A DNA stretch of 64,000 nucleotides from Aquisalimonas sp. 2447 (lineage in GTDB: Bacteria; Pseudomonadota; Gammaproteobacteria; Nitrococcales; Aquisalimonadaceae): positions 124,001 to 188,000 of the forward strand of contig NZ_CP050695.1 in NCBI RefSeq assembly GCF_012044895.1, given 5' to 3'. The position numbers and the translations under genes were made by a program. Positions 1-64,000 of the stretch are shown in pieces; the stretch's first letter is position 1; each line of letters begins with the position of its first letter. Below the pieces are notes generated by a model, which saw nothing but the letters and a program-made list of their open reading frames with translations, was not told where the DNA came from and did not search any database.

Positions 1-30
1 TAAAAAAAGCGCGACCGATGTTCGGTCGCG
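1..30 (-). terminator. Intrinsic terminator-like hairpin, minus-strand orientation
   Basis: A perfect 9-bp stem (CGCGACCGA at 10-18 paired with 22-30) has a TGT loop. It is bordered on its left by seven A residues, which on the minus strand are a T-tract after the hairpin. No minus-strand gene lies immediately to the right, so what it terminates is unclear. It may instead serve a gene left of the window. Confidence 0.5.
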
Positions 31-105
31 GCCTCGTGGGTGTCAAGCAGGTTCCGGTCAAGCGTAGACTACCGGCTTTTCGCGAACTTGCGTGCCGCCG
101 TTGCC

Positions 106-1038
106 ATGTTGATCGCCCTGGTATGTATTGCTGCCGTGTTGCTGGACGCCGCGCTGGGAGAGCCCCGCCGAGGGCATCCGCTGGTGGCGTTCGGCAATCT
201 GGTCGGGGGCGTGGAGCGGTGCCTGAATCATCCGGGCCGGGCCGCCGCGGGGCGTGGCGTGCTGGCGGCGCTGGTCCTGGTCGTGCCCCCAGTGGCGCTG
301 GCGTGGGGTGTTATCGCGGTCGTCCCGTTGCCACTGGTCCTGCTGTTGGAGGCCCTGGTGCTCTATCTGGCGCTGGGCCTGCGCAGTCTCACGGAACATG
401 CGCGGGCGGTGGCAGCACCCCTTTCAGCGGGTGATCTGACGGGGGCGCGCACCGCGGTGGGCGCCCTGGTCAGTCGCGATACCGGGCAACTGGAGGACAG
501 CGGCGTCGCCGTCGCCACCGTGGAGTCGGTGCTGGAAAATGGCGCCGACGCTGTGTTCGCCAGTCTGTTCTGGTTCATCGTGGCGGGGGTGCCCGGGGTG
601 ATCCTGCACCGGCTGGTGAATACCCTGGACGCCATGTGGGGTTACCGCACGGCGCGGTATCATCGTTTCGGCTGGTTTGTCGCCCGTCTGGATGACGTTC
701 TGAACTGGATCCCCGCTCGCCTGACCGCGCTGAGTTACGCGCTGGTGGGGCAGACAGCCTCCGCGTGGCGTTGCTGGCGCAGCCAGGCGGCGGCGTGGGA
801 CAGCCCCAACGCCGGCCCGGTGATGGCTGCCGGCGCCGGCGCCCTCGGCGTGACCCTGGGGGGCGATGCGCCCTATCACGGGGGGTGGAAAAAGCGGCCA
901 CGACTCGGCACCGGTCCGGCGCCCGCCGCCGACGCCATCGCCGCTGCCATTCGCCTGGTCCGCCGCGCCGTCATGCTGTGGCTTGTACTGATTGCTGTTG
1001 GAGGCGGCCTATGGGCCCTGACCACGGCGGGCGGTTGA
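106..1038 (+). CDS. cbiB: Adenosylcobinamide-phosphate synthase CbiB/CobD
   Basis: This is an integral membrane enzyme of cobalamin synthesis. Its family joins (R)-1-amino-2-propanol or its phosphate to adenosylcobyric acid, giving adenosylcobinamide (phosphate). The 310-residue product starts with a hydrophobic segment and the family motif [19 protein letters not shown]. Mid-protein it has [16 protein letters not shown], and near the C-terminus DAPYHGG followed by a last membrane helix. I chose ATG 106 because it puts the conserved LLDxxLGEP near the N-terminus. An in-frame GTG at 40 would add 22 atypical residues. The 3' end overlaps the next cobalamin gene by 28 nt, indicating one operon. 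Confidence 0.93.
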
Positions 1039-2018
1039 ATCGCGCCGCCCGGGACTACGACATCCCGGTGGGCGACTGGCTGGACCTGTCCACGGGCATC
1101 AATCCGCGTCCCTGGCCTGTGCCCGCGGTACCGACCGAAGTCTGGCAGCGGCTGCCGGAGGCGGACGACGGCCTCGACGCCGTTGCCCGCCGCTGGGCCG
1201 GCGCACCGCCGCATGCCGGCTGCCTGCCCGTCGCCGGTAGTCAGGCCGCCATTCAGGGCCTGCCGCGGCTGCGGCCCGCCTGCCGGGTTGGCGTGCCGCA
1301 GCCGGGTTATGCGGAGCATGCCTGGTGGTGGCAACAGGCGGGGCATACGGTGGTTCCCGTCGCCCACGATGCTGTGGACGGGCAGATCGCCGAACTGGAT
1401 GCGCTGGTGTGGATCCATCCCAACAATCCCACCGGGCTGGCAGTTCCCGTGGACCGACTGCTGGCCTGGCATGCGACCCTCGCCGCCCGCGGGGGGTGGC
1501 TGGTGGTGGACGAGGCGTTTGTCGATCCGACCCCCGGGATCAGCCTTGCCCCCTGGGCCGACCGTGACGGACTCCTGGTGCTGCGCTCCCTGGGCAAGTT
1601 CTTCGGCCTTGCGGGACTGCGCGGCGGCCTGCTGCTCGCACCGCAGTCCGTCTGCCAGGCCCTCGACCAAGTGCTGGGCCCCTGGGCGGTCAGCCATCCC
1701 ACCCGCTGGCTCATGGCCCGGTCCCTGGCCGACACCGTCTGGCAGACCCAGGCACGCCAATGGCTGGCCGACGCCGCCAGCGCGCTGGACACAACGCTCG
1801 GGCGCCATGGACTGCCCCCTGCCGGAGGCACCCCGCTGTTCCGCTACTGCCCGCATCCGCAGGCGGCGACCATCCACCACGAACTGGCCCAGCAGGGCAT
1901 TCTCGTGCGGCTGTTTGAGCAGCCGTCTGCACTGCGCTTCGGTCTGCCTCCGGACTCCGCCACTCTGGAGCGCCTGGACCAAACGCTGGCACGAACCTGC
2001 CACGCTACCACCTCGTAG
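1011..2018 (+). CDS. cobC: L-threonine-O-3-phosphate decarboxylase (CobD/CobC, PLP aminotransferase fold)
   Basis: This PLP enzyme makes (R)-1-amino-2-propanol O-2-phosphate, the nucleotide-loop linker of B12 and the substrate partner of the upstream CbiB. The 335-residue product has the class I/II aminotransferase fold. Visible motifs are [14 protein letters not shown] near the N-terminus, IHPNNPTG mid-protein, [11 protein letters not shown], and the PLP-lysine region [17 protein letters not shown] 1011 is preceded by GGAGG at the right distance and overlaps cbiB. The TAG stop (2016-2018) lies inside a dispersed GTAGGG... palindromic repeat, so the repeat apparently supplies the stop codon. 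The name follows the aerobic cob nomenclature; the Salmonella name is CobD. Confidence 0.9.
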
Positions 2019-2036
2019 GGTGCATCTTGATGCACC
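2015..2036. repeat. REP-like palindrome, family A
   Basis: The palindromic core GGTGCATCTTGATGCACC is preceded by GTAG. Related copies occur at 15736-15757, 38220-38241 and (inverted) 38287-38307. Its TAG is the cobC stop codon. Confidence 0.75.
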
Positions 2037-2093
2037 GCAAAAACGGCCCTGCATTTGACTCGACACCACCCCCTTGCTAGCTTGCCTGTCTCC

Positions 2094-2310
2094 CAGCAGG
2101 TGTCCCTCGCCGTTTCCGAATGCGGCGTCGGGATGAAACGGGAAGCCGGTACCGGCCCGCCACCCAGGCATGCGGCCCCAGTCCGGCGCTGCCCCCGCAA
2201 CGGTGTTTGAGTCAAAGGCGGCTACAAAGCCACTGTGCACGATGCACGGGAAGGCGGTCGCCCAGGGATGAACCCTCACCCCGCTCATCAGCCCGTAGAC
2301 CGGCCTGCCG
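2094..2310 (+). ncRNA. Cobalamin riboswitch upstream of btuB
   Basis: Conserved cobalamin-riboswitch elements appear in order: GATGAAACGGGAAGCCGGT, AGTCCGGCGCTGCCCCCGCA followed by ACGGT, the B12-box region AAAGCCACTGTGCACGATGC followed by ACGGGAAGGCGG, and AGCCCGTAGACCGGCC. The closing P1 stem pairs GCAGG (2096-2100) with CCTGC (2304-2308). Adenosylcobalamin binding normally represses downstream expression. Here it precedes the whole btuB-cobN-btuFCD-cobBOQ run. The 140-nt GC-rich segment after it likely holds the expression platform before the AAGGGG ribosome site. Confidence 0.95.
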
Positions 2311-2451
2311 GGTATGCCGCGCGTTGCGGAGGGCGACGCACAGGCCGGCAGACCCGCCTCCGCGCCCGCCGCCCTGTGAAAACCCGCCGCACGCGCCACC
2401 AATCCAAAACCAGATCAAGTCCGTGCGGGTGGCACGGCGAAGGGGACCACA

Positions 2452-4245
2452 ATGCGTATGATTTCAACCCGCCAGGCCGCTTTGGCGACCGCCTGTCTGA
2501 TTCCGTTGGCGACAGCCGCCGACGACGAACCCACGCTCCAGCTCAACCCACTGGTGGTGACGCCGACACTGTCCACCCAGACGGTGGATGAGAGTCTCAG
2601 CTCCGTGACCGTCATCGACCGCGAGACCCTGGATCAGCAGCAGCCGCGCGAATTGTCGGATGTGCTTCGCGGGCAACCAGGTATCGATATCTCGACCACG
2701 GGCTCCTTCGGCAAGGGCACCAGCATCTACACGCGCGGCACCGGCGCGGAGTCCACCGTGCTACTCATCGACGGGATCCGCATCCGATCTGCGACAAATG
2801 GCAATCCGCCATGGCAGTTCATCCCGCCGCAACTGGTGGATCAGATCGAAGTCGTGAGAGGGCCGCGAGCGAGTCTCTATGGTGCGGACGCGACTGGGGG
2901 TGTCATACAGGCGTTCACGCCCGACGGCCGGGACCGTGACACCGCCTGGATTCAGGGCGGTGCGGGTTCGTTCGGATCTCACGAATACGGTGCAGGCTTC
3001 TCCGGCAGCGCCGGAAACACGGCTTACAGCCTGGGGTTGAATCACTTCCATACCGACGGTGTCGAGGTGCGCGAAGGTGGCGATGATCGGGGTTTCCGGA
3101 ACACCTCTGGCTTGGCTCGCCTGTCTCACCGGTTCGACGGTGGTATCGAACTCGGTTTGACGGGTTTTCGGGCGCATGGGCGGACGGCCTTCGATGGCGG
3201 TAGAACGGATTTCGTCAAGCAGGCCGCCGGAACGGAGCTCACTGTGCCGGTTTCGCCAGTCTGGCTGACGTCGGTTCAGTTCAGTGAGGCTCGCGACGAA
3301 GAAGAGCAGGTGGACGACGACTCTGTATTTGACACGCGCACGCGTACCGCGCGCATAGAGAACCACCATGCGGCCGGGCCGCACGACGTGGTTTTTGGTG
3401 CGGAGTTCGTACGCGATGAAGTGGACGGATCCACCGACTACGACGAAGACGGGCGTGATAATCGAGCGGTATTCGGCCAAACCGTTTTCGTGCTGGACGA
3501 TGCCGATCTTCAGTTGAGCCTTCGCTGGGACGACAATGAGGCGTTCGGTGATCGGGCAACCGGCGCCGCCGCCATTGGCGTCCGGCTGGACAACGCCCAC
3601 CGCGTACGCTTGAGTTACGGCACTGCGTTTCGGGCGCCGACGTTCAATGATCTTTATTTCCCCGGCTTCGGCAATCCCGATCTGTCTCCGGAACGTTCCC
3701 AGACCGCCGAACTCGGTTTTCGAGGCCAGTACCGGACGGGCTACTGGGACGTCGCCCTCTTCGAAACCCATGTGGATGATCTGATCCAGTTCGATGCAGC
3801 CACGTTTTCCCCGCAGAACGTGGCTCGGGCCAGGATTCAGGGTTTAGAGGTGGCCGCCGGCCGCCGGCTAGGAAGCGTAGAAATCAATGCTGCCGCGACC
3901 CTTATGGACCCGCGGGACCGGGAGACCGGCAATCGCCTCGCCCGGCGGGCGAGGCAGAGCGCGCGCCTAGACGTCGACCGGCAAATGGGCGCGGTATCAC
4001 TGGGGGTCACCGGCCTGGTACAGGGTGACAGGTACAACGCCGCTGAGAACGAAGAACGTCTTTCGGGTTTCGGCTTGGTGAACCTGCGCGCCGGCTGGAA
4101 ATTCGCCCGTAACTGGTCGGCGCGGCTGACCGTCGATAATGTGCTGGACAAGGATTACGTCACGGCGCGAAACAGTTCCGACGAGTTTGATTACAAGAAC
4201 GCCGGCCGCAGCGCCTTCCTGAGCGTCCGTTACGGGAATCGTTGA
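2452..4245 (+). CDS. btuB: TonB-dependent vitamin B12 receptor BtuB
   Basis: This outer-membrane beta-barrel imports cobalamin or related corrinoids. The 597-residue protein has a short signal peptide ending near ATAADDE. A TonB-box-like stretch (NPLVVTPT) is followed by the plug domain (VTVIDRETLDQQQPRELSDV, then VLLIDGIRIR, IEVVRGPRASLYGADATGG). The C-terminal barrel includes RLSYGTAFRAPTFNDLYFPG and ends in a TonB-receptor-like strand. AAGGGG lies 6-8 nt before ATG 2452, just downstream of a cobalamin riboswitch. The stop overlaps the next start, so it is translationally coupled to the CobN-family gene. B12 is the likely substrate, but other cobalt-containing ligands are possible given that neighbour. 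Confidence 0.9.
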   Translation: MRMISTRQAALATACLIPLATAADDEPTLQLNPLVVTPTLSTQTVDESLSSVTVIDRETLDQQQPRELSDVLRGQPGIDISTTGSFGKGTSIYTRGTGAESTVLLIDGIRIRSATNGNPPWQFIPPQLVDQIEVVRGPRASLYGADATGGVIQAFTPDGRDRDTAWIQGGAGSFGSHEYGAGFSGSAGNTAYSLGLNHFHTDGVEVREGGDDRGFRNTSGLARLSHRFDGGIELGLTGFRAHGRTAFDGGRTDFVKQAAGTELTVPVSPVWLTSVQFSEARDEEEQVDDDSVFDTRTRTARIENHHAAGPHDVVFGAEFVRDEVDGSTDYDEDGRDNRAVFGQTVFVLDDADLQLSLRWDDNEAFGDRATGAAAIGVRLDNAHRVRLSYGTAFRAPTFNDLYFPGFGNPDLSPERSQTAELGFRGQYRTGYWDVALFETHVDDLIQFDAATFSPQNVARARIQGLEVAAGRRLGSVEINAAATLMDPRDRETGNRLARRARQSARLDVDRQMGAVSLGVTGLVQGDRYNAAENEERLSGFGLVNLRAGWKFARNWSARLTVDNVLDKDYVTARNSSDEFDYKNAGRSAFLSVRYGNR

Positions 4246-7200
4246 TGTTGCGCCTGATGGCATTCTGCCTGTTGTTGATGCCCGCCTTCGCCTCCGCGGC
4301 GACGGTGGTTGGCATCGTCTCCGAGCGCTCCGCCGCCGAAATGGCGGCCGGGGCGCACGAGTTCCTGGATGCCCATCCGGACCACGAGGTGGTGCTGCGC
4401 ACGCCGGAGCAGCTTGCCGGCAAGTCCGACAGCGAAGTTGCGGCCCTGTGGCAGGACGCCGACGCGGTGCTCCTGGCGGCGGTGTTCGGCGACCAGGTGG
4501 GGCGGCTGGAGCGGCTGATGCGGCAGCAGCCGCCGGCGGGCGAGACGCCGATTCTGGCCATCAACAGTGACCGTCGGATCACCCGGCTCTCGCGGCTGGG
4601 CGGCGAACGGGTGCTGGACGGGCTCTCCGATGACGATCTCACCGAGCTTACCCTCAACCCGGACCCCGGCGAGGATGCCCGCGAACACCTGGCCCAACGG
4701 CAGGAGCGCTTCGCGGACCAGGCCGACTGGCTGACGGGGCGTGCCTTCTACCAGGGCCGCAGTCCGGAACACATCGACGGCCTGTTCCGCTGGCTGCTGG
4801 CGGAGGCGGGAGAGTCCATGGACGTCCCGGAGCCCCGGCCGCGTGACACCATCCGCTACTACCGCCACGGCACCGCCAGCCCGGATGCGGACGCCATGGA
4901 GCTGGACGACGGCCCCGCCGTTGCCCTGCTGGATACCGACTACGGCGACCGTCCCGGTGATCGGGACCTGCTGGATGCCGCCTGCGCCGCGCTGGAAGAG
5001 CGTGGCATCCAGTGTTTCGCCGTACTGGCCCGCTGGGGCGGTGCCAGTGTCGAGGCGGTGGAAACCCTGGCCGAGCGGGCAGCGCCGGCGGATCTGGCGG
5101 GGGTCGTGAGCCTGCAGTACTTCACCGTGGGCGGCGGCGAGGGCCGTCGCGACGCCACCGCCGCACTCACCGAACTGGACGTGCCCGTGATCAAGGGCAT
5201 CCGCCTGAGCGGTCTCACCGAACCGGAGTGGCTGCTGTCCGAAGACGGCATCCCCTGGGATTCGGTGCACTACCAACTGGCCATGCCGGAGCTGCAGGGC
5301 ATCAGCCAGCCCATGGTGCTGGCCGTCTCCCGGCCCACGGAAGTGGACGAGCGCACCGGCCTGGAGCTGAGCCTGACCCGCCCGGTGGACGAGCGTGTCA
5401 CCGCCCTGGCGCACCGGCTGCAGCGCTGGAGCGCGCTGCAGACCACCGACAACGCCGACAAGCGCGTGGCTCTGGTCTACTACAACCACCCGCCGGGCCG
5501 CCACAACGTGGGCGCCGACAAGCTCGATGTCCCGGAATCCCTGTTCGAGATGCTCCAGCAGCTGCAGGCGGCGGGCTACGACACCGGCGAGCTGCCCGAG
5601 AGTGCCGAGGCCCTGCACGACAAGATCCAGGACCGCGGCATCAATCTGCCGGACAACCGCGCCGGCCTGGACGATCTGCTCGGCCGGGTGCCGTCCCTGT
5701 CCCGGGAGGAGTATCGAGCCTACTTCGACACCCTGCCCGAGGCCGTCCAGGCGGAACTGGAGCATGGCCCGGTGGGCTACCTCCACGCCCGGCTCATGGA
5801 CGCCAAGGATCAGGAACACCGGGCCCTGGCCGAGAGCCTGCTGGAGCGCAGTGTCGGGGATCTGCGGCACATGCTTCGCAACCATGAGCACGCTTCCCAG
5901 CAGCGGGCGCTGGACCTGCTGCGGCAGTACGAGCAGCAATGGCAGGCCCTGCTTGATCAGGGCGGCGATACCGAGGACGTGACCAAGTTGCGCGATGCCC
6001 TGATCCGCACCGGCATTCCCGGGTTGTCCGGCTGGGGCGATGCGCCCGGTGAGGCCATGGTGCGCGATGGCGAAATGGTTTTCCCCGGTGTGCGCTTCGG
6101 CAACGTCTTCATCGGCCCGCAGCCGCCGCGGGGCTGGGAAGTGAGCGAATCCCTGCTGCATGCCAACACCACTTTTCCGCCCACCCACCAGTACGTGGGC
6201 TTCTACCACTGGATGCGTGACCACTTCGAGGCGGATGCGCTGGTGTACGTGGGCCGCCACTCCACTCGGGAATTCCTGCCGCGGCGGCGCGCGGGGCTGG
6301 CCGGTGACGACTACCCCGAGATCCTCGGCGGCGACCTGCCCGTGATCTACCCCTACATCGTCGACGGCGTGGGCGAGGGCATCCAGGCCAAGCGCCGCGC
6401 CATGGGCGTGATGATCAGCCACCTGACGCCGGCCCTGGAGACCACGGAGCTCTACGACGATCTGCTGGAACTGCGGCAGCTGGTGGAGACCTTCGAATCT
6501 GCCACGGACCCGGATTCGCCGACGCGTGCCCGTGCGGTGGAGACCCTGCGGGAACGTATCGAGGCCCTGGACCTCACCGAGGAGATCGAGCACGAACTCG
6601 AGCACGGCCATGACCACGATCACGGTGATGGCAACGGCCACGGTGACGACGACGATCACGGCAGCGAGTCGGCCCACGACGAGCATGGGCGTGACGAAGC
6701 GGACCATGCAGGACACGAAGAGAGCCACGACGACCCTGATCACGCCGATGAGCATCACGACGATGACCACGGCAGCCGCAGTCTCGATGACGTGGACGAG
6801 GAACTGCTCGTGCACGAGGTGGGCCACTACGTGACCCACATGCAGGAACAGTTCATGCCCATCGGCCTGCACGTCTTCGGCCGTGACTGGGACGACGACG
6901 CGGTGGACATGATGATCGCGTCCATGGCCGGGGACGACGAGCCCGAGGAGGGCTGGCGGGAGGATCTGGCGAACTCACCGGGTAACGAAATGGCGAACTT
7001 CCTGGCCGCCCTGGAGGGCCGTTTCGTCGAGCCCGGTCGTGGCAACGATCCGGTGCGCACCCCCGCCGTGCTGCCCACGGGCCGGAACTTCCACGCCCTC
7101 TCCGGCGACCTGGTGCCCACACGGGTGGCCTGGTCCCTGGGTCAGGAGATGGCGGCGGATGCCCGCGACCGCGGCGATCCCGAGGCCGAGGGCAGCGAGG

Positions 7201-8714
7201 CCATCGTCCTCTGGGCGTCGGATACGGTGCGCGACGAGGGCGTGATGGTCGCCTTCGGCCTGGACATGCTGGGGGTGCGGCCGAAGTGGAACTCCCGCGG
7301 CATCGTCGAGGGGCTGGAGCGCATGCCGCTGGAGGAGCGCTCCCGTCGGCGGGACGCCCTGTTGACCACCTCCGGCCTGTTCCGGGACCTCTACGAGGAC
7401 CAGCTGGTGTGGCTGGATCAGGCCGTTCGCGTCGCCCTGGACGGGGCCTCGGAGACCATTCGCGCGGAGCACCCGCAGCTCGACGGCGCCCTGGACGAGG
7501 CCCTGCGGCCGTTGCCGGACGCGCTGCGCGACCCCGGTGACGAGCCCCTGGAGCGCAACGATGTCGCCGCCCGCTGGGTGGCGGACACCCGGGAGATGCT
7601 GGGCAACGGTGCAGACCCACGGCAGGCCGGCCGCGACGCGGCGCTGCGCGTCTTCGGCACGGCACCCGGGTCCTACGGTGCCGGCGTCAACCGCCTGGCG
7701 GAGCGCTCCGGCGCCTGGGAGGACCGCGCGGAGCTGGCGGACGCCTACCTGCGCCGCATGGGCCACGCCTACGGCAAGGACGCCAGTGGCGAGCCGTCCC
7801 ACGCCGCGTTCGAGAGCCGGCTGCAATCCGTGGGGCGCACCTACCTGGGCCGTGCCAGCCACGTCTACGGTCTGCTGGACAACGACGACGGCTTCGATTT
7901 CCAGGGCGGGCTGTCCCTGGCGGTGGAGACCCTCACCGGCGACGCCCCGGACAACCGCGTGCTCATGCACGCCGACGTGGACAACCCGCGCGTGGAGTCT
8001 CTGCACCGCGCCCTGCTGGGAGAGTTGCGCCGGCAGAACCTGAATCCGCAGTGGCTGGAACCGCTCATGAACCACGGCTACGCCGGCGCCCGCACCATGG
8101 GCGCGGACTTCATGGACAACCTCTGGGGCTGGCAGGTGACCAACCCCGAGGTGGTGCGCTCCTGGGTGTGGGATGCGGTGAACGATGTCTATTTCCAGGA
8201 CAGCCACGGCATCGGCCTGGACGACTTCCTGGAGGAAGACCACAACATCCACGTGAAGATGCACATGCAGGCCATCACCCTGGTGGCGGCGCACCGGGAG
8301 TTCTGGGATGCCGATGAGGAGGTGTTGGACGAATTGATCCAGGACTTCGCCGAATCGGTGGTGGAGCACGGCTTGCCCGGCGGCGGCCACACCCGCCCCG
8401 ACCATCCGACCATGGACTGGGTGGCGGACCAGCTCGCCGACGCGGAGCTGGCGCAGGCGTTCGATGGCGTCCGTGCCGCCGCCCAGATGGACCAGGTGGA
8501 GCACGCCATGGATCCGGCGACGGTGGCGGAGATCAGCATTACGGATGAGCTGGCCGAGGCGGCGGACGACGCGGCCGAGGAACAGCAGGAACAGACCGAG
8601 GATGAGGCCGGTGACGATGCCATGGAGGGAGGGTTCGTCCTGTTACCGTGGCTGGTTGTCGGTGCGGCCTTCCTGCTGCTTGCCGGTGGTGTTTATGCGG
8701 GGCGCAGATTTTGA
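4245..8714 (+). CDS. cobN: CobN-family chelatase large subunit, exported and membrane-anchored form
   Basis: The product belongs to the CobN/BchH/ChlH superfamily. Canonical CobN is a cytoplasmic subunit that inserts cobalt into hydrogenobyrinic acid diamide together with CobS and CobT. This protein differs. It is 1489 residues (classical CobN is roughly 1250) and begins with a clear signal peptide (MLRLMAFCLLLMPAFASA). An insert at about residues 780-850 is extremely rich in His, Asp and Glu. It ends with one hydrophobic helix (VLLPWLVVGAAFLLLAGGVY) and a basic GRRF tail. CobN-type blocks are recognisable (ALVYYNHPPGRHNVGAD; GRHSTREFLPRR; MGADFMDNLWGWQVTNP). ATG 4245 overlaps the btuB stop by 1 nt; an in-frame TTG at 4242 is less likely. 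The topology predicts a periplasmic, inner-membrane-tethered enzyme or metal-handling protein. No cobS or cobT is in the window. Confidence 0.9.
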   Translation: MLRLMAFCLLLMPAFASAATVVGIVSERSAAEMAAGAHEFLDAHPDHEVVLRTPEQLAGKSDSEVAALWQDADAVLLAAVFGDQVGRLERLMRQQPPAGETPILAINSDRRITRLSRLGGERVLDGLSDDDLTELTLNPDPGEDAREHLAQRQERFADQADWLTGRAFYQGRSPEHIDGLFRWLLAEAGESMDVPEPRPRDTIRYYRHGTASPDADAMELDDGPAVALLDTDYGDRPGDRDLLDAACAALEERGIQCFAVLARWGGASVEAVETLAERAAPADLAGVVSLQYFTVGGGEGRRDATAALTELDVPVIKGIRLSGLTEPEWLLSEDGIPWDSVHYQLAMPELQGISQPMVLAVSRPTEVDERTGLELSLTRPVDERVTALAHRLQRWSALQTTDNADKRVALVYYNHPPGRHNVGADKLDVPESLFEMLQQLQAAGYDTGELPESAEALHDKIQDRGINLPDNRAGLDDLLGRVPSLSREEYRAYFDTLPEAVQAELEHGPVGYLHARLMDAKDQEHRALAESLLERSVGDLRHMLRNHEHASQQRALDLLRQYEQQWQALLDQGGDTEDVTKLRDALIRTGIPGLSGWGDAPGEAMVRDGEMVFPGVRFGNVFIGPQPPRGWEVSESLLHANTTFPPTHQYVGFYHWMRDHFEADALVYVGRHSTREFLPRRRAGLAGDDYPEILGGDLPVIYPYIVDGVGEGIQAKRRAMGVMISHLTPALETTELYDDLLELRQLVETFESATDPDSPTRARAVETLRERIEALDLTEEIEHELEHGHDHDHGDGNGHGDDDDHGSESAHDEHGRDEADHAGHEESHDDPDHADEHHDDDHGSRSLDDVDEELLVHEVGHYVTHMQEQFMPIGLHVFGRDWDDDAVDMMIASMAGDDEPEEGWREDLANSPGNEMANFLAALEGRFVEPGRGNDPVRTPAVLPTGRNFHALSGDLVPTRVAWSLGQEMAADARDRGDPEAEGSEAIVLWASDTVRDEGVMVAFGLDMLGVRPKWNSRGIVEGLERMPLEERSRRRDALLTTSGLFRDLYEDQLVWLDQAVRVALDGASETIRAEHPQLDGALDEALRPLPDALRDPGDEPLERNDVAARWVADTREMLGNGADPRQAGRDAALRVFGTAPGSYGAGVNRLAERSGAWEDRAELADAYLRRMGHAYGKDASGEPSHAAFESRLQSVGRTYLGRASHVYGLLDNDDGFDFQGGLSLAVETLTGDAPDNRVLMHADVDNPRVESLHRALLGELRRQNLNPQWLEPLMNHGYAGARTMGADFMDNLWGWQVTNPEVVRSWVWDAVNDVYFQDSHGIGLDDFLEEDHNIHVKMHMQAITLVAAHREFWDADEEVLDELIQDFAESVVEHGLPGGGHTRPDHPTMDWVADQLADAELAQAFDGVRAAAQMDQVEHAMDPATVAEISITDELAEAADDAAEEQQEQTEDEAGDDAMEGGFVLLPWLVVGAAFLLLAGGVYAGRRF

Positions 8715-8815
8715 CGCTGCTGCCCGCCAGGCTGGGATATAGCGCTGTGCTTCTTGGAAGGGTCGGCCGACCGCGAGGCGACACGCTTTCAAATTGCATA
8801 ACAACGAGGTGAACC

Positions 8816-9259
8816 ATGTTCACATCGGCAACACTGGAAATCATGGATGCCCTGGTCGGCTGGCTGCTGGAGCCGGTGATCGTGGCGCTGCTGGCGTTGG
8901 TGGCCCTGGCCCTGTGGGAGCTGGGGCTTGCGCTGGGTGAACGTACCGGCGGGTTGCGGCGCCTGGAGGCCACGGGTGACGCCAATGCCGTGGCGCGCCG
9001 CGCGCAGCGCCGGATCGATCGCGCCGATCTGCTGGCCCGGGTCGGGCCCATGCTTGGCCTCATGGGCACGCTGATCCCCCTCGGGCCGGGGCTCGCCGCC
9101 CTGGGGCGGGGTGAGCTGGACGTGCTGGCGCAGGCGGTGACCGTGGCCTTCAACACCACCGTGCTGGGGCTGCTCATCGGTATCCTCGGCTTCCTGGTAG
9201 GGCGCCTGCGCCGCCGCTGGTACGACGCCGTGATGGAGCGGCTGGAGAGCCCGGCATGA
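8816..9259 (+). CDS. MotA/TolQ/ExbB-family proton-channel-like protein
   Basis: This 147-residue membrane protein has a hydrophobic N-terminal helix, a basic cytoplasmic stretch and two further helices. The family signature RVGPMLGLMGTLIPLGPGL is followed by VAFNTTVLGLLIGILGFLVG. Members form proton-driven motors with an ExbD/TolR/MotB-like partner; the overlapping downstream gene is the obvious candidate. GAGGTG precedes ATG 8816. The gap after the CobN gene is about 100 nt, the largest inside this run. Its placement after an exported CobN and TonB receptor suggests it energises that system and is not a flagellar or Tol component. The specific role is inferred. Confidence 0.85.
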   Translation: MFTSATLEIMDALVGWLLEPVIVALLALVALALWELGLALGERTGGLRRLEATGDANAVARRAQRRIDRADLLARVGPMLGLMGTLIPLGPGLAALGRGELDVLAQAVTVAFNTTVLGLLIGILGFLVGRLRRRWYDAVMERLESPA

Positions 9260-9555
9260 GCGTGCCTTCGTATCGCCGCAGCCGTTTCGACACCGGCGAT
9301 GAAGACCCCATGGGGCCGCTGGCCAACCTGGCGGATATCATGCTGGTGTTCGCCGTGGGGCTGATGGTCGCGCTGGCTGCGTCGAGCCAGGGGCTCGAGC
9401 AGGCCAGCGAAGGCGGCATGGATGTGGAGGCCGGCGAAGAGCTCCCCGAGGTGCCGGCCGGTGCCGGCGAGGCCGGCAGTGGGTACGAGGCCGTGGGCCA
9501 GGTCTATCGCGATCCGGAAACGGGCCGCATGGTCCTCATCGGAGGTGATGAATGA
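9256..9555 (+). CDS. DUF2149-like single-span protein (ExbD/TolR-like partner)
   Basis: This 99-residue protein has one predicted membrane helix, PLANLADIMLVFAVGLMVAL. An aspartate sits at the start of the helix, as in ExbD/TolR proton-pathway helices. A short acidic periplasmic tail follows. It overlaps the MotA/ExbB-like gene by 4 nt (ATGA) and the btuF start by 4 nt. The architecture matches small DUF2149 proteins found beside MotA/TolQ/ExbB and CobN-type genes. It lacks a long ExbD periplasmic domain, so how it would contact a receptor or the chelatase is unknown. Confidence 0.75.
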   Translation: MSVPSYRRSRFDTGDEDPMGPLANLADIMLVFAVGLMVALAASSQGLEQASEGGMDVEAGEELPEVPAGAGEAGSGYEAVGQVYRDPETGRMVLIGGDE

Positions 9556-10469
9556 ACGCAGGTATCCACGGTCCCCGGGTTCGCCGTCCATGGGGTAGCA
9601 GTGCGCTGGTCCTGCTGGGCGCGCTGTCCTCCGGTATCGCCGTCGCCGACGGCCCGTGCGTGGTGGACGACGCGGATCGCGAGGTGTGTCTGGACGCCCC
9701 GGCCGAGCGCATCGTCTCCCTCTCCCCCGGCGCCACCGAGCTGGTGTTTGCCGCCGGCGGCGGTGAGCGCATCGTCGGTACCGTCAGCTACAGCGACTAC
9801 CCCCCCGAGGCGGAGGACATTCCGCGCATCGGCAGCTACAAGCGCCTGGACATGGAAGCGCTGCTGGAGCGTGAGCCCGACCTGGTGGTGGGCTGGTCCA
9901 GTGGCAATCCCACCGAGCAGCTGGAGCGGCTGCAGGATCTGGGGCTCACTGTCTACCTTTCCGAGCCCCGGGAGCTGGATCACGTGGCCACCACCGTCGA
10001 GCGGCTGGGTCGGCTCACCGGTAGTGCATCCACCGCCGACCGGGTTGCGGCGGCGTACCGGGATGAACTCGCCGCCATCGAGGAGCAGTACGGCAACGCC
10101 GACCCGGTGCGGGTGTTCTACCAGGTCTGGCCCGACCCGCTGATGACCGTCAACGACGACCATCTGATCAGCCAGGCGGCGGCGCTGTGTGGTGGCGAGA
10201 ACGTGTTCGGCGAGCTTGGCAGTCTCACTCCGCGTATCGACAAGGAATCCGTACTGGACCGTAACCCCGAGGCCATCGTTGCCGGTGGCATGGGGGAGGC
10301 CGACGAGACCTGGCTGGACGACTGGCGCGGTTTCCAAAGCCTGGAAGCCGTGACCCAGGGGAATCTGTTCTTCGTGCCGCCGTCCAGTATCCAGCGCCCG
10401 ACGCCGCGACTGGTGGAAGGCACGCGCACCCTCTGCGCGCACCTGGAGAAGGCCCGTGAGCGCCGCTGA
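9552..10469 (+). CDS. btuF: Periplasmic cobalamin-binding protein BtuF
   Basis: This is the class III ABC substrate-binding protein that delivers B12 to BtuCD. The 305-residue product has a twin-Arg-containing N-terminus and a hydrophobic signal segment (SALVLLGALSSGIAVADG). The BtuF/FecB fold follows: AERIVSLSPGATELVFAAGG, IGSYKRLDMEALLEREPDLV, and TPRLVEGTRTLCAHL near the end. The ribosome site GGAGGTGATGA is strong and overlaps the preceding stop. The 3' end overlaps btuC by 14 nt. It shares the upstream cobalamin riboswitch unless an internal promoter exists. Confidence 0.92.
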   Translation: MNAGIHGPRVRRPWGSSALVLLGALSSGIAVADGPCVVDDADREVCLDAPAERIVSLSPGATELVFAAGGGERIVGTVSYSDYPPEAEDIPRIGSYKRLDMEALLEREPDLVVGWSSGNPTEQLERLQDLGLTVYLSEPRELDHVATTVERLGRLTGSASTADRVAAAYRDELAAIEEQYGNADPVRVFYQVWPDPLMTVNDDHLISQAAALCGGENVFGELGSLTPRIDKESVLDRNPEAIVAGGMGEADETWLDDWRGFQSLEAVTQGNLFFVPPSSIQRPTPRLVEGTRTLCAHLEKARERR

Positions 10470-11478
10470 TGGCGGCGTTTCACCGGCCACCGCGGCGCCC
10501 GCCGTGGCCGTGGGCCGGCTGCTGCCGCCCCTGCTGATCCTGCTGTGCCTGGGGGTGGCCTCGGTGATGGTGGCGGTGGCCGTGGGCAGCGTGCCCATCC
10601 CGCTGCCGGAGCTGTGGGCGGTGTTCACCGGCGAGGGCTCCGCGCTGCACCGCACCCTGGTGCTGGAGCTGCGCGCCCCCCGGGCCCTGGCCGCGTTCGC
10701 CGTGGGCGGGCTGCTGGCGGTGGCCGGGGCCCTGATGCAGGTGCTGCTGCGCAACCCGCTGGCGGACCCCTACGTGCTTGGCCTCTCCGGCGGCGCGGCA
10801 GTGGGTGCCCTGGCCGCCATGCTCCTGGGACTGGGTGCGGCCATCGTCTCCGGCGCGGCGTTCGCGGGTGCCCTGCTGTCCACCGTGCTGGTGTTCGGCA
10901 TCGCCCACGGCACCGGGAGCTGGACGCCCACACGGCTGTTGCTCACCGGTGTGGTGGTGGCCGCCGGCTGGGGCGCCGTAATCACCTTCATGCTGGCGGT
11001 GGGCCCCACCGAGCGCCTGCCGGGCATGCTCTACTGGTTGATGGGCGACCTCACCTACGCCCGGACGCCCTGGATCGCCCTGTCCACGGTCGCGGTGGCC
11101 TGCATGCTGGCGATGCCGCTGGGGCGCAGTCTCAACGTTCTGGCCCGCGGGCCCATGCAGGCCGCAGCCCTCGGGGTGCCCGTACGCGCGCTGGAGTGGT
11201 CCATCTACATCGGCGCCAGCCTGATCACCGCCGTGGCCGTGACCACCGCCGGCAGCATCGGCTTTGTCGGCCTGGTGGTGCCACACATGCTGCGCCTGGT
11301 GCTGGGCAACGACCAGCGGTTGATCCTGCCCGCCGCCGCCCTGGCCGGCGGCATCCTCGTGACCCTGGCGGACACCCTGGCGCGCACCATGATCGCGCCG
11401 GAGCAGCTGCCGGTGGGCGTGATCACCGCACTCCTGGGTGTCCCCACATTCCTGTACCTGCTGTACCGGAGTCGCTGA
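10456..11478 (+). CDS. btuC: Cobalamin ABC transporter permease BtuC
   Basis: This is a FecCD-type inner-membrane permease of 340 residues with about ten hydrophobic helices. Family blocks include LRAPRALAAFAVGGLLAVAG, RNPLADPYVLGLSGGAAVGA and a late GSIGFVGLVVPHMLRLVLG. The start is GTG 10456, preceded by GGAGAAGG inside the end of btuF. Its stop overlaps the btuD ATG by one base (TGATG). It forms the transmembrane channel of BtuCD-F. The family also carries siderophores and haem, but the flanking corrinoid genes favour B12. Confidence 0.92.
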   Translation: MSAADGGVSPATAAPAVAVGRLLPPLLILLCLGVASVMVAVAVGSVPIPLPELWAVFTGEGSALHRTLVLELRAPRALAAFAVGGLLAVAGALMQVLLRNPLADPYVLGLSGGAAVGALAAMLLGLGAAIVSGAAFAGALLSTVLVFGIAHGTGSWTPTRLLLTGVVVAAGWGAVITFMLAVGPTERLPGMLYWLMGDLTYARTPWIALSTVAVACMLAMPLGRSLNVLARGPMQAAALGVPVRALEWSIYIGASLITAVAVTTAGSIGFVGLVVPHMLRLVLGNDQRLILPAAALAGGILVTLADTLARTMIAPEQLPVGVITALLGVPTFLYLLYRSR

Positions 11479-12299
11479 TGAGTAGCGTTCTCGCTGCGGA
11501 CAAGTTGATCATCGACATCCCGGGCCGGCCGGACGGCGTGCCCCTTGATCTCGCCGTGGAACCGGGGCAGGTGTGGGGGGTGCTGGGTCCCAACGGCGCC
11601 GGCAAGACCACCTTGTTGCACACCCTTGCCGGCCTGCGCCCGCCGCGTAGCGGCCGGGTGACCCTGGACGGCCGACCGCTGCGCAGCTATCGGCGCAAAC
11701 ACGTGGCGCGCTCGGTGGGTGTGGTGTTTCAGGAACGCCAGGACGGTTTCCCCGCCACCGTACTCGAGACCGTGCTCATTGGCCGTCACCCCTATCTCGC
11801 GGCCTGGGACATGGAAACCGCCGAGGACGTTGCCATCGCCCGGGCGGCACTCGCCCGCATGGAACTGGACGGCCTGGACGAGCGCCTGGTCAGCACCCTC
11901 TCCGGTGGTGAGCGCCAGCGGGTGGCCATCGCCACCGCCCTGGCCCAGGACCCGGACGTCTGGCTCGCCGACGAGCCCACCAATCATCTGGATCTGCGCC
12001 ACCAGGTGGCGGTGATGGAACTGCTGCGCGCCCAGGCCGTGGCCGAGCGCGGCATCTTCCTGTGCCTGCACGACATCAACCTGGCGGCGCGCTGGTGCGA
12101 TCATCTGCTGCTGCTCTACCCTGACGGCGCCGCATGCTGGGGGCCGGCGGAGCACATGCTGGTGCCGGAGGCCCTGGAGCGCCTGTACGGCCAGCCCCTG
12201 GCCCGGGCCACCGTGGATGGCGCCCAGGTGTTCGTCCCCGCCGGGGCAGGCACCATCCAGCCGGCGCGCCCGGAATCCCATGCAAGGAGACCATCGTGA
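11478..12299 (+). CDS. btuD: Cobalamin ABC transporter ATP-binding protein BtuD
   Basis: This 273-residue ATPase powers BtuC. It has Walker A (GPNGAGKTTL), a Q-loop (VVFQERQDGFPATVLETVL), the ABC signature LSGGERQRVAIATALAQ, Walker B (VWLADEPTNHLDL) and the H-loop (LCLHDINLAARWCDHLLLLY). The start ATG 11478 follows the btuC stop by overlap. The stop overlaps the GTG start of cobB. The gene order joins uptake genes directly to late corrin-ring synthesis genes, so salvage and synthesis are probably co-regulated. Confidence 0.92.
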   Translation: MSSVLAADKLIIDIPGRPDGVPLDLAVEPGQVWGVLGPNGAGKTTLLHTLAGLRPPRSGRVTLDGRPLRSYRRKHVARSVGVVFQERQDGFPATVLETVLIGRHPYLAAWDMETAEDVAIARAALARMELDGLDERLVSTLSGGERQRVAIATALAQDPDVWLADEPTNHLDLRHQVAVMELLRAQAVAERGIFLCLHDINLAARWCDHLLLLYPDGAACWGPAEHMLVPEALERLYGQPLARATVDGAQVFVPAGAGTIQPARPESHARRPS

Positions 12300-13630
12300 C
12301 CGACGAATCCCCTGTCCGCGGGCGCGCGCCCGCGGCACTGATCAGCGCCCCGGGCTCCGGTTCCGGCAAGTCCATGATCACCGCCGCCCTGGCGCGGCTG
12401 CACCGCAATGCCGGCCGCCACGTGCGCGTGTTCAAGTACGGTCCGGACTACCTGGACCCCATGGTGCTGGAGCGCGCCTCGGGCAATCCCGTCTACCAGC
12501 TTCACCCGTGGATGACCGGCATGGCCGAGTGCCGCTGGCGGCTGGCCGAGGCCGTCCGGGACGCGGATCTGGTGCTGGTGGAGGGGTCCATGGGTCTGTT
12601 CGACGGTGATCCGTCCAGCGCGGACCTGGCCGCGGCCACGGGGCTGCCGGTGGTGCCGGTGATCGAGGCGGCGGGCATGGGGCAGACCTTCGGCGCCGTG
12701 GCGCTGGGGCTGGACCTGTACCGGGACAATGTTCATCTCTCCGGGGTGATCGCCAACCGCACCGGCAGCGTCGGCCACGGCCGCATGCTGGCGGAGGCGC
12801 TACCCGAGCGCATGCCGTTACTGGGGGCGGTACAGCGCAACGAGGCCCTGCATATCCCCGATCGGCACCTGGGGCTGGTGCAGGCCGGCGAGGTGGCCGA
12901 TCTGGATCTGCAGCTGGACGCGGCGGCCGAGGTGCTCCGGGAAGCGGGGCTGGAGGCATTGCCGGCCACCGTGGAGCTGGTGGCGGATCCGCTGCCGCTA
13001 CCGCCACGGTTGCTGGAGGGGGTCCGGATCGCCATTGCCCGGGACAGCGCCTTCGCCTTCATCTACCGCGCCAACGTGGAGCTGCTCGCCGCCATGGGCG
13101 CGGAGCTGGTGGAGTTCTCGCCGCTGGCCGATCAGGCGCTGCCGGAGTGCGACGCCCTGTGGCTGCCCGGCGGTTACCCGGAACTCCACGCTCGCCAGTT
13201 CGCGGACAACCTGCCCATGCTGCTGGCCATGCGTGCCCACCACGCCGAGGGGAAGCCCATCCTGGCGGAGTGCGGCGGGCTCATGGCCTGCATGGAGGCG
13301 CTGGTGGACGGCGACGGGCACGCGCACCGCATGCTGGGCCTGCTGCCCGGGCGGGCGGTCATGGCCGGCAAGCTCACCGGCCTCGGGCTGCAGTCCCTGG
13401 CCACGCCCCATGGCGAGCTGCGCGGCCACACCTTCCACCACTCGCGGCTGGAGACCGAGCTGGAGCCCGTTGCCCGCACGGTGCGCAACCGCACCGGCAC
13501 CGCCGGCGAGGCGGTCTACCGGCAGGGATCGCTCACCGCCAGCTACTACCATGCCTATTTCCCGTCCGCGCCGGCGGCGGCCGCCGCCCTGTTCCGCGGC
13601 ACGTTTTTCGAGGAGACCGACCATGCGTGA
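12296..13630 (+). CDS. cobB: Cobyrinate/hydrogenobyrinate a,c-diamide synthase CobB/CbiA
   Basis: The enzyme amidates the a and c side chains of the corrin ring using glutamine and ATP. It has 444 residues. The N-terminal P-loop is SAPGSGSGKSMITAAL, followed by FKYGPDYLDP and VEGSMGLFDG. The C-terminal class I glutamine-amidotransferase half contains LWLPGGYPELHA and the nucleophile motif LAECGGLMACMEAL. The GTG start at 12296 is supported by AAGGAG eight bases upstream and by overlap with the btuD stop. The 3' end overlaps cobO by 8 nt. Whether the substrate is cobyrinate or hydrogenobyrinate depends on when cobalt is inserted, which the window does not settle. Confidence 0.92.
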   Translation: MTDESPVRGRAPAALISAPGSGSGKSMITAALARLHRNAGRHVRVFKYGPDYLDPMVLERASGNPVYQLHPWMTGMAECRWRLAEAVRDADLVLVEGSMGLFDGDPSSADLAAATGLPVVPVIEAAGMGQTFGAVALGLDLYRDNVHLSGVIANRTGSVGHGRMLAEALPERMPLLGAVQRNEALHIPDRHLGLVQAGEVADLDLQLDAAAEVLREAGLEALPATVELVADPLPLPPRLLEGVRIAIARDSAFAFIYRANVELLAAMGAELVEFSPLADQALPECDALWLPGGYPELHARQFADNLPMLLAMRAHHAEGKPILAECGGLMACMEALVDGDGHAHRMLGLLPGRAVMAGKLTGLGLQSLATPHGELRGHTFHHSRLETELEPVARTVRNRTGTAGEAVYRQGSLTASYYHAYFPSAPAAAAALFRGTFFEETDHA

Positions 13631-14234
13631 AAACGCCAAGGACCCGGAACGCCATGCCGCACGCATGGCGAAGAAGAAGCGCGCCATCGACGAGCGCATC
13701 GCCCGCGCCCAGGAGGACAAGGGCGTACTGGTGGTGCTGACGGGCCCCGGCAAGGGCAAGAGCAGTTCCGGATTCGGCATGGTCGCCCGCGCCCTGGGCC
13801 ACGGCATGAAAGTGGGTATCGTGCAGTTCATCAAGGGTGCGTTCGTGACCGGCGAGGACCGCTTCTTCCGGGACCATCCGAGCGTCACCTACCACGTCAT
13901 GGGCGAGGGTTACACCTGGGATACCCAGGACCGCACCCGGGACGAGGAGGCGGCCGGCGCGGCGTGGGAGCAAGTTGCCGCCATGCTGAAGGACCCGTCC
14001 TATCACCTGGTGCTGCTGGACGAACTCAACATCGCCCTGCGCTACGAGTATCTCGATCTCGACCGGGTGCTGGACGACCTCATGGCCCGCCCGGACATGC
14101 AGCACGTGGTCGTCACCGGCCGCAACGCCAAGCAGGAACTCATCGACATCGCCGATACCGTTACCGAGATGCAGGTGGTGAAGCACGCCTTCAAGGACGG
14201 GGGCGTGCGCGCTCAAAAGGGCGTGGAACTCTAG
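13623..14234 (+). CDS. cobO: Cob(I)yrinic acid a,c-diamide adenosyltransferase CobO/BtuR
   Basis: The enzyme transfers the adenosyl group of ATP to the cobalt of corrinoids. This 203-residue protein has the CobA/CobO P-loop [17 protein letters not shown], then [11 protein letters not shown], a Walker-B-like [17 protein letters not shown], and the C-terminal family block [20 protein letters not shown]. It overlaps cobB and is followed after 14 nt by cobQ. The order diamide synthase, adenosyltransferase, cobyric acid synthase matches the order of the reactions. Confidence 0.93.
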
Positions 14235-14248
14235 GCGACGACACCACC

Positions 14249-15715
14249 ATGACCACGCTGATGATCCAGGGCACCACCTCCGACGCCGGCAAGAGCACGG
14301 TGGTGGCCGCCCTGTGCCGCTGGCTCAGGCATCGGGGGGTGTCCGTGGCCCCGTTCAAGCCCCAGAACATGGCACTGAACAGCGCCGTCACCAGCGACGG
14401 CGGCGAAATCGGCCGCTCCACCGCGCTGCAGGCCCAGGCCTGCGGGATCGCCCCCCACAGCGACATGAACCCCGTGCTCCTCAAGCCCCAGAGCGACCGC
14501 GGTGCCCAGGTGATCCTGCGCGGGCAGGTCTACGGCAACATGGACGCGGTGGACTACCACGCCTTCAAGGCCAGCGCCCGGGAGGCGGTGCACTCCGCCT
14601 GGCAGGCGCTGGTCGCCCGTTACGACGTGATCATCGCCGAGGGTGCCGGCAGCCCGGCGGAGATCAACCTGCGGGAGAATGACATCGCCAACATGGGCTT
14701 CGCCGAGATGGTGGACTGCCCCGTGCTGCTGGTGGGTGATATCGACCGTGGCGGGGTGTTCGCGCAACTGGTGGGGACCCTGGAGCTTGTCTCCGCCGCG
14801 GAGCGGGAACGCGTCCGGGGGTTCCTGATCAACCGTTTCCGCGGTGACCCCGCACTGCTGGACAGCGGCCTGGAGTGGCTCACGGAGCGCACCGGCACGC
14901 CCGTACTTGGCGTGCTGCCCCACCTCCAGGGCCTAGTGCTGGACGCCGAGGACAGCATCGGCCGCACCGGCCGCGAGGCGGGCACCGATGCCCTGCGGGT
15001 GGTGGTGCCCGCCCTGCCGCGCATGAGCAACCACAACGACTTCGATCCGTTGCGGCTGCACCCGCAGGTGGACTTGACGTTCGTGGGCCCCGATCAACCG
15101 CAACCGCCGGCGGATCTGATCATCCTCCCCGGCAGCAAGAGCACCCGCACGGATCTCGCCTGGCTGCGGCAGCAGGGCTGGGAACAGTCCATTCGCCGCC
15201 ATGTGCGCTACGGCGGGCACGTGTTCGGCATTTGCGGTGGTTTTCAGATGCTCGGCCACAGCGTTGCCGATCCCGAGGGGCTGGAAGGCCCGGCTGGCAC
15301 CACGCCCGGGCTGGGGTTGCTGGACGTGGAGACGCGGCTCATCCCCGGAAAACAGCTGCGCCAGGTCACTGGCCATCTTGAGCCGGAAGGCGCGGCGCTC
15401 CGCGGCTACGAGATCCACAATGGCGTCACCGAGGGCGCAGCCCTGGAACGGCCGCTGGTACGGCTCGGCGACCGGCCGGATGGTGCCAGCAGCGATGACG
15501 GCCAGGTCATGGGCTGCTACGTCCACGGCCTGTTCGACCACCCCGACGCCGCCAATGCCTTGCTCGCCCGGGCCGGGCTCGACCACCAGGGTGCGGTGGA
15601 CTACCACGCTCACCGGGAGGCGGAGCTGGACCGCTTGGGAGGGATGGTGGCCGAGCACATGGACACGGGGCGTCTACGGGCGATGCTCGGGCTGATGGAC
15701 GCCCGTGTGGAGTGA
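14249..15715 (+). CDS. cobQ: Cobyric acid synthase CobQ/CbiP
   Basis: The enzyme amidates the b, d, e and g side chains of adenosylcobyrinic acid a,c-diamide with glutamine and ATP. The 488-residue product starts with the dethiobiotin-synthetase-like P-loop [20 protein letters not shown] and [13 protein letters not shown]. It has [19 protein letters not shown] mid-protein. The C-terminal glutaminase half contains the nucleophile motif [18 protein letters not shown] 14249 lies 14 nt after cobO. It is the last gene of the run; no canonical terminator follows, only palindromic repeats. Confidence 0.94.
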
Positions 15716-15735
15716 CGGGCGGGGGCCGCGCCCAC

Positions 15736-15757
15736 GTAGGGCGCATCTTGATGCACC
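15736..15757. repeat. REP-like palindrome, family A
   Basis: This copy of the GTAGGG(T/C)GCATCTTGATG family lies 20 nt after the cobQ stop. One base change breaks the palindrome (GCGCATC versus GATGCAC). Confidence 0.7.
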
Positions 15758-15827
15758 TTCCGGGACATGCCGTCCTTCGTGGGGCGATCGGAGGTCACGG
15801 AATACGCCAGCCGTGGTGGCAGAGACC

Positions 15828-15844
15828 GTAGGGCGGACCTTCAG
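15828..15844. repeat. REP-like palindrome, family B, 5' half split by the intron
   Basis: GTAGGGCGGACCTTCAG is the first part of the family-B repeat. The missing half, GTCCGCCGATTGGGCTTCG, is found at 17836 directly after the group II intron. The uninterrupted homologue is at 40263-40286. Confidence 0.8.
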
Positions 15845-16444
15845 GAGCGCCAGGCGAAGCCTGGTCGCTTGGGATTGGTGGCATGGAGGCGGCCATGAAA
15901 TTGCGAGAGGGACCCAGCGGGCCGTTGAGCCCGCCCGGTAGAGGTTGGCCACCAGCCGGAAGCGAGTCTTGCGCTGCAGTGGGTAACTGCTGTGGTGAAG
16001 CGTAGACAGCGAGTGTCCAGGCTGCGTGATTGAGCCCCGAAATCCGCGACATTGTGGGTGCCGACGGTGTCTGAAGACCGGAAGGCAGTAACGCTGCACT
16101 GTAGAGGCCTGGTGTGGTGTGCCCGCCGGGGTCCGAGAGCGGGGCATGGGCACATTGGGGTCCCCCAGGAACCTGGGAGGGCCTGTCGTCTCCGCCTAAG
16201 AAGTAGACGGTGCGGGCGACCGCTGATCCGCAGTCCGGGCCAGTGGTGGGAGCGTCCTCCTGCTGCTGGAGCGAAGGCTGAGGGCGCTGCGGCGGTATGG
16301 TGCTGCGAGGACAGCCAGAGCGGTGCCAGACGGGCGGCAGGCAGTCGGAGTCTCCCATAGTACCGGAGCAGCCGGGGAACGCGCCCCAGCGGACCCGGTG
16401 AAGGGGAAGGGGAGACCGTGTGAGTGGAGCTGTTGGAGGGACCG

Positions 16445-17747
16445 ATGGCGGAGGCATTGGACTCTGATCTCATCTCAACGCGATGCCAACAGATAGCGGA
16501 TCTGGCGCGGCGTCTTCCGGACAGGCCGCTTTTGACGTTGGCCCATCACATTGACGAGGCGTGGTTGCGTGAGGCGTATCGACGCACGCGCAAGGACGGG
16601 GCGCCGGGCGTTGATGGCCGCACGGGTGCCGCCTACGGCGAGGAGCTTGAGGCGAACCTGAGCTCGCTGCTGGAGCGGGCGAAGTCCGGGCGTACCGGGC
16701 GCCGCCGGTGCGGGGCACCTCGATCCCCAAGGGTGACGGGAGCGAGCGCCGAGCGCTCGGCATTCCGACGTTTGAGGACAAGGTGCTCCAGCGGGCGGTG
16801 GCGATGGTGCTGGAGGCGGTCTACGAGCCGGAGTTCCACGAGGGCTCGTACGGCTTCCGCCTGGGACGCTCGGCGCACCAGGCGCTGCAGGCGGTCTGGC
16901 GGCCGTTGATGGCGATGGGCGGTGGCTGGGTGATTGATCTTGACGTGCGCAAGTTCTTTGACCGGGTCGACCATGGTCTGTTGCGGGAGGTGCTGCGTCG
17001 GCGGGTACGTGACGGCGTGCTGGTTCGGTTGATCGGCAAATGGTTGAACGCCGGCGTGCTGGAGGAAGGGCAGTGGCGCCAGCCCGGGCGGGGCACCCCG
17101 CAGGGCGGGGTGATCTCGCCGATGCTCGCCAACATTTTCCTCCACGAGGTGCTGGATACGTGGTTCGAGGACAGTGTCCGGCCCCGGTTGCGCGGTGAGG
17201 CGCACCTGGTGCGTTTTGCCGACGATGCGCTGCTGGTGTTCGCCTGCGAGAGCGATGCCCGGCGGGTGATGGAGGTGCTGCCCAAGCGTTTTGCGCGCTA
17301 CGGGCTGGAACTCCACCCGGAGAAGACCCGGGTTGTGCGGTTCGACCGGCCCGGATCGGGCGGAGGACCGCACCCGGAGACCTTCGATTTTCTCGGCTTC
17401 ACCCACTACTGGGGGCGGTCGAGGCGAGGGCGCTGGTGGTCAAGCGCAAGACGGCGCGGGATCGGCTGCGCCGGGCCATGCATGCAATCGATCGTTGGTG
17501 CTGTGTGATGCGGCATCACCCCGTGGTTGAGCAGTGGCAAGCCCTGAACCGCAGACTCCGGGGCCACTACGCCTACTTCGGCGTGCGTGGTAACTTTGCA
17601 GCGATCGACCAGGTCCGCTCCCAGGCGATGCGCTCCTGGCACCGATGGCTGTCGCGGCGCTCGCAGAAGGCGGCGATCCCGTGGTCGGAGTTCTCCCGGT
17701 TCCTGGAGTGTTACCCGCTCGCCCGGGCCAGGATCTGCGCCACGTAG
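16445..17747 (+). pseudogene. ltrA: Group II intron reverse transcriptase/maturase, two frameshifts
   Basis: The intron-encoded protein is split over three reading frames. Frame one (from ATG 16445, after GGAGGG) covers the N-terminus, including [13 protein letters not shown] one-base loss near 16690 moves to a frame with [62 protein letters not shown] and the catalytic [11 protein letters not shown] second one-base loss near 17430 leads to the thumb/maturase segment from [18 protein letters not shown] to the stop at 17747. No endonuclease domain is visible after domain X. Catalytic motifs survive, so inactivation looks recent, or the frameshifts could be sequencing errors. Confidence 0.88.
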
Positions 17748-17765
17748 CGAAGCCACTCACACGAG

Positions 17766-17835
17766 GAGCCACTTGCGGGAAACCCGCACGAGTGGATCTG
17801 TGGGGGCCGGCCGGGTAACCGGCCGGCCTACCGAC
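17766..17835 (+). ncRNA. Group II intron domains V and VI
   Basis: Domain V reads GAGCCACTTGCGGGAAACCC then GCACGAGTGGATCTG, with the AGC triad side and GAAA tetraloop. Domain VI follows as a strong GGCCGGCCGGGTAACCGGCC hairpin ending CTACCGAC. These are the catalytic and branch-point domains of group II RNA, and they look intact. Confidence 0.88.
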
Positions 17836-17911
17836 GTCCGCCGATTGGGCTTCGATGGGCCACGTCGGCTTGCATGTCTTGTTTCGGCGGACCTGAAGGT
17901 CCGCCCTACTG
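17836..17911. repeat. REP family B doublet, 3' part
   Basis: The segment contains the right half of the interrupted palindrome, a spacer containing GGGCTTCGATGGGCC, and an inverted second copy with core GGCGGACCTGAAGGTCCGCC at 17888-17907. The same inverted-pair layout occurs at 40263-40354. The CTA at 17906-17908 is the complement of the speE TAG stop. Confidence 0.75.
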
Positions 17912-18769
17912 GTCTGTTAACAGATCCCGGCAGAACTCGGGGACGGCCAGGGCGGCGCGGTGCATGGCGGCGTTGTAGTACGCCGTGGCGAAGGGTTTGG
18001 CCCGGGCGTCGGCTTCGCGGAAGGCGGTGAGGTCGGCGCCCTTGCCGGCGACCGTGGCCGACCACCAGCCGGAGGGGTAGCTGCACACCGGGAACTGCAG
18101 GGTCACCACCCGGGTGAAGCCGGCGCCGCGCATGGCGGCGTGCAGATCCCGCAGAATGGTGTCCACGTGCAGGATCGGAGATTCGCTCTGCTGTACGATC
18201 AGCCCGTCATCCGCCAGTGCCCGGTGGACGTCGCGGAAGAACGCCTCGCCGAACAGACCCTCCGCTGGTCCCACCGGATCCGTGCTGTCGACGATGATGA
18301 CGTCCACGCTGCCCGCGGGCAGGTCCTTGATGTACTGGATGCCGTCCTCGAAACGCAGCTCTGCGCGCGGGTCGTCGTTGGCGCTGCAGAGCTCCGGGAA
18401 GAATGCCTCCGCCGCGCGTGTGACGCCGGCGTCGATGTCCACCTGGGTGCACCGCTTCACACCGGGGTGCTTGAGTACCTCACGCAGCATGCCGCAGTCA
18501 CCGCCGCCGATGATGAGCACGTTACGCGGCGCTGGATGAGTGAACAGCGCCGGGTGGGACATCATCTCGTGGTAGGTGAAGTTGTCACGGCTGGTAAGCA
18601 TCACGCAGCCGTCGATCACCAGCAGCCGCCCCCATCGCTTGGTCTGATAGACCTCGATGTGCTGGTAGGGGGTCTGCTCTTCGTGGAGCTTGTCGGTGAT
18701 CTCCAGCGAAAACGCGACGCCTTCGTCGCCAAAGGGCTCGCTGAACCAGTGTTCGCCATCCAGTGCCAT
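17906..18769 (-). CDS. speE: Polyamine aminopropyltransferase (spermidine synthase)
   Basis: The enzyme makes spermidine from putrescine and decarboxylated S-adenosylmethionine. The 287-residue product has the family N-terminus (WFSEPF, SLEITDKLHEEQTPYQHIEV), the nucleotide-binding motif NVLIIGGGDCGMLREVLKH, the acidic pocket EDGIQYIKD, and the catalytic segment VIIVDSTDPVGPAEGLFGEA. It ends in FPVCSYPSGWWSAT and a C-terminal region. ATG 18769 is preceded by AGGGAG on the minus strand. Its TAG stop is contributed by a REP repeat. It points away from speA at 22454, so the two polyamine genes are near each other but not co-transcribed. Confidence 0.93.
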   Translation of the reverse strand: MALDGEHWFSEPFGDEGVAFSLEITDKLHEEQTPYQHIEVYQTKRWGRLLVIDGCVMLTSRDNFTYHEMMSHPALFTHPAPRNVLIIGGGDCGMLREVLKHPGVKRCTQVDIDAGVTRAAEAFFPELCSANDDPRAELRFEDGIQYIKDLPAGSVDVIIVDSTDPVGPAEGLFGEAFFRDVHRALADDGLIVQQSESPILHVDTILRDLHAAMRGAGFTRVVTLQFPVCSYPSGWWSATVAGKGADLTAFREADARAKPFATAYYNAAMHRAALAVPEFCRDLLTDQ

Positions 18770-19029
18770 GGGGGCTCCCTGTGGTGGGGTGCGGGCGTAT
18801 CGGCCGGGATTATGCGCAAAGACCTGCCACGTTGCCACCTTGTGACGGAATGGGCGGATTCGCATCCGGTGTATACCGGACACTCGACAATGGGCACGAA
18901 AGACACAGCCACACTCCGAGGGCTGGTCATACAGGGGCGGTGCGGCCCGGCCGGACGGGCTGTCTAATGAAACGGCACATGCCGCCGATAACTGCCTGAC
19001 AGAGCATCGTTCAAAGGGTGGGGAAAACA

Positions 19030-20193
19030 ATGATCGCGAACTACCGTTGGGCGGGGTTGGCGGCGGCCTTCTGCCTGTTGCCATCACTGGCGTCGGCCGA
19101 GCTGCGCATCGGCATGGTGGCACCATTCTCCGGGCCCGCCTCCGATCTTGGCGAGGGCATGCGTGCAGGTATCGAAGCGCATTTCCGTGAGGTCAATGCC
19201 GACGGCGGCATCAACGGCCGGGAATTGACTCTGATCACTCGCGACGATCAGTACGAGCCCATGCAGGCCGCTCCGGCGACACGGGAGCTGATCGAGGACG
19301 AAGACATTCTCGCCTCGGTGGGCAACGTCGGCACGCCCACGGCCATCGTGACCATTCCCATTCACAACCAGGAAGAGACCCTCCTGTTTGGCGCTTTCAC
19401 CGGGGCCGGCGTGCTGCGCCAGGATCCGCCGGACCGCCATGTCATCAACTTCCGCGCCTCCTATCACCAGGAGACCGCCGCCATGGTGGATGGCCTCCTG
19501 GAAGCCGGGATCGAGCCCGAGGAGATTGCCTTCTTCACCCAGAACGACGGTTTCGGTGATGCGGGTTACTCCGGTGCCATGGCGGCGCTGGAGGCACACG
19601 ATGTACCCGACCGGGAGCGTCTGGCTCACGGGCGTTACACCCGAGGCACCACCAACATCCACCACGGCCTTGCCACCATTCTGGAGGCTCGAACCGAGCC
19701 CAGGGCGGTGATCATGGTGGGCACCTATGCGCCCATTGCCGAGTTCATCGAAGAGGCATACTGGGATCTCCCCGACACGGTCTTCCTGGCGGTGTCGTTT
19801 GTCGGCAGCCACGCCCTGCGTGACGCACTCGACCCGGACATGGCCGAAGGCATCGTGGTCACCCAGGTGGTGCCACCCCTGGATGCGGATGTGCCCGCGG
19901 TGGCCGATTACCACGACGCCCTGGACGCCCATGACAGTGCTCTGGCCCCGAACTTTATCTCCCTCGAGGGCTATCTGGCCGCGCGGACTTTCGTCGAAGG
20001 ACTGCGGCAGGCGGGGGACGACCCCGGCCGCGAGGACGTGGTGGACGGACTGCTCTCACTGGGCGAATTCGATATCGGCGTTGGCGAGACGCTGACACTG
20101 GGCGCCGGGAACCACCAGGCCAGTGACACCGTCTGGCCAACTCGCCTGACCGACGGCGAGTACGTACTGCTCGACTGGGCCGACCTTTACTGA
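19030..20193 (+). CDS. Periplasmic branched-chain-amino-acid-type ligand-binding protein
   Basis: This 387-residue type I periplasmic binding protein (LivJ/Peripla_BP_6 family) has a signal peptide ending [11 protein letters not shown]. The family opening [19 protein letters not shown] is followed by [20 protein letters not shown] and [17 protein letters not shown], then a second lobe. ATG 19030 follows a purine-rich GGGTGGGG. An in-frame GTG at 19018 is less likely. No ABC permease or ATPase follows. Twelve bases downstream begins a chemoreceptor gene, so this protein more likely presents a ligand to that receptor than feeds a transporter. The ligand is unknown. Confidence 0.85.
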
Positions 20194-20204
20194 GGACTCA
20201 AGCC

Positions 20205-22343
20205 ATGCGTCTGCAAATGAGTATCCGCGCCATGCTGCTGGGTCTGTTTGGTACCGCCATCGTGGCGGCACTGGCCCTGGCTGCTGTGGCACTGCTGTCC
20301 AACGCCCGCCTGGTGGCCACCCAGGACTACATTCTCAATGAGATCATGCCCAACCAGGTTGCCCGCACCGAGGTAGGCAACGTGCTCGGCGCCTTCGGTG
20401 AACGGCATGCGGATCTGATCGCCGCCCAGAATGTCGCGGCCCTTGCCGAGGCAACCTCCGTGGAGGAGTTGGAGCAGACCTACCGTGCGGCGCGTGGCGA
20501 TCTCGGCGGTGTCGAAGGTGGTGACGGACGCGCACGGCCGCTTGCCGAGCAGCTGGACGCCGGGTATGGCGCTCTGGTGGACGCCGATGAGCGCCTGGAG
20601 GAGGCGCGGCGGGAAAACCTGGAGTTGCTGGAACGCATTCAGGAACGCGTGGACACCATGGACGAGCACATCCGCGAAGTCATGGTGGAAGCCGAGCTCA
20701 TGGCCGGCCAGGCGACCCTCCGGCAGGTGCGCCGGGAGCGGGATCTACGCCAGGAGCTCGAGGCCGTCGGCGGCGATGTCCGCGCGCTGCCGCCCATGCT
20801 GGTGGAGGGGCTCATCGAGCGGGGCCTGGACGTGGTCGGCCTGAGCGGTGCAGTCCGGGTTGCCGTGGCCGAGCTCAACGGGCTTGCCAGCGACCTGCGG
20901 CTGGTGGACGACCCGTTCATGCTCACCAGCATGCGGCGCAACGAGATCGACCAGCAGCTCGGCCTCGCCACCCGCTCGGCAGCGACCATCCGGGATTCCG
21001 AGTGGGCCGACTCCCGGCAGCGCGAGCAAGCAGGCCATCTGCACGACATCGTCACCGAGCTTGGCGAGCTGATGGTGAACGATGACGCCTCCGTCTACGA
21101 TCTGCGCCACCAGCAAATCGCCCTGGAGGGTGAGCAGGCTGATGCCCTGACTGCCGTTCGCAGTGCCACTGCCGAGATGCGCGGTGCCATCCAGGATCTC
21201 GAGGAACACGTCACCGCCGAGGCCGCGGAGGCGGCTTCTGCCGCCCAGACGGCGGCGGATGCGGGCAGGAACACCATCATCATCGTCACCCTGGCGGTGA
21301 TCGGCTTGCTGGCCGTATTCGGCCTGCGCACCATCCAGCGGGTGCTCAAACCCCTGGGCCAGATGCGCCGGCAGATGGAGAGCATGGGCGGCGCCGCCAG
21401 TCAGACGGGTGACCTGAGTATGCGCATCCACACCGGGCGTGACGATGAGCTGGGCCGCACCGCCGATGCCTTCAATGCCATGATGGAGACCTTCCAGAGC
21501 ATGATCCGTAGCATCGTCGAGACGGCAGACGGCGTGCAGCAGCAGTCGTCCCGGCTCGAGGAACTGAGCCAGGCCAGTCGCGATTCCGGCTCCCGGCAGC
21601 AGGGCGAGACCGAGGAGGTGGCGGCGGCGGTCAACGAAATGGCCAACACCGTTCAGGAAGTGGCGCGCAATACCCAGCACGCTGCGGAGCTGGCCAACAA
21701 TGGCCGCGATGCCGCTAGTCATGGCAAGACCGTCGTCGACGAGACCACCGGCTCCATCAACCGTCTGTCCGAGGCGGTGGAGCGTGCCGTGAAGGTGATC
21801 GGTGATCTCAAAGGCCAGAGTGACGGCATCACCAAGGTGCTGTCGGTGATCCAGGAAGTCTCCGAGCAGACCAACCTGCTGGCGCTGAACGCCGCCATCG
21901 AGGCCGCCCGGGCCGGAGAACACGGCCGCGGCTTCGCCGTGGTGGCGGACGAGGTGCGCACGCTGGCCAGCCGTGTGCAGACGTCGGCACGCGAGATCGA
22001 GGAGATGATCGAGAAGCTCCAGGGCGGCGCCGACGAAGGCGTGCAGGTCATGCAGGAGAGCCGCCAGCAGGCCGAGCACAGCGTCACCCAGGCCGGCGAG
22101 GCCGGTGCGGCGCTGGAGACCCTGAGTACCACGGTCAGCGAGATCTCGGACATGAACACCCAGATCGCCAGCGCTGCCGAGGAGCAGAGCGCCACCGCCG
22201 ATACCATCAACGAGAGCATCACGCGGCTTAGCGACATCGCACGGGAGAACGCCGAGTCCAACAGCCAGGTGGTGGCGGCCAACGAGGAGCTGGCGCGCCT
22301 GGCCGGTGAGCTGCGCGAGATGGCGGGGCGTTTCCGGACGTGA
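20205..22343 (+). CDS. Methyl-accepting chemotaxis protein
   Basis: This is a 712-residue transmembrane chemoreceptor. A first helix (about residues 8-32) is followed by a long, mostly helical periplasmic region of about 320 residues. The second helix is near 355-378 ([19 protein letters not shown]). A HAMP domain follows ([19 protein letters not shown]), then a long signalling coiled coil. The CheW/CheA contact tip is conserved: [20 protein letters not shown] then [15 protein letters not shown]. The C-terminus lacks an obvious CheR/CheB-tethering pentapeptide. It follows the binding-protein gene after 11 nt, suggesting a ligand-loaded binding protein docks on the periplasmic domain. Confidence 0.9.
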
Positions 22344-22379
22344 TGGTTTCAGCCGGGAAAGGTTAGTACCCTGATGCGT

Positions 22380-22413
22380 CCCCGTGGGCGGCCAGGTCCG
22401 GCCGCCCACGGGG
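22380..22413 (+). terminator. Strong hairpin between chemoreceptor and speA
   Basis: A perfect 14-bp stem (CCCCGTGGGCGGCC with its complement) has a 6-nt loop. No T-tract follows on either side, so it is not a textbook intrinsic terminator. It may act as a 3' stabilising or pause structure, or as part of the speA leader. Confidence 0.45.
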
Positions 22414-22453
22414 GCAGGACCATTCCGCAACGGCATTCAGGGTACCGCACCGC

Positions 22454-24334
22454 ATGAGCGACTGGACCGTCCAGCAGGCGCGCAATCTCTACAATACCGC
22501 GCACTGGGGCAGCGGCTATTTCGACATCGACAATGCCGGCCGCGTGGTAGTCCACCCCCGCGGCGCTGCTGACGGGCCGGGCATCGATCTCTCGGGGCTG
22601 GTCGACCGGGTGCAGGCCGCCGGGCTCGCCCTGCCGGTGCTGGTGCGTTTCGTCGACATCCTCCACGACCGGGTCGATCGCCTCTGCAGCGCCTTCCAGG
22701 CTGCCATGGCTGCCGAGGACTACCGCGGCGGCTACACCGCCGTCTATCCCATCAAGGTGAACCAGCAGCGCCGGGTGGTGGAGGAGATCCTGCACCACGG
22801 CGGCAACCGGGTGGGCCTGGAAGCCGGCAGCAAGCCGGAGCTCATGGCCGTGCTGGCGCTGGCCCCGGACGGCGGCACCATCATCTGCAACGGCTACAAG
22901 GACCGCGAGTACGTGCGTCTGGCCCTGCTCGGTCAGCAGCTCGGTCTCGATGTGCGCATCGTCATGGAGAAGCGCAGCGAGGTGGAGCTGGTGGTGAGCG
23001 AGTCACGCCGGTTGGGTATTTCGCCGCGGCTGGGCATGCGCGTGCGCCTGGCGTCCATCGGTGCCGGCAAGTGGCAGAACACCGGTGGCGAGAAGTCCAA
23101 ATTCGGCCTCAGTGCCTCCCAGGCGCTGGCGGTGGTGGAGCGGCTGCAGGCGGAGGGCATGGCCGACAGCCTGGGGCTGCTGCACTTCCATCTGGGTTCC
23201 CAGATCCCCAACGTGCGGGATATCCGTCGCGGCATGCGGGAGGCGGCCCGCTACTATGCCGAGCTGCGCGCCATGGGCATTCCCGTGACCACCATGGACG
23301 TGGGTGGCGGCCTCGGCGTGGACTACGAGGGCACCCGCTCCCGCAACTTCTGCTCCATGAACTACAGCCTCGGCGAGTACGCGGCCAACGTGGTCCGTGC
23401 CCTGGCCGAGACCTGCGCCGAGCACGACCTGCCGCACCCCGACATCATCTCGGAGTCCGGCCGGGCCCTCACCGCTCACCATGCCGTGCTGCTAACCAAC
23501 GTCATCGACCACGATAACGGCCGTGGTGCCGCACCCGCGGCGCCGGAGCAGGACGACCCCCAGATCCTGCGGGAGCTCTGGGACACGCTGAACGAGTCCT
23601 CCGCCCGCTCGCCCATCGAGCGCTACCACGATGCGGTGAACGGGCTGCAGGAGGCGCAGGCCATGTACACCCACGGTGTGCTGGGCCTGCGCCAGCGCGC
23701 CAGGGCAGAGGAGTACTACACCGCCATCTGCCACCAGGTGCGGGACGCACTCAACCCGGCGGCACGCAACCACCGGGAGGTGCTGGACGACCTCAACGAG
23801 AAGCTGGCAGACAAGCTGTTCTGCAATCTCTCCATCTTCCAGTCCATGCCGGACGTCTGGGCCATCGACCAGGTCTTCCCGGTGCTGCCGTTACAGGGCC
23901 TGGAGCAGCGACCCACGGCCCGGGCCGTGCTGCAGGATCTCACCTGCGACTCTGACGGTAGCGTGCAGTACTACGTGGACGGCGAGGGCGTGGAGAGCAC
24001 CCTGCCCCTGCCTCCGTTCCGGCCGGGTGAGCCCTACCGCCTGGGCGTTTTCCTGGTGGGCGCATACCAGGAGATCCTGGGGGATATGCACAACCTCTTT
24101 GGCGACACGGCGGCCATCAACGTGCACCAGGAGGGAAATGACTTCCGGCTCAGCGACCCGGTGCCCGGCGATACCGTGGAGGACGTCCTGCGCTACGTGC
24201 ATTTCCGCCGGGAGAGCCTGATGCAGGCCTATCAGGCAAGAGTTGCCGCCGCCGAACTGGACGCTGAACAGCGCCGGGAGTGCCTGCAGCTGCTGGAAGC
24301 GGGGCTGGGCGGCTATACCTACCTTGAAGACTGA
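22454..24334 (+). CDS. speA: Biosynthetic arginine decarboxylase
   Basis: This PLP enzyme of the alanine-racemase fold turns arginine into agmatine, the first step of putrescine synthesis. The 626-residue length matches the family. Visible blocks are YFDIDNAGRVVVHPRG, the PLP-lysine motif YPIKVNQQRRVVEEI, GLEAGSKPELMAVLAL, KFGLSASQALAV, LHFHLGSQI, the glycine-rich DVGGGLGVDYEGTRS, and ESGRALTAHHAVL. The start ATG 22454 lies 40 nt after a strong hairpin. No agmatinase or agmatine deiminase gene is in the window. Confidence 0.94.
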   Translation: MSDWTVQQARNLYNTAHWGSGYFDIDNAGRVVVHPRGAADGPGIDLSGLVDRVQAAGLALPVLVRFVDILHDRVDRLCSAFQAAMAAEDYRGGYTAVYPIKVNQQRRVVEEILHHGGNRVGLEAGSKPELMAVLALAPDGGTIICNGYKDREYVRLALLGQQLGLDVRIVMEKRSEVELVVSESRRLGISPRLGMRVRLASIGAGKWQNTGGEKSKFGLSASQALAVVERLQAEGMADSLGLLHFHLGSQIPNVRDIRRGMREAARYYAELRAMGIPVTTMDVGGGLGVDYEGTRSRNFCSMNYSLGEYAANVVRALAETCAEHDLPHPDIISESGRALTAHHAVLLTNVIDHDNGRGAAPAAPEQDDPQILRELWDTLNESSARSPIERYHDAVNGLQEAQAMYTHGVLGLRQRARAEEYYTAICHQVRDALNPAARNHREVLDDLNEKLADKLFCNLSIFQSMPDVWAIDQVFPVLPLQGLEQRPTARAVLQDLTCDSDGSVQYYVDGEGVESTLPLPPFRPGEPYRLGVFLVGAYQEILGDMHNLFGDTAAINVHQEGNDFRLSDPVPGDTVEDVLRYVHFRRESLMQAYQARVAAAELDAEQRRECLQLLEAGLGGYTYLED

Positions 24335-24360
24335 CAACACCGTTTCGGGAGGATCACACC

Positions 24361-25245
24361 ATGAAGGCAGGCGTCATCGGAATGGGAGCCATGGGCTCGG
24401 GCATGGCCAGGAACCTGCACAAGGCCGGCCTGCTGGCCGCTGTGTGGAATCGCACTCCAGAGCGGGCGCAGGAGATTGCCGGGGAACTGGAGGTGCAGGC
24501 TGCCGATAGCCCGGCCGCCCTGGCGCAGGCCTGCGATGTCATTATCACCTGCGTCTCCCGGGACGAGGACGTGCTCGCGGTGATGGACGCCATGGCTCCG
24601 GGGCTTGCGGCGGGCAAGACCGTCGTGGATACCTCCACCATCGCCGTGAATACGGCCAAGCAGGCCGCCGCGAAGCTCGCTACGGCCGGCGTCGAGTTCC
24701 TCGATGCCCCCGTCTCCGGCGGCAAGGAGGGGGCCCAGAACGGCCAGCTGGTGTTCATGGTGGGCGGTGATCCGGATGTGTTCGCCCGGCTCGAGCCGGC
24801 CTTCGACGCCATGGGCAAGAGCGCCACGCACATGGGCGAGATCGGCTCCGGCCAGGCCACCAAGGCGGTGAACCAGATCATGGCCGCCGGCATCAACCAG
24901 GCCGTCACCGAGGCCCTGGCCTTTGGCCAGGCGTCCGGGCTGGACATGGACAAGGTCATCCAGGTGGTCAGCGGTGGCGCGGCCGGCAACTGGTTCCTGC
25001 AGATGCGCGGACCCACGATGGTGAAAGGCACCTTCGAGCCCGGTTTCAAGCTCGGCCTGCATCACAAGGATCTCACCATCTGTCGCCAGATGCTGGAGAA
25101 CATGAACGTGGCCCTGCCCATCGTGGAAATGACGCTCAAGCACTACCAGCGCCTGATGGACGCCGGTCACGGCGACGAGGATATCTCCGCCCTGTACCGG
25201 GATAAGCAGGCCATGTTCACCAACGGCAACAAGCGCTCGCTGTAA
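24361..25245 (+). CDS. Beta-hydroxyacid dehydrogenase, 3-hydroxyisobutyrate/tartronate semialdehyde reductase type
   Basis: This 294-residue NAD(P)-dependent oxidoreductase has an N-terminal Rossmann motif (GVIGMGAMGSGMARNLHKAG) with WNRT suggesting NADP preference. The family substrate motif is DAPVSGGKEGAQNGQLVFMV, and the catalytic-lysine region GSGQATKAVNQIMAAG. A C-terminal GLHHKDLTICRQM segment follows. It could act on 3-hydroxyisobutyrate, tartronate semialdehyde or succinic semialdehyde; the sequence alone does not decide. GGGAGG precedes the ATG. It is 26 nt after speA and 11 nt before an SseB-family gene, suggesting one transcript. Confidence 0.88.
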   Translation: MKAGVIGMGAMGSGMARNLHKAGLLAAVWNRTPERAQEIAGELEVQAADSPAALAQACDVIITCVSRDEDVLAVMDAMAPGLAAGKTVVDTSTIAVNTAKQAAAKLATAGVEFLDAPVSGGKEGAQNGQLVFMVGGDPDVFARLEPAFDAMGKSATHMGEIGSGQATKAVNQIMAAGINQAVTEALAFGQASGLDMDKVIQVVSGGAAGNWFLQMRGPTMVKGTFEPGFKLGLHHKDLTICRQMLENMNVALPIVEMTLKHYQRLMDAGHGDEDISALYRDKQAMFTNGNKRSL

Positions 25246-25256
25246 GGAGAACACCC

Positions 25257-25694
25257 ATGACCGAGAACGGCGATACCGACGATCGCTTCGACACCTTCGA
25301 ACCCGTCAATCACCTGGAACGCGCACTGATGGCGGCGCAGAGCGGCGAGACCGCCACCGTGGATTTCATGGAGCAGCTCGCCGGCGCGCAGGTGGCGATC
25401 CTGGTGGACCAGGAGTTCGCCACCACCGAGCACCCGGAAGGCGTACGCCCGCTGGTGCTGGAGGGTCCGGATGGCGAAGGACTGCTCGCCTTGTTTACCG
25501 CGCCGTCCAGGGGTTACCCCATGACCGAGCAGAATCCGGACTTCGCCTTCTCCGTGGAAGTCTCCTTCGCCTGGGCGGTGAACAGCACCTGGGAGGGCAT
25601 GGGGCTGGTGGTGAACCCCGGCTGGCGTGTCGGGCTGACCATTCCGGCGGAGACCGTCAGCGCCATGAAGGGGGCGCAGCCGAAACCATCGTAG
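25257..25694 (+). CDS. SseB-family protein
   Basis: This soluble 145-residue protein resembles the SseB N-terminal domain. It begins FEPVNHLERALMAAQSGE and has AQVAILVDQEF, LVLEGPDGEGLLALFTAPSR, and a hydrophobic C-terminal GMGLVVNPGWRVGLTIPAE. The SseB fold is common in bacteria and usually of unknown function. AAGGAG precedes ATG 25257, and it closes the speA-dehydrogenase group. It converges with a minus-strand SPOR gene 44 nt away, with no clear terminator between. Confidence 0.75.
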   Translation: MTENGDTDDRFDTFEPVNHLERALMAAQSGETATVDFMEQLAGAQVAILVDQEFATTEHPEGVRPLVLEGPDGEGLLALFTAPSRGYPMTEQNPDFAFSVEVSFAWAVNSTWEGMGLVVNPGWRVGLTIPAETVSAMKGAQPKPS

Positions 25695-25738
25695 TACCCC
25701 AGGTTCAGCGGCACCGGGGGCGCTGCGGCGCAGCCGCT

Positions 25739-26374
25739 CTAACCCCGCATGCGCAGCAGAATACTGTCCACGTTTTCGTCTTCCAGGCGGCCGCGGATGG
25801 CTTCCACCCGTCCCCGGTCGGCGAACGGGCCGATGCGTACACGATGCCACGTCTCGCCACCGTCCACCTCGACGCTGTGGATGTCTGCCTGGACGCCCAT
25901 CAGGGCGAGCCGGGCCTTGAGCCGATCGGCGTCCTCGTGGGAGCGGAACGAACCAGCCTGGACCATGTACTGGGCGTCGTCATCCGGTTCGGGCTCCGGC
26001 TGTGGTGCGGGGGCGGCAGGCGTTTCGCTGTCCGGGGCGGGCACCGGCGTGTCATCCCCCGGGGGCACCGCGGAGACCTCCGGTTCCGATTCATCCGGGA
26101 CGACCACTTCCATCTCCGAGAGCAGCTCGTAGAACTCGAAGCGCGGTCGGCCGTTGCCCTCGTCCGTCTGCTGCGTATCACCGTCACCGGCGCTGCTGCC
26201 GCTGGCGATTTCCGTCACGCCACCGTCGCGCTCGTGGTGCATGTGCACCAGGTACGCGATGAAAAGCCCCGGCAGCAGGCCGCTGAGCACCAGCAGCCAC
26301 GCCGGGGCGCGGCCGGTGTTGCTGCTGCGGGACTGGGGTTTGCGCCTTGCGCCGGTCTGCTTGCTTTTCGCCAT
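25739..26374 (-). CDS. SPOR-domain inner-membrane protein (FtsN-like)
   Basis: This 211-residue bitopic protein has a short basic cytoplasmic N-terminus (MAKSKQTGARRKPQSRSS). One membrane helix (WLLVLSGLLPGLFIAYLVHM) follows, then a low-complexity acidic/proline linker of about 90 residues. The C-terminal SPOR domain reads YMVQAGSFRSHEDADRLKAR through WHRVRIGPFADRGRVEAI and binds denuded septal peptidoglycan. It lies directly downstream of argS, the common location of an FtsN-like SPOR protein in gammaproteobacteria. It may be FtsN itself, but the short helical FtsN segments are not evident. Confidence 0.85.
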   Translation of the reverse strand: MAKSKQTGARRKPQSRSSNTGRAPAWLLVLSGLLPGLFIAYLVHMHHERDGGVTEIASGSSAGDGDTQQTDEGNGRPRFEFYELLSEMEVVVPDESEPEVSAVPPGDDTPVPAPDSETPAAPAPQPEPEPDDDAQYMVQAGSFRSHEDADRLKARLALMGVQADIHSVEVDGGETWHRVRIGPFADRGRVEAIRGRLEDENVDSILLRMRG

Positions 26375-26391
26375 GCCGTGTCCGTGGTCGC

Positions 26392-28152
26392 CTACATGCT
26401 CTCGGGGGCGGAGACACCGAGCAGCGCGAGGCCGTTGCGAATCACCTGACGGGCCGCCAGGACCAGGTTCAGGCGAGCATCGCGCAGATCGGCGTCGTCG
26501 ACCAGGAACTGGTGCGCGTTATAGTAAGTGTGCACATGGCTGGCCAGCTCCCGCAGGTAATGGGCGACCTGGTGTGGTTCCCGGGCGCCTGCGGCGATCT
26601 CGATCAATTCGGGGTAGCGGCCGATGGCGCTCACCAGCTCCGTCTCGTGGGGCTCCACCAGTCGGGTCAGGTGGCGGTCGCCGTTGGCGGCGTCATGGCT
26701 CAGCCCTTTCTCCCGCAACTGCCCCAGCACGCTGCAGATCCGCGCATGGGCGTACTGGATGTAGTACACCGGGTTGTCGTTGGACTGGGACTTGGCCAGT
26801 TCCAGGTCGAAGTCCAGGTGCTGCTCCGGCTTGCGCATGACATAGAAGAACCGTGCGGCGTCGTCGCCCACGTCCTCCCGTAGCTCCCGCAGGGTGACGA
26901 ATTGCCCGGAGCGGGTGGACATCTGCATGCGCTCGGCGCCCCGGTAGAGGATCGCGAACTGCACCAGGCGGATGTCCAGTTGCTCGGGCTGTTTGTCGAA
27001 GGCCTGCAGTGCGGCGTGGACGCGGGGGACATAGCCGTGGTGGTCGGCGCCCCAGACGTCAATGCAGCCGGCAAAGCCGCGCTGGAACTTGTTCAGGTGG
27101 TAGGCGATGTCCGATGCGAAGTAGGTGTAGGCACCGTTTTCGCGGCGTACCACCCGGTCCTTCTCGTCGCCAAATGCACTGGCGCGGAACCAGGTGGCGC
27201 CTTCGTCCTGGTACAGGTGGCCGGCGGCATCGAGCTGCGTCAGCGCGTCCTCCACGGCGCCGCTCTGTGTCAGCGAGCGTTCCGAGAACCATTCGTCGTA
27301 GTGGACGCCGAAGTCTCCCAGGTCATCGCGGATGTCGTCCAGCACCTGGTTCAGGGCCAACTGGAAGACGGTCTCGAACGCCTCGGTGCCCAGCAGTTCC
27401 TTGCAGCGGATCACCAGGGTGTCGATGTACTCTTCCTTGTCGCCGCCTTCGGACTCGTCCAGGGGCATCTCGGCCAGCACCACCTCGGCGGGATGCAGCA
27501 GGCTGTCACCGTGCATCTCGACCAGACGCCGGGCGATGTCGCGCACATACTCGCCGCGGTAGGCGTTATCGGGCAGGCGCAGGGTTTCACCCTGGTGCTC
27601 CAGGTACCGCAGCCAGACACTGGCGGCGAGGATATCCATCTGCCGGCCGGCATCGTTGACGTAGTATTCGCGGTGGACCGTGTAGCCGGCGGTGGTGAGC
27701 AGGCTCGCCAGGGCGCCGCCGAATGCCGCGCCGCGACCATGCCCCACGTGCAGCGGGCCGGTGGGGTTGGCAGAGACGAACTCGAGATTGATCGCCTCAC
27801 CGGCGCCCAGGGCTGACTTTCCGTAGTCCGCGCCCTGGTTGAGCGCGTCGCGAACGGCGGCGTAGGCGGCGTCGGCGGTGATGGTGACGTTGATGAAGCC
27901 GGGGCCGGCGATGTCCACGCGCTCGATGCCCGGGTCGGCCGGCATGGCGGCGACCAGGTGTTCGGCGAGGTCGCGGGGTTTCATGCGGGCCTGTTTGGCC
28001 AGGATCATGGCGGTGTTCACGGCGTAGTCGCCGTGGGTCTTGTCGCGGGCGCGCTCGACCTGCACGTCCACCCGGGTGTCAGCGGGCAGGGTGCCGTCAC
28101 GGGCGAGCGTATCCACGGCGGTGGAGATCAGGCTGCGCAGCTTCTCTTTCAT
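26392..28152 (-). CDS. argS: Arginyl-tRNA synthetase
   Basis: This class I aminoacyl-tRNA synthetase has 586 residues, the usual length. It has an N-terminal tRNA-binding ArgS domain, the HIGH-type motif in [16 protein letters not shown] after [29 protein letters not shown], the catalytic-core [20 protein letters not shown], and [13 protein letters not shown]. The KMSKS equivalent is the degenerate RMQMSTRSG, normal for ArgS. A DALR anticodon-binding domain closes the protein. It is transcribed with the downstream SPOR gene (17-nt gap). Confidence 0.96.
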
Positions 28153-28283
28153 GCGTTACACGGGGCCGTCGGTGAGGGTTTGCGCGCGTATTATCCCGGT
28201 TCGGGGCGTCCCCCACAAATCGGTCTTCGGTGGTCTTGGCGGAGATTTTTCGCAAGACCTGGTTTCGGCCTCGATCGGGGGCG

Positions 28284-28392
28284 CCGGGGAGTGGGTACTC
28301 CGCTGCCGGACACGCCGCAAGTACGTCCGTGTAGGCTCGGCTGCGGCCGTCCTGGCCGCAGACGGTCCGGCAGCGGAGCACCCACTCCCCGG
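28284..28392. repeat. 109-bp imperfect palindromic element with nested hairpin
   Basis: Two 27-bp arms (28284-28310 and 28366-28392) are inverted repeats with one mismatch, core GGGGAGTGGGT...CTCCGCTGCCGG. The 55-nt loop contains a second hairpin, CTGCGGCC-GTCCT-GGCCGCAG. It lies between argS and the minus-strand TIGR02444-like gene, in a 265-bp gap. It resembles dispersed palindromic elements seen in halophilic gammaproteobacteria. Only one copy is in this window. Confidence 0.7.
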
Positions 28393-28417
28393 CTACGGGG
28401 TACCCTCAAGGGTGCAG

Positions 28418-28948
28418 TCACTCGCCACCTACGGCATCGCGAAGGACGCGGATGAAGGTGTCATCCGCCGCGTTGTCGGTGACGCCAAGGCAGTCCAAGT
28501 ACCTCGTCAGGACCGTCTCCACGGCGGCGTCCGGATCAGTCACCGCCTCCCTGGCAGCGCCAGGGGCCAGCATCGCCAGCACCCGGGTCTGCAGGTACCG
28601 CTCCAGTTCCAGCTCCTGGTCCAGGAGGCGGCGACGTAACTCTGCCGCGCCAGTGTCCGCGGTTGCCCGATGGCGAAGTCCGTTGCGGGCCCGGCGATAG
28701 GGGCGGAGCAAGTCGGCTTCCAGCGATTCGCTCTCAGCCACGACAGCAGTCACTGTTGGTAGCGACGCCGGCCCATGGCCGTTGGCCGCGCTCCACAGCA
28801 GGGTCAGGAGTGCGGTGACGCACACACCATTGTTGTCCTGAAGGGCCAGAACGGTCTCCTTTACCCCGGGTTGGCCGTACATGCGGGCCAGGGCCGCCCA
28901 GGCGGAATCGGCAAGGTGGTCCGGGTTGAGGTCGGAGGGCGCGTTCAC
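28418..28948 (-). CDS. TIGR02444/DUF2390-like protein
   Basis: This is a predicted soluble, largely helical protein of 176 residues. The N-terminal block AWAALARMYGQPGVKETVLA with LQDNNGVCVTALLTLLW fits the small uncharacterised TIGR02444 family. A middle stretch rich in Arg and Leu (RRRLLDQELELERYLQTRVL) follows. GTG 28948 is the start, 9 nt after the upstream J-domain gene, so the two are probably co-transcribed. No function is known. Confidence 0.7.
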   Translation of the reverse strand: MNAPSDLNPDHLADSAWAALARMYGQPGVKETVLALQDNNGVCVTALLTLLWSAANGHGPASLPTVTAVVAESESLEADLLRPYRRARNGLRHRATADTGAAELRRRLLDQELELERYLQTRVLAMLAPGAAREAVTDPDAAVETVLTRYLDCLGVTDNAADDTFIRVLRDAVGGE

Positions 28949-28957
28949 GGATCCGGC

Positions 28958-29542
28958 TCAGGTGATCAGGACCAGGCGCGCCTCGTTGAGGCGCTGGAGG
29001 GTTTCCGTGTCACCACCCTTGTCCGGGTGGTGCTGCTGCGCCAGCTGGCGGTAGCGGCGGGTGACCTGGTCGGCGTCCACGGGCTCCTCCAGGCCGAGGA
29101 GGTCCAGCGCTTCCCGGTGGCGTTCGCCACCGTCCAGTCGCCGCCAGAACCCGCTCAGCATCGCCTCCAGGGTTGCTGCGTCCATGGCGTCCAGGTTGGC
29201 CAGTTCCAGATAATAGGTGCGCAGCGGGTCCGTCTGAGCCATGGCCCCTGTATCTGCGGTCGATGCGGAGGACAGCGGGCGCAGACTGATACTCAAACAG
29301 TGTATGTCCAGCCACTCGCCGCGAGCCGCCAGGCGCTCCTGCAGGCGGTAGAGGCAGTGGAACAGAAGGAAGTGGACCCGGAATAATGCCATCTGGTCGC
29401 CCAGGTCGGCACCGGCAAAGGGAGCGAGCTCCGCTTTTTCCAGGCGTCCGAGGAGGGCATGCTCCGTCTGGCCGTCCGGCGCCTGGCGCACCTGTTCCAG
29501 CACGGCGTCCAGTAACTGATGATCGGCGGTGGTCTCGGTCAT
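28958..29542 (-). CDS. DnaJ-related protein with C-terminal J domain
   Basis: This 194-residue protein has a J domain at its C-terminus, the reverse of classical DnaJ. DLLGLEEPVDADQVTRRYRQ is followed by LAQQHHPDKGGD with an intact HPD tripeptide, predicting stimulation of an Hsp70 ATPase. The first 130 residues match the DnaJ-related N-terminal domain (LLGRLEKAELAPFAG, LFRVHFLLFHCLYRLQERL). I chose ATG 29542 (MTETTADHQ). The longer frame to 29611 reads into a perfect inverted repeat and is unlikely to be coding. Confidence 0.82.
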   Translation of the reverse strand: MTETTADHQLLDAVLEQVRQAPDGQTEHALLGRLEKAELAPFAGADLGDQMALFRVHFLLFHCLYRLQERLAARGEWLDIHCLSISLRPLSSASTADTGAMAQTDPLRTYYLELANLDAMDAATLEAMLSGFWRRLDGGERHREALDLLGLEEPVDADQVTRRYRQLAQQHHPDKGGDTETLQRLNEARLVLIT

Positions 29543-29565
29543 GCCGCTGATGCTACACCTGACCT

Positions 29566-29614
29566 CTAGTGTCCTGTAACCCAAATGCAACGAGTTTGGG
29601 TTACAGGACACTAG
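29566..29614. repeat. Perfect 20-bp inverted repeat
   Basis: CTAGTGTCCTGTAACCCAAA (29566-29585) is perfectly complementary to 29595-29614, with a 9-nt loop (TGCAACGAG). It lies 24 nt upstream of the J-domain gene start, between divergent genes. There is no T-tract. The CTAG ends and perfect arms suggest a small mobile palindrome (MITE-like) or a transcription-factor site. Confidence 0.75.
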
Positions 29615-30004
29615 CTGCTCGCCACAGCGCCACCGGGGCGAGTGACGTGGCGTTGGTCAAAAGCCCTGGTCGTCCGCGCCCGGGATTCGATGTAACAGGC
29701 TTGACAAAAGCGGGATTGTGCACAGGAGGCCGGGTGCTCCCGCAAGAGCCCGGTTAATCGACGATATTTCAAGTGGTGGTTTGCTGAGTATTCGTAACTG
29801 TTTGTATTGGAAGAGAAACGCGGAGTTCGTTGAATTATTGGGCAATGTAACAGCCTCCCTGACAGAACAGGCACTTCCCGGCGGAATCACGAATTCGTCC
29901 ACACGGTTATCCACAGGTTCTGTGGATGACCGGGGAAGCCGGGAGCGACGCATTCACCGTGGCCCGGTACACTCGCCGGCACGGATATCGACTCGGGAAA
30001 CCCC
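29615..30004. other. AT-richer intergenic region upstream of priA
   Basis: This 390-nt gap is less GC-rich than its surroundings. It contains a TTGACA at 29700-29705 without a convincing -10 partner, and paired DnaA-box-like sites near 29907-29929. Short frames in it lack ribosome sites and family resemblance, so I call no gene. Confidence 0.5.
29907..29929 (+). promoter_or_regulatory. Pair of opposed DnaA-box-like sites
   Basis: TTATCCACA at 29907-29915 is a perfect consensus DnaA box. It faces TGTGGATGA (29921-29929), one base from the reverse consensus, with a 5-nt spacer. It lies 75 nt upstream of priA. Confidence 0.5.
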
Positions 30005-32200
30005 ATGACCGATGCACTGGTCATTCACGTTGCGGTGCCCGCACCCATGGACGGCACCCTGGACTACCTTCCGCCTGCCGGCTCTGCGGAGCCGCCGGCA
30101 GTGGGCTCGCGGGTTCGTGTGCCGTTCGGGCGTCGTCGCGTGGTGGGTATCGTCACTGGCAGCGGCGAGCGCCCCCGTGTGTCCGGTCACCGCCTGCGCC
30201 GCATCCAGGAGGTGCTGGACACCGATCCGCTGCTGCCGGCGGAGTTGCTGCAGCTCGGCCTCTGGGCCGCTGATTACTACCATCACCCGCCCGGCGAGGT
30301 GTTGACCGGGTTTTTGCCGGTGCCACTGCGCCAGGGTCAGCCCGCGGAACGCCGCCCGCCGGAGTACTGGCAACTCACCGAGACCGGGCGTGGCACCAAT
30401 CTCGAGGCGCTGCGCCGGCGGGCACCCCGGCAGGCGGCCGTGCTGGAACGCCTTGCCGAGGCGCCCGAGGGGTTGCCGGTGGCCGCGCTGGCGGATCTGG
30501 AAGGGGACTGGCGCAGCGCGCTGCGTACCCTGGAGCAGCGTGACCTGCTGGTGCGAACCACCCCGCGGCAGAGCAGTGCCACCATCGCGCCACCGGCCCT
30601 GAATGAAGCGCAGCAGCAAGCGGCCGAAGCCATCGTTGAGTCCCTGGGCGGGTTTCGTGCGCATCTGCTGGAAGGCGTCACGGGGAGTGGCAAGACCGAG
30701 GTGTATCTGGCCGCGGTGGACGCCACCCTGGCGCGCGGCGAACAGGTGCTGGTGCTGGTCCCGGAGATCGGGCTGACGCCGCAGCTCATCGAGCGTTTCA
30801 ACGCACGGGTTCCCGGCCGCGTCGCCGTGCTCCATTCCGCCCTGGCCGATGGTGAGCGCAGGGACGCCTGGCTCGCCGCCGCCGCCGGCGATGTGGACGT
30901 GTTGATCGGGACCCGCTCGGCCCTGTTCACGCCGCTGCCGCGCCCGGGCCTGTTCATTGTCGACGAGGAACACGACGCCTCGCTGAAGCAGCAGGACGGT
31001 TTCCGTTACAACGCCCGGGATCTCGCCGCGGTGCGCGCGCGGGATGTGGACCGTCCGCTGGTGCTGGGCTCGGCCACCCCTTCGCTGGAGAGTCTCCACA
31101 ACGCCGAGGCCGGACGTTACAGCTTGCTGGACCTGCCCCGGCGGGCCGGTGCAGCCCGGCCGCCGCGCATGGAGTTGCTCGACATCCGCGGCCAGCCGCT
31201 GGATGCCGGGGTGGCACGTCCCGTCCAGGAGCGGATGCAGCAGCACCTGGACGGCCACGGTCAGGTGCTGCTGTTCCTCAACCGGCGCGGTTTCGCACCC
31301 GTGCTCCTGTGCCACGACTGCGGCTGGATTGCCGGCTGCCCCCGCTGCGATGCACGCCTCACCTGGCACCAGCACGCTCACCGGCTTCGCTGCCACCACT
31401 GCGGCTATGAACGCCCGGTGGACCGCCAGTGCCAGGAGTGCGGTAGTACCGATCTGCGGGATGTGGGGCAGGGAACGGAAAAGCTGGAGCACGCGTTGTC
31501 CGCGCGTTTCCCGGACCACGGCGTGGTCCGTGTCGACCGTGACAGTACCCGGCGCAAGGGCGCCATGAGCGACATGCTGGAGCAGGCGCGCCGGGGCGAG
31601 GCGCGGATCCTGCTGGGTACGCAGATGCTGGCCAAGGGCCACGACCTGCCCGATATAAGTCTGGTGGCGATCCTGGATTGTGATCACGGGCTGTTCGGGT
31701 CGGATTTCCGCGCGCCGGAGCGCATGGCCCAGCTGATCACGCAGGTGGCCGGTCGGGCCGGCCGGCGTGAGCGCCCCGGTGAAGTATTGATCCAGACCCA
31801 CCACCCGGAACACCCGCTGCTGGATACCCTGCTGCGCGAAGGCTACGGCCGCTTCGCCCGGACCATGCTCACGGAGCGCCGGGAGGCCGCGTTGCCGCCG
31901 CATACCCACATGGCCCTGATCCGTAGCGAGGCGGTGGACGCCGAGGCCCCGAAGGCGTTCCTGGAGGCGGTGCGCGAGGCCGGAGAAGCCCAGTGCGGTG
32001 ATGACGTTCTCCTGATGGGGCCGGTGCCGGCACCCATGGAGCGGCGCGCCGGCCGCTACCGCGCCCAACTGTTGCTGCAGGCAGCACAGCGGTCGCCGCT
32101 GCACGCGCTGCTGCGCCGACTCGTGCCGGTCTTGCCGGATCTCCCCGGGGCCCGGCGTGCCCGCTGGTCCGTGGATGTGGATCCCCAGGACATGCTGTAG
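30005..32200 (+). CDS. priA: Primosomal helicase PriA
   Basis: This 3'-5' DNA helicase reloads the replisome at stalled forks. The 731-residue product has the N-terminal 3'-DNA-binding domain (VPAPMDGTLDYLPPAG; RVRVPFGRRRVVGIV) and a winged-helix segment. Helicase motifs include LLEGVTGSGKTEVYL (Walker A), VLVPEIGLTPQL, FIVDEEHDASLKQQ (DEEH box) and VLGSATPSLESL. The zinc-binding insert has eight cysteines between CHDCGWIAGCPRC and CQECGSTDL, at about residues 436-482. RILLGTQMLAKGHD and QVAGRAGR follow. ATG 30005 lies downstream of opposed DnaA-like boxes. Confidence 0.96.
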   Translation: MTDALVIHVAVPAPMDGTLDYLPPAGSAEPPAVGSRVRVPFGRRRVVGIVTGSGERPRVSGHRLRRIQEVLDTDPLLPAELLQLGLWAADYYHHPPGEVLTGFLPVPLRQGQPAERRPPEYWQLTETGRGTNLEALRRRAPRQAAVLERLAEAPEGLPVAALADLEGDWRSALRTLEQRDLLVRTTPRQSSATIAPPALNEAQQQAAEAIVESLGGFRAHLLEGVTGSGKTEVYLAAVDATLARGEQVLVLVPEIGLTPQLIERFNARVPGRVAVLHSALADGERRDAWLAAAAGDVDVLIGTRSALFTPLPRPGLFIVDEEHDASLKQQDGFRYNARDLAAVRARDVDRPLVLGSATPSLESLHNAEAGRYSLLDLPRRAGAARPPRMELLDIRGQPLDAGVARPVQERMQQHLDGHGQVLLFLNRRGFAPVLLCHDCGWIAGCPRCDARLTWHQHAHRLRCHHCGYERPVDRQCQECGSTDLRDVGQGTEKLEHALSARFPDHGVVRVDRDSTRRKGAMSDMLEQARRGEARILLGTQMLAKGHDLPDISLVAILDCDHGLFGSDFRAPERMAQLITQVAGRAGRRERPGEVLIQTHHPEHPLLDTLLREGYGRFARTMLTERREAALPPHTHMALIRSEAVDAEAPKAFLEAVREAGEAQCGDDVLLMGPVPAPMERRAGRYRAQLLLQAAQRSPLHALLRRLVPVLPDLPGARRARWSVDVDPQDML

Positions 32201-32209
32201 GGAAGCGAC

Positions 32210-32240
32210 AAAAAAAGGCCGCCCGAAGGCGGCCTTTTCC
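32210..32240. terminator. Bidirectional intrinsic terminator between priA and pntB
   Basis: The GGCCGCC-CGAA-GGCGGCC stem-loop (32217-32234) is flanked by seven A residues on the left and four T residues on the right. It can end transcription of priA (plus) and of the converging pnt operon (minus). Confidence 0.88.
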
Positions 32241-32264
32241 TGGTCGTGCCAGAGACTGTCCCGG

Positions 32265-33671
32265 TCAGAGATCCTTGACCGTGGCGGCCATGGAGCTGGC
32301 CACCTTCTGGGCATCGCCGAAGACCATCTTGGTCTTGTCGCCGAAGAACAGGTGGTTCTCCACGCCGGAGAAACCGGTGCCGCGGCCGCGCTTGATGACC
32401 AGCACGTTCTCGGCATCTTCCACGTCGAGAATGGGCATGCCGTAGATGGGGCTGGACTCGTCGTTCTTGGCTGCCGGGTTGACCACGTCGTTGGCACCGA
32501 TGACCAGGGCCACGTCGGTGACCTTGAAGTCCTCGTTGATCTCTTCCATGTCGTAGATCATGTCGTACGGCACCCCGGCTTCGGCCAGCAGCACGTTCAT
32601 GTGGCCGGGCATGCGGCCCGCCACCGGGTGGATGGCGAACTTCACGTCCACGCCGCGTCCCTGCAGGCTCTGCACCATTTCCCAGATCTTGTGCTGGGCC
32701 TGGCCAACGGCCATGCCGTAGCCGGGAACGATGACGACGCTGTCGGCGTAGGCCATGAGGTAAGCCGCATCCTCGGCGCCCATCTCTTTCATCTCGCCTT
32801 CGGGACCTTCACTGGCCGACTGCGTGGTGCCGAAGCCGCTGAACAGCACGTTGGAGATCGGCCGGTTCATGGCCTTGGCCATCAGGTGCGTGAGCAGCAT
32901 GCCCGCTGCACCCACCAGCGTCCCGGCGATGATCAGCGCAGCGTTGCCGAGCACATAGCCCTTGAAGCCGACGGCGAGGCCGGTGAGGGCGTTGAACAGG
33001 GAGATGACCACCGGCATGTCGGCGCCACCGATGGGCACGGTCATGAACACACCGAACAGCAGCGCCAGGGCGAAGAACACGAAGATCGGAAACACGCCGC
33101 CGCTGAAGAACACCCAGATCCCGGCGAGCACCATGGCAGCGAACAGGACGATGTTCACGATCTGCTGTGCCGGCATCAGGCTGCTGCGCTGCATGCGGCC
33201 GTCAAGCTTTGCCCAGGCCACCAGGGAGCCGGAGAAGGCCACCGTGCCGATGAGACCGCCGAGGACCGCCAGGAAGGTGATGTCGCTGCCCAGCTGCTGG
33301 TAGATGGCGGTGTCGCCGGAACCGGCCAGCTTCCGCTGGGCCTCCAGCAGTGCCACGGCACCGATGCCGCCGGCCGAGCCGCCGCCCATGCCGTTGTACA
33401 GCGCCACCATCTGCGGCATCTCGGTCATCTGCACGCGTTTGGCGGTGACCCAGGCGACGGCGGTGCCGATGCCAATACCGAGAATGATGAGCAGGTAGTT
33501 GGAGAAGCCGGAGATTTCGCCGTGGAAGAAAGTGACCACCACGGCCAGCACCATGCCGACACCGGCCCACATGACGCCCTTGCGCGCCGTCTTCGGCGAG
33601 CTCATGGCCTTGAGCCCGACGATGAAAAGGACGGCCGCCAGGAAGTAACTTAACTGTATGAGAGTTTCCAT
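32265..33671 (-). CDS. pntB: NAD(P) transhydrogenase subunit beta
   Basis: This is the membrane plus NADP(H)-binding subunit of proton-translocating transhydrogenase. The 468-residue product has about eight N-terminal membrane helices (LIQLSYFLAAVLFIVGLKAM, GMGGGSAGGIGAVALLEAQR). The C-terminal dIII domain contains VVIVPGYGMAVGQAQHKIWE, FAIHPVAGRMPGHMNVLLAE and the NADP-binding VALVIGANDVVNPAA. It is the last gene of a three-gene operon, 12 nt after the preceding subunit, and ends at a clear terminator. Confidence 0.96.
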   Translation of the reverse strand: METLIQLSYFLAAVLFIVGLKAMSSPKTARKGVMWAGVGMVLAVVVTFFHGEISGFSNYLLIILGIGIGTAVAWVTAKRVQMTEMPQMVALYNGMGGGSAGGIGAVALLEAQRKLAGSGDTAIYQQLGSDITFLAVLGGLIGTVAFSGSLVAWAKLDGRMQRSSLMPAQQIVNIVLFAAMVLAGIWVFFSGGVFPIFVFFALALLFGVFMTVPIGGADMPVVISLFNALTGLAVGFKGYVLGNAALIIAGTLVGAAGMLLTHLMAKAMNRPISNVLFSGFGTTQSASEGPEGEMKEMGAEDAAYLMAYADSVVIVPGYGMAVGQAQHKIWEMVQSLQGRGVDVKFAIHPVAGRMPGHMNVLLAEAGVPYDMIYDMEEINEDFKVTDVALVIGANDVVNPAAKNDESSPIYGMPILDVEDAENVLVIKRGRGTGFSGVENHLFFGDKTKMVFGDAQKVASSMAATVKDL

Positions 33672-33683
33672 TCCTGCGCCCCC

Positions 33684-33974
33684 TTATCCTTCGTCTTTGC
33701 TGCTCTTGAACATGTCGAGCATGCGCTCAGTGACCACGTAGCCGCCGACGGCGTTGCCCGCGCCCAGCAACACGGCAATGAAGCCGATGAGCTGTTCCAT
33801 GGGCGTCTGGGCATGCCCCAGCGCGATCATCGCACCGACGACGACGATACCGTGGATGAAGTTGGAGCCGGACATCAGCGGTGTATGCAGGATGACCGGC
33901 ACCCGGGAGATCACTTCATAGCCCGCCACTGCGGAGAGCATGAAGATATACAGTGCAGTGAATCCCTCGATCAT
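33684..33974 (-). CDS. pntAB: NAD(P) transhydrogenase subunit alpha part 2 (membrane domain)
   Basis: This 96-residue membrane protein corresponds to the C-terminal membrane part of Escherichia coli PntA. It has three helices: FTALYIFMLSAVAGYEVI, FIHGIVVVGAMIALGHA and LIGFIAVLLGAGNAVGGYV, with RVPVILHTPLMSGSNFIHG between the first two. It overlaps the NAD-binding subunit by 4 nt (ATGA). The split alpha subunit is a normal arrangement in many proteobacteria, not a frameshift. Confidence 0.94.
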   Translation of the reverse strand: MIEGFTALYIFMLSAVAGYEVISRVPVILHTPLMSGSNFIHGIVVVGAMIALGHAQTPMEQLIGFIAVLLGAGNAVGGYVVTERMLDMFKSSKDEG

Positions 33975-35107
33975 GATTTTTTGCCTCCTTCCAGGCGCTC
34001 ACGGGTGGGGCCGTGCTTGATCTCGCCGTCATGAGTCAGGCAGCTGTCCGCCAGCACCTGGTCATCCCAGTCCAGGTTCAGCTCGCCGTCCTTGATGATC
34101 AGCGTCAGGAAGTTGTAGAGGTTGCGCGAGTACATCTCGCTGGCGTGCTGGCACAGGGCACTGGCGGTGTTCTTCGGCCCGTACACGATGACGCCGTTGT
34201 GGTCCACTTCCTTGCCCGCCTTGGTGAGCTCGCAGTTGCCGCCGGTCTCCGCGGCCAGATCGATGATTACGGCGCCGCGCTTCATGCGCTCCACCGTGGC
34301 CTTGTCGATGAGCTTCGGCGCCGGCTTGCCGGGGATTGCCGCGGTGGTGATCACGGCGTCCGCCTTGGCTACGTGGTCGGCCAGGACATCGGCCTGCTGC
34401 TGCTTTTCTTCGTCGGTGAGCTCGCGCGCATAGCCGCCTTCGCCCTCCGCGGAGACGCCGGTCTTGATGAACTTGCCGCCCAGCGATTCCACCTGTTCCT
34501 TGGTGGCAGAGCGCACGTCGTAGGCCTCCACCACCGCGCCGAGGCGCTTGGCCGTGGCAATAGCCTGCAGACCGGCGACGCCGGCACCGATGACCACCAC
34601 CGTGCTCGGGCGGATTGTGCCCGCGGCGGTGGTCATCATGGGGAAGAGCTTCTGGCTCATGTTGGCGGCCAGCAGTGCCGACTTGTAGCCGACAATCGAA
34701 GCCTGCGAGGACAGCGCGTCGATGGACTGGGCCCGCGTGATGCGCGGCACCAGTTCCACGGAGAAGCTGGTGACGTTGCCCTTGGTCAGTGCCTTGATGC
34801 GGCTGTCACCCTCGTGGGGCGACATGAAGCCCATGAGCACGCTGCCCTTCTTGAGCTTGCCCGCGTCTTCCGCGCTGGGTGGCTGTACCCGGAGGACGAC
34901 ATCCGCGTCCTTGTAGAGCTTGTCGGCGGATTCAACGATGGTGACGCCTTCGTAGGCGTCGTCGTTGAAGCCGCTCTCCTTGCCGGCGCCGGATTCCATG
35001 AGGATTTCCACGCCGAGCTTGTCCAGGTTTTTGATGACGCTCGGCACCAAGGCGACCCGGCGCTCTCCTGGCTGGGTCTCCTTGGGCACGGCTACACGTA
35101 TTGCCAT
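33971..35107 (-). CDS. pntAA: NAD(P) transhydrogenase subunit alpha part 1 (NAD-binding)
   Basis: This 378-residue soluble dI domain belongs to the alanine dehydrogenase/PntA family. It opens RVAVPKETQPGERRVALVPS, has KGSVLMGFMSP, the Rossmann motif VVIGAGVAGLQAIATAKRLG, the family AYDVRSATKEQVESLGGKF, and VITTAAIPGKPAPKLI. ATG 35107 is preceded by GGAGA. An in-frame upstream start at 35131 lacks better support. About 155 nt upstream is a minus-strand terminator-like hairpin with a T-tract, so the operon may have a leader with early termination. Confidence 0.95.
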   Translation of the reverse strand: MAIRVAVPKETQPGERRVALVPSVIKNLDKLGVEILMESGAGKESGFNDDAYEGVTIVESADKLYKDADVVLRVQPPSAEDAGKLKKGSVLMGFMSPHEGDSRIKALTKGNVTSFSVELVPRITRAQSIDALSSQASIVGYKSALLAANMSQKLFPMMTTAAGTIRPSTVVVIGAGVAGLQAIATAKRLGAVVEAYDVRSATKEQVESLGGKFIKTGVSAEGEGGYARELTDEEKQQQADVLADHVAKADAVITTAAIPGKPAPKLIDKATVERMKRGAVIIDLAAETGGNCELTKAGKEVDHNGVIVYGPKNTASALCQHASEMYSRNLYNFLTLIIKDGELNLDWDDQVLADSCLTHDGEIKHGPTRERLEGGKKS

Positions 35108-35262
35108 GATTGATGTCTCCCGTCTTTCCAACAGGGTGGGTCCGAGTGGTTGGCTGCGGCGCCATTGCCTGGCCCGGCTCCGGTGACGCGTTTGCCATGG
35201 AACGCCGAGGCCCGCGCACTCCGGGCGTTGGCAGGTCTCCCCCCGCTTGCCGCAGCCCCGGA

Positions 35263-35295
35263 CAAAAAAGCGCGGTCGGATGCTCCGGCCGCGCT
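35263..35295 (-). terminator. Intrinsic terminator-like hairpin in the pnt leader region
   Basis: An 11-bp stem (AGCGCGGTCGG with CCGGCCGCGCT, one G-T pair) has a 5-nt loop, followed on the minus strand by six T residues. It is oriented to stop minus-strand transcription before pntAA. No minus-strand gene lies between it and the plus-strand HNH gene at 35474. It is either an attenuator of the pnt transcript or the end of an unannotated small RNA. Confidence 0.6.
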
Positions 35296-35399
35296 GGCCT
35301 GAAAAGAATAACGCAAGTGTTACCGGTTTTGAAGGAATCAGCGCCCATTCCGGTATGCGCGGTCCGGATTACAAAGCCTTTACAAGGGCCGCACCGGGA

Positions 35400-35430
35400 T
35401 TGCCTTTTTCCTGGACATCTGGAATATATA
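35400..35430 (+). promoter_or_regulatory. Possible sigma-70 promoter for the HNH gene
   Basis: TTGCCT followed after about 17 nt by ATATAT/TATAAG lies about 45 nt before the HNH endonuclease start. The match to consensus is moderate and the sequence is locally AT-rich. The rest of the 366-nt gap holds the hairpin at 35263-35295 and nothing else I recognise. Confidence 0.3.
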
Positions 35431-35473
35431 AGAAGTGTGGCCCGCATCGGGGCGCCGTCAAGGAGAGCCCATC

Positions 35474-36097
35474 GTGCTCGACCTGAGTAACCAGATCCTG
35501 CGCACGGACGTGTCCGGCATGCCGCTGGAGTGGATTACCTACCAGGAAGCGGCGCGCCTGTATTACATGGAGCAGGTGGTCTACAGCTGCGGCCGGCTCC
35601 TGTATCGCATCCACGGTGGTCACAACGCGGCCACCGGGCGTCGCAGCGTCCTCGAGCTGAACTCCATCATCGCCACCAACGGCGCCGTGCAGGCCATTCT
35701 CAAGGGCCATAGCGGCTACACGCCGCCACTGGACAACAAGGCCCTGTTCCGGCGCGACGACCACATCTGCATGTACTGCGGCGGCCGGTTCTCCACCAGC
35801 GGCTTGTCGCGGGACCACGTCACACCCATCAGTCAGTCGGGCCAGGATGTCTGGACCAACGTGGTTGCCGCCTGCAAGCGCTGCAACAACGACAAGGCCG
35901 GGCGTACGCCGGAACAGGCGGGCATGCAGCTGCTGGCGGTGCCGTTCAAGCCCACCCACGCGGAGTATGTCTATCTCAAGGGCCGGCGCATTCTCGCCGA
36001 CCAGATGGAGTTCCTGCGTGCCCACTTCCCCCGCACCAGTCCGCTCCGCAATCGCAGCGTGGCGGCGGAAGAAGGGGTTGACCTCTCGGGCGGATAG
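35474..36097 (+). CDS. HNH endonuclease-family protein
   Basis: This 207-residue protein has a C-terminal HNH domain. Zinc-binding CMYCGGRF (about residues 98-105) is followed by LSRDHVTPISQSGQD with the catalytic DH, WTNVVAACKRCNNDKAGRTP with the second CxxC and the N of HNH, and a final QLLAVPFKPTHAEYVYLK. This HNH type is common as a stand-alone, often housekeeping, gene in proteobacteria. It is not tied here to a phage or restriction system. GTG 35474 has AAGGAG 9 nt upstream; the frame extends to 35435 without a better start. Confidence 0.88.
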   Translation: MLDLSNQILRTDVSGMPLEWITYQEAARLYYMEQVVYSCGRLLYRIHGGHNAATGRRSVLELNSIIATNGAVQAILKGHSGYTPPLDNKALFRRDDHICMYCGGRFSTSGLSRDHVTPISQSGQDVWTNVVAACKRCNNDKAGRTPEQAGMQLLAVPFKPTHAEYVYLKGRRILADQMEFLRAHFPRTSPLRNRSVAAEEGVDLSGG

Positions 36098-36112
36098 GCC
36101 TAGCGTTAGGAC

Positions 36113-36169
36113 ATGATGAACCAGACGGCGAAACTGCTTCGACTGCGACTGCTGGGCCCGGCTTCCTGA
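36113..36169 (+). CDS. leuL: Leucine-rich leader peptide of leuA (attenuation)
   Basis: An 18-codon frame reads MMNQTAKLLRLRLLGPAS. It has five leucine codons among residues 8-14 and a TGA stop, and is preceded by a weak TTAGGA. Its stop overlaps a strong hairpin, and leuA follows 256 nt later. This is the layout of leucine-responsive ribosome-stalling attenuators. The leuA family is normally feedback-controlled by leucine, so leader control fits. Confidence 0.72.
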   Translation: MMNQTAKLLRLRLLGPAS

Positions 36170-36181
36170 AGGAAGACCGGG
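36157..36181 (+). promoter_or_regulatory. Attenuator hairpin after the leucine leader
   Basis: CCCGGCTTCC-TGAA-GGAAG-A-CCGGG forms a 10-bp stem with one bulge, spanning the leader stop codon. A moderately T-rich stretch follows (GTTCGTCGTTGCTTGTTGTGG) without a clean T-run. The remainder of the leader to 36425 includes a second Leu-rich frame from 36278 that I treat as uncertain. Confidence 0.55.
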
Positions 36182-36227
36182 ATTCAGTGTTCGTCGTTGC
36201 TTGTTGTGGTTTCGGCAGTCGGGTTGA

Positions 36228-38147
<1,920 letters not shown>

Positions 38148-38164
38148 GGGCTCCTGGCCGCTGT

Positions 38165-38220
38165 CGCGACTGACGTCGCTCCCACACCTGGACCATCCCG
38201 TGGGAGCGACGTCAGTCGCG
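38165..38220. repeat. REP family C inverted doublet
   Basis: Two opposed copies of GTGGGAGCGACGTCAGTCG flank a 14-nt spacer, giving a long perfect stem. A related single copy is at 38383-38404. Confidence 0.75.
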
Positions 38221-38307
38221 TAGGGTGCATCTTGATGTACCTTCTCGCGATATGCTGCCCGAGGCGGCATGCCGGAGGCCGTTTGCGGTGCATCAAGATG
38301 CACCCTG
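38220..38307. repeat. REP family A inverted doublet
   Basis: GTAGGGTGCATCTTGATG at 38220 and the opposed GGTGCATCAAGATGCACC at 38287 flank a 45-nt spacer. It directly abuts the family C doublet. Confidence 0.75.
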
Positions 38308-38382
38308 CGGTGCCGGGGCACGGATGGTCGCCGGAGCCATGGAGCGTCTCCCTCAACGGTGCCTCGCCAACCCCGGGCTTCC

Positions 38383-38404
38383 GTGGGAGCGGCTTCAGCC
38401 GCGA
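38383..38404. repeat. REP-like palindrome, family C variant
   Basis: GTGGGAGCGGCTTCAGCCGC is the widespread GTAGGAGCGGCTTCAGCCGC type of REP, also seen inverted and diverged at 40215-40236. It lies 30 nt before the exonuclease gene start. The whole gap 38148-38433 is mostly repeats. Confidence 0.75.
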
Positions 38405-38433
38405 TGATGCTCACGCCTGGTAAACTCCGCACC

Positions 38434-39336
38434 ATGCAGCTTCTCTACCTCATCGACGCCAGCGTCTACATCTTTCGCGCCTGGTTCTCCATCGACGAGA
38501 GCCTTCGTGACGACGCAGGGAACCCCGCCAACGCCGTCTACGGCTACGGCAACTTCCTGCTGGATTTCCTCGAGGACGCGACACCGGAGCATGCGCTAGC
38601 GGCCTTCGACGAGAGCCTGACCACCTGCTTTCGCAACGACACCTATCCGGCCTACAAGGCCAACCGGCCCGAGGCGCCGGAAGACCTCAAGCGCCAGATC
38701 GCCATCTGCCAGCAGCTCACCCGCGCCCTCGGGGTGACCGCGCTGAGCAGCGACCGCTACGAGGCGGACGATCTCATCGGCACCGTCGCCCACCGTTTCC
38801 GCGACGACGGTTTCAGCATGCGCTATCTCACCTCGGACAAGGACTACGCCCAGCTGCTGGAGCCCGGTGACCGCCTGGTGGACGCCAGCGGCCGCCGCAG
38901 CATGGACTGCTACACCGTGTCCGAGACCCTGGGCGTGCGGGCAGACCAGGTTCCCGATCTGCTGGGGCTGGCCGGCGACAGCGTGGACAACATCCCCGGC
39001 GTTCCGGGGGTCGGGCCGAAAACGGCCCAGGTCCTGCTGGCTCAACTGGGAAACCTGGAGGGCATCTACACGGGGCTGGATACGGTGCCGACCTTGCCGC
39101 TGCGGGGGGCTGCGCGGGTCCGGCGTCTGCTGGAGGAGCACCGGGACATGGCGTTCCTGTCCCGGGAGCTAGCCACCATTCGGCGCGATGCGCCGCTGGA
39201 CCCCGTTCACGACACAATTCATCTGGCCGGCACCGACGCCGACGCCCTGGCGGCCCTGCCGTTGCCCGAGCGCGTGCGCCGGCGTGCCGCCAGCCGCGTT
39301 GCCGATGGAGAGGAGCATGCCCTGGTCAGCGATTGA
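38434..39336 (+). CDS. 5'-3' exonuclease, PolA N-terminal/Xni type
   Basis: This 300-residue stand-alone FEN-like nuclease has YLIDASVYIFRAWFSIDESL, GNPANAVYGYGNFLLDFLED and FRNDTYPAYKANRP (the helical arch with conserved Tyr/Lys/Arg). Acidic metal-binding clusters are RYEADDLIGTVAHRF and LTSDKDYAQLL. The helix-hairpin-helix is DNIPGVPGVGPKTAQVLLAQ. It has no polymerase domain. ATG 38434 starts directly after the repeats. Its stop is overlapped by the fructosamine kinase gene. Likely roles are flap or primer removal or a back-up to PolI. Confidence 0.9.
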   Translation: MQLLYLIDASVYIFRAWFSIDESLRDDAGNPANAVYGYGNFLLDFLEDATPEHALAAFDESLTTCFRNDTYPAYKANRPEAPEDLKRQIAICQQLTRALGVTALSSDRYEADDLIGTVAHRFRDDGFSMRYLTSDKDYAQLLEPGDRLVDASGRRSMDCYTVSETLGVRADQVPDLLGLAGDSVDNIPGVPGVGPKTAQVLLAQLGNLEGIYTGLDTVPTLPLRGAARVRRLLEEHRDMAFLSRELATIRRDAPLDPVHDTIHLAGTDADALAALPLPERVRRRAASRVADGEEHALVSD

Positions 39337-40192
39337 CGCCGCCATCGCCACCGCCGCCGGAACGCCGTACGCCACCCGCCATCGCGCCCCGGTGGGTGGC
39401 GGCAGCATCAACGCCGCCTACCGGCTGGAGGGCGACGACAGTGCCTGGTTCGTCAAGGTGAACCGGGCCGACGCCCTGGACATGTTCCAGGCCGAGGCGG
39501 AGGGCCTGGAGGAGATGGCCGCGGCCGATGCCATCCGCGTGCCGCGGCCGTTGACCTGGGGCGAGGCCACGGGGCGCAGCTACCTGGTGATGGAGTGGTT
39601 GACCCTGCACGGCCGAGGTGACGGAGCCGCCCTGGGCGAGCAGCTTGCCGGCATGCACCGCTACACCGCCGAGCGCCACGGCTGGCACCGAGACAACACC
39701 ATCGGCTCGACGCCCCAGGTGAACACCCCGGATGCCGACTGGGCCCGCTTCTACCGGGAGCACCGTCTGCGCTTCCAGCTGCAGCTGGCGGCGGACAACG
39801 GCCATGCCGGCGTCCTGCAGCGTGATGGTGAACGCCTGTGCGAGGTGCTGCCCGCGTTCTTCAGTGACTACAGGCCGGCGCCGTCACTGCTTCACGGCGA
39901 TCTCTGGTCCGGCAACATCGCCTTCGATGACAGCCGCCATCCGGTGCTCTACGACCCGGCGGTCTACTACGGCGACCGGGAGAGCGATCTGGCCATGTCG
40001 GAGCTGTTCGGCCGCATGCCCCGGGCCGCCTATGACGCCTACGAGGCTGCCTGGCCGCTGGATGCCGGTTACGGCGTCCGCCGGGATCTCTATCAGCTCT
40101 ATCACGTGCTCAACCACCTGAATCTCTTCGGCGGCATGTACGCGAGGCACGCGGAGGACATGATCCGGCGGTTGCTGGCGGAGGTGGGGTGA
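39317..40192 (+). CDS. Fructosamine/ketosamine-3-kinase family protein
   Basis: This 291-residue kinase of the aminoglycoside-phosphotransferase fold phosphorylates protein- or amino-acid-bound ketosamines so that they deglycate. Motifs are PVGGGSINAAYRLEG (nucleotide loop), WFVKVN (Lys), FQAEAEGLEEMAAA, the catalytic SLLHGDLWSGNIAFD, and metal-binding LYDPAVYYGDRESDLAMSEL. GGAGAGGAGC precedes ATG 39317, which overlaps the exonuclease gene by 20 nt and implies coupling. Specificity could be for ribulosamines, as in many bacterial members. Confidence 0.92.
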   Translation: MPWSAIDAAIATAAGTPYATRHRAPVGGGSINAAYRLEGDDSAWFVKVNRADALDMFQAEAEGLEEMAAADAIRVPRPLTWGEATGRSYLVMEWLTLHGRGDGAALGEQLAGMHRYTAERHGWHRDNTIGSTPQVNTPDADWARFYREHRLRFQLQLAADNGHAGVLQRDGERLCEVLPAFFSDYRPAPSLLHGDLWSGNIAFDDSRHPVLYDPAVYYGDRESDLAMSELFGRMPRAAYDAYEAAWPLDAGYGVRRDLYQLYHVLNHLNLFGGMYARHAEDMIRRLLAEVG

Positions 40193-40214
40193 GCGGGTAA
40201 TGCGAGGGCTCTGG

Positions 40215-40236
40215 TCGCGGCTTGCGCCGCTCCTAC
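40215..40236. repeat. REP family C variant, inverted
   Basis: TCGCGGCTTGCGCCGCTCCT followed by AC is the reverse orientation of the GTAGGAGCGGC... type REP. Confidence 0.65.
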
Positions 40237-40262
40237 GTGGCGCCGTGAAAACCGCGGCAACC

Positions 40263-40354
40263 GTAGGGTGGACCTTCAGGTCCACCATTGCGGGCTTCGA
40301 TGCGCCACCCGGGCCGGCAAACCAGGGGAAGGCGGACCTGAAGGTCCGCCCTAC
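40263..40354. repeat. REP family B inverted doublet, intact
   Basis: GTAGGGTGGACCTTCAGG at 40263 and the opposed GGCGGACCTGAAGGTCCGCC at 40331 flank a spacer that includes GCGGGCTTCGATGCGCC. This is the intact counterpart of the copy split by the group II intron at 15845-17835. Confidence 0.8.
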
Positions 40355-40388
40355 GTCCTGCTACGATCCGATGCTCGGGCTTGTGCCC

Positions 40389-41156
40389 TCACCAGTCGAA
40401 ATCGTCGTCCAGGTCGTCGAAGAAGTCCGCCTCCGGCGGTTCGCCGTCCCAGATCAGATTGTCCCGGTATTGCCGGTAGGCGGAGCGGGTGAAATCGTAC
40501 TCGTCCAGCGCGGCTTCGCTGCGGAAGCGGGCGGCCTGGTCGAGACGGGCCCGGGTGTTCACCAGGTCCAGGGCGTAGAGCGGTAACGCAACGGTCCAGC
40601 CAACGTAGGTCACCGGATTGCTTGCCAGAGACACCGGGATGTCATTGATGTCACGGGTATTGTTCGGCCCGTAGGCCGGCAGTACCAGGTACATGCCCTC
40701 CGGCGCTCCCCAGACGGCCAGCGTCTGGCCGAAGTCCTCGTCGCCGGTGGATTCCAGCCCCAGCGGCGTAGCGACGTCGAACAGCCCGGCAAGGCCCAGC
40801 GTGCTGTTGATCAGAAAACGCCCCGTGTCCCTGGCACCGTCCCCGGGCTTGCCCTGGAGGGTGTTATTCAGGGCGTTGCCGGGCTCGCCCATGTTGTCGA
40901 AGAAGTTGGTGACACCGCGGCGGGCGAAGCGGGGCGTGACGAAGACGTAGGCATCTGCCAGCGGCTTGGCGACGAAGCGGTCCAGCTGTTCGTTGAAGAC
41001 GTAGACTTGGCGGTTGGCCGGCTCGATGGGATCCCAGGCGTCCGGCTCGGGTGGTGGCGGGCTGCCGGCACACGCGGTCATGACTGGCAGCAGGAGTGCC
41101 AACAGGCTGGCGCGCAGCGACCGTATGGGGCCGGTCCTCACGGCGTGCGGGTCCAC
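40389..41156 (-). CDS. mlaA: Outer-membrane lipoprotein MlaA/VacJ
   Basis: This phospholipid-retrieval lipoprotein of the Mla pathway keeps the outer membrane asymmetric. The 255-residue product has a signal peptide with lipobox LPVMTAC and the lipid-modified Cys near residue 29. The family core follows: DPIEPANRQVYVFNEQLDRF, GVTNFFDNMGEPGNALNNTL, GRFLINSTLGLAGLFDVATP and YLVLPAYGPNNTRD. The C-terminus is very acidic. I chose GTG 41156, preceded by GGAGGAGA and overlapping the end of the squalene/phytoene-synthase-like gene by 19 nt. No other mla genes are in the window. Confidence 0.93.
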   Translation of the reverse strand: MDPHAVRTGPIRSLRASLLALLLPVMTACAGSPPPPEPDAWDPIEPANRQVYVFNEQLDRFVAKPLADAYVFVTPRFARRGVTNFFDNMGEPGNALNNTLQGKPGDGARDTGRFLINSTLGLAGLFDVATPLGLESTGDEDFGQTLAVWGAPEGMYLVLPAYGPNNTRDINDIPVSLASNPVTYVGWTVALPLYALDLVNTRARLDQAARFRSEAALDEYDFTRSAYRQYRDNLIWDGEPPEADFFDDLDDDFDW

Positions 41157-42214
41157 GGCGTCTCCTCCACTGTCGTGATCAGGCTGGGGTGGCAATCCCC
41201 CGGCGCGGGCAGGCCGCGTGCGGCCCGGGCGAACGTGCCCCGTAGCAGGCCGTCGTGGCGTATGCTCACGCCGCATTCCGCCACCACGGCGCGAACACGC
41301 CAGCGCGTTATCTTCACCTGGTCGGCGGCGGTGAAACCCGGCGCCCTGCCGATGTTACGCAGTGTGTAGAGTGCCATACACACCGCCCAGGCGCAGAACC
41401 TGCGAATGCCAGGCTGGTCCCGTGGCACCGCCAGCGTGTATGCCATGGCTTCCCGGAGGTGGCCATGGGCGGCGGCCACCAGTTCCAGAACGCCGTCGCG
41501 AAACGGGGGTTCACCATACCACTCGGCGCCGGCGGTCAGGGCGCATCCATGGCGGGCAAAGGTGTCCCGGGGCAGCCAGCAGACACCGCTGGCGCGATCA
41601 TCCCAGACATCCTTGAGAATGTTGGTCATCTGCAGCCCCTGACCGAAGGCCACGGCCCGCTCCCGCATGTCCGCCCGGTCACGGGCGATGGCCGGTACGT
41701 CCAGTGCAAACAGGTCGGTGAGCATCTCGCCGACAACCCCGGCGACCCGGTAGCAGTAGCCGTGGAACTCTTCCGTGGTGGCCAGCCCGGCGGGTGACTT
41801 GAGCCGCTCGAAACGGGCCATGCCCGCCGTCATGATGGTGACACAGCGGCGCACCGGCGCCTGCTGCTCCGGCGGCAGACCGTGGAAAATGGCGAACACG
41901 CGTCGGGGGTCGGTGGCCAGTGCATGCTCCGCCGCGGTGGCGCTGGTCAGTTTGCCTTCCAGGGCGGCGCCGAGATCGTCGGCGGCGTCCGGGTTCTCCA
42001 GGGCAGCAACCAGCAGATCGAACCGCGCCTGCTTTTCCTCCGGCGCGAGGGCGGTGGCGTCCTCGATGGTATCGGCGAGCCGGCACAGCAGGTAGGCGTT
42101 GCCGATGGCGGGGCGCAGGGTCTCCGGCAGTTGCGGGATGGTCAGGGCGAACGTGCGCGAGACCCCGGTGAGCGCCCGGTCCAGGAATGCGGTATCGCTC
42201 ACGGAGATGGTCAT
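41138..42214 (-). CDS. Squalene/phytoene synthase family protein
   Basis: This trans-isoprenyl diphosphate synthase of 358 residues performs head-to-head condensation. The two aspartate-rich motifs are present: LLCRLADTIEDAT (about residue 48) and QMTNILKDVWDD (about residue 210). SRTFALTIPQLPETLRPAIG at the N-terminus and FHGYCYRVAGVVGEMLTDLF are typical of farnesyl-diphosphate farnesyltransferases. Squalene is the more likely product, since no carotenoid or hopanoid genes are visible nearby, but this is inference. ATG 42214 overlaps the upstream hydrolase stop (ATGA). Confidence 0.88.
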   Translation of the reverse strand: MTISVSDTAFLDRALTGVSRTFALTIPQLPETLRPAIGNAYLLCRLADTIEDATALAPEEKQARFDLLVAALENPDAADDLGAALEGKLTSATAAEHALATDPRRVFAIFHGLPPEQQAPVRRCVTIMTAGMARFERLKSPAGLATTEEFHGYCYRVAGVVGEMLTDLFALDVPAIARDRADMRERAVAFGQGLQMTNILKDVWDDRASGVCWLPRDTFARHGCALTAGAEWYGEPPFRDGVLELVAAAHGHLREAMAYTLAVPRDQPGIRRFCAWAVCMALYTLRNIGRAPGFTAADQVKITRWRVRAVVAECGVSIRHDGLLRGTFARAARGLPAPGDCHPSLITTVEETPWTRTP

Positions 42215-43038
42215 GCCGGCTGTCGGGCGTCGACGCCGGCGAGGAACGCCAGTACGCGACGATTGAACTCCCGCGGCTGTTCCAGCGGCAGCATGTGCCC
42301 GGTGCGTGGGAGCAGTTCCAGGCGTGCGTCCGGGAGATGGTCCGCCAGATAGCGTGCATTCTCCGGGGGCCACACACGGTCATCCTCGCCGTGGACGATC
42401 AGGCAGGGCACGGTCACCCGGTGCAGACGGGGGCTGTTCATGGTGTGGCGGCTGGCGGAGTCCAGCTGAGCGTGGAAGGCGTGGGCCGGCTGCGGTTCCC
42501 GCTCCTGGAACTGCAGGATGCGGTCGGTCAGGTCCGGGATGCGGGCGCGGTAGTCCGGGTGATAGAAGAGTTCGTTCATACGCTCCGTGACCGTGCGCGG
42601 GTCGCTGGCGGCGCGGTCCATGTTCAGCACATCCCACACGCCCTGCTCCGGCGGCATGTACGCGGGATCCGCCGGGCCCACACCGGTGGCCACCAGCGTC
42701 ATGCTGTGCACGCGTTGCGGATGCAGGTGGTAGAACTCCTGCGCCACCAGGCCGCCCATGGAGACCCCGACCAGATGCGCCGCCTCCACTCCTGCGGCGT
42801 CCATGACCGCCCCCAGGTCACCGGCGAAGTCCGCCATGGTGTACGGCCCCTCCGGCATGTCCGAGCGGCCGACGCCGCGGTTGTCCGGCAGAATGGTACA
42901 GTGGTGCCGGGCGAACTCGGGGAGCTGCAGGCCCCATGCGCGGCCGCTGCCGCCGAGTCCCATGATCAGCACCACGGGTGAGCCCTCACCGTGGATTTCG
43001 TAATACAGCGCGACGCCGTGGTGTTCCGCCTTCGCCAT
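42211..43038 (-). CDS. Alpha/beta-hydrolase fold protein
   Basis: This is a 275-residue hydrolase with the oxyanion motif VVLIMGLGGSGRAWGLQLPE, DNRGVGRSD, the nucleophile elbow HLVGVSMGGLVAQEF, the acid in LIVHGEDDRVWPPENA, and the catalytic His in LLPRTGHMLPLEQP. The substrate cannot be told; esterases, lactonases and haloperoxidase-like members share these features. GGGGAGACAGG precedes ATG 43038. It overlaps the terpene-synthase gene, which overlaps mlaA, so the three are very likely one operon. Confidence 0.88.
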   Translation of the reverse strand: MAKAEHHGVALYYEIHGEGSPVVLIMGLGGSGRAWGLQLPEFARHHCTILPDNRGVGRSDMPEGPYTMADFAGDLGAVMDAAGVEAAHLVGVSMGGLVAQEFYHLHPQRVHSMTLVATGVGPADPAYMPPEQGVWDVLNMDRAASDPRTVTERMNELFYHPDYRARIPDLTDRILQFQEREPQPAHAFHAQLDSASRHTMNSPRLHRVTVPCLIVHGEDDRVWPPENARYLADHLPDARLELLPRTGHMLPLEQPREFNRRVLAFLAGVDARQPA

Positions 43039-43096
43039 CCTGTCTCCCCTGCGCCCGTACAGCGAAGGCGCAGTATAGCGGCTGAGGCAGGGCTGG

Positions 43097-45994
43097 TCAG
43101 GGGCCCGGGTCCAGTTGGACCAGGTGAAGCGGGTTGCCGCCGGAGCGATTGTCGTCGATCCGCGCCAGACGCAGCCGCATGGTCGATGTGGTTCCCTGGC
43201 AGCCCGTGATGCGGACATGCACGGTATGGCCGCGCCCGCCGCTCGGCGAGGCCAGCGCCGCGACCACTTGGTGGCGGTCCTCCGCATGGATCAGTTCGAC
43301 GAATGGCCGCCCCGTCAGCGCCTCGACGTCACAGCGCAGGACCGTGCGCAGGGCCTCGTTGAGCTGTTGCACGGTAGCCTCCTCGCCGTCCAGCAGCGCC
43401 ATGCCCACCGCCGCCTGCTCGAAGATGCCGCGGAACCGGGCCTCGCTGGTGCGCAGGGCGGCCTCGGCCACCTTGCGCGGGGTAATGTCCTGGGCCTGCT
43501 TGAGCAGATACCGGGGTTCGCCGCCGGGGTCACGGACCAGCGATGTGCTGGTCAGCGCCCAGGCGATGCCACCGTCACGATGGCGGAGGCGCTGCTCGAC
43601 GGGCCCCGTGGGGCGGCCGCCGTCAAGCAGCAGCCGGTTGGTGCGGTAGTTGGCCTCACGGTCTTCCGGGTGCAGGAGATCGGTGGAGCGCATGGCCAGC
43701 AGATCCTCGGCGTCGTACCCCACCAGACTGCACAGGGCCGCGTTGGCACGCAGGAAGTGGCCGTCCAGGGCAATCAGCGCCATGCCCACGGCCACGTCCT
43801 CGAAAGCGCTGTGGAAGCGCGCCTCACCCTCGTGGCGTTCGGAGGCGTCCGTCATGACCACCACGGCACCGGTGACGTGACCATCGTCCACCATGGGGGA
43901 GACGGTGTAGTCGGCGGGGAAGAGACTGCCGTCCCCGCGGCGGAAAACCGCGCCGTCTGCCTGTTTGAATTGCTTCTGCTCGAGGCACGTCTGCAGCGGC
44001 CAGTCATCGGCCACCGCGTCATCCCGGTGGCGCAGCAGCGCTTCCAGGGGTTGCCCCTCGATGGTCGCCGGTTCGCGGCTGAGCAGGTGACAGGCCGCGG
44101 CGTTGGCGAACACCACTCGCCCCCGGGTATCCAGCCCGAAGATCGCTTCGGCAGCGGCGTTGAGGATGAGGTCGTGACGGTGGTTGATCCGCTGCAGGGC
44201 CTGTTCGGTCTGCTTCTGGTCGGTGATGTCGCGGATCTGGCTGGCGACGTAGAGTTCCCGGCCGTCGTTGTCGCGGAGCAAGCTACCAGTGACCTCTACC
44301 CAAAGGACGCGCCCCGTCTTGTGCAGGTAGCGTTTTTCCACCCGGAAGCTGTCCCCGGAGGCGTTGCGGATGGCGTCCAGTTGCTCGCGGGTCGCATGCT
44401 GGTCTGCCGGGTGTGTCAGGTCGTGGTAGGTCATGTTCAGCAGCTCGTCCTGAGCGTAGCCGAGGATGTCGCACAGGGCCTGGTTCACATACAGGCAGTG
44501 GCCCGTTTCCGGATGGAACAGGCTCATGCCGGTGGACGCGCGGTCGAAGGCCTCGCGGAACGGGTCGTCCGACAGCGGAGCTTGCGTGGCATCGGTGGCT
44601 TCCGGTCGCCGCAGGATCAGGAGTTCCGCCTCGGCGTTACTCATGCCCTGTGGCAGTCGCAGCAGGCGCCCGGATAGCCGGTATCCGGTGCCATCGGCCG
44701 CGCTGGCCAGGAACGTCAGCTCGGCGTTGTCCTCCGGGTTGTCCGTGTCGGCCGGCTCGCCGGGCGGGGACTCGTGGTGTACCACGCTGGCCAGGGAGCG
44801 GCCGATAAGTTCGTCCGGCGTGAGTCCCAGCACCTGTGTTACGCCCGGCGATGCGTTCAGAATCATCCGCGACTCTGAAAGGCGCAGCACGGCGTCACCG
44901 CTCGCCCCTTCCAGCAGGTCCAGGCAGTGTTCCGTGGTGGTGCGCGCAACGGTTTCCCGGTCCAGCGTTTCCCGGGTGGCCGCGTAATCCCGGTGTAGCA
45001 GTTGCAATTGCTGCCGGGTCTGGTCGAGATCGCCTGTCAGGGCGCCGGTGGTCGAGCGCTGGCGGCGAACCAGCCATCCGGCCATGCCCGTTAGCACCAG
45101 TCCGCCCAGCAGCGGCCAGGCCGCGGTCGCACTGAGCCAGGTGGGTCGGTCGGCCGGTGTCAGGTACGCCGTCCAGCGTTGCGACGCGATGACGAACTCC
45201 CGCTGCGCGTGGAGTTGCTCTCGCAACGCGGACGCATCGGTGTGTTCGGCAACTCCGGCATTGTCCCCGGGGCCGTACAGCAGGAGGTTTTCGCGATCGC
45301 CCTTGAAGATGTGCATGGTCAGTTCGCGGTCGTCGCGGGCGATGCTTGCCAGCCGGTCCAGCCGCAGGCCCAGAGCAATGACGCCGTCGGCTGCCCCGCC
45401 GGCGGAGACCGGAAGGAACGCCATGAAGCCCGGCGTGGCGTCGCCGTTAACCTGGAATACCACGGTGTCGCGATTGCCCGTCAGCTTGCCGGACTCCAGA
45501 GCGCGGTCCAGCGCCTGTCGTGACGCCCGGGTACCGTCATTGCCGGTCTCCAGCAGGCGACTGGCGACGGCCTGTCCGCCGGTCGTGGACAACAGCGGCG
45601 TGACGCGGAACTGGTCACTGTCAGTGACCGGCTCCAGCCAGGCGAGGAACTCCAGGCTACTGTCGCTGGCCGGTTCCCGGGTGCTCGGTGGCTCTTCGAC
45701 GTCGATCCTGGCGCCGGCGCGGATCATCAGGGCAAGATTCTGCGCCCGCTCCACGTCCCGTGCGATGGTGTCGTCGAGAGCGTCGAGTGTCCGCTCTGCG
45801 GCGGCATGGAATGCGTTGACGTCCTTCTGGTGGGCCTGGTGAGCGGTGATTCCGGTGACCAGGGCGGTCACCAGCAGACCGCACGCCAGCACCGCCACGG
45901 TCGGTGTCGTGGGGGGAGGTCGGCGTCCTGCGGGGGCGTCCGGGCCCGTGTGGCTTCCACGCATGTTTGTCCGTCCCATGGAATGTTTGTCCAC
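43097..45994 (-). CDS. CHASE-type sensor with multiple PAS domains and no output domain
   Basis: This is a 965-residue membrane sensor. After a basic N-terminus comes one helix (VAVLACGLLVTALVTGITAH), then a CHASE-like periplasmic domain (about residues 55-290; EFLAWLEPVTDSDQFRVTPL; DGVIALGLRLDRLASIARDD) and a second helix near 300. A coiled-coil linker and about five PAS/PAC units follow (for example FREAFDRASTGMSLFHPETG, VASQIRDITDQKQTEQAL, FHSAFEDVAVGMALIALDGH, FRGIFEQAAVGMALLDG). The protein ends in the last PAS. No histidine kinase, GGDEF, EAL or methyl-accepting domain is present. Start choice is uncertain: GTG 45994, or ATG 45979 or 45964. Confidence 0.85.
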   Translation of the reverse strand: MDKHSMGRTNMRGSHTGPDAPAGRRPPPTTPTVAVLACGLLVTALVTGITAHQAHQKDVNAFHAAAERTLDALDDTIARDVERAQNLALMIRAGARIDVEEPPSTREPASDSSLEFLAWLEPVTDSDQFRVTPLLSTTGGQAVASRLLETGNDGTRASRQALDRALESGKLTGNRDTVVFQVNGDATPGFMAFLPVSAGGAADGVIALGLRLDRLASIARDDRELTMHIFKGDRENLLLYGPGDNAGVAEHTDASALREQLHAQREFVIASQRWTAYLTPADRPTWLSATAAWPLLGGLVLTGMAGWLVRRQRSTTGALTGDLDQTRQQLQLLHRDYAATRETLDRETVARTTTEHCLDLLEGASGDAVLRLSESRMILNASPGVTQVLGLTPDELIGRSLASVVHHESPPGEPADTDNPEDNAELTFLASAADGTGYRLSGRLLRLPQGMSNAEAELLILRRPEATDATQAPLSDDPFREAFDRASTGMSLFHPETGHCLYVNQALCDILGYAQDELLNMTYHDLTHPADQHATREQLDAIRNASGDSFRVEKRYLHKTGRVLWVEVTGSLLRDNDGRELYVASQIRDITDQKQTEQALQRINHRHDLILNAAAEAIFGLDTRGRVVFANAAACHLLSREPATIEGQPLEALLRHRDDAVADDWPLQTCLEQKQFKQADGAVFRRGDGSLFPADYTVSPMVDDGHVTGAVVVMTDASERHEGEARFHSAFEDVAVGMALIALDGHFLRANAALCSLVGYDAEDLLAMRSTDLLHPEDREANYRTNRLLLDGGRPTGPVEQRLRHRDGGIAWALTSTSLVRDPGGEPRYLLKQAQDITPRKVAEAALRTSEARFRGIFEQAAVGMALLDGEEATVQQLNEALRTVLRCDVEALTGRPFVELIHAEDRHQVVAALASPSGGRGHTVHVRITGCQGTTSTMRLRLARIDDNRSGGNPLHLVQLDPGP

Positions 45995-46015
45995 TCTGCC
46001 CCTGGCCGGGGGCGT

Positions 46016-47080
46016 TTAATCGGTTGCGGCGTCGTCCTGTGCCCCTGCTGTCAGGTCCGGCCTGGAGTCGGCGGCGAACTCGAAGGCATCCAGATACAGA
46101 TGGTCCGGGTCGACCCCGTGGCGGTGAAAATCCCGCTGGGCTGCGGCGATCATTGCCGGCGGCCCACTCATATAGACCGCATGGCCGCCAAGATCCGGGT
46201 AGTCATGCAGCAGCATGTTATGCACCAGGCCGATTCTGCCCTCCCAGTCATCGTCAGTCCGCGGCTCCGACAGGCAGGGCGTGTACGTGAGCCAGGAGCA
46301 GCGCTCCGCCAGGGTGCGCAGTTCCTTGTCCAGGTACAGATCCTGGCGTTGGCGAACGCCCCAGTAGAGATGTGCCTCGCGATTGTTATCAATATGGACT
46401 AGATGGTCCAACATGCTCTTCAGCGGTGCAATCCCTGTGCTGCCCGCCATCATCAGAATGGGGCGTTCGTCATCCTCGCGCAGGTAGAACTGCCCGTAGG
46501 GCCCCTCCATGCGCAGCAACGCCTTCTTCTCCATGTTGAAAAAGACCTGCTCGCTGAACTCGCCGCCCTCAATATGGCGGACGTGCAACTCCAGCAGCTC
46601 ATCGTCATGGGGTGCATTGGCCAGGGAGAAACTGCGCCGCCGGCCGTCCCGGAGCAGGATGTCGATGTACTGGCCCGGCAGGAAGGCCAGCCGCTCGGCC
46701 TCCGGCAGCTTCAGCTGCAGGCGCATGACGTCGCGGGACAAGCGTTCCATGCCCGCGACGCGGCAGCGTGTCCGCCGGGGTGCCAGATCGCCCGCATCCC
46801 GCACTTCACGCACCTCGATCACCAGGTCACTGGTGGGGCGGGCCTGGCAGAACAACGCCTGGCCCACGGCCACCGCCGTCTCGTCCAGGCAGTCGGGCGG
46901 CTCGCCGCCGGGGTAGTCGATCTCGCCCTCGACCACCTTGCCCATGCAGGTCAGGCAGGTGCCGTTGCGGCAGCTGTAAGGGATGATCAGCCCGTGCCTG
47001 AGCGCGGCGTCCAGGACGGATTCTTCCCCGGTGACAGGGAACTGGTGACCGCTGGGCTCAATGGTGACCTGGTAGCTCAT
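46016..47080 (-). CDS. 2Fe-2S/FAD/NAD(P)H reductase (CDP-6-deoxyglucoseen-reductase/UbiB-like flavin reductase)
   Basis: This 354-residue electron-transfer protein has an N-terminal plant-type ferredoxin domain (PYSCRNGTCLTCMGKVVEGE plus ALFCQA, four cluster cysteines). A flavin-binding barrel (PGQYIDILLRDGRRRSFSLA) and a C-terminal NAD(P)H domain (ILMMAGSTGIAPLKSMLDHL; YMSGPPAMIAAAQRDF) follow. Genes of this type commonly sit beside ubiD in gammaproteobacteria, as here. The aromatic-ring or sugar name is inherited from homologues, and the in vivo substrate is unknown. ATG 47080 was chosen by the start of the ferredoxin fold. Confidence 0.88.
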   Translation of the reverse strand: MSYQVTIEPSGHQFPVTGEESVLDAALRHGLIIPYSCRNGTCLTCMGKVVEGEIDYPGGEPPDCLDETAVAVGQALFCQARPTSDLVIEVREVRDAGDLAPRRTRCRVAGMERLSRDVMRLQLKLPEAERLAFLPGQYIDILLRDGRRRSFSLANAPHDDELLELHVRHIEGGEFSEQVFFNMEKKALLRMEGPYGQFYLREDDERPILMMAGSTGIAPLKSMLDHLVHIDNNREAHLYWGVRQRQDLYLDKELRTLAERCSWLTYTPCLSEPRTDDDWEGRIGLVHNMLLHDYPDLGGHAVYMSGPPAMIAAAQRDFHRHGVDPDHLYLDAFEFAADSRPDLTAGAQDDAATD

Positions 47081-47256
47081 GTCCGTGACCCGTGGTGCGT
47101 GCGACTGACACCGGCGCGCCCCGCAGGGGCCTCGCCCATTGTGACGTAACGCCCCGTTCACTGGAACGCCGCAACGCCAATGCCCTTACATAGCGGACCA
47201 CCCGGAAACCGACCCGGTTCCCGAAGGTCCGCGGTCAACGACCACCTGGCGCCTGC

Positions 47257-48735
47257 TCAGGTGTCGATGCCCAGCTCGTCCCAGCGCGCATCGACCCGCT
47301 GCTTGATCTCCGGGTCCATGGTGATGGGCCGCCCCCATTCGCGGTTGGTCTCGCCCTTCCACTTGTTGGTGGCGTCGAAGCCGATCTTCGAGCCGAGCCC
47401 CGAGACCGGCGAGGCGAAGTCCAGGGAGTCGATGGGCGAGTTGTCCACGAAGGTGCTGTCGCGCTGCGGGTCCATGCGGGTGGTCATGGCCCAGATCACG
47501 TCGTTCCAGTCCCGGGCGTTGACGTCGTCGTCGGTGACAATGACGAACTTGGTGTACATGAACTGCCGCAGGAACGACCACACCCCCAGCATCACCCGCT
47601 TGGCGTGGCCCGGGTACTGCTTCTTCATGGTCACCACCGCCATGCGGTAGGAACAGCCCTCCGGCGGCAGGTAGAAGTCGGTGATCTCCGGGAACTGCTT
47701 CTGCAGTATGGGCACGAACACCTCGTTCAGGGCCACCCCGAGAACGGCGGGCTCGTCCGGCGGCCGGCCGGTGTAAGTGCTGTGATACACCGGATTGCTG
47801 CGGTGGGTGATGCGGTCGATGGTGAACACCGGGAAGCGGTCCACCTCGTTGTAGTAGCCGGTGTGGTCGCCGAACGGCCCCTCGTCGGCCCAGTCGTCCG
47901 GGTAAATGTGGCCCTCCAGCACGATCTCCGCCGAGGCCGGTACCTGCAGGTCGGAGCCCAGGCATTTGCCGAGCTCCGTCTTGCTGCCCCGCAACAGCCC
48001 GGCGAAGGCGTACTCGGAGAGCGTGTCCGGCACCGGCGTGACGGCGCCCAGGATGGTGGCCGGGTCCGCGCCCAGGGCCACGGCCACCGGGAAGGGCTCG
48101 CCGGGGTGTTCCTGCTGCCACTCCTGGAAGTCCAGGGCGCCGCCGCGGTGGCCCAGCCAGCGCATGATCACCCGGTTGCGGCCGATCACCTGCTGGCGGT
48201 AGATGCCCAGGTTCTGCCGCTCCTTGTGCGGGCCGCGGGTGACCACCAGCGCCCAGGTGATCAGCGGCCCGGCGTCGCCGGGCCAGCAGGTCCAGATGGG
48301 CAGGCGTGAGAGATCCACGTTCTCGCCCTCGACCACGTGCTCCTGGCACTCCGGGCGGCGCACCGTCTTCGGCCCCATGTTCAGTACCTGCTTGAAGATG
48401 GGCAGTTGTTTCCAGGCATCCTTCATGCCCTTGGGTGGGTCCGGCTCCTTGAGGAAGGCGAGCAGCTTGCCGATCTCCCGCAGCGCCTCGGTATCCTCGG
48501 CGCCCATGCCCAGGGCCACGCGGTAGGGGGTGCCGAACAGGTTGCCCAGCACCGGCGTGCGCGAGCCCACAGGGTTCTCGAACAGCAGCGCCGGGCCGCT
48601 CTTGCGCAGGGTCCGGTCGCAGATCTCGGTCATCTCCAGGTAGGGATCCACCGATGCGGAAACGCGCTTGAGCTCGCCGTCGCGCTCCAGCCGATCCATG
48701 AAGTCGCGCAAATCCCGATACTTCATCTCGCCCAT
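47257..48735 (-). CDS. ubiD: UbiD-family 4-hydroxy-3-polyprenylbenzoate decarboxylase
   Basis: This is a prenylated-FMN decarboxylase of ubiquinone synthesis with 492 residues, the usual size. Conserved blocks include [59 protein letters not shown], the catalytic region [20 protein letters not shown] then [15 protein letters not shown] with the Arg/Glu/Asp network, and [23 protein letters not shown] 48735 is favoured over an upstream extension to 48849, which has no family match. It needs UbiX to make its cofactor; ubiX is not in the window. Confidence 0.95.
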
Positions 48736-48870
48736 GCTGGCGCCTCTCTCGTTGCAGAACCAACGTGTGTGACCGACCCGACCCGTGATCATCGCATGCC
48801 GCCGTCCCTTTTCGCAGGTTTCTGGATCGCTTGATTCGGCATCTCGCACCCGGTAGGTTCACCGCTTGCT

Positions 48871-49077
48871 CTCGGGTGCCTTCAGGCCGTTCCGGCCGGA
48901 AAGGTGAAACGGGAACCCGGTGAGGCAGGAGCCAATAGCTGCTGCCGAGTCCGGGACTGCCCCCGCAACGGTGAGCGTGTTGCAGCGGACCATCCCCGCC
49001 ACTGTGGCTGATGCCACGGGAAGGCGGTCCGCTCGGGTGTCTTGACGCCCGCACGCGAGTCCGGAGACCGGCCCGAT
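48871..49077 (+). ncRNA. Cobalamin riboswitch upstream of second TonB receptor
   Basis: Conserved elements in order are AAGGTGAAACGGGAACCCGG, GAGTCCGGGACTGCCCCCGC followed by AACGGTGAGC, the B12 box GCCACTGTGGCTGATGCCAC followed by GGGAAGGCGG, and GAGTCCGGAGACCGGCC. A P1 stem pairs TCGGG (48872-48876) with CCCGA (49072-49076). It controls the receptor-PepSY-CPBP group. About 196 nt lie between it and the receptor start, enough for an expression platform. Confidence 0.95.
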
Positions 49078-49273
49078 GAGCCGTCCCGCATTCATGCGGG
49101 ACATCTCCTGGTGGTGCGAGGGGCACTGCTGGCGAGGACGCCGCGACTCGGTGCCTGTCGGCCATGCCGTGCAGTCCGTTCCGCCTGTCCACCACGCCCG
49201 GACAGGTCGCCTCCTCGTTCCCTGGTCCCTCGCCCGCAGGAGCTTTGATAACCAAGGGACAGGAGCAACCAGG

Positions 49274-51409
49274 ATGAACACGGAGCGTGCGCGCAACGCG
49301 AATCCACGACGGTCCTCCGGGGACGTGCTGACAGCCGCCAGCCTGGTGCTGGCATTGTCGCTGACCGGTATCGCCGCCGCCGGTGATCACACCACACTCC
49401 GGGTGCTGGAGGTGGAAGGTGCCGGAGCCACGGACGAACTGGGTCTCGACCAGCCGGCAAGCACCGCCAGCCGCCTGGGTCTGCCGCTGGAGGATCTCCC
49501 CGCCAGCGCCACGGTGATCGACGCAGACACCCAGCGCGCCCGCGGCGTGCGGAACACGCGCGAGGCAGTCGAAGCGGCCGGCGGATTCACCGGCGGCGAG
49601 CCACCGGGGGCACCGGCCTCCTTTTCCAGTCGCGGGTTCACCGGCAACGACATCACCATCCTCTACGACGGCGTCCGGGTGGCGGTGCCAAGCATGTTCG
49701 CAAGGCCGGGCAGCAACTGGCTCTACGATCGTGTGGAAGTGCTGCGCGGCCCGGCCTCGGTGCTCCACGGCGAGGGCGCGGTGGCGGGTGCCATCAATTT
49801 CGTGCCGCGCCGGCCCGATCCGGAGCAAAGCTCCGGGGACCTGCTGCTCGGCGCTGGCTCATTCGGTGAAACGCGGGTTGCCGCCGGCGCCGGCGGGCCC
49901 ACGGAGGTGGACGGCCTCTCCTACCGGGTTGATGCCAGCCGCCTGACGCGCGACGGCGAGATCGACCGCAGCGGCGCCCGGTACGAGAGCCTCGGGGGAT
50001 CGCTCCGCTTCGATGCCTCCGAGCGGCTGCGGTTCACCCTCTCCGGGGAGGTCCAGCGTGATGACATCGAGCCCTATTTCGGCACCCCGGTAATCGACGG
50101 CGGCATCGACGAGCGGACCGTCGGCAACAACTACAATGTAGCCGATGCCGAGATGGACATGGAGGGCTACTGGCTGCGCTTCGACACCGACTTCGCCGCC
50201 ACGGATCGCCTGCAGGTGCGCAACCGGGTCTACGCCCACACCGGCGAGCGCAACTGGAAAAACGTCGAGGCCTACAACTACGACCCCGACGAGGACGTGA
50301 TCCGCCGCAGCGTGCCCATCCAGATCACCCATGACCAGACGCTGTTCGGCAACCGCCTGGAGGCGATCCACGACCACACCCTGCTCGGACTGCCCCACCG
50401 GGTGAGCGTGGGCCTGGATGTCAGTCGCAACCGATTCGAGCACAGCAATAATTCACCCTATCAAGGGGAGGATACGGTCGATGTGGACAACCCGGATCCC
50501 GGGCTTTACTTCTCGGATACCCCGTTTGAGCCGGGTGTACGAACCACCAACCACCGCTATGCGGTATTCGGCGAGAACCGCCTGCGGCTCGGCGGCGGCC
50601 TGAGTCTTGTCGGTGGCCTTCGTCACGAACTCATCCGCCTGGACGGCGAGGATCTGCGGGAGGACGAGCGCACCACCGAACGGTACCGTCCGACCACCGG
50701 CCGCATCGGAGCCGTGTGGGAACTCCCCGCCGGGGTCACCACCTACGCCCAGTACGCCACCGGCGCCAAGCCCACCGGCAGCACCGTGACCTTCTCGCCC
50801 GGGAGCGAGGGCGACCGCCTGGAGCGCTCCCGCGGAGTCGAGCTGGGGTTGCGGCAGCGCGCGTGGGATGATCGGCTGCAGTGGACCATCGCCGTGTACG
50901 ACATCGCCAAGCGCAACCTCAGCGTGCGTGACCCGGACGACCGGGACCTGGAACGCCAGATCGGCCGCCAGGAGTCCCGGGGTGTGGAACTGGAGGTCGC
51001 CGTCCGCCCGTGGCGGGACTGGCGGTTCCAGGCGGACGGCACGCTACTGAACGCCGAGTTCGCCGACTACGCCACCGAGGACGACCGCTACGACGGCAAC
51101 ACCCCGCCCAACGTGCCGGAGCGCCTGGCGAACCTGCGCGCCGAATGGTTCGCCACCGATCGGCTCACGCTGGAAGCCAACACCCGCTACGTGGGCCCAC
51201 GCCAGGGCAATGATGCCAATACCGTCGATGTGCCCTCGTACACACTGTTCGGCGCCGCCGCCACGTGGCAGTTCCGCTCGGCGGAAGTGACCCTGCGCGG
51301 GCGCAACCTCACCGACGAGCAGCACGTGAGCTGGAGCTCGTTCGGCGGCAGCCAGTGGCTGCTGGGCGAGTCCCGCAGCGTCGACCTCACCCTGAGCACG
51401 CACTTCTGA
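49274..51409 (+). CDS. TonB-dependent receptor, siderophore-receptor type, B12-regulated
   Basis: This is a 711-residue outer-membrane receptor with signal segment LVLALSLTGIAAAGDH, a TonB-box-like TLRVLEVEG, a plug of the ferrichrome/FhuE type (LEDLPASATVIDADTQRARG, FSSRGFTGNDITILYDGVRV, YDRVEVLRGPASVLHGEGAV then AGAINFVPRRP), and a barrel ending in LTLSTHF with a terminal Phe. Unlike the first receptor it groups by plug sequence with siderophore uptake, not BtuB. Yet it lies behind a cobalamin riboswitch, so its ligand is probably a corrinoid or cobalt complex. ATG 49274 follows AGGAGC. Confidence 0.88.
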   Translation: MNTERARNANPRRSSGDVLTAASLVLALSLTGIAAAGDHTTLRVLEVEGAGATDELGLDQPASTASRLGLPLEDLPASATVIDADTQRARGVRNTREAVEAAGGFTGGEPPGAPASFSSRGFTGNDITILYDGVRVAVPSMFARPGSNWLYDRVEVLRGPASVLHGEGAVAGAINFVPRRPDPEQSSGDLLLGAGSFGETRVAAGAGGPTEVDGLSYRVDASRLTRDGEIDRSGARYESLGGSLRFDASERLRFTLSGEVQRDDIEPYFGTPVIDGGIDERTVGNNYNVADAEMDMEGYWLRFDTDFAATDRLQVRNRVYAHTGERNWKNVEAYNYDPDEDVIRRSVPIQITHDQTLFGNRLEAIHDHTLLGLPHRVSVGLDVSRNRFEHSNNSPYQGEDTVDVDNPDPGLYFSDTPFEPGVRTTNHRYAVFGENRLRLGGGLSLVGGLRHELIRLDGEDLREDERTTERYRPTTGRIGAVWELPAGVTTYAQYATGAKPTGSTVTFSPGSEGDRLERSRGVELGLRQRAWDDRLQWTIAVYDIAKRNLSVRDPDDRDLERQIGRQESRGVELEVAVRPWRDWRFQADGTLLNAEFADYATEDDRYDGNTPPNVPERLANLRAEWFATDRLTLEANTRYVGPRQGNDANTVDVPSYTLFGAAATWQFRSAEVTLRGRNLTDEQHVSWSSFGGSQWLLGESRSVDLTLSTHF

Positions 51410-52851
51410 TGTCGGTGAAGCGGCACATCTACCTCTGGCACCGCTACCTGGGCATCGCCCTGTGCCTGCTCATCGCCATGTGGTTCGCCTCGGGCATCGT
51501 GCTCATGTACGTGGGCTACCCGTCGCTGGACGACGAGGCCCGCCTGGCCGGGCTGCCCCCACTGGAGGCCGATATGGAGCTGGTGTCTCCCGGCGCGGTG
51601 GTTGAGCGCTACGGCGACGTGGACGCCCTGCGCCTCAACGCCGCACCCGGTCGGCCCGCGTATCACGTTCGGCAAGGCGGTGAATGGCACAGCGTCGATG
51701 CCGCCACCGGCGCGCCCCTGACGCTGGAAGACATGGACGTCCAGGCCGCCGCACGCCGCCACGCCGGCGCCGAGGTGGCCGCCCTGGAGCCCGTGGAAGT
51801 GGACCAGTGGACCGTACCGGGGCGTTTCAACGCCCACCGGCCCCTGGTGCGCGCCCGCATGGACGACGACGCCGTCTCCTGGCTCTATCTATCTTCCAGC
51901 ACGGGCGAGGTGGTGCAGACCACGACGCGTTTCGAGCGGGGCTGGAACTGGGTGGGCGCTGTGGTGCACTGGATCTACCCGTGGCAACTTCGCCAGCACC
52001 CCGAGCTGTGGCGGCAGTTCGTCATCTGGCTGTGCGTGCCGGCCATCGCACTGATCATCACGGGCACCCTGGTCGGCATCTGGCGGCTTCGTGTCCGGCG
52101 GCGCTACAAGGGCGGCCGCATGACCCCCTACCGGGGCTGGCACCGCTGGCACCACATCCTCGGCATCGCCTGCGTGGTGTTCGTGTTCACGTTCATGGTG
52201 AGCGGCCTGCTGTCCATGAATCCCGGTCGCGTGTTCACTTCTCCCGCCCCGGATCGCGAACAGACGGCGACGTGGGAGGATGGCCCCCTGATCACCGAGG
52301 CTGTCGTTCCACCGGCCGCGTTGCTCGCCAATGCCCCCGATGGCGTGCGCGAGCTGGAATGGGACCGTCAGGCCGGTGCCCCGCTCGTCCACCTCCACGG
52401 CGCCGACACCAGCCGCGTGCGCCGGGCCGATGGCAGCCCCTTCGAGCCGGACGCTGACACCCTGACCGCCCGCGCCGAAGGGCTGGTCAGTGAAGGCAGC
52501 ATCACCGAGACCACCCGGCTCACGGACTACGACTACTACTACTACGCCCGCCGCAGCCACCGGCCCCTGCCCGTGCTTCGCCTGCGCTTCGACGACCCGG
52601 ACGGCACCACCCTCTACATCAACCCGGAGACGGCGGCCATTGAATCCCGCATCGACCACAGCGGACGCTGGCGGCGCTGGCTGTACAATGGCCTCCACAG
52701 CCTGGACTTCCCGGTGCTGTGGGAGCGCCGGCCGCTGTGGGACGTGGTGGTGCTGAGCCTGTCGCTGGCGGGGCTGGCGTTCAGCCTCACCGGCGCCGTG
52801 ATCGGCTGGAAACGGCTGGTGGGCCGCGTCCGGGTGAAACGACGACACTGA
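51409..52851 (+). CDS. PepSY-associated membrane protein
   Basis: This 480-residue inner-membrane protein has about four helices: HRYLGIALCLLIAMWFASG, FVIWLCVPAIALIITGTLVG, HILGIACVVFVFTFMVSGL and VVVLSLSLAGLAFSLTGAVI. PepSY-like periplasmic segments lie between them (GEWHSVDAATGAPLTLED; LYINPETAAIESRIDHSGRW). Conserved His residues at the helix ends (LWHRYLG, WHRWHHILG) suggest haem or metal redox sites, as in proteins proposed to reduce metal-ligand complexes. The ATG overlaps the receptor stop by one base (TGATG). It may release metal or reduce the ligand imported by the receptor; this is inference. Confidence 0.85.
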   Translation: MSVKRHIYLWHRYLGIALCLLIAMWFASGIVLMYVGYPSLDDEARLAGLPPLEADMELVSPGAVVERYGDVDALRLNAAPGRPAYHVRQGGEWHSVDAATGAPLTLEDMDVQAAARRHAGAEVAALEPVEVDQWTVPGRFNAHRPLVRARMDDDAVSWLYLSSSTGEVVQTTTRFERGWNWVGAVVHWIYPWQLRQHPELWRQFVIWLCVPAIALIITGTLVGIWRLRVRRRYKGGRMTPYRGWHRWHHILGIACVVFVFTFMVSGLLSMNPGRVFTSPAPDREQTATWEDGPLITEAVVPPAALLANAPDGVRELEWDRQAGAPLVHLHGADTSRVRRADGSPFEPDADTLTARAEGLVSEGSITETTRLTDYDYYYYARRSHRPLPVLRLRFDDPDGTTLYINPETAAIESRIDHSGRWRRWLYNGLHSLDFPVLWERRPLWDVVVLSLSLAGLAFSLTGAVIGWKRLVGRVRVKRRH

Positions 52852-52865
52852 GGTGAGACTTGTCC

Positions 52866-53762
52866 ATGCGGGCAATTCCCTGGCGGCACATGGAGCCGCT
52901 GGCCCTGACACTCTGGTGCGCCTTGCTGGCCGTGGCCGGCTCGCTGCTAACCCAGTGGCCGCTGCGCCTCGACGGCCTCCCAGCCGCCGGCCGGCCCGCC
53001 CTGATGGCCCTGGCGCTGGTGGTGTTCCTCGCCGCCCTGCTGCGTCCGTGGCAGAAGGGTTTCGCCCGCCGGTGGACTGTCTACCGCCTTGGCCCCCCGA
53101 AGGCCAGCGCCGGCGGCTTCATCCTGCTGCTGGTTGCCATCCCGGTGCTCAACTACGGCGGCATCGCCGTGTTCACCGCACTGACGGAGCCGGAACAGGT
53201 CTGGGTGCCGGTGCTGGAGGGCGTCCTCGCCCAACCCGGCGGCCTCTGGATGCTTCTGATCATGTTGCTGCTGGCCGCCCCGCTCATCGAGGAACTGCTG
53301 GTGCGCGGCCGTCTGCAATACCAGGTGGGCCAGCGCTGGGGCGTTCCGGCTGCCATCGCCATCTCCGCCACCGTGTTCGCCTGGCTGCATGGCTTGCCGC
53401 AACTGGTGCCCGTCTACGTCGCCTTCGGCGTGCTCCTGGGTGTGGCCGTGTGGCTCACCGGCAGCGTGTGGACCGGCGTGCTCATCCACGCCCTGCACAA
53501 CGGCGCCACATTCGGGCTCTTCCTGCTGGCGTCGGCCATGGACGTGGCCCCACCCGAGGCCACCGAAGCCGCGGAGGACACCGCCGCCCTCCTGCAGGCC
53601 GGTGGATCAGCCCTGCTTCTCGGCGCGGCCCTCCTAGCCCTGGCACTGCGCATCGGCCGCTGGCCCGGCCGCAAGACGGGCGGACCAGTCCGCTGGCAAC
53701 CTCTGGTGTGGATCGGGCCACCGCTGCTGGCACTGAACGCCGCACCGTTCATTACTGGCTGA
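52866..53762 (+). CDS. CPBP-family intramembrane metalloprotease
   Basis: This 298-residue membrane protein has about eight helices. The CPBP/Abi motifs are intact: PLIEELLVRGRLQYQ (EExxxR), TVFAWLHGLPQLVPVY (FxxxH) and VWTGVLIHALHNGATF (HxxxN/D). The family includes Rce1-like CAAX proteases and bacteriocin self-immunity proteins. Here it ends a B12-riboswitch transcript; its link to metal or corrinoid uptake is unclear. A TTG at 52860 would be six bases upstream with GAGGTG at good spacing; ATG 52866 is used here. Confidence 0.85.
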   Translation: MRAIPWRHMEPLALTLWCALLAVAGSLLTQWPLRLDGLPAAGRPALMALALVVFLAALLRPWQKGFARRWTVYRLGPPKASAGGFILLLVAIPVLNYGGIAVFTALTEPEQVWVPVLEGVLAQPGGLWMLLIMLLLAAPLIEELLVRGRLQYQVGQRWGVPAAIAISATVFAWLHGLPQLVPVYVAFGVLLGVAVWLTGSVWTGVLIHALHNGATFGLFLLASAMDVAPPEATEAAEDTAALLQAGGSALLLGAALLALALRIGRWPGRKTGGPVRWQPLVWIGPPLLALNAAPFITG

Positions 53763-54209
53763 TTCGCCGGTTAGAACAACCGTTTGGCAGCCAAAGCGAT
53801 TTCCGGTAGCGTCTCAATTAAGCGACGCCGGACAGGCCCCGTCATGGATAACAACAACAGGGAACGAGCGGGGCGGACGTGCCCAAGGCAAAATCGGCGG
53901 ACTGGCGCCGCTCACTCCTCGACGATCGAACACAGAAGCGCCGGAGTCAATCGGCGTCCCTGCCCGTGCGCCAACACTGCGGTGCTTCAAGCGAACTCAC
54001 TCAAGAACCGCATCCAGCAGTATCGGCATTTGATTCCTGGCGTCTTTCCTCGCTGTAGTTATCGGTGTGTAATCCCGGCGAAAACCCCGCTTGGCGGGCT
54101 TCGGGGGCGACAGACTGAGCGTTACACACCAGTATTGGCGTGTTTCATCACACCAGTAGTGGTGCCTACTTCTAGTTAGGCAGAGTGCTTTGGAAATGGC
54201 AGAAAGATA
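53763..54209. other. Intergenic border of the cassette array
   Basis: The gap holds no gene I can support. A 131-codon frame (53784-54179) has no ribosome site or family features. Base composition drops in GC toward the right end. It contains the inverted repeat at 54064-54130 and an attC-type core GTTAGGC at 54175-54181, 29 nt before the first cassette gene. Confidence 0.5.
54064..54130 (+). other. attC/attI-like inverted-repeat site at the left edge of the array
   Basis: GGTGTGTAA (54064-54072) pairs with TTACACACC (54122-54130). Between them imperfect arms CCCGGCGAAAACCCCGC and GCGGGCTTCGGGGGCG can also pair, with unpaired bases. The right end GCGTTACAC resembles an attC R' core. A further GTTAGGC core follows at 54175. 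It could also be an unrelated structured element. Confidence 0.4.
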
Positions 54210-55877
54210 ATGAAATTAACTGAAATTCGCGTACGTAATTTCCGGTCAATTGAAGCGGAACAGCATTTCCCAATCCAGGGTGAAATGACGTTGGTTGGCC
54301 CTAATAACTCTGGAAAAACTAACCTTCTGAGGGCAATTCAGGTTTTGTTTACCGGCCAAGCAAACACCTATGGGTACACGCGTGAGAGCGATCTCACATT
54401 TGGTGTTGGCAAAGCAAGAACGAGTATTGCGGCGATATTTGACGGCGATCCTCAAACGGAAAAAGAGATCTATGATAGCGTCGACGAGCTTCATGAATTG
54501 CAGGGTACTGAGAGAACCGGCAGCCAACTCAACCTCACCCTTTACTTCACCGATACGGACACCCCGGTATATAGCTTCTTCCCTAATATTAAAAGACCTA
54601 AGCCAGGCGCACAGGCTGCGCAATACTGCCGAACCCACATAGCCCTTCTTAATCGACTAATTAGTATGTTTAGTCTTCACTACGTACCCTCTGCTAAGAG
54701 CATTGGCCAGATATACCAAGATCTCCTGACGCCTTTTCTTCGCCGAAAGGTATCGAAAGTAATCGAGCCTCATCTTTCAGAAATAAACGACAGCCTAGAA
54801 GAGGCTGCGGACGCACTAAATGCGTAGCTTAAAAGCGCCAACCTTTCGGAATATGAAGCCGGTTTCTCTCTGCCTAATCAATCGGTCGAAGCTTTAGTGT
54901 CTGGCTTCGACTTTATGATCTCCGACCCTCAGAAGACGCCAATACACGAAAAAGGGATGGGGTTTCAGTCCGCAGCCTTATTAGCGGCTTTTCGATGGAT
55001 AACGAAACAAGAAAAATCGGAGGGGCGAGAACCGTTGTGGCTACTAGAAGAGCCAGAGTCGTATCTGCATCCAGATCTTGCGGGAAATTGTAATTCTATT
55101 TTGGAGAATTTGGCTCAAGATGCAACTGTGATTAAGACTACACACTCCATGGCGTTTGTGCCACAAAATCCGAATCATGTGAGTGGTACTCGCCTTAATT
55201 CGAAGAACAGAACGGAAGTAGAGAGTTATAAAACGTTCTCGGAAGCAGTATCTTCTATCCGAGGCGCCCTAGGTATCAAATTCGGTGATTTCTACAACTT
55301 GGCTCTCTTCAATATACTTGTGGAAGGCCCAACGGACAGAGAGCTATTTGAATGGGTGCTAGATAAGCTGCCGGAGGACAGTTATCCACTTTCATTTGTT
55401 CGACACTCAAGATTCGAAGACTTCGGTGGCGTTAAGCATCTTTCTGGGTTCCTTAGGGCAACATATCAGTTTATTAGGCAAGAATACGCCTGTGTAGCAG
55501 TATTCGATGGCGACGACGCAGGAGAGAAGGAACGAAAGGATCTTCAAGCCTACTTCGGGCAGAAATCAATCCCATTCGAAGCAAACAGGCATTTTGTATC
55601 GGTACGTTCACGCTTTGCTATCGAAGGCCTCTTCCCTGATGATTGGATTAAAACCATCTATGAAGAGCATCCGTCGTGGTTTGATTCATTCGCAGTTGAC
55701 GCAGGCGGTGAACTCGAACCGTTTAAGGTAAAGGATGGGAAGAAGTCACAAATGCAGGCCAAGCTGATCTCTCTCGCACAAGCCGAGAAGAGTTTGGATT
55801 GGGCTATCCGCTTCATCAATGTTTTCCAAATGATTGACTCCGCATTAGATTCGCTTCACGAAAAGCTAGACAACTAG
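54210..55877 (+). pseudogene. OLD-family ATPase/TOPRIM nuclease with in-frame amber codon
   Basis: The frame runs for 556 codons but has one TAG at 54825-54827, about residue 206; sequence on both sides is in the same frame. The N-terminal part has KLTEIRVRNFRSIEAEQHFP and Walker A MTLVGPNNSGKTNLLRAIQV. After the stop come KGMGFQSAALLAAFRWITKQ, Walker B LWLLEEPESYLHPDL, the TOPRIM motif FNILVEGPTDRELFEWVL, and VAVFDGDDAGEKE. OLD proteins are ATP-driven nucleases used in phage defence. Base composition is markedly lower in GC than the flanking chromosome. The TAG probably replaces a CAG. It may be a recent pseudogene, or two proteins if translation restarts. Confidence 0.85.
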
Positions 55878-55895
55878 CGATGAATATCCGTCGAG

Positions 55896-55973
55896 GCCTA
55901 ACAAGAGCGTCAACGCGGACCGGCTTTTCCGCTGGCACTCCAAAGCCGGCCGGTTACGCTGGGCGTTAGATGC
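55896..55973 (+). other. Integron attC site (well conserved)
   Basis: R'' GCCTAAC (55896-55902) and R' GTTAGAT (55965-55971) fit the RYYYAAC...GTTRRRY consensus. The inner arms AGCGTCAACGCGGACCGGC and GCCGGCCGGTTACGCT pair with unpaired extra bases, the hallmark of attC recombination sites. It lies 19 nt after the OLD gene stop and 17 nt before the next gene. Confidence 0.88.
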
Positions 55974-56243
55974 ACACGGAGACGACACCATGAATAAATT
56001 AGTTTGCCCGCATTGCGGGAAACCGGGGCTTTCTATCCTACGCAAGATGTGCCTGGGACCAGCCGTGCCTGCAAAGTGTAAAGTATGTGGCAAGAAAGTC
56101 GGAGTACCATACACCACCATGTTTGCCATCATTCCTTTCATTGCAGCCATTCTCGCCTCAGCGCTCGTAGAATCGTTCGCGTTCAAGGCTGGACTTTTGG
56201 TCGGAACGTGTCAACGTTTTTCCGACAATGACCGGCGGTTTTC

Positions 56244-57311
56244 TTAGTGAACAGGCTCCTCTTCAGTGACGGTCACGGGTGTATGCGCTGGCATGTTCTC
56301 CGGGGCCTGATCCAGCAGCTCGGCGGCTGTGGTGATTCCGTCGCCGGGATTGATCGCCATGACGGCCGGCGGCAGGCTCGCCCGCGGCGCCCCGTTGGGG
56401 TAGCGCTGCGGGTGTGCAGCATAGTGCGCGGCGAGCGCCTGCTCGCGTCGGGCATGGACGGCCTCGACGTGGCCGTGAAAGACGTCGGCCGGGGTGTAGA
56501 ACCCGATGCCTTCGTGGGGCCGGTGCTGATAGCTGGTCATGAACTGCTGCATCCACTCGCGGGCATGGCGGATGTCCCGGAACCGCCCCGGGTAGCCGGG
56601 GCTGTACTTGATGGTCTTAAACTGCGCCTCGCTGACGGGATTGTCGTTGCTCACCCGGGGGCGCGAGTAGCTGCGACGCACGCCGAAGGCGTCCAGGAAG
56701 TCCCGGTAGCTGTGGGCGATCATGGGCGCACCGCGGTCCTGGTGGACGGTCAGCTGCCCGGCCGGGATCTGATGGCGCGTCAGCGCATGGCGGAACAGGT
56801 GTTGGGCGAGTGCTGCGTTCTCCTTGGCGCTGATCATCCAGGCGATGGGGTAGCGGCTGAACAGATCCAGGATCAGGTACAGGTTCAAATAGCGCCGAGG
56901 CACCACCGTCGGAAGTCTGGAGATATCCCATGTCCAGGCGGCGTTCGGACGCTCGGCGATCACCCGCGGAACAGCGTGATTCTGGGGCGGTCGCTGTGGG
57001 CGCCGCTCACGCGTTTGCCCATCGGCGCGCAGCACGCGGTACATCGTCGACACCGAGGCCAGCACACGCCCCTCATTGAGTTCAGTGGCATGGATCACCC
57101 GCACGCTCGTATCCTGATAACGCTCGCTGCCGGCCAGATCACGGATGCGTTCGCGCTCCGCTGGCCCCAGTTGGCGTGGTTGGGGGCGCGGTGCACGCTT
57201 CGGCAATGCATGGCTGCGATCCCGGGGATAGCTCCCGGTGCGGGAGATCCCCAGCGCCGCGCAGGCGCGGCTGCGGGGAACATGCACAGGGCGCTCGTTG
57301 AGGACCGTCAT
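56244..57311 (-). CDS. IS3-family transposase OrfB
   Basis: This 355-residue integrase-core transposase has an HTH-21-like N-terminal segment (SVRVIHATELNEGRVLASVS then TMYRVLR). The rve catalytic domain includes WTWDISRLP with the first Asp, YLILDLFSRYPIAWMIS, a second Asp in QDRGAPMIAHSYRDFLDAFG, and a final Glu in DNPVSEAQFKTIKYSPGYP. A long C-terminal HRPHEGIGFYTPADVFHG follows. It starts within the orfA stop (ATGA overlap, 57308-57311). In IS3 elements orfA and orfB often fuse by frameshifting. Confidence 0.9.
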   Translation of the reverse strand: MTVLNERPVHVPRSRACAALGISRTGSYPRDRSHALPKRAPRPQPRQLGPAERERIRDLAGSERYQDTSVRVIHATELNEGRVLASVSTMYRVLRADGQTRERRPQRPPQNHAVPRVIAERPNAAWTWDISRLPTVVPRRYLNLYLILDLFSRYPIAWMISAKENAALAQHLFRHALTRHQIPAGQLTVHQDRGAPMIAHSYRDFLDAFGVRRSYSRPRVSNDNPVSEAQFKTIKYSPGYPGRFRDIRHAREWMQQFMTSYQHRPHEGIGFYTPADVFHGHVEAVHARREQALAAHYAAHPQRYPNGAPRASLPPAVMAINPGDGITTAAELLDQAPENMPAHTPVTVTEEEPVH

Positions 57312-57694
57312 TGCGAGCGCTCGTCGTTGCCGGCCCGGGCGACCAGATCCCGCAGTTTTTTTTGGAGCTCGACCAGATCCTCCGCCACCTGGGCGCGATG
57401 CTCGAGCTGCTCCTTCTCCCGGCGCAGCTTGGCAATCTCGCGGTCCCGCGGGTCGGTCGGCTTACGCCCACCGGTCTTGGGCTCCAGACCCTGTGTGCCG
57501 GTCTCGGCCAACGTCTGGCGCCATTGGGTGAGCTGCGCGGCATACAGGCCGTTGCGGCGCAACCACTCGCCCTTCTCGCCACGCGGGAGGGCATCGACTT
57601 CAGCCAGCAGGCGCTGCTTCTCGGCTGCGGAGAACCGCCGCCGTGTACGCCTCTCCAAGGTCGGATCAGTGGGTACTTCGTTCGAGTCGCTCAC
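57308..57694 (-). CDS. IS3-family transposase OrfA
   Basis: This 128-residue DNA-binding component has the HTH start RRRFSAAEKQRLLAEVDALP, EWLRRNGLYAAQLTQWRQTL, and a C-terminal leucine-zipper-like coiled coil (REIAKLRREKEQLEHRAQVA). It overlaps orfB by 4 nt. Both frames look intact, so the element may still be active. Confidence 0.88.
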   Translation of the reverse strand: MSDSNEVPTDPTLERRTRRRFSAAEKQRLLAEVDALPRGEKGEWLRRNGLYAAQLTQWRQTLAETGTQGLEPKTGGRKPTDPRDREIAKLRREKEQLEHRAQVAEDLVELQKKLRDLVARAGNDERSQ

Positions 57695-57836
57695 AGTCTT
57701 CGGCTCCTACGAAAGCCCTGGCTCCTTTATACAGGAATCAAAAGGGGCACTGTCGACTATGAGGTTGACACCCAGGGGGTCGGCGGATTCGGTGCGATGA
57801 CTTTTATCCACATGCGTTGGATACCCCTGGAGCCGC

Positions 57837-57900
57837 GCTAGATGAAGTCGGAATTGCAGCGGAAGTTGCTCCGCAAAGCGGCTGAACCCGAACTTTAGCG
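57837..57900 (+). other. Degenerate attC-like site
   Basis: GCTAGATGAAGTCGG (57837-57851) can pair with CCGAACTTTAGC (57888-57899), leaving GATG unpaired. The right core reads CTTTAGC where GTTTAGC is expected. An internal GCGGA-AGTTGC-TCCGC hairpin is also present. It sits where a cassette boundary is predicted, 15 nt before the next gene start. Confidence 0.45.
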
Positions 57901-57913
57901 GTAAGGAGGATTT

Positions 57914-58402
57914 GTGCTCTGCTTCTCGTATGGTTCCAATATGTCGCTCGCACGACTACAGGACCGTGTGCCGTCAGCCGGATTTGTGGCCATAGGGACT
58001 TTGCCAGCGCATAGGCTACGATGCCATAAAGTCAGTAGAGATGGCTCTGGGAAATGTGACGCTGAGGAAACCGGAAACCCCGAGGACCGCGTTGTCGGGG
58101 TGGTGTACGAGATTTCAGATGACGACAAAACGGCGCTTGATCGGAAGGAAGGGCTGGGCTCTGGGTACGACGAGAAGGAAGTTGAAGTCACTACAGCTCA
58201 AGGACAGTTAACGGCCTTGATATACTTTGCTACAAACACCAATTCTCAGTTGAAGCCATATCGCTGGTACAAGGAGCACGTCCTAATCGGGGCCCGTAAG
58301 AATGGCTTGCCACCTGAATACATTGCTCAGATTGAGGCAATGGAAGCCATCGACGATCCAGACACAGAGAGGCACGATCGTGAACTGGCAATTTACCGTT
58401 AG
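57914..58402 (+). CDS. Gamma-glutamylcyclotransferase-like (GGCT/AIG2 fold) protein
   Basis: This is a 162-residue protein of the gamma-glutamylcyclotransferase-like fold. It opens with the signature FSYGSNMSLARLQDRVPSAG and continues GTLPAHRLRCHKVSRDGSGK, VVGVVYEISDDDKTALDRKE (with the catalytic-Glu region) and GYDEKEVEV. A C-terminal helical extension runs PYRWYKEHVLIGARKNGLPP. Fold members cyclise gamma-glutamyl amines or remodel side-chain amides. GTG 57914 follows AAGGAGG closely. It is a single-gene cassette between attC-like sites. Confidence 0.85.
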   Translation: MLCFSYGSNMSLARLQDRVPSAGFVAIGTLPAHRLRCHKVSRDGSGKCDAEETGNPEDRVVGVVYEISDDDKTALDRKEGLGSGYDEKEVEVTTAQGQLTALIYFATNTNSQLKPYRWYKEHVLIGARKNGLPPEYIAQIEAMEAIDDPDTERHDRELAIYR

Positions 58403-58457
58403 CAATCAAATCCAGCCGACGCTCGTACCTTGCGCGGCCGATTTGTGGCGTTAGCGG
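58396..58457 (+). other. attC-like site
   Basis: Right core GTTAGCG (58450-58456) fits GTTRRRY. The inner arms CAAATCCAGCCGACGC and GCGCGGCCGATTTG pair strongly, with unpaired extra bases. The left side has GTTAGCA (58398-58404) where RYYYAAC is expected, so it may be a recombined or degenerated site. The stop codon of the preceding gene lies in it. Confidence 0.65.
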
Positions 58458-58477
58458 GAACATGGGAGGAGAGATAT

Positions 58478-59137
58478 ATGGCGCTAATGACCGCCTACTT
58501 ACTCAAAACAAGCAATCTCGGGGAATTCTTCAATGCCCTTCAATCGGCGAAAGCCCCGGAGCGATTCACCAACAAGTTTCTGAAGGACCTTGACTTCACG
58601 AGCAGCAATGACCGTTTGCTTATCGGTGTTCTAAAGGGACTGGGGTTCATTGACGAAAATGGCGTGCCGGAGCAACGTTATTACGAGTTTCTCGATCCTG
58701 CGAATTCCGGGAAAGTGTTGGCCGAGGCGATTGAGGACGCCTACGGTGATCTCTTCGATATTCGAAAAGACGCTCAGAACATGGACGTGGCACAAGTTAG
58801 AGGGAAGTTTAAGAGTCTGACGCAGGGGCAAGAATCAGACAACGTGATCAACAATATGGCCGCCACCTTTACGGCGCTCTGCGAGCACGCTGACTGGAGT
58901 CCGCGACAAAAACCTGAGCCGGCGGTCAAGCAAGAAGAGGAAAAGGTGGGAGAGGCAGATAAGAAGGAGCGGACTCCCAAGCACGGTGCGGCGTCGGAGG
59001 AAGAAGATGCACCCGAAGGCTTGACGAATCGGGAAAAGCTGCAGCTGCATTATAATATCCAATTGATACTGCCGAACTCGCGCGATCCGGCAGTTTTTGA
59101 CGCCTTGTTTACCAGCCTCAAAAAGCATCTCTTGTGA
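58478..59137 (+). CDS. DUF5343-like protein, partner of a HEPN protein
   Basis: This is a 219-residue protein. The first 100 residues, TAYLLKTSNLGEFFNALQSA through NDRLLIGVLKGLGFIDENGV then PEQRYYEFLD, look like the DUF5343 winged-helix-type domain. A charged linker rich in Glu and Lys (about residues 145-185) leads to a C-terminal segment GLTNREKLQLHYNIQLILPN then SRDPAVFDALFTSLKKHLL. GGAGGAGAG precedes ATG 58478. The stop overlaps the start of a HEPN-domain gene (GTGA), so the two are translated together. It may be the antitoxin or the sensing part of a two-gene module; this is unproven. Confidence 0.75.
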   Translation: MALMTAYLLKTSNLGEFFNALQSAKAPERFTNKFLKDLDFTSSNDRLLIGVLKGLGFIDENGVPEQRYYEFLDPANSGKVLAEAIEDAYGDLFDIRKDAQNMDVAQVRGKFKSLTQGQESDNVINNMAATFTALCEHADWSPRQKPEPAVKQEEEKVGEADKKERTPKHGAASEEEDAPEGLTNREKLQLHYNIQLILPNSRDPAVFDALFTSLKKHLL

Positions 59138-59712
59138 CCATGACCAATCACGAAGACCAAGTCTACTCGTTTGTGTACCGCGGGCACCTGGCTCGGCAGG
59201 CCATAGGACAGCCATCGAGGGCCGCGCACGAAAACAGAATTGCCCAGCGGCTCCCTCTGGAGTTAATGGAAGACAACCATCTGGAGGTGGCGGAACGGAT
59301 GGCAGTGGTTTATTCCGCGATTGCCGCGTTCGAGCGATCCGTTCGCGCATTTATCAAGACGCGGCTGCTCGACCCTGAGGTGGTCGGGGAGGACTGGTGG
59401 GTGGAGTGCGTTCCCGAAAAACGTAGGCAGAAGGCACAAAACCGGAGAGATGAAGAGAATAAGATCCGGTACCACGCAAAGCGAGGAGACAGCCTCCTTG
59501 ACTATACGGAGATTGAAGACCTGTCGGCGATAATAACCACCAATCAGGAACATTTTAAGGATTTCATACCCGATATCGAATGGGCGAAACATATCTTCAA
59601 GTCAGTCGAGCGTTCTAGAAATATCATTATGCATAGCGGAGAAATGGAAGCGGAAGACGTCGAGCGCTTGGGTATGGCCATGCGGGATTGGCTGAATCAG
59701 GTTGGTGGTTAA
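59134..59712 (+). CDS. HEPN-domain protein (Swt1-like), putative RNase effector
   Basis: This is a 192-residue, mostly helical protein. The C-terminal part, DYTEIEDLSAIITTNQEHFK then DFIPDIEWAKHIFKSVERSR and NIIMHSGEM, carries an RNxxxH (Rx4H) motif at Arg162-His167, the catalytic signature of HEPN ribonucleases. The sequence resembles Swt1-type HEPN proteins. The N-terminal half (LEVAERMAVVYSAIAAFERS then VRAFIKTRLL) may mediate dimerisation. The start is GTG 59134, overlapping the upstream stop, or ATG 59140. Coupling to the DUF5343-like gene in an integron cassette suggests a toxin-antitoxin or phage-defence pair. Confidence 0.78.
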   Translation: MTMTNHEDQVYSFVYRGHLARQAIGQPSRAAHENRIAQRLPLELMEDNHLEVAERMAVVYSAIAAFERSVRAFIKTRLLDPEVVGEDWWVECVPEKRRQKAQNRRDEENKIRYHAKRGDSLLDYTEIEDLSAIITTNQEHFKDFIPDIEWAKHIFKSVERSRNIIMHSGEMEAEDVERLGMAMRDWLNQVGG

Positions 59713-59776
59713 CTTGGCACTCAAGCCGACTGGCCTACGCTTCGCTTCGCCCAGCGGCTTAGCTTTTCGTTGTCAC
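59707..59776 (+). other. attC-like site
   Basis: Inner arms AAGCCGACTGG and CCAGCGGCTT pair with a single unpaired A, as in canonical attC sites. The left core GGTTAAC fits loosely, and the right core GTTGTCA (59769-59775) departs from GTTRRRY. The next gene starts 18 nt later. Confidence 0.7.
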
Positions 59777-59793
59777 ACAGGGAGGTTGAGTTA

Positions 59794-60192
59794 ATGAACC
59801 TATCAGGTAGCTGCCTTTGCGGGGGCGTCCAATATGAACTGAATGGCGGCGTTAGCGACGTTTACAATTGCCATGGCTCTATGTGCCGCAAGCTCCATGC
59901 AGCGGCGTTCCGAACCTGTGCAAAGGTGCAGGCCGATGACTGGAGGACCGTCAGAGGCCAAGAGCTGCTCAAAAGCTACGAGTCATCGCCGTGAGAGTTC
60001 AAGGTTTTTTGCTCAAATTGCGGTTCAAGCATTCATACGAAGTTCAGTGAAAAGCCAGAGGTCTATGCGCTTCCACTGGGCACCCTCGACACTGATCCCG
60101 GCGTGCGCGCAGACCGACATGTCTTCGTGGGCAGCAAGGCGCCATGGTTCGATATCTCCGACGATTTGCCTCAGTTCACGGAGAATGGCTGA
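59794..60192 (+). pseudogene. GFA-family (glutathione-dependent formaldehyde-activating-like) protein with internal TGA
   Basis: The reading frame covers 132 residues of a GFA/CENP-V zinc protein. It reads LSGSCLCGGVQYELNG, YNCHGSMCRKLHAAAF, then after an in-frame TGA at 59992-59994, EFKVFCSNCGSSIHTKF. All expected Cys clusters are present on both sides of the stop. The position is usually Gly (GGA), so a single base change explains TGA. GGGAGG precedes ATG 59794. The product is likely truncated to 66 residues and inactive, unless TGA is read through. Confidence 0.8.
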
Positions 60193-60197
60193 GGCAG

Positions 60198-60258
60198 TGA
60201 TAACAAGTCGCGTACGACGGACGTCCCTGACGGGCCGCCGCTTTGCTCAGCGTTAGTC
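60198..60258 (+). other. attC-like site
   Basis: TGATAAC-type left end (TAAC at 60201-60204) and right core GTTAGTC (60252-60258, fits GTTRRRY) enclose imperfect arms CGACGGACGTCCC and GGGCCGCCG. The next start codon is 13 nt downstream. Confidence 0.68.
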
Positions 60259-60270
60259 AGAGGAAAAGCA

Positions 60271-60873
60271 GTGGAAGTTTCTCCCCTCACAATTGATGGC
60301 ACTCACATCAGGCTGGAGCCCTTAGCGAAGTCGCACAGCGACGCGCTGTACGCGGCCGCAGCGGATGGGGAGCTGTGGAACTCGAAGGTCACCTCCGTGC
60401 CGGGGTCGTTGCAGGCGACTGCGGAGTACATCGACGATGCGCTCTCGGGGCAAGCGCAGGGGCGGTTTCTGCCGTTCGCCATCATCCGCAAGACCTCCGG
60501 CACCGTTGTCGGCACCACGCGCTATCGCGCGATCGAGCGCGCGCACCGCCGGCTGGAAATCGGTTCCACCTGGTTGGCGACGAGCGCACAGCGCACGGTG
60601 GTGAACACGGAAGCAAAGTTCCTGCTTCTAAAGCATGCCTTTGAAGTGCTCGGCTGCCTGCGAGTGGAGTTCCTGACGGATGTCCTTAACGAGGGCTCCC
60701 GGAAGGCCATCCTGCGCTTGGGCGCGAAGCAAGAAGGAATCCTGCGGTATCACATGGTCATGCCAGGTGGCCGTCAACGGGATTCCGTGTGCTATAGCAT
60801 CGTCAGCCCGGAGTGGCCGGAGGTTAAGGCCGGCCTTGAGGCAAAGCTCCGCCAATCGAGAGAAATAACCTAA
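60271..60873 (+). CDS. GNAT-family N-acetyltransferase, RimJ/RimL type
   Basis: This 200-residue acetyltransferase opens with TIDGTHIRLEPLAKSHSDAL and has SGTVVGTTRYRAIERAHRRL then EIGSTWL. An acetyl-CoA-loop region, SAQRTVVNTEAKFLLLKHAF, is followed by VLGCLRVEFLTDVLNEGSRK then AILRLGAKQEGILR. This pattern matches Acetyltransf_3 (RimJ/L-like) proteins, which modify N-terminal or small-molecule amines. GTG 60271 follows AGAGGAAAAG. It is a single-gene cassette; acetyltransferases are frequent integron cargo. Confidence 0.87.
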   Translation: MEVSPLTIDGTHIRLEPLAKSHSDALYAAAADGELWNSKVTSVPGSLQATAEYIDDALSGQAQGRFLPFAIIRKTSGTVVGTTRYRAIERAHRRLEIGSTWLATSAQRTVVNTEAKFLLLKHAFEVLGCLRVEFLTDVLNEGSRKAILRLGAKQEGILRYHMVMPGGRQRDSVCYSIVSPEWPEVKAGLEAKLRQSREIT

Positions 60874-60916
60874 CAACGGGGTCGAACGCGCCGCGGCTCA
60901 CCCGGAGTCGTTATAC
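60868..60916 (+). other. Short attC-like site
   Basis: R'' ACCTAAC (60868-60874) fits RYYYAAC perfectly. The right core GTTATAC (60910-60916) is one base off GTTRRRY. The arms AACGGGG and the CCCGGAGTCGTTA side pair only partly. The site overlaps the acetyltransferase stop and may be truncated. Confidence 0.6.
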
Positions 60917-60928
60917 GTGGCGTTCGTC

Positions 60929-60956
60929 TTGACGTACGTACCGGAAGGCGTACTCT
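60929..60956 (+). promoter_or_regulatory. Putative promoter of the toxin-antitoxin operon
   Basis: TTGACG (60929-60934) and TACTCT (60951-60956) are 16 nt apart, 32 nt before the antitoxin start. The palindrome GTACGTAC lies in the spacer, a plausible antitoxin operator. Confidence 0.45.
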
Positions 60957-60988
60957 TGGTGGAGGCTTTAACACGCAAGAGGTGCGTC

Positions 60989-61231
60989 ATGAACGGAATC
61001 ACGGCAACTGAGGGGCGCAGCAACCTCTATCGGTTGATCGACGAAACCGCCGAGTCCCATCAACCAATCGTCATCATGGGCAAGCGGAACAAAGCGGTCC
61101 TGGTATCCGAAGAAGACTGGTCGGCCATTCAGGAAACACTGTACCTGCTCTCCGTGCCAGGTATGCGGGAGTCTACTCGAGAGGGGATGGATACCCCCGT
61201 GGATGAATGCGATGAGGGACTGGATTGGTGA
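60989..61231 (+). CDS. Type II antitoxin, YefM/Phd family
   Basis: This 80-residue antitoxin has a typical DNA-binding N-terminus (MNGITATEGRSNLYRLIDET then AESHQPIVIMGKRNKAVLVS) and an acidic C-terminal tail that binds the toxin (MRESTREGMDTPVDECDEGL). ATG 60989 has AGAGGTG upstream. Its stop overlaps the toxin start by 4 nt. The pair ends the recognisable cassette array and may stabilise it. Confidence 0.92.
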   Translation: MNGITATEGRSNLYRLIDETAESHQPIVIMGKRNKAVLVSEEDWSAIQETLYLLSVPGMRESTREGMDTPVDECDEGLDW

Positions 61232-61491
61232 CATGGAAGTTGGTGTACACCAAGCGAGCACAGAAAGATGCAAAGAAACTGGCCTCCAGCGGCCTTATGC
61301 CCAAAGACCAGGAGTTGTTGGCACTGATTGCAGAAGACCCATACCGCAAGCCGCCTCCGTTCGAGAGGCTCGTTGGTGATCTTGCGGGGGCCTGTTCACG
61401 CCGCATCAATATCCAGCATCGTCTGGTTTACCAAGTGCTTGAGGGCGATCGAGTCGTGAAAGTGCTCAGGCTCTGGAGCCACTACGAATAA
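61228..61491 (+). CDS. yoeB: Type II toxin, YoeB/Txe family ribosome-dependent mRNA interferase
   Basis: This is an 87-residue RelE-fold toxin. It has WKLVYTKRAQKDAKKLASSG, DPYRKPPPFERLVGDLAGAC (with the Glu/Arg active-site region), SRRINIQHRLVYQV, and the YoeB-type C-terminus VLRLWSHYE with catalytic His and Tyr. GTG 61228 overlaps the antitoxin stop. Family members cleave mRNA on the ribosome. No attC site is evident in the 127 nt after it. Confidence 0.92.
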   Translation: MTWKLVYTKRAQKDAKKLASSGLMPKDQELLALIAEDPYRKPPPFERLVGDLAGACSRRINIQHRLVYQVLEGDRVVKVLRLWSHYE

Positions 61492-61618
61492 TGCATCATC
61501 AGCCGGCTGTTGCCGGACAGGTGTTCCACCGCTTCGCGGCTCCACAAATCCCGCCTCAAGCATCTGGACGTGAAGCCACCGCACCGCGATCACGTCAGCG
61601 GAGGGTCGGGCGCCTGTC

Positions 61619-62755
61619 TCACTCCCGGCCGGTAATTGCCGCCAACGCGTCCTCCAATCTGGCCACGGTCCGGTCTACGTGCTGGAGTTTGTCCAGCCCG
61701 AACAGGCCAATCCGGAACGTGCGGAAGTCGTCGGGCTCGTCGCACATGAGTGGCACCCCGGCCGCCGTCTGCAGGCCCTGATCCGCGAAGGCGCGGCCGT
61801 TGTGCAGGGTGGGGTCGTCGGTGTGGCAGACGACGACACCCGGCGCCTGGAACCCCTCGGCGGCAACGCTGGCGAAGCCGTGTTCCGAGAGCAGCCCGCG
61901 GACCCGGTTGCCCAGCTCGCTCTGGCGTTCCCGCAGCATTTCCAGGCTGGCTGCCTCGGTCTCCCGCAGGGTGTCACGGAAGCGCGCCAGGCTGTCAGTG
62001 GGCATGGTGGCGTGGTAGGCGTGGCCGCCGTCCTCGTAGGCGCGCATGATGACGCGCCACTTGCGGAGGTCCAGCGCAAAACTCGTGCTGGTGGTCTGCT
62101 CCAGGCGCTCCTCCGCCGTGCCGCTCAGCATCACCAGCCCGGCGCAGGGCGACGCGCTCCAGCCCTTCTGTGGTGCGCTGATGAGCACGTCGACGCCCAG
62201 CGCGCGCATGTCCACCCAGAGTGCGCCGGAGGCGATGCAGTCGAGGACGAACAGGCCACCGCTCTCGTGCGCCGCCTCGGCGAGGGCCCGCACGTAGTCG
62301 TCCGGCAGCAGAATGCCGGAGGCGGTCTCCACGTGGGGCGCGAAGACCACGGCGGGCTTCTCTGCGCGGATGGCCGCTACCGCCTCTTCCACCGGGGGCG
62401 GAGCGTACGGTGCCTGGCGCTGCGATGTTGTGGGCCGCGCCTTGAGCACGGTGGTGGCAGAGGCAATGCCGCCGGTGTCGAGGATCTGCGTCCAGCGATA
62501 GCTGAACCAGCCGTTGCGGATCACCAAGCAGTTCTGGCCGGTGGCGAACTGACGCGCCACCGCCTCCATGGCCCAGGTGCCGCCGCCGGGAACCACGATG
62601 GCCGCCTCGGCCCCGTATACGCGCCGTAGTCCGGCCGACAGCTCACGCATCACGCCCTGGAACGCGGCGGACATGTGGTTCAGGGAGCGATCGGTGAACA
62701 CCACCGAGTACTCCAGGAGTTGGCGCGGTTCCTGACCCGGTGCCTGCGCGGACAT
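61619..62755 (-). CDS. Class V aminotransferase family protein
   Basis: This is a 378-residue PLP enzyme of the serine-pyruvate/alanine-glyoxylate aminotransferase type. Visible are FTDRSLNHMSAAFQGVMREL, IVVPGGGTWAMEAVARQFAT, VFAPHVETASGILLPDDYVR, LFVLDCIASGALWVDMRALG (PLP Asp), and the PLP-lysine motif VLISAPQKGWSASPCAGLVM. The substrate is not decided by sequence; 2-aminoethylphosphonate or serine transaminases are relatives. CTGGAGG precedes ATG 62755; ATG 62770 is an alternative. GC content returns to the chromosome level, so this gene probably lies outside the cassette array. Confidence 0.87.
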   Translation of the reverse strand: MSAQAPGQEPRQLLEYSVVFTDRSLNHMSAAFQGVMRELSAGLRRVYGAEAAIVVPGGGTWAMEAVARQFATGQNCLVIRNGWFSYRWTQILDTGGIASATTVLKARPTTSQRQAPYAPPPVEEAVAAIRAEKPAVVFAPHVETASGILLPDDYVRALAEAAHESGGLFVLDCIASGALWVDMRALGVDVLISAPQKGWSASPCAGLVMLSGTAEERLEQTTSTSFALDLRKWRVIMRAYEDGGHAYHATMPTDSLARFRDTLRETEAASLEMLRERQSELGNRVRGLLSEHGFASVAAEGFQAPGVVVCHTDDPTLHNGRAFADQGLQTAAGVPLMCDEPDDFRTFRIGLFGLDKLQHVDRTVARLEDALAAITGRE

Positions 62756-62943
62756 GCGAGCCTCCAGCATGGTTGTTGCTGACAGGGACAGGTGTACGCC
62801 GATTCGCCGCTGTTGGGCAAGCGGCGGTGCTTGGTGGTTATCTATCGGTGCACTTTGCTAATCGGGCAGTAGCCACACTGCCCCGACCTTGGCTAAGGTG
62901 GCGAGGCCATAGAAGAATCACAAAACAACCGCCCGGGAGCCTC

Positions 62944-64000
62944 ATGGACCCGAACCAAAGCCCGGAACAACGCGCCCGCGACCGCATCGATGACCAGCTC
63001 CGGTCTTCGGGCTGGGTCGTGCAGAGTCTGGCAGGCCTGAATCCACAGGCCGGGCGCGGCGTGGCGGTTCGCGAATACCCCACCGACTCCGGCCCCATGG
63101 ACTACTTGTTGATGGTGGATGGCGAGCCGGTCGGGCTGATCGAGGCCAAGCGCGAGGAGGAAGGCCACCGGATTACCACGGTGGAGGAGCAGTCGGCCCG
63201 CTATGCCGGTGCCGAACTCAAGTACGTCGGCAAGGCCGATCTACGCTTCGTCTACGAGGCCACCGGCGAGATTACCCGCTTCACCGACCGCCGGGACCCG
63301 ATCCCCCGGGCCCGCGAGCTGTTCCAGTTCCACCGTCCGGAGACTTTGGCCGAATGGCGCGGGCAGGCCGGCCCGTTCCGCAAGCGGCTGCAGGCCCTGC
63401 CGGCGCTGCAACCTGATGGCCTGCGCGACTGCCAGTTCCACGCCATCAGCAAACTGGAGACCTCCTTCAAAGAAAACCGCCCCCGGGCGCTGATCCAGAT
63501 GGCCACCGGGGCCGGCAAGACCTTCACCGCCATCACCAGCATTTATCGTCTCCTCAAGCACGCTGGGGCCAAGCGCGTGCTCTTCCTGGTGGATACCCGC
63601 AACCTGGGTGTTCAGGCCGAGAACGAGTTCCACCAGTACCTGCCCCAGGACGACAACCGCAAGTTCACCGAGCTCTACACCGTCCAGCGCCTGCGCTCGC
63701 CCCATGTGCCCACCGATGGGCAGGTCTGCATCAGCACCATCCAGCGCCTGTATTCCATCCTCAAGGGTGAGCCGCTGGCCGAAGAGGCCGAGGACGAGAT
63801 GCCCGGCCTGGACGCCCTGCGCAAGGATCCGCTGCCGGTGGTCTACAACGAGAAGGTGCCGCCGGAGTTCTTCGACGTCATCGTCATCGATGAGTGCCAC
63901 CGCTCCATCTACAACCTCTGGCGCCAGGTGATCGAGTATTTCGACAGCTTCCTGGTGGGCCTCACCGCCACGCCGGACAACCGCACCTACGCCTTCTTCA
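62944..64000 (+). CDS. hsdR: Type I restriction enzyme HsdR subunit, 5' part (truncated by window end)
   Basis: The open frame from ATG 62944 runs to the window edge, 352 codons without a stop. The N-terminal nuclease domain has DSGPMDYLLMVDGEPVGLIE then AKREEEGH (PD-ExK type). The helicase motor has ALIQMATGAGKTFTAITS (Walker A), RVLFLVDTRNLGVQAENEF, the DExH motif VIVIDECHRSIYNLWRQV, and FLVGLTATPDNRTYAFF. HsdR translocates and cuts unmethylated DNA with HsdM and HsdS, which must lie beyond the window or elsewhere. This frame is a partial gene, not a broken one. Its place beside the cassette array suggests a defence-rich region. Confidence 0.93.
   Translation, partial: MDPNQSPEQRARDRIDDQLRSSGWVVQSLAGLNPQAGRGVAVREYPTDSGPMDYLLMVDGEPVGLIEAKREEEGHRITTVEEQSARYAGAELKYVGKADLRFVYEATGEITRFTDRRDPIPRARELFQFHRPETLAEWRGQAGPFRKRLQALPALQPDGLRDCQFHAISKLETSFKENRPRALIQMATGAGKTFTAITSIYRLLKHAGAKRVLFLVDTRNLGVQAENEFHQYLPQDDNRKFTELYTVQRLRSPHVPTDGQVCISTIQRLYSILKGEPLAEEAEDEMPGLDALRKDPLPVVYNEKVPPEFFDVIVIDECHRSIYNLWRQVIEYFDSFLVGLTATPDNRTYAFF

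Follow-up and report, generated by a model that had tools for sequence, protein, structure and literature searches.

A putatively exported, membrane-anchored CobN homologue encoded with an ExbB/DUF2149 pair in a cobalamin-riboswitch operon of Aquisalimonas sp. 2447

CobN belongs to the enzyme that inserts cobalt into vitamin B12, and in its usual form is cytoplasmic and consumes ATP. In a window of 64,000 nucleotides from Aquisalimonas sp. 2447 (contig NZ_CP050695.1, positions 124,001–188,000) we found a CobN homologue that appears to be exported and membrane-anchored, and that our tree places in a clade separate from other exported CobN-like proteins. As two exported CobN-like proteins, HmuS and BtuS, are already described in passages of PMC12583661 and PMC6460266, export alone is not new. 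What the sequences appear to add is the joint loss of motor genes and C-terminal helix in Marinobacter, and the standing of the exported CobN as the sole full-length class I chelatase found in seven B12 producers. The reading that we favour, tentatively and short of calling it probable, is that of a periplasmic corrinoid class I chelatase driven by a proton motor, which would be the cobaltochelatase in producers and would serve salvage in non-producers.

Gene map and features of the CobN homologue

The operon runs btuB-cobN-exbB-DUF2149-btuFCD-cbiA-cobO-cobQ on the forward strand, under a cobalamin riboswitch (RF00174, positions 2081–2322, 85.7 bits with a gathering score of 31.5) that lies 5′ of btuB, as the initial annotation had claimed. 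On the same strand and 5′ of the riboswitch are cbiB (40–1038; TIGR00380, 216 bits, cut-off 165.9) and a threonine-phosphate decarboxylase gene, cobC/cobD (1011–2018; TIGR01140, 331.1 bits, cut-off 290.55). The btuB-like TonB-dependent receptor (2452–4245) matches PF00593 with 166.7 bits and PF07715 with 99 bits, and scores 466.8 bits with TIGR01779, under the cut-off of 599.7. cobN (4245–8714) stands, again as claimed, between this receptor gene and those for a MotA/TolQ/ExbB-like proton-channel protein (8816–9259; PF01618, 40.2 bits, cut-off 22.9) and a DUF2149 protein with a conserved membrane aspartate, Asp-27 (9256–9555; PF09919, 36.8 bits, cut-off 27.1). The proposed overlap of genes holds for btuB/cobN, exbB/DUF2149 and DUF2149/btuF, but not for cobN and exbB, which are 101 bases apart. 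There follow a btuF-like substrate-binding protein (9552–10469; PF01497, 96.5 bits; 163.5 bits with the BtuF model NF002894, under its cut-off of 234), a btuC-like permease (10456–11478; PF01032, 279.9 bits) and a btuD-like ABC ATPase (11478–12299), whose top NCBIfam matches are uptake ABC ATPases, all below cut-off (178.5 bits with the corrinoid model NF007082 and 109.8 bits with the BtuD model, whose cut-offs are 537 and 281, respectively). The a,c-diamide synthase cbiA/cobB (12299–13630; NF002204, 413.1 bits, cut-off 254), the adenosyltransferase cobO (13623–14234; NF004637, 274.8 bits, cut-off 185) and the cobyric acid synthase cobQ (14249–15715; NF001989, 657 bits, cut-off 273) complete the operon.

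The identification as CobN is borne out by PF02514, which scores 807.9 bits over the whole protein, although the homologue falls under the cut-offs of all seven matched NCBIfam CobN models (best equivalog 581.3 bits, cut-off 1619; TIGR02257 490.1 bits, cut-off 822.05). The gene starts with an ATG at 4245 that shares bases with the btuB stop codon, and the frame counted from a TTG at 4242 codes for 1490 amino acids. Both membrane features that had been proposed are recovered by hydropathy: a signal-peptide-like start (MLRLMAFCLLLMPAFASAA, 4245–4301) with a hydrophobic segment at residues 8–26, and a predicted C-terminal transmembrane helix at residues 1466–1484 (8637–8693). Under the same rule, the cytosolic CobN L038 and the BchH L037 have no hydrophobic segments. 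A signal-like start was called in 70 of the 81 clade sequences longer than 1350 amino acids, with an in-house rule to which one of nine cytosolic controls also responded, and the tail beyond the helix carries more positive charge than the preceding flank in 61 of the 62 clade sequences with a helix (threshold 1.6), which fits the expectation for a CobN body outside the cytoplasm.

The predicted His/Asp-rich insert of about 70 residues is likewise present (residues 785–854, 6594–6803), with 16 histidines in one 70-residue window, compared with a mean of 7.5 and a maximum of 14 in 2000 shuffles. In the predicted structure its pLDDT is below 50 over most of its length, and it is predicted to be disordered. 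However, just 12 of 87 clade sequences (in which two contigs occur twice, as L011/L085 and L074/L121) carry a His-rich insert, the remaining 75 having 1–4 histidines there, which rules it out as part of a general machine; it nonetheless tracks the seven producers described below. The motif GRHSTxEF is kept in all 87, and the histidine of GRHST (residues 671–675, 6252–6266) aligns with His-538 of HmuS. Many positions of the CobN body are invariant across 22 diverse sequences.

Clade, fold and the proton-channel pair

The 45 clade rows of our tree form one side of a single branch with a support of 100. An exported-versus-cytoplasmic phylogeny, which the initial annotation had proposed as a check, places the clade on the side of the other exported CobN proteins, with cytosolic CobN and BchH across a branch of support 99, and zinc-type proteins like L007 fall outside the clade. 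Scanning 19 clade loci with Rfam gave a cobalamin riboswitch in 18, L160 being the sole miss, a count that excludes L075 and other loci whose contig starts in or just before cobN; none was found in the three zinc-type loci scanned (L007, L036 and L080).

The structure was predicted as two separate parts, and the C-terminal half is CobN-like in fold. Its best close match is 9fpc, a CobN corrin-site structure (Z 44.5, 1.8 Å over 377 residues), with Z values of 41.2–41.5 for ChlH fragments and 35.3–35.6 for HmuS; the fold match and PF02514 together identify the class I chelatase large-subunit fold of CobN. By sequence, HmuS scores slightly above 9fpc with this half (167.9 and 162.9 bits).

In the ExbB-like protein, Pro-78, Gly-81, Thr-85 and Pro-88 are present in 63/63 sequences, and the membrane aspartate of DUF2149 is kept in 61/62. 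This aspartate is suggestive of ExbD, but no Pfam ExbD match was found among 10 DUF2149 members, a comparison with one ExbD gave a probability of 3.6%, and a search with DUF2149 returned a TolR peptide (E 0.88) and an ExbD peptide (E 4.4) no higher than beneath unrelated matches; the membrane aspartate is the one feature that suggests DUF2149 to be an ExbD homologue.

All 20 Marinobacter loci are without the C-terminal helix and without the motor genes, whereas among non-Marinobacter loci the helix is present in 59 of 60 and both motor genes in 54 of 60. This co-loss, which is one evolutionary event, points to the helix as the likely point of coupling to the motor. CobH was found in 0/12 Marinobacter genomes and in 8/32 others (Fisher p 0.08), a difference on which we place no weight.

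A related arrangement is known from plasmid pSZ77 of Trichlorobacter (Geobacter) lovleyi (L166), where a CobN with ExbB-DUF2149 lies beside cobalamin genes; in the relevant passages, its authors report no CobS or CobT and call the role of CobN unknown (PMC3403914). That CobN belongs to a different branch of our tree, and its locus holds additional TonB-ExbB-ExbD and DUF2162 genes. As this locus carries both sets, ExbB-DUF2149 is not simply the TonB energizer there, and a plain TonB-energizing role for the pair is made unlikely.

Exported CobN in B12 producers

In the wider set, 8 of 44 genomes gave a CobH (the 49-row genome table counts Arhodomonas aquaeolei twice, as G030 and G077), and of the 10 holders within the order, one of which, G004, is only 82% complete, 7 are without it. 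Most holders examined thus seem to be without corrin-ring synthesis altogether, which rules out a role confined to de novo synthesis. In seven CobH genomes (our own, G054, G055, G056, G061, G063 and G076), the exported CobN is the sole full-length class I chelatase found; all seven clusters contain CobG, marking late-insertion B12 synthesis, and all seven proteins have the His-rich insert. G003, which also makes B12 by late insertion and has an exported CobN, is an eighth such genome, left off the table as its cobN is split by a contig end. CbiD, present in the producer clusters, also serves the early-insertion pathway. The two remaining CobH genomes of the table are not His-rich: G031 carries an early-insertion CbiX (185.7 bits), and G090 combines a cytosolic CobN with AAA/VWA partners and CobW. 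In the congener G001, which shares the synthesis cluster, a cytosolic CobN occurs together with CobW and a ChlID-like AAA+ protein (451.4 bits), and no exported CobN was found. The His-rich sequences form one clade in the tree, one member of which, G057, is without CobH, so the insert may track late-insertion producers through a single event.

Genome searches that had been suggested for a second CobN and for partner genes gave the following. The Aquisalimonas genome holds a second CobN-ExbB-DUF2149 locus in zinc-type context (L007), whose CobN looks truncated, being without the head domain and having its signal-like start in a different frame. No CobT was found, and the best TIGR02442 match in a genome-wide search for a ChlID-type partner reached only 28.1 bits and is, judged by its sequence, a MoxR-like ATPase (L083); for this genome, that speaks against a partnership with CobS and CobT in the cytoplasm. 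The genome also encodes a divergent CbiX-like protein (43.8 bits), so that another chelatase is possible.

The proposal of a periplasmic corrinoid or metal machine thus stands in so far as the protein appears exported, anchored, linked to corrinoids and tied to the proton-channel pair by gene order and co-loss. Its opposition to a standard cobaltochelatase does not, because in the seven producers the exported protein may itself be the cobaltochelatase, in another compartment and with another motor. On the reading that we tentatively prefer, the CobN body would lie in the periplasm between BtuB in the outer membrane and BtuFCD in the inner membrane, tethered by its C-terminal helix, which would dock on the ExbB-DUF2149 motor; this proton-driven motor would substitute for the ATP-driven CobST/ChlID motor. 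In late-insertion producers the protein would stand in for CobNST, its disordered His/Asp-rich loop capturing periplasmic cobalt in place of CobW, and in the more numerous non-producers, where the loop is nearly always absent, it would serve the salvage of imported corrinoids. We infer a corrinoid substrate, insertion as the direction of the cobalt chemistry and the use of proton flow. That most holders are without CobH, and hence without an obvious need for cobalt insertion, counts against a cobaltochelatase.

Periplasmic insertion would require metal-free corrin to leave the cytoplasm, by a route that we infer. An ABC-2 gene pair lies inside the cbiD-cobG cluster in all eight late-insertion producers with an exported CobN (the seven above and G003), and also in G001 with its cytosolic CobN, which disqualifies the pair as a marker for CobN export; we retain it as a possible part only. 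A fuller scheme for producers of the Aquisalimonas-Halospina-Thioalkalivibrio type, which we consider possible though rather unlikely, is that corrin is exported through this candidate exporter, metallated by the proton-powered, His-rich CobN and returned to the cytoplasm as cobalt-corrin by the BtuFCD-type importer, membrane motor and periplasmic cobalt replacing ATP-driven CobST and cytosolic delivery by CobW. If true, this would be an exception to B12 synthesis as a cytoplasmic process, and proteins annotated as 'cobaltochelatase subunit CobN' (e.g. in Marinobacter sp. M3C) would need re-examination. The ATP requirement of class I chelatases is described, in a passage of PMC7689651, as not fully understood; an ExbB-type motor apparently in place of the AAA+ one, together with a lineage from which motor and helix have both gone, would open this question to genetics.

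Alternative roles and related systems

The first alternative, to which we give appreciable but clearly minor weight, is a protein that relays corrinoids or assists their transport but performs no chelatase chemistry: CobN would bind corrinoid delivered by BtuB and pass it to BtuF while ExbB-DUF2149 drives release or helps to energize BtuB. In the window, as in several loci of Halomonas type and of Marinobacter, cobN with its motor genes comes after btuB and before btuF, which is consistent with this, as are the 36 of 44 genomes without CobH and the retention of the protein without its motor in Marinobacter. However, cobN follows cbiA instead in L103, L106, L108 and L109, the universal motif histidine and the invariant body positions argue for chemistry beyond a relay, the separate TonB-ExbB-ExbD set of T. 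lovleyi argues, for that locus, against a simple TonB energizer, and a relay would leave the seven late-insertion producers without a cobaltochelatase.

It is unlikely that the protein is a periplasmic de-chelatase which, like HmuS, demetallates imported metallo-tetrapyrroles or rids corrinoids of wrong metals. Corrins hold cobalt very tightly, which counts against it, as does regulation by cobalamin. Its appeal lies in the grouping with other exported CobN proteins, in the top sequence score of the C-terminal half and in HmuS itself, which removes iron from heme (PMC12583661): the HmuS/HmuU (ExbB)/HmuV (DUF2149) system of Bacteroidota shares the class I fold, export signal, anchors, ExbB/DUF2149 genes and a TonB receptor in the operon (PMC12583661, PMC10434189), and the window CobN, by its sequence, likewise appears exported, anchored and encoded with ExbB and DUF2149. 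The clade differs in its cobalamin riboswitch, BtuB-like receptor and B12 genes, and its domain IV insert, unordered in both, is His/Asp-rich or absent and not Met-rich. The HmuS motifs HFG(T/A)HG and LSLDHxxEFMGG are absent, the window CobN reading GRHST and LLDNDDGFDFQGG, and HmuS His-1209 is replaced by Asp (Asp-1216, in the motif LLDNDD at 7872–7889). That Asp is found in 45/45 clade rows and 3/4 cytosolic CobN rows, compared with His in 5/5 BchH rows; as a corrin marker it is weakened by 6/8 other exported CobN rows, including three zinc-type ones, that share it. Sequence alignments to HmuS start at its residue 283–284, and the HmuS heme site of head and neck, Met-79/His-254, precedes that start. 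BtuS1 and BtuS2 of Bacteroides fragilis, whose family is credited to Rodionov et al. 2003, were studied for heme iron, and the double mutant still released heme porphyrin, according to passages of PMC6460266.

More doubtful still is a cobalt-ion acquisition system under B12 control, modelled on PA1922–PA1925 of Pseudomonas aeruginosa. Those co-induced genes encode a TonB receptor, a CobN-like protein, a putative ExbD homologue and a hypothetical protein; compared by description, in the passages concerned, they are induced in a zinc-uptake mutant and are Zur/zinc-regulated, unlike the cobalamin-controlled clade (PMC4542158). The producers' His/Asp-rich insert and the CobN-ExbB-DUF2149 genes of zinc-type loci would suit such a role, but 75 of 87 sequences are without the insert, the demand for cobalt would be small in most holders, which do not make B12, the receptor is BtuB-like and many neighbouring genes handle corrinoids. 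That the signal is non-functional and the protein an ordinary cytosolic cobaltochelatase with other AAA+ partners is very improbable: it would fit the seven producers, in which no second full-length class I chelatase was found, but the frequent signal-like starts, the positive tails and the partner searches in the Aquisalimonas genome speak against it.

Compared with the cytosolic CobN-CobS-CobT system with CobW, the window CobN shares the fold and, if our preferred reading is right, the same place in late insertion; cytosolic CobN has no signal or membrane helix and has ATP-driven partners, whereas the window protein has both a signal-like start and a helix. CbiK-P of Desulfovibrio, a periplasmic class II cobaltochelatase, is exported too, but is of an unrelated class and has no motor.

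The CobN homologue and its operon

The host genome is a single contig of 3.97 Mb, with the window at 124001-188000, and the gene at 4245-8714 (+) of the window encodes a CobN homologue (PF02514, 807.9 bits). Judged by this gene, its nearest relatives among the best 80 of the 292 relatives obtained by scanning named genomes are MAGs named Aquisalimonas. The initial annotation had described a signal-like start, a C-terminal helix and a His/Asp-rich insert in this protein, and all three are seen, i.e. an N-terminal hydrophobic segment ending in ASAA, a helix at residues 1466-1484 followed by GRRF, and an insert at residues 785-854 whose His content exceeds chance (16 His in one 70-residue window, whereas 2000 shuffles never gave more than 14). 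The setting was also as described, with a btuB-like gene and a cobalamin riboswitch upstream, and exbB-like, DUF2149, btuF-, btuC- and btuD-like, cbiA, cobO and cobQ genes downstream on a single strand. Regarding the overlapping genes of that description, the btuB stop is indeed overlapped by the cobN ATG, whereas cobN and exbB are separated by 101 bases. The object flagged there is real and interesting.

Straight after the cob operon lies a group II intron RNA (15926-16141, 153.1 bits) with a putative reverse-transcriptase-like reading frame, assigned by sequence, at 16708-17508 (+), the intron region spanning 15926-17508 (+). An 18-base palindrome around GGTGCATCAAGATGCACC brackets the operon on both sides; it occurs at 2019-2036, 15740-15757, 38224-38241 and 38287-38304 of the window (eight strand matches at four places compared with 0.08 expected) and at 5122, 8599, 8757, 8913 and 18388 of L034, a locus of the same genome. 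Its exact 14-base core is absent from L007, L082 and the relatives' loci L035, L038, L173, L174 and L181. A second cobalamin riboswitch (95.5 bits), followed by a TonB-dependent receptor and a PepSY-TM protein, is found in the region 48858-52848 (+), possibly a second B12-controlled uptake system.

The fold of the CobN homologue was modelled in two parts. The head-neck model (pLDDT 86.5) matched CobN 7c6o (Z 14.7), ChlH (Z up to 14.6) and the exported heme de-chelatase HmuS (Z 13.1-13.5). The body model (pLDDT 73.9) matched CobN 7c6o with a Z of 44.8, yet at 9.1 A, and the CobN corrin-site structure 9fpc with a Z of 44.5 at 1.8 A over 377 residues, with ChlH and HmuS ranking after. As the sequence score of the C-terminal half slightly favours HmuS (167.9 bits) over 9fpc (162.9 bits), it is the predicted fold alone that points to CobN rather than HmuS. 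The insert is predicted to be unordered (model residues 202-255, pLDDT <50) and falls in the same inter-motif stretch that in HmuS is much longer and carries a Met-rich insertion.

A cobalamin-linked clade and its putative motor

An unrooted tree built from 62 proteins places the 45 clade rows (40 of the best 80, the window protein and four relatives) on one side of a single branch with a support of 100. A further eight rows, exported or ExbB/DUF2149-linked (zinc-type, the Runella protein, T. lovleyi, Azospirillum and Cupriavidus), share the clade's side of a branch (support 99), apart from cytosolic CobN and BchH. The exact placement of five outgroup rows is unsure because of their long branches. 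Clade members occur in records named Pseudomonadota, Myxococcota, Nitrospirota, Nitrospinota and Campylobacterota. The motif GRHSTxEF is present in all 87 clade sequences examined, and the 17 other alignment rows have G(T/K/A/M/R)HG at this place. At the position of HmuS His-1209, Asp is found in 45/45 clade rows and His in 5/5 BchH rows; this Asp separates the clade from the porphyrin chelatases but, since it is shared by three of the four cytosolic CobN rows and six of the eight other exported rows, it is no proof of a corrin substrate. Cobalamin riboswitches were detected in 18 of the 19 clade loci scanned (those with upstream sequence) and in 0/3 zinc-type loci scanned. Runella slithyformis has an ExbB-DUF2149-CobN set, accompanied by a TonB receptor, that is flanked by hypF and hypCDE (L167, 4168-9156), which suggests a nickel-linked form of this machinery.

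The membrane Asp of DUF2149 is kept in 61/62 sequences, with Glu in Runella, and Pro-78, Gly-81, Thr-85 and Pro-88 of the ExbB-like protein are kept in 63/63; DUF2149 is at most a candidate homologue of ExbD. Helices (19-residue hydropathy mean, threshold 1.1) and motor genes (ExbB or DUF2149 at most 2.5 kb from cobN) were counted in the best 80 of the 292 relatives, comprising 20 Marinobacter loci, two of them from one genome, and 60 others. A signal-like start was present in 19/20 Marinobacter loci (the rule missed L101), but the C-terminal helix was found in 0/20, as were ExbB and DUF2149 within 2.5 kb (0/20 each). Among the other 60 loci, the helix is present in 59 and the complete motor gene pair in 54. 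Hydropathy scores ranged from 0.0 to 1.04 in Marinobacter and were at least 1.17 elsewhere, except for 0.86 in L124, where cobN is split into two frames. As for the six loci scored without both motor genes, the sequence ends shortly past cobN in L089 and L135; in L085 no motor gene lies in the 1.2 kb after cobN, but another contig of the same genome (L039) carries the end of cobN and then both genes; ExbB of L133 and L140 is present in the gene listing and was missed by the distance rule; and L152 has DUF2149, with ExbB absent in either listing. Because the Marinobacter rows form one nested group in the tree, loss of helix and motor counts as one co-loss event, and their joint absence fits the helix being the meeting point of motor and enzyme. 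Many of the helix-less Marinobacter homologues (e.g. L096, L097, L100 and L106) end in a Cys-bearing tail (e.g. DDCQN...SC).

Producers, chelatase sets and the His-rich insert

The exported type occurs in 10 of the 54 genomes of the order, three of which have CobH, and 37 of the 43 genomes reached through named loci have no CobN other than this type. As CobH is present in only 8/44 holders, our genome included, bacteria without ring synthesis must benefit from the machine. The presence of cbiA, cobQ and cbiB (in 39, 33 and 37, respectively, of the 80 best loci among 292) suggests that early or incomplete corrinoids are salvaged.

In seven of the eight producers (genomes with CobH) of the 44-genome set, the exported CobN is the sole full-length class I chelatase found. 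By similarity to the Aquisalimonas genes, CobG, CobH, CobJ, CobL, CobM, CobI, CbiD and an ABC-2 pair are found in 7/7 producer clusters (our genome, Halospina, Vreelandella utahensis, Halovibrio and three Thioalkalivibrio), and CobG exceeds its curated cut-off of 234.8 in all three proteins tested (our genome, 286.9; Halovibrio, 271.9; V. utahensis, 267.2). Our cluster further includes CobK (320.2 bits, cut-off 231), CobM at 299.3 and a CbiG C-terminus-like (CobE-like) protein under every cut-off; counting cbiA, cobO, cobQ, cbiB and cobC of the window and leaving out uroporphyrinogen methylation, the late pathway appears from its genes to be complete but for the chelatase. In the three Thioalkalivibrio genomes (L177-L179), the exported cobN stands in one gene run with the synthesis cluster. 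The ABC-2 pair, a putative transporter, lies at 12518-14481 of L034 within our cbiD-cobG cluster and is also in that cluster in G001, G003, Halospina, Halovibrio, V. utahensis and the three Thioalkalivibrio.

The genome search for CobT proposed in the initial annotation found none in our genome, where the best ChlID-type match scored 28.1 bits compared with 451.4 for the partner in the congener G001, itself under the model cut-off; a divergent CbiX-like protein (43.8 bits) is present. G001 shares the synthesis cluster but has a cytosolic CobN, CobW (447.2 bits) and a ChlID-like protein, and no exported CobN was found in it, so it looks as if one chelatase set has been replaced by the other. 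A second CobN-ExbB-DUF2149 locus in our genome (L007 8510-12610, about C1:961.5-965.6 kb) adjoins ZigA (660.5 bits) and DksA-like genes; its CobN looks truncated, since the head domain is missing and the signal-like start sits in another frame.

The number of His residues in the insert is distributed bimodally, with 13-41 in 12 and 1-4 in 75 of the 87 sequences. Among 49 rows of known CobH status, seven are His-rich with CobH, one is His-rich without it (G057), two have CobH only (G031 and G090) and 39 have neither (Fisher p 3e-6, with non-independent rows, as one genome stands twice under ‘neither’ and the His-rich tree rows are one clade). The two producers without a His-rich insert have other means: early-insertion CbiX and a full CbiG in G031, and cytosolic CobN with partners in G090. 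The His-rich loop, here on the chelatase, resembles the His/Asp-rich region mentioned for CobW (PMC7689651).

Possible mechanism and known relatives

Anatomy and correlations are what these data show, and the most likely course is as follows. A periplasmic corrin would bind the CobN body and receive cobalt, which in producers the His/Asp loop would hold; proton flow through ExbB-DUF2149 would power the conformational change for which CobST spends ATP, and the cobalt-corrin would be taken to the cytoplasm by the BtuFCD-like importer. The weakest links are the route of the metal-free corrin to the periplasm in producers and the reason for insertion in non-producers, and a non-catalytic relay role for the exported CobN is a serious rival to periplasmic insertion.

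In titles and abstract openings of the open-licence literature we found no description of the clade as a periplasmic cobaltochelatase and, as far as that literature was searched, the B12 clade is new, as are the joint loss of helix and motor and the apparent CobNST-CobW replacement in late-insertion (CobG-type) producers. The wider family is known, and exported CobN-like proteins as such are not new. The G. lovleyi genome paper mentions a CobN without CobS/CobT adjoining cobalamin genes and leaves its role open (PMC3403914). HmuS, a membrane-bound member, is reported to strip iron from heme (Nath et al. 2025, PMC12583661), and release of porphyrin from heme reportedly persists in the double mutant of Rocha et al., whose work concerns the BtuS family (BtuS1/BtuS2) of Bacteroides fragilis (PMC6460266). 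The hmu operon is described as including HmuU/HmuV, elsewhere annotated as MotA/TolQ/ExbB and DUF2149 (PMC10434189), and PA1922-1925, which includes a CobN-like gene, is reported to be induced in a zinc-uptake mutant (PMC4542158).
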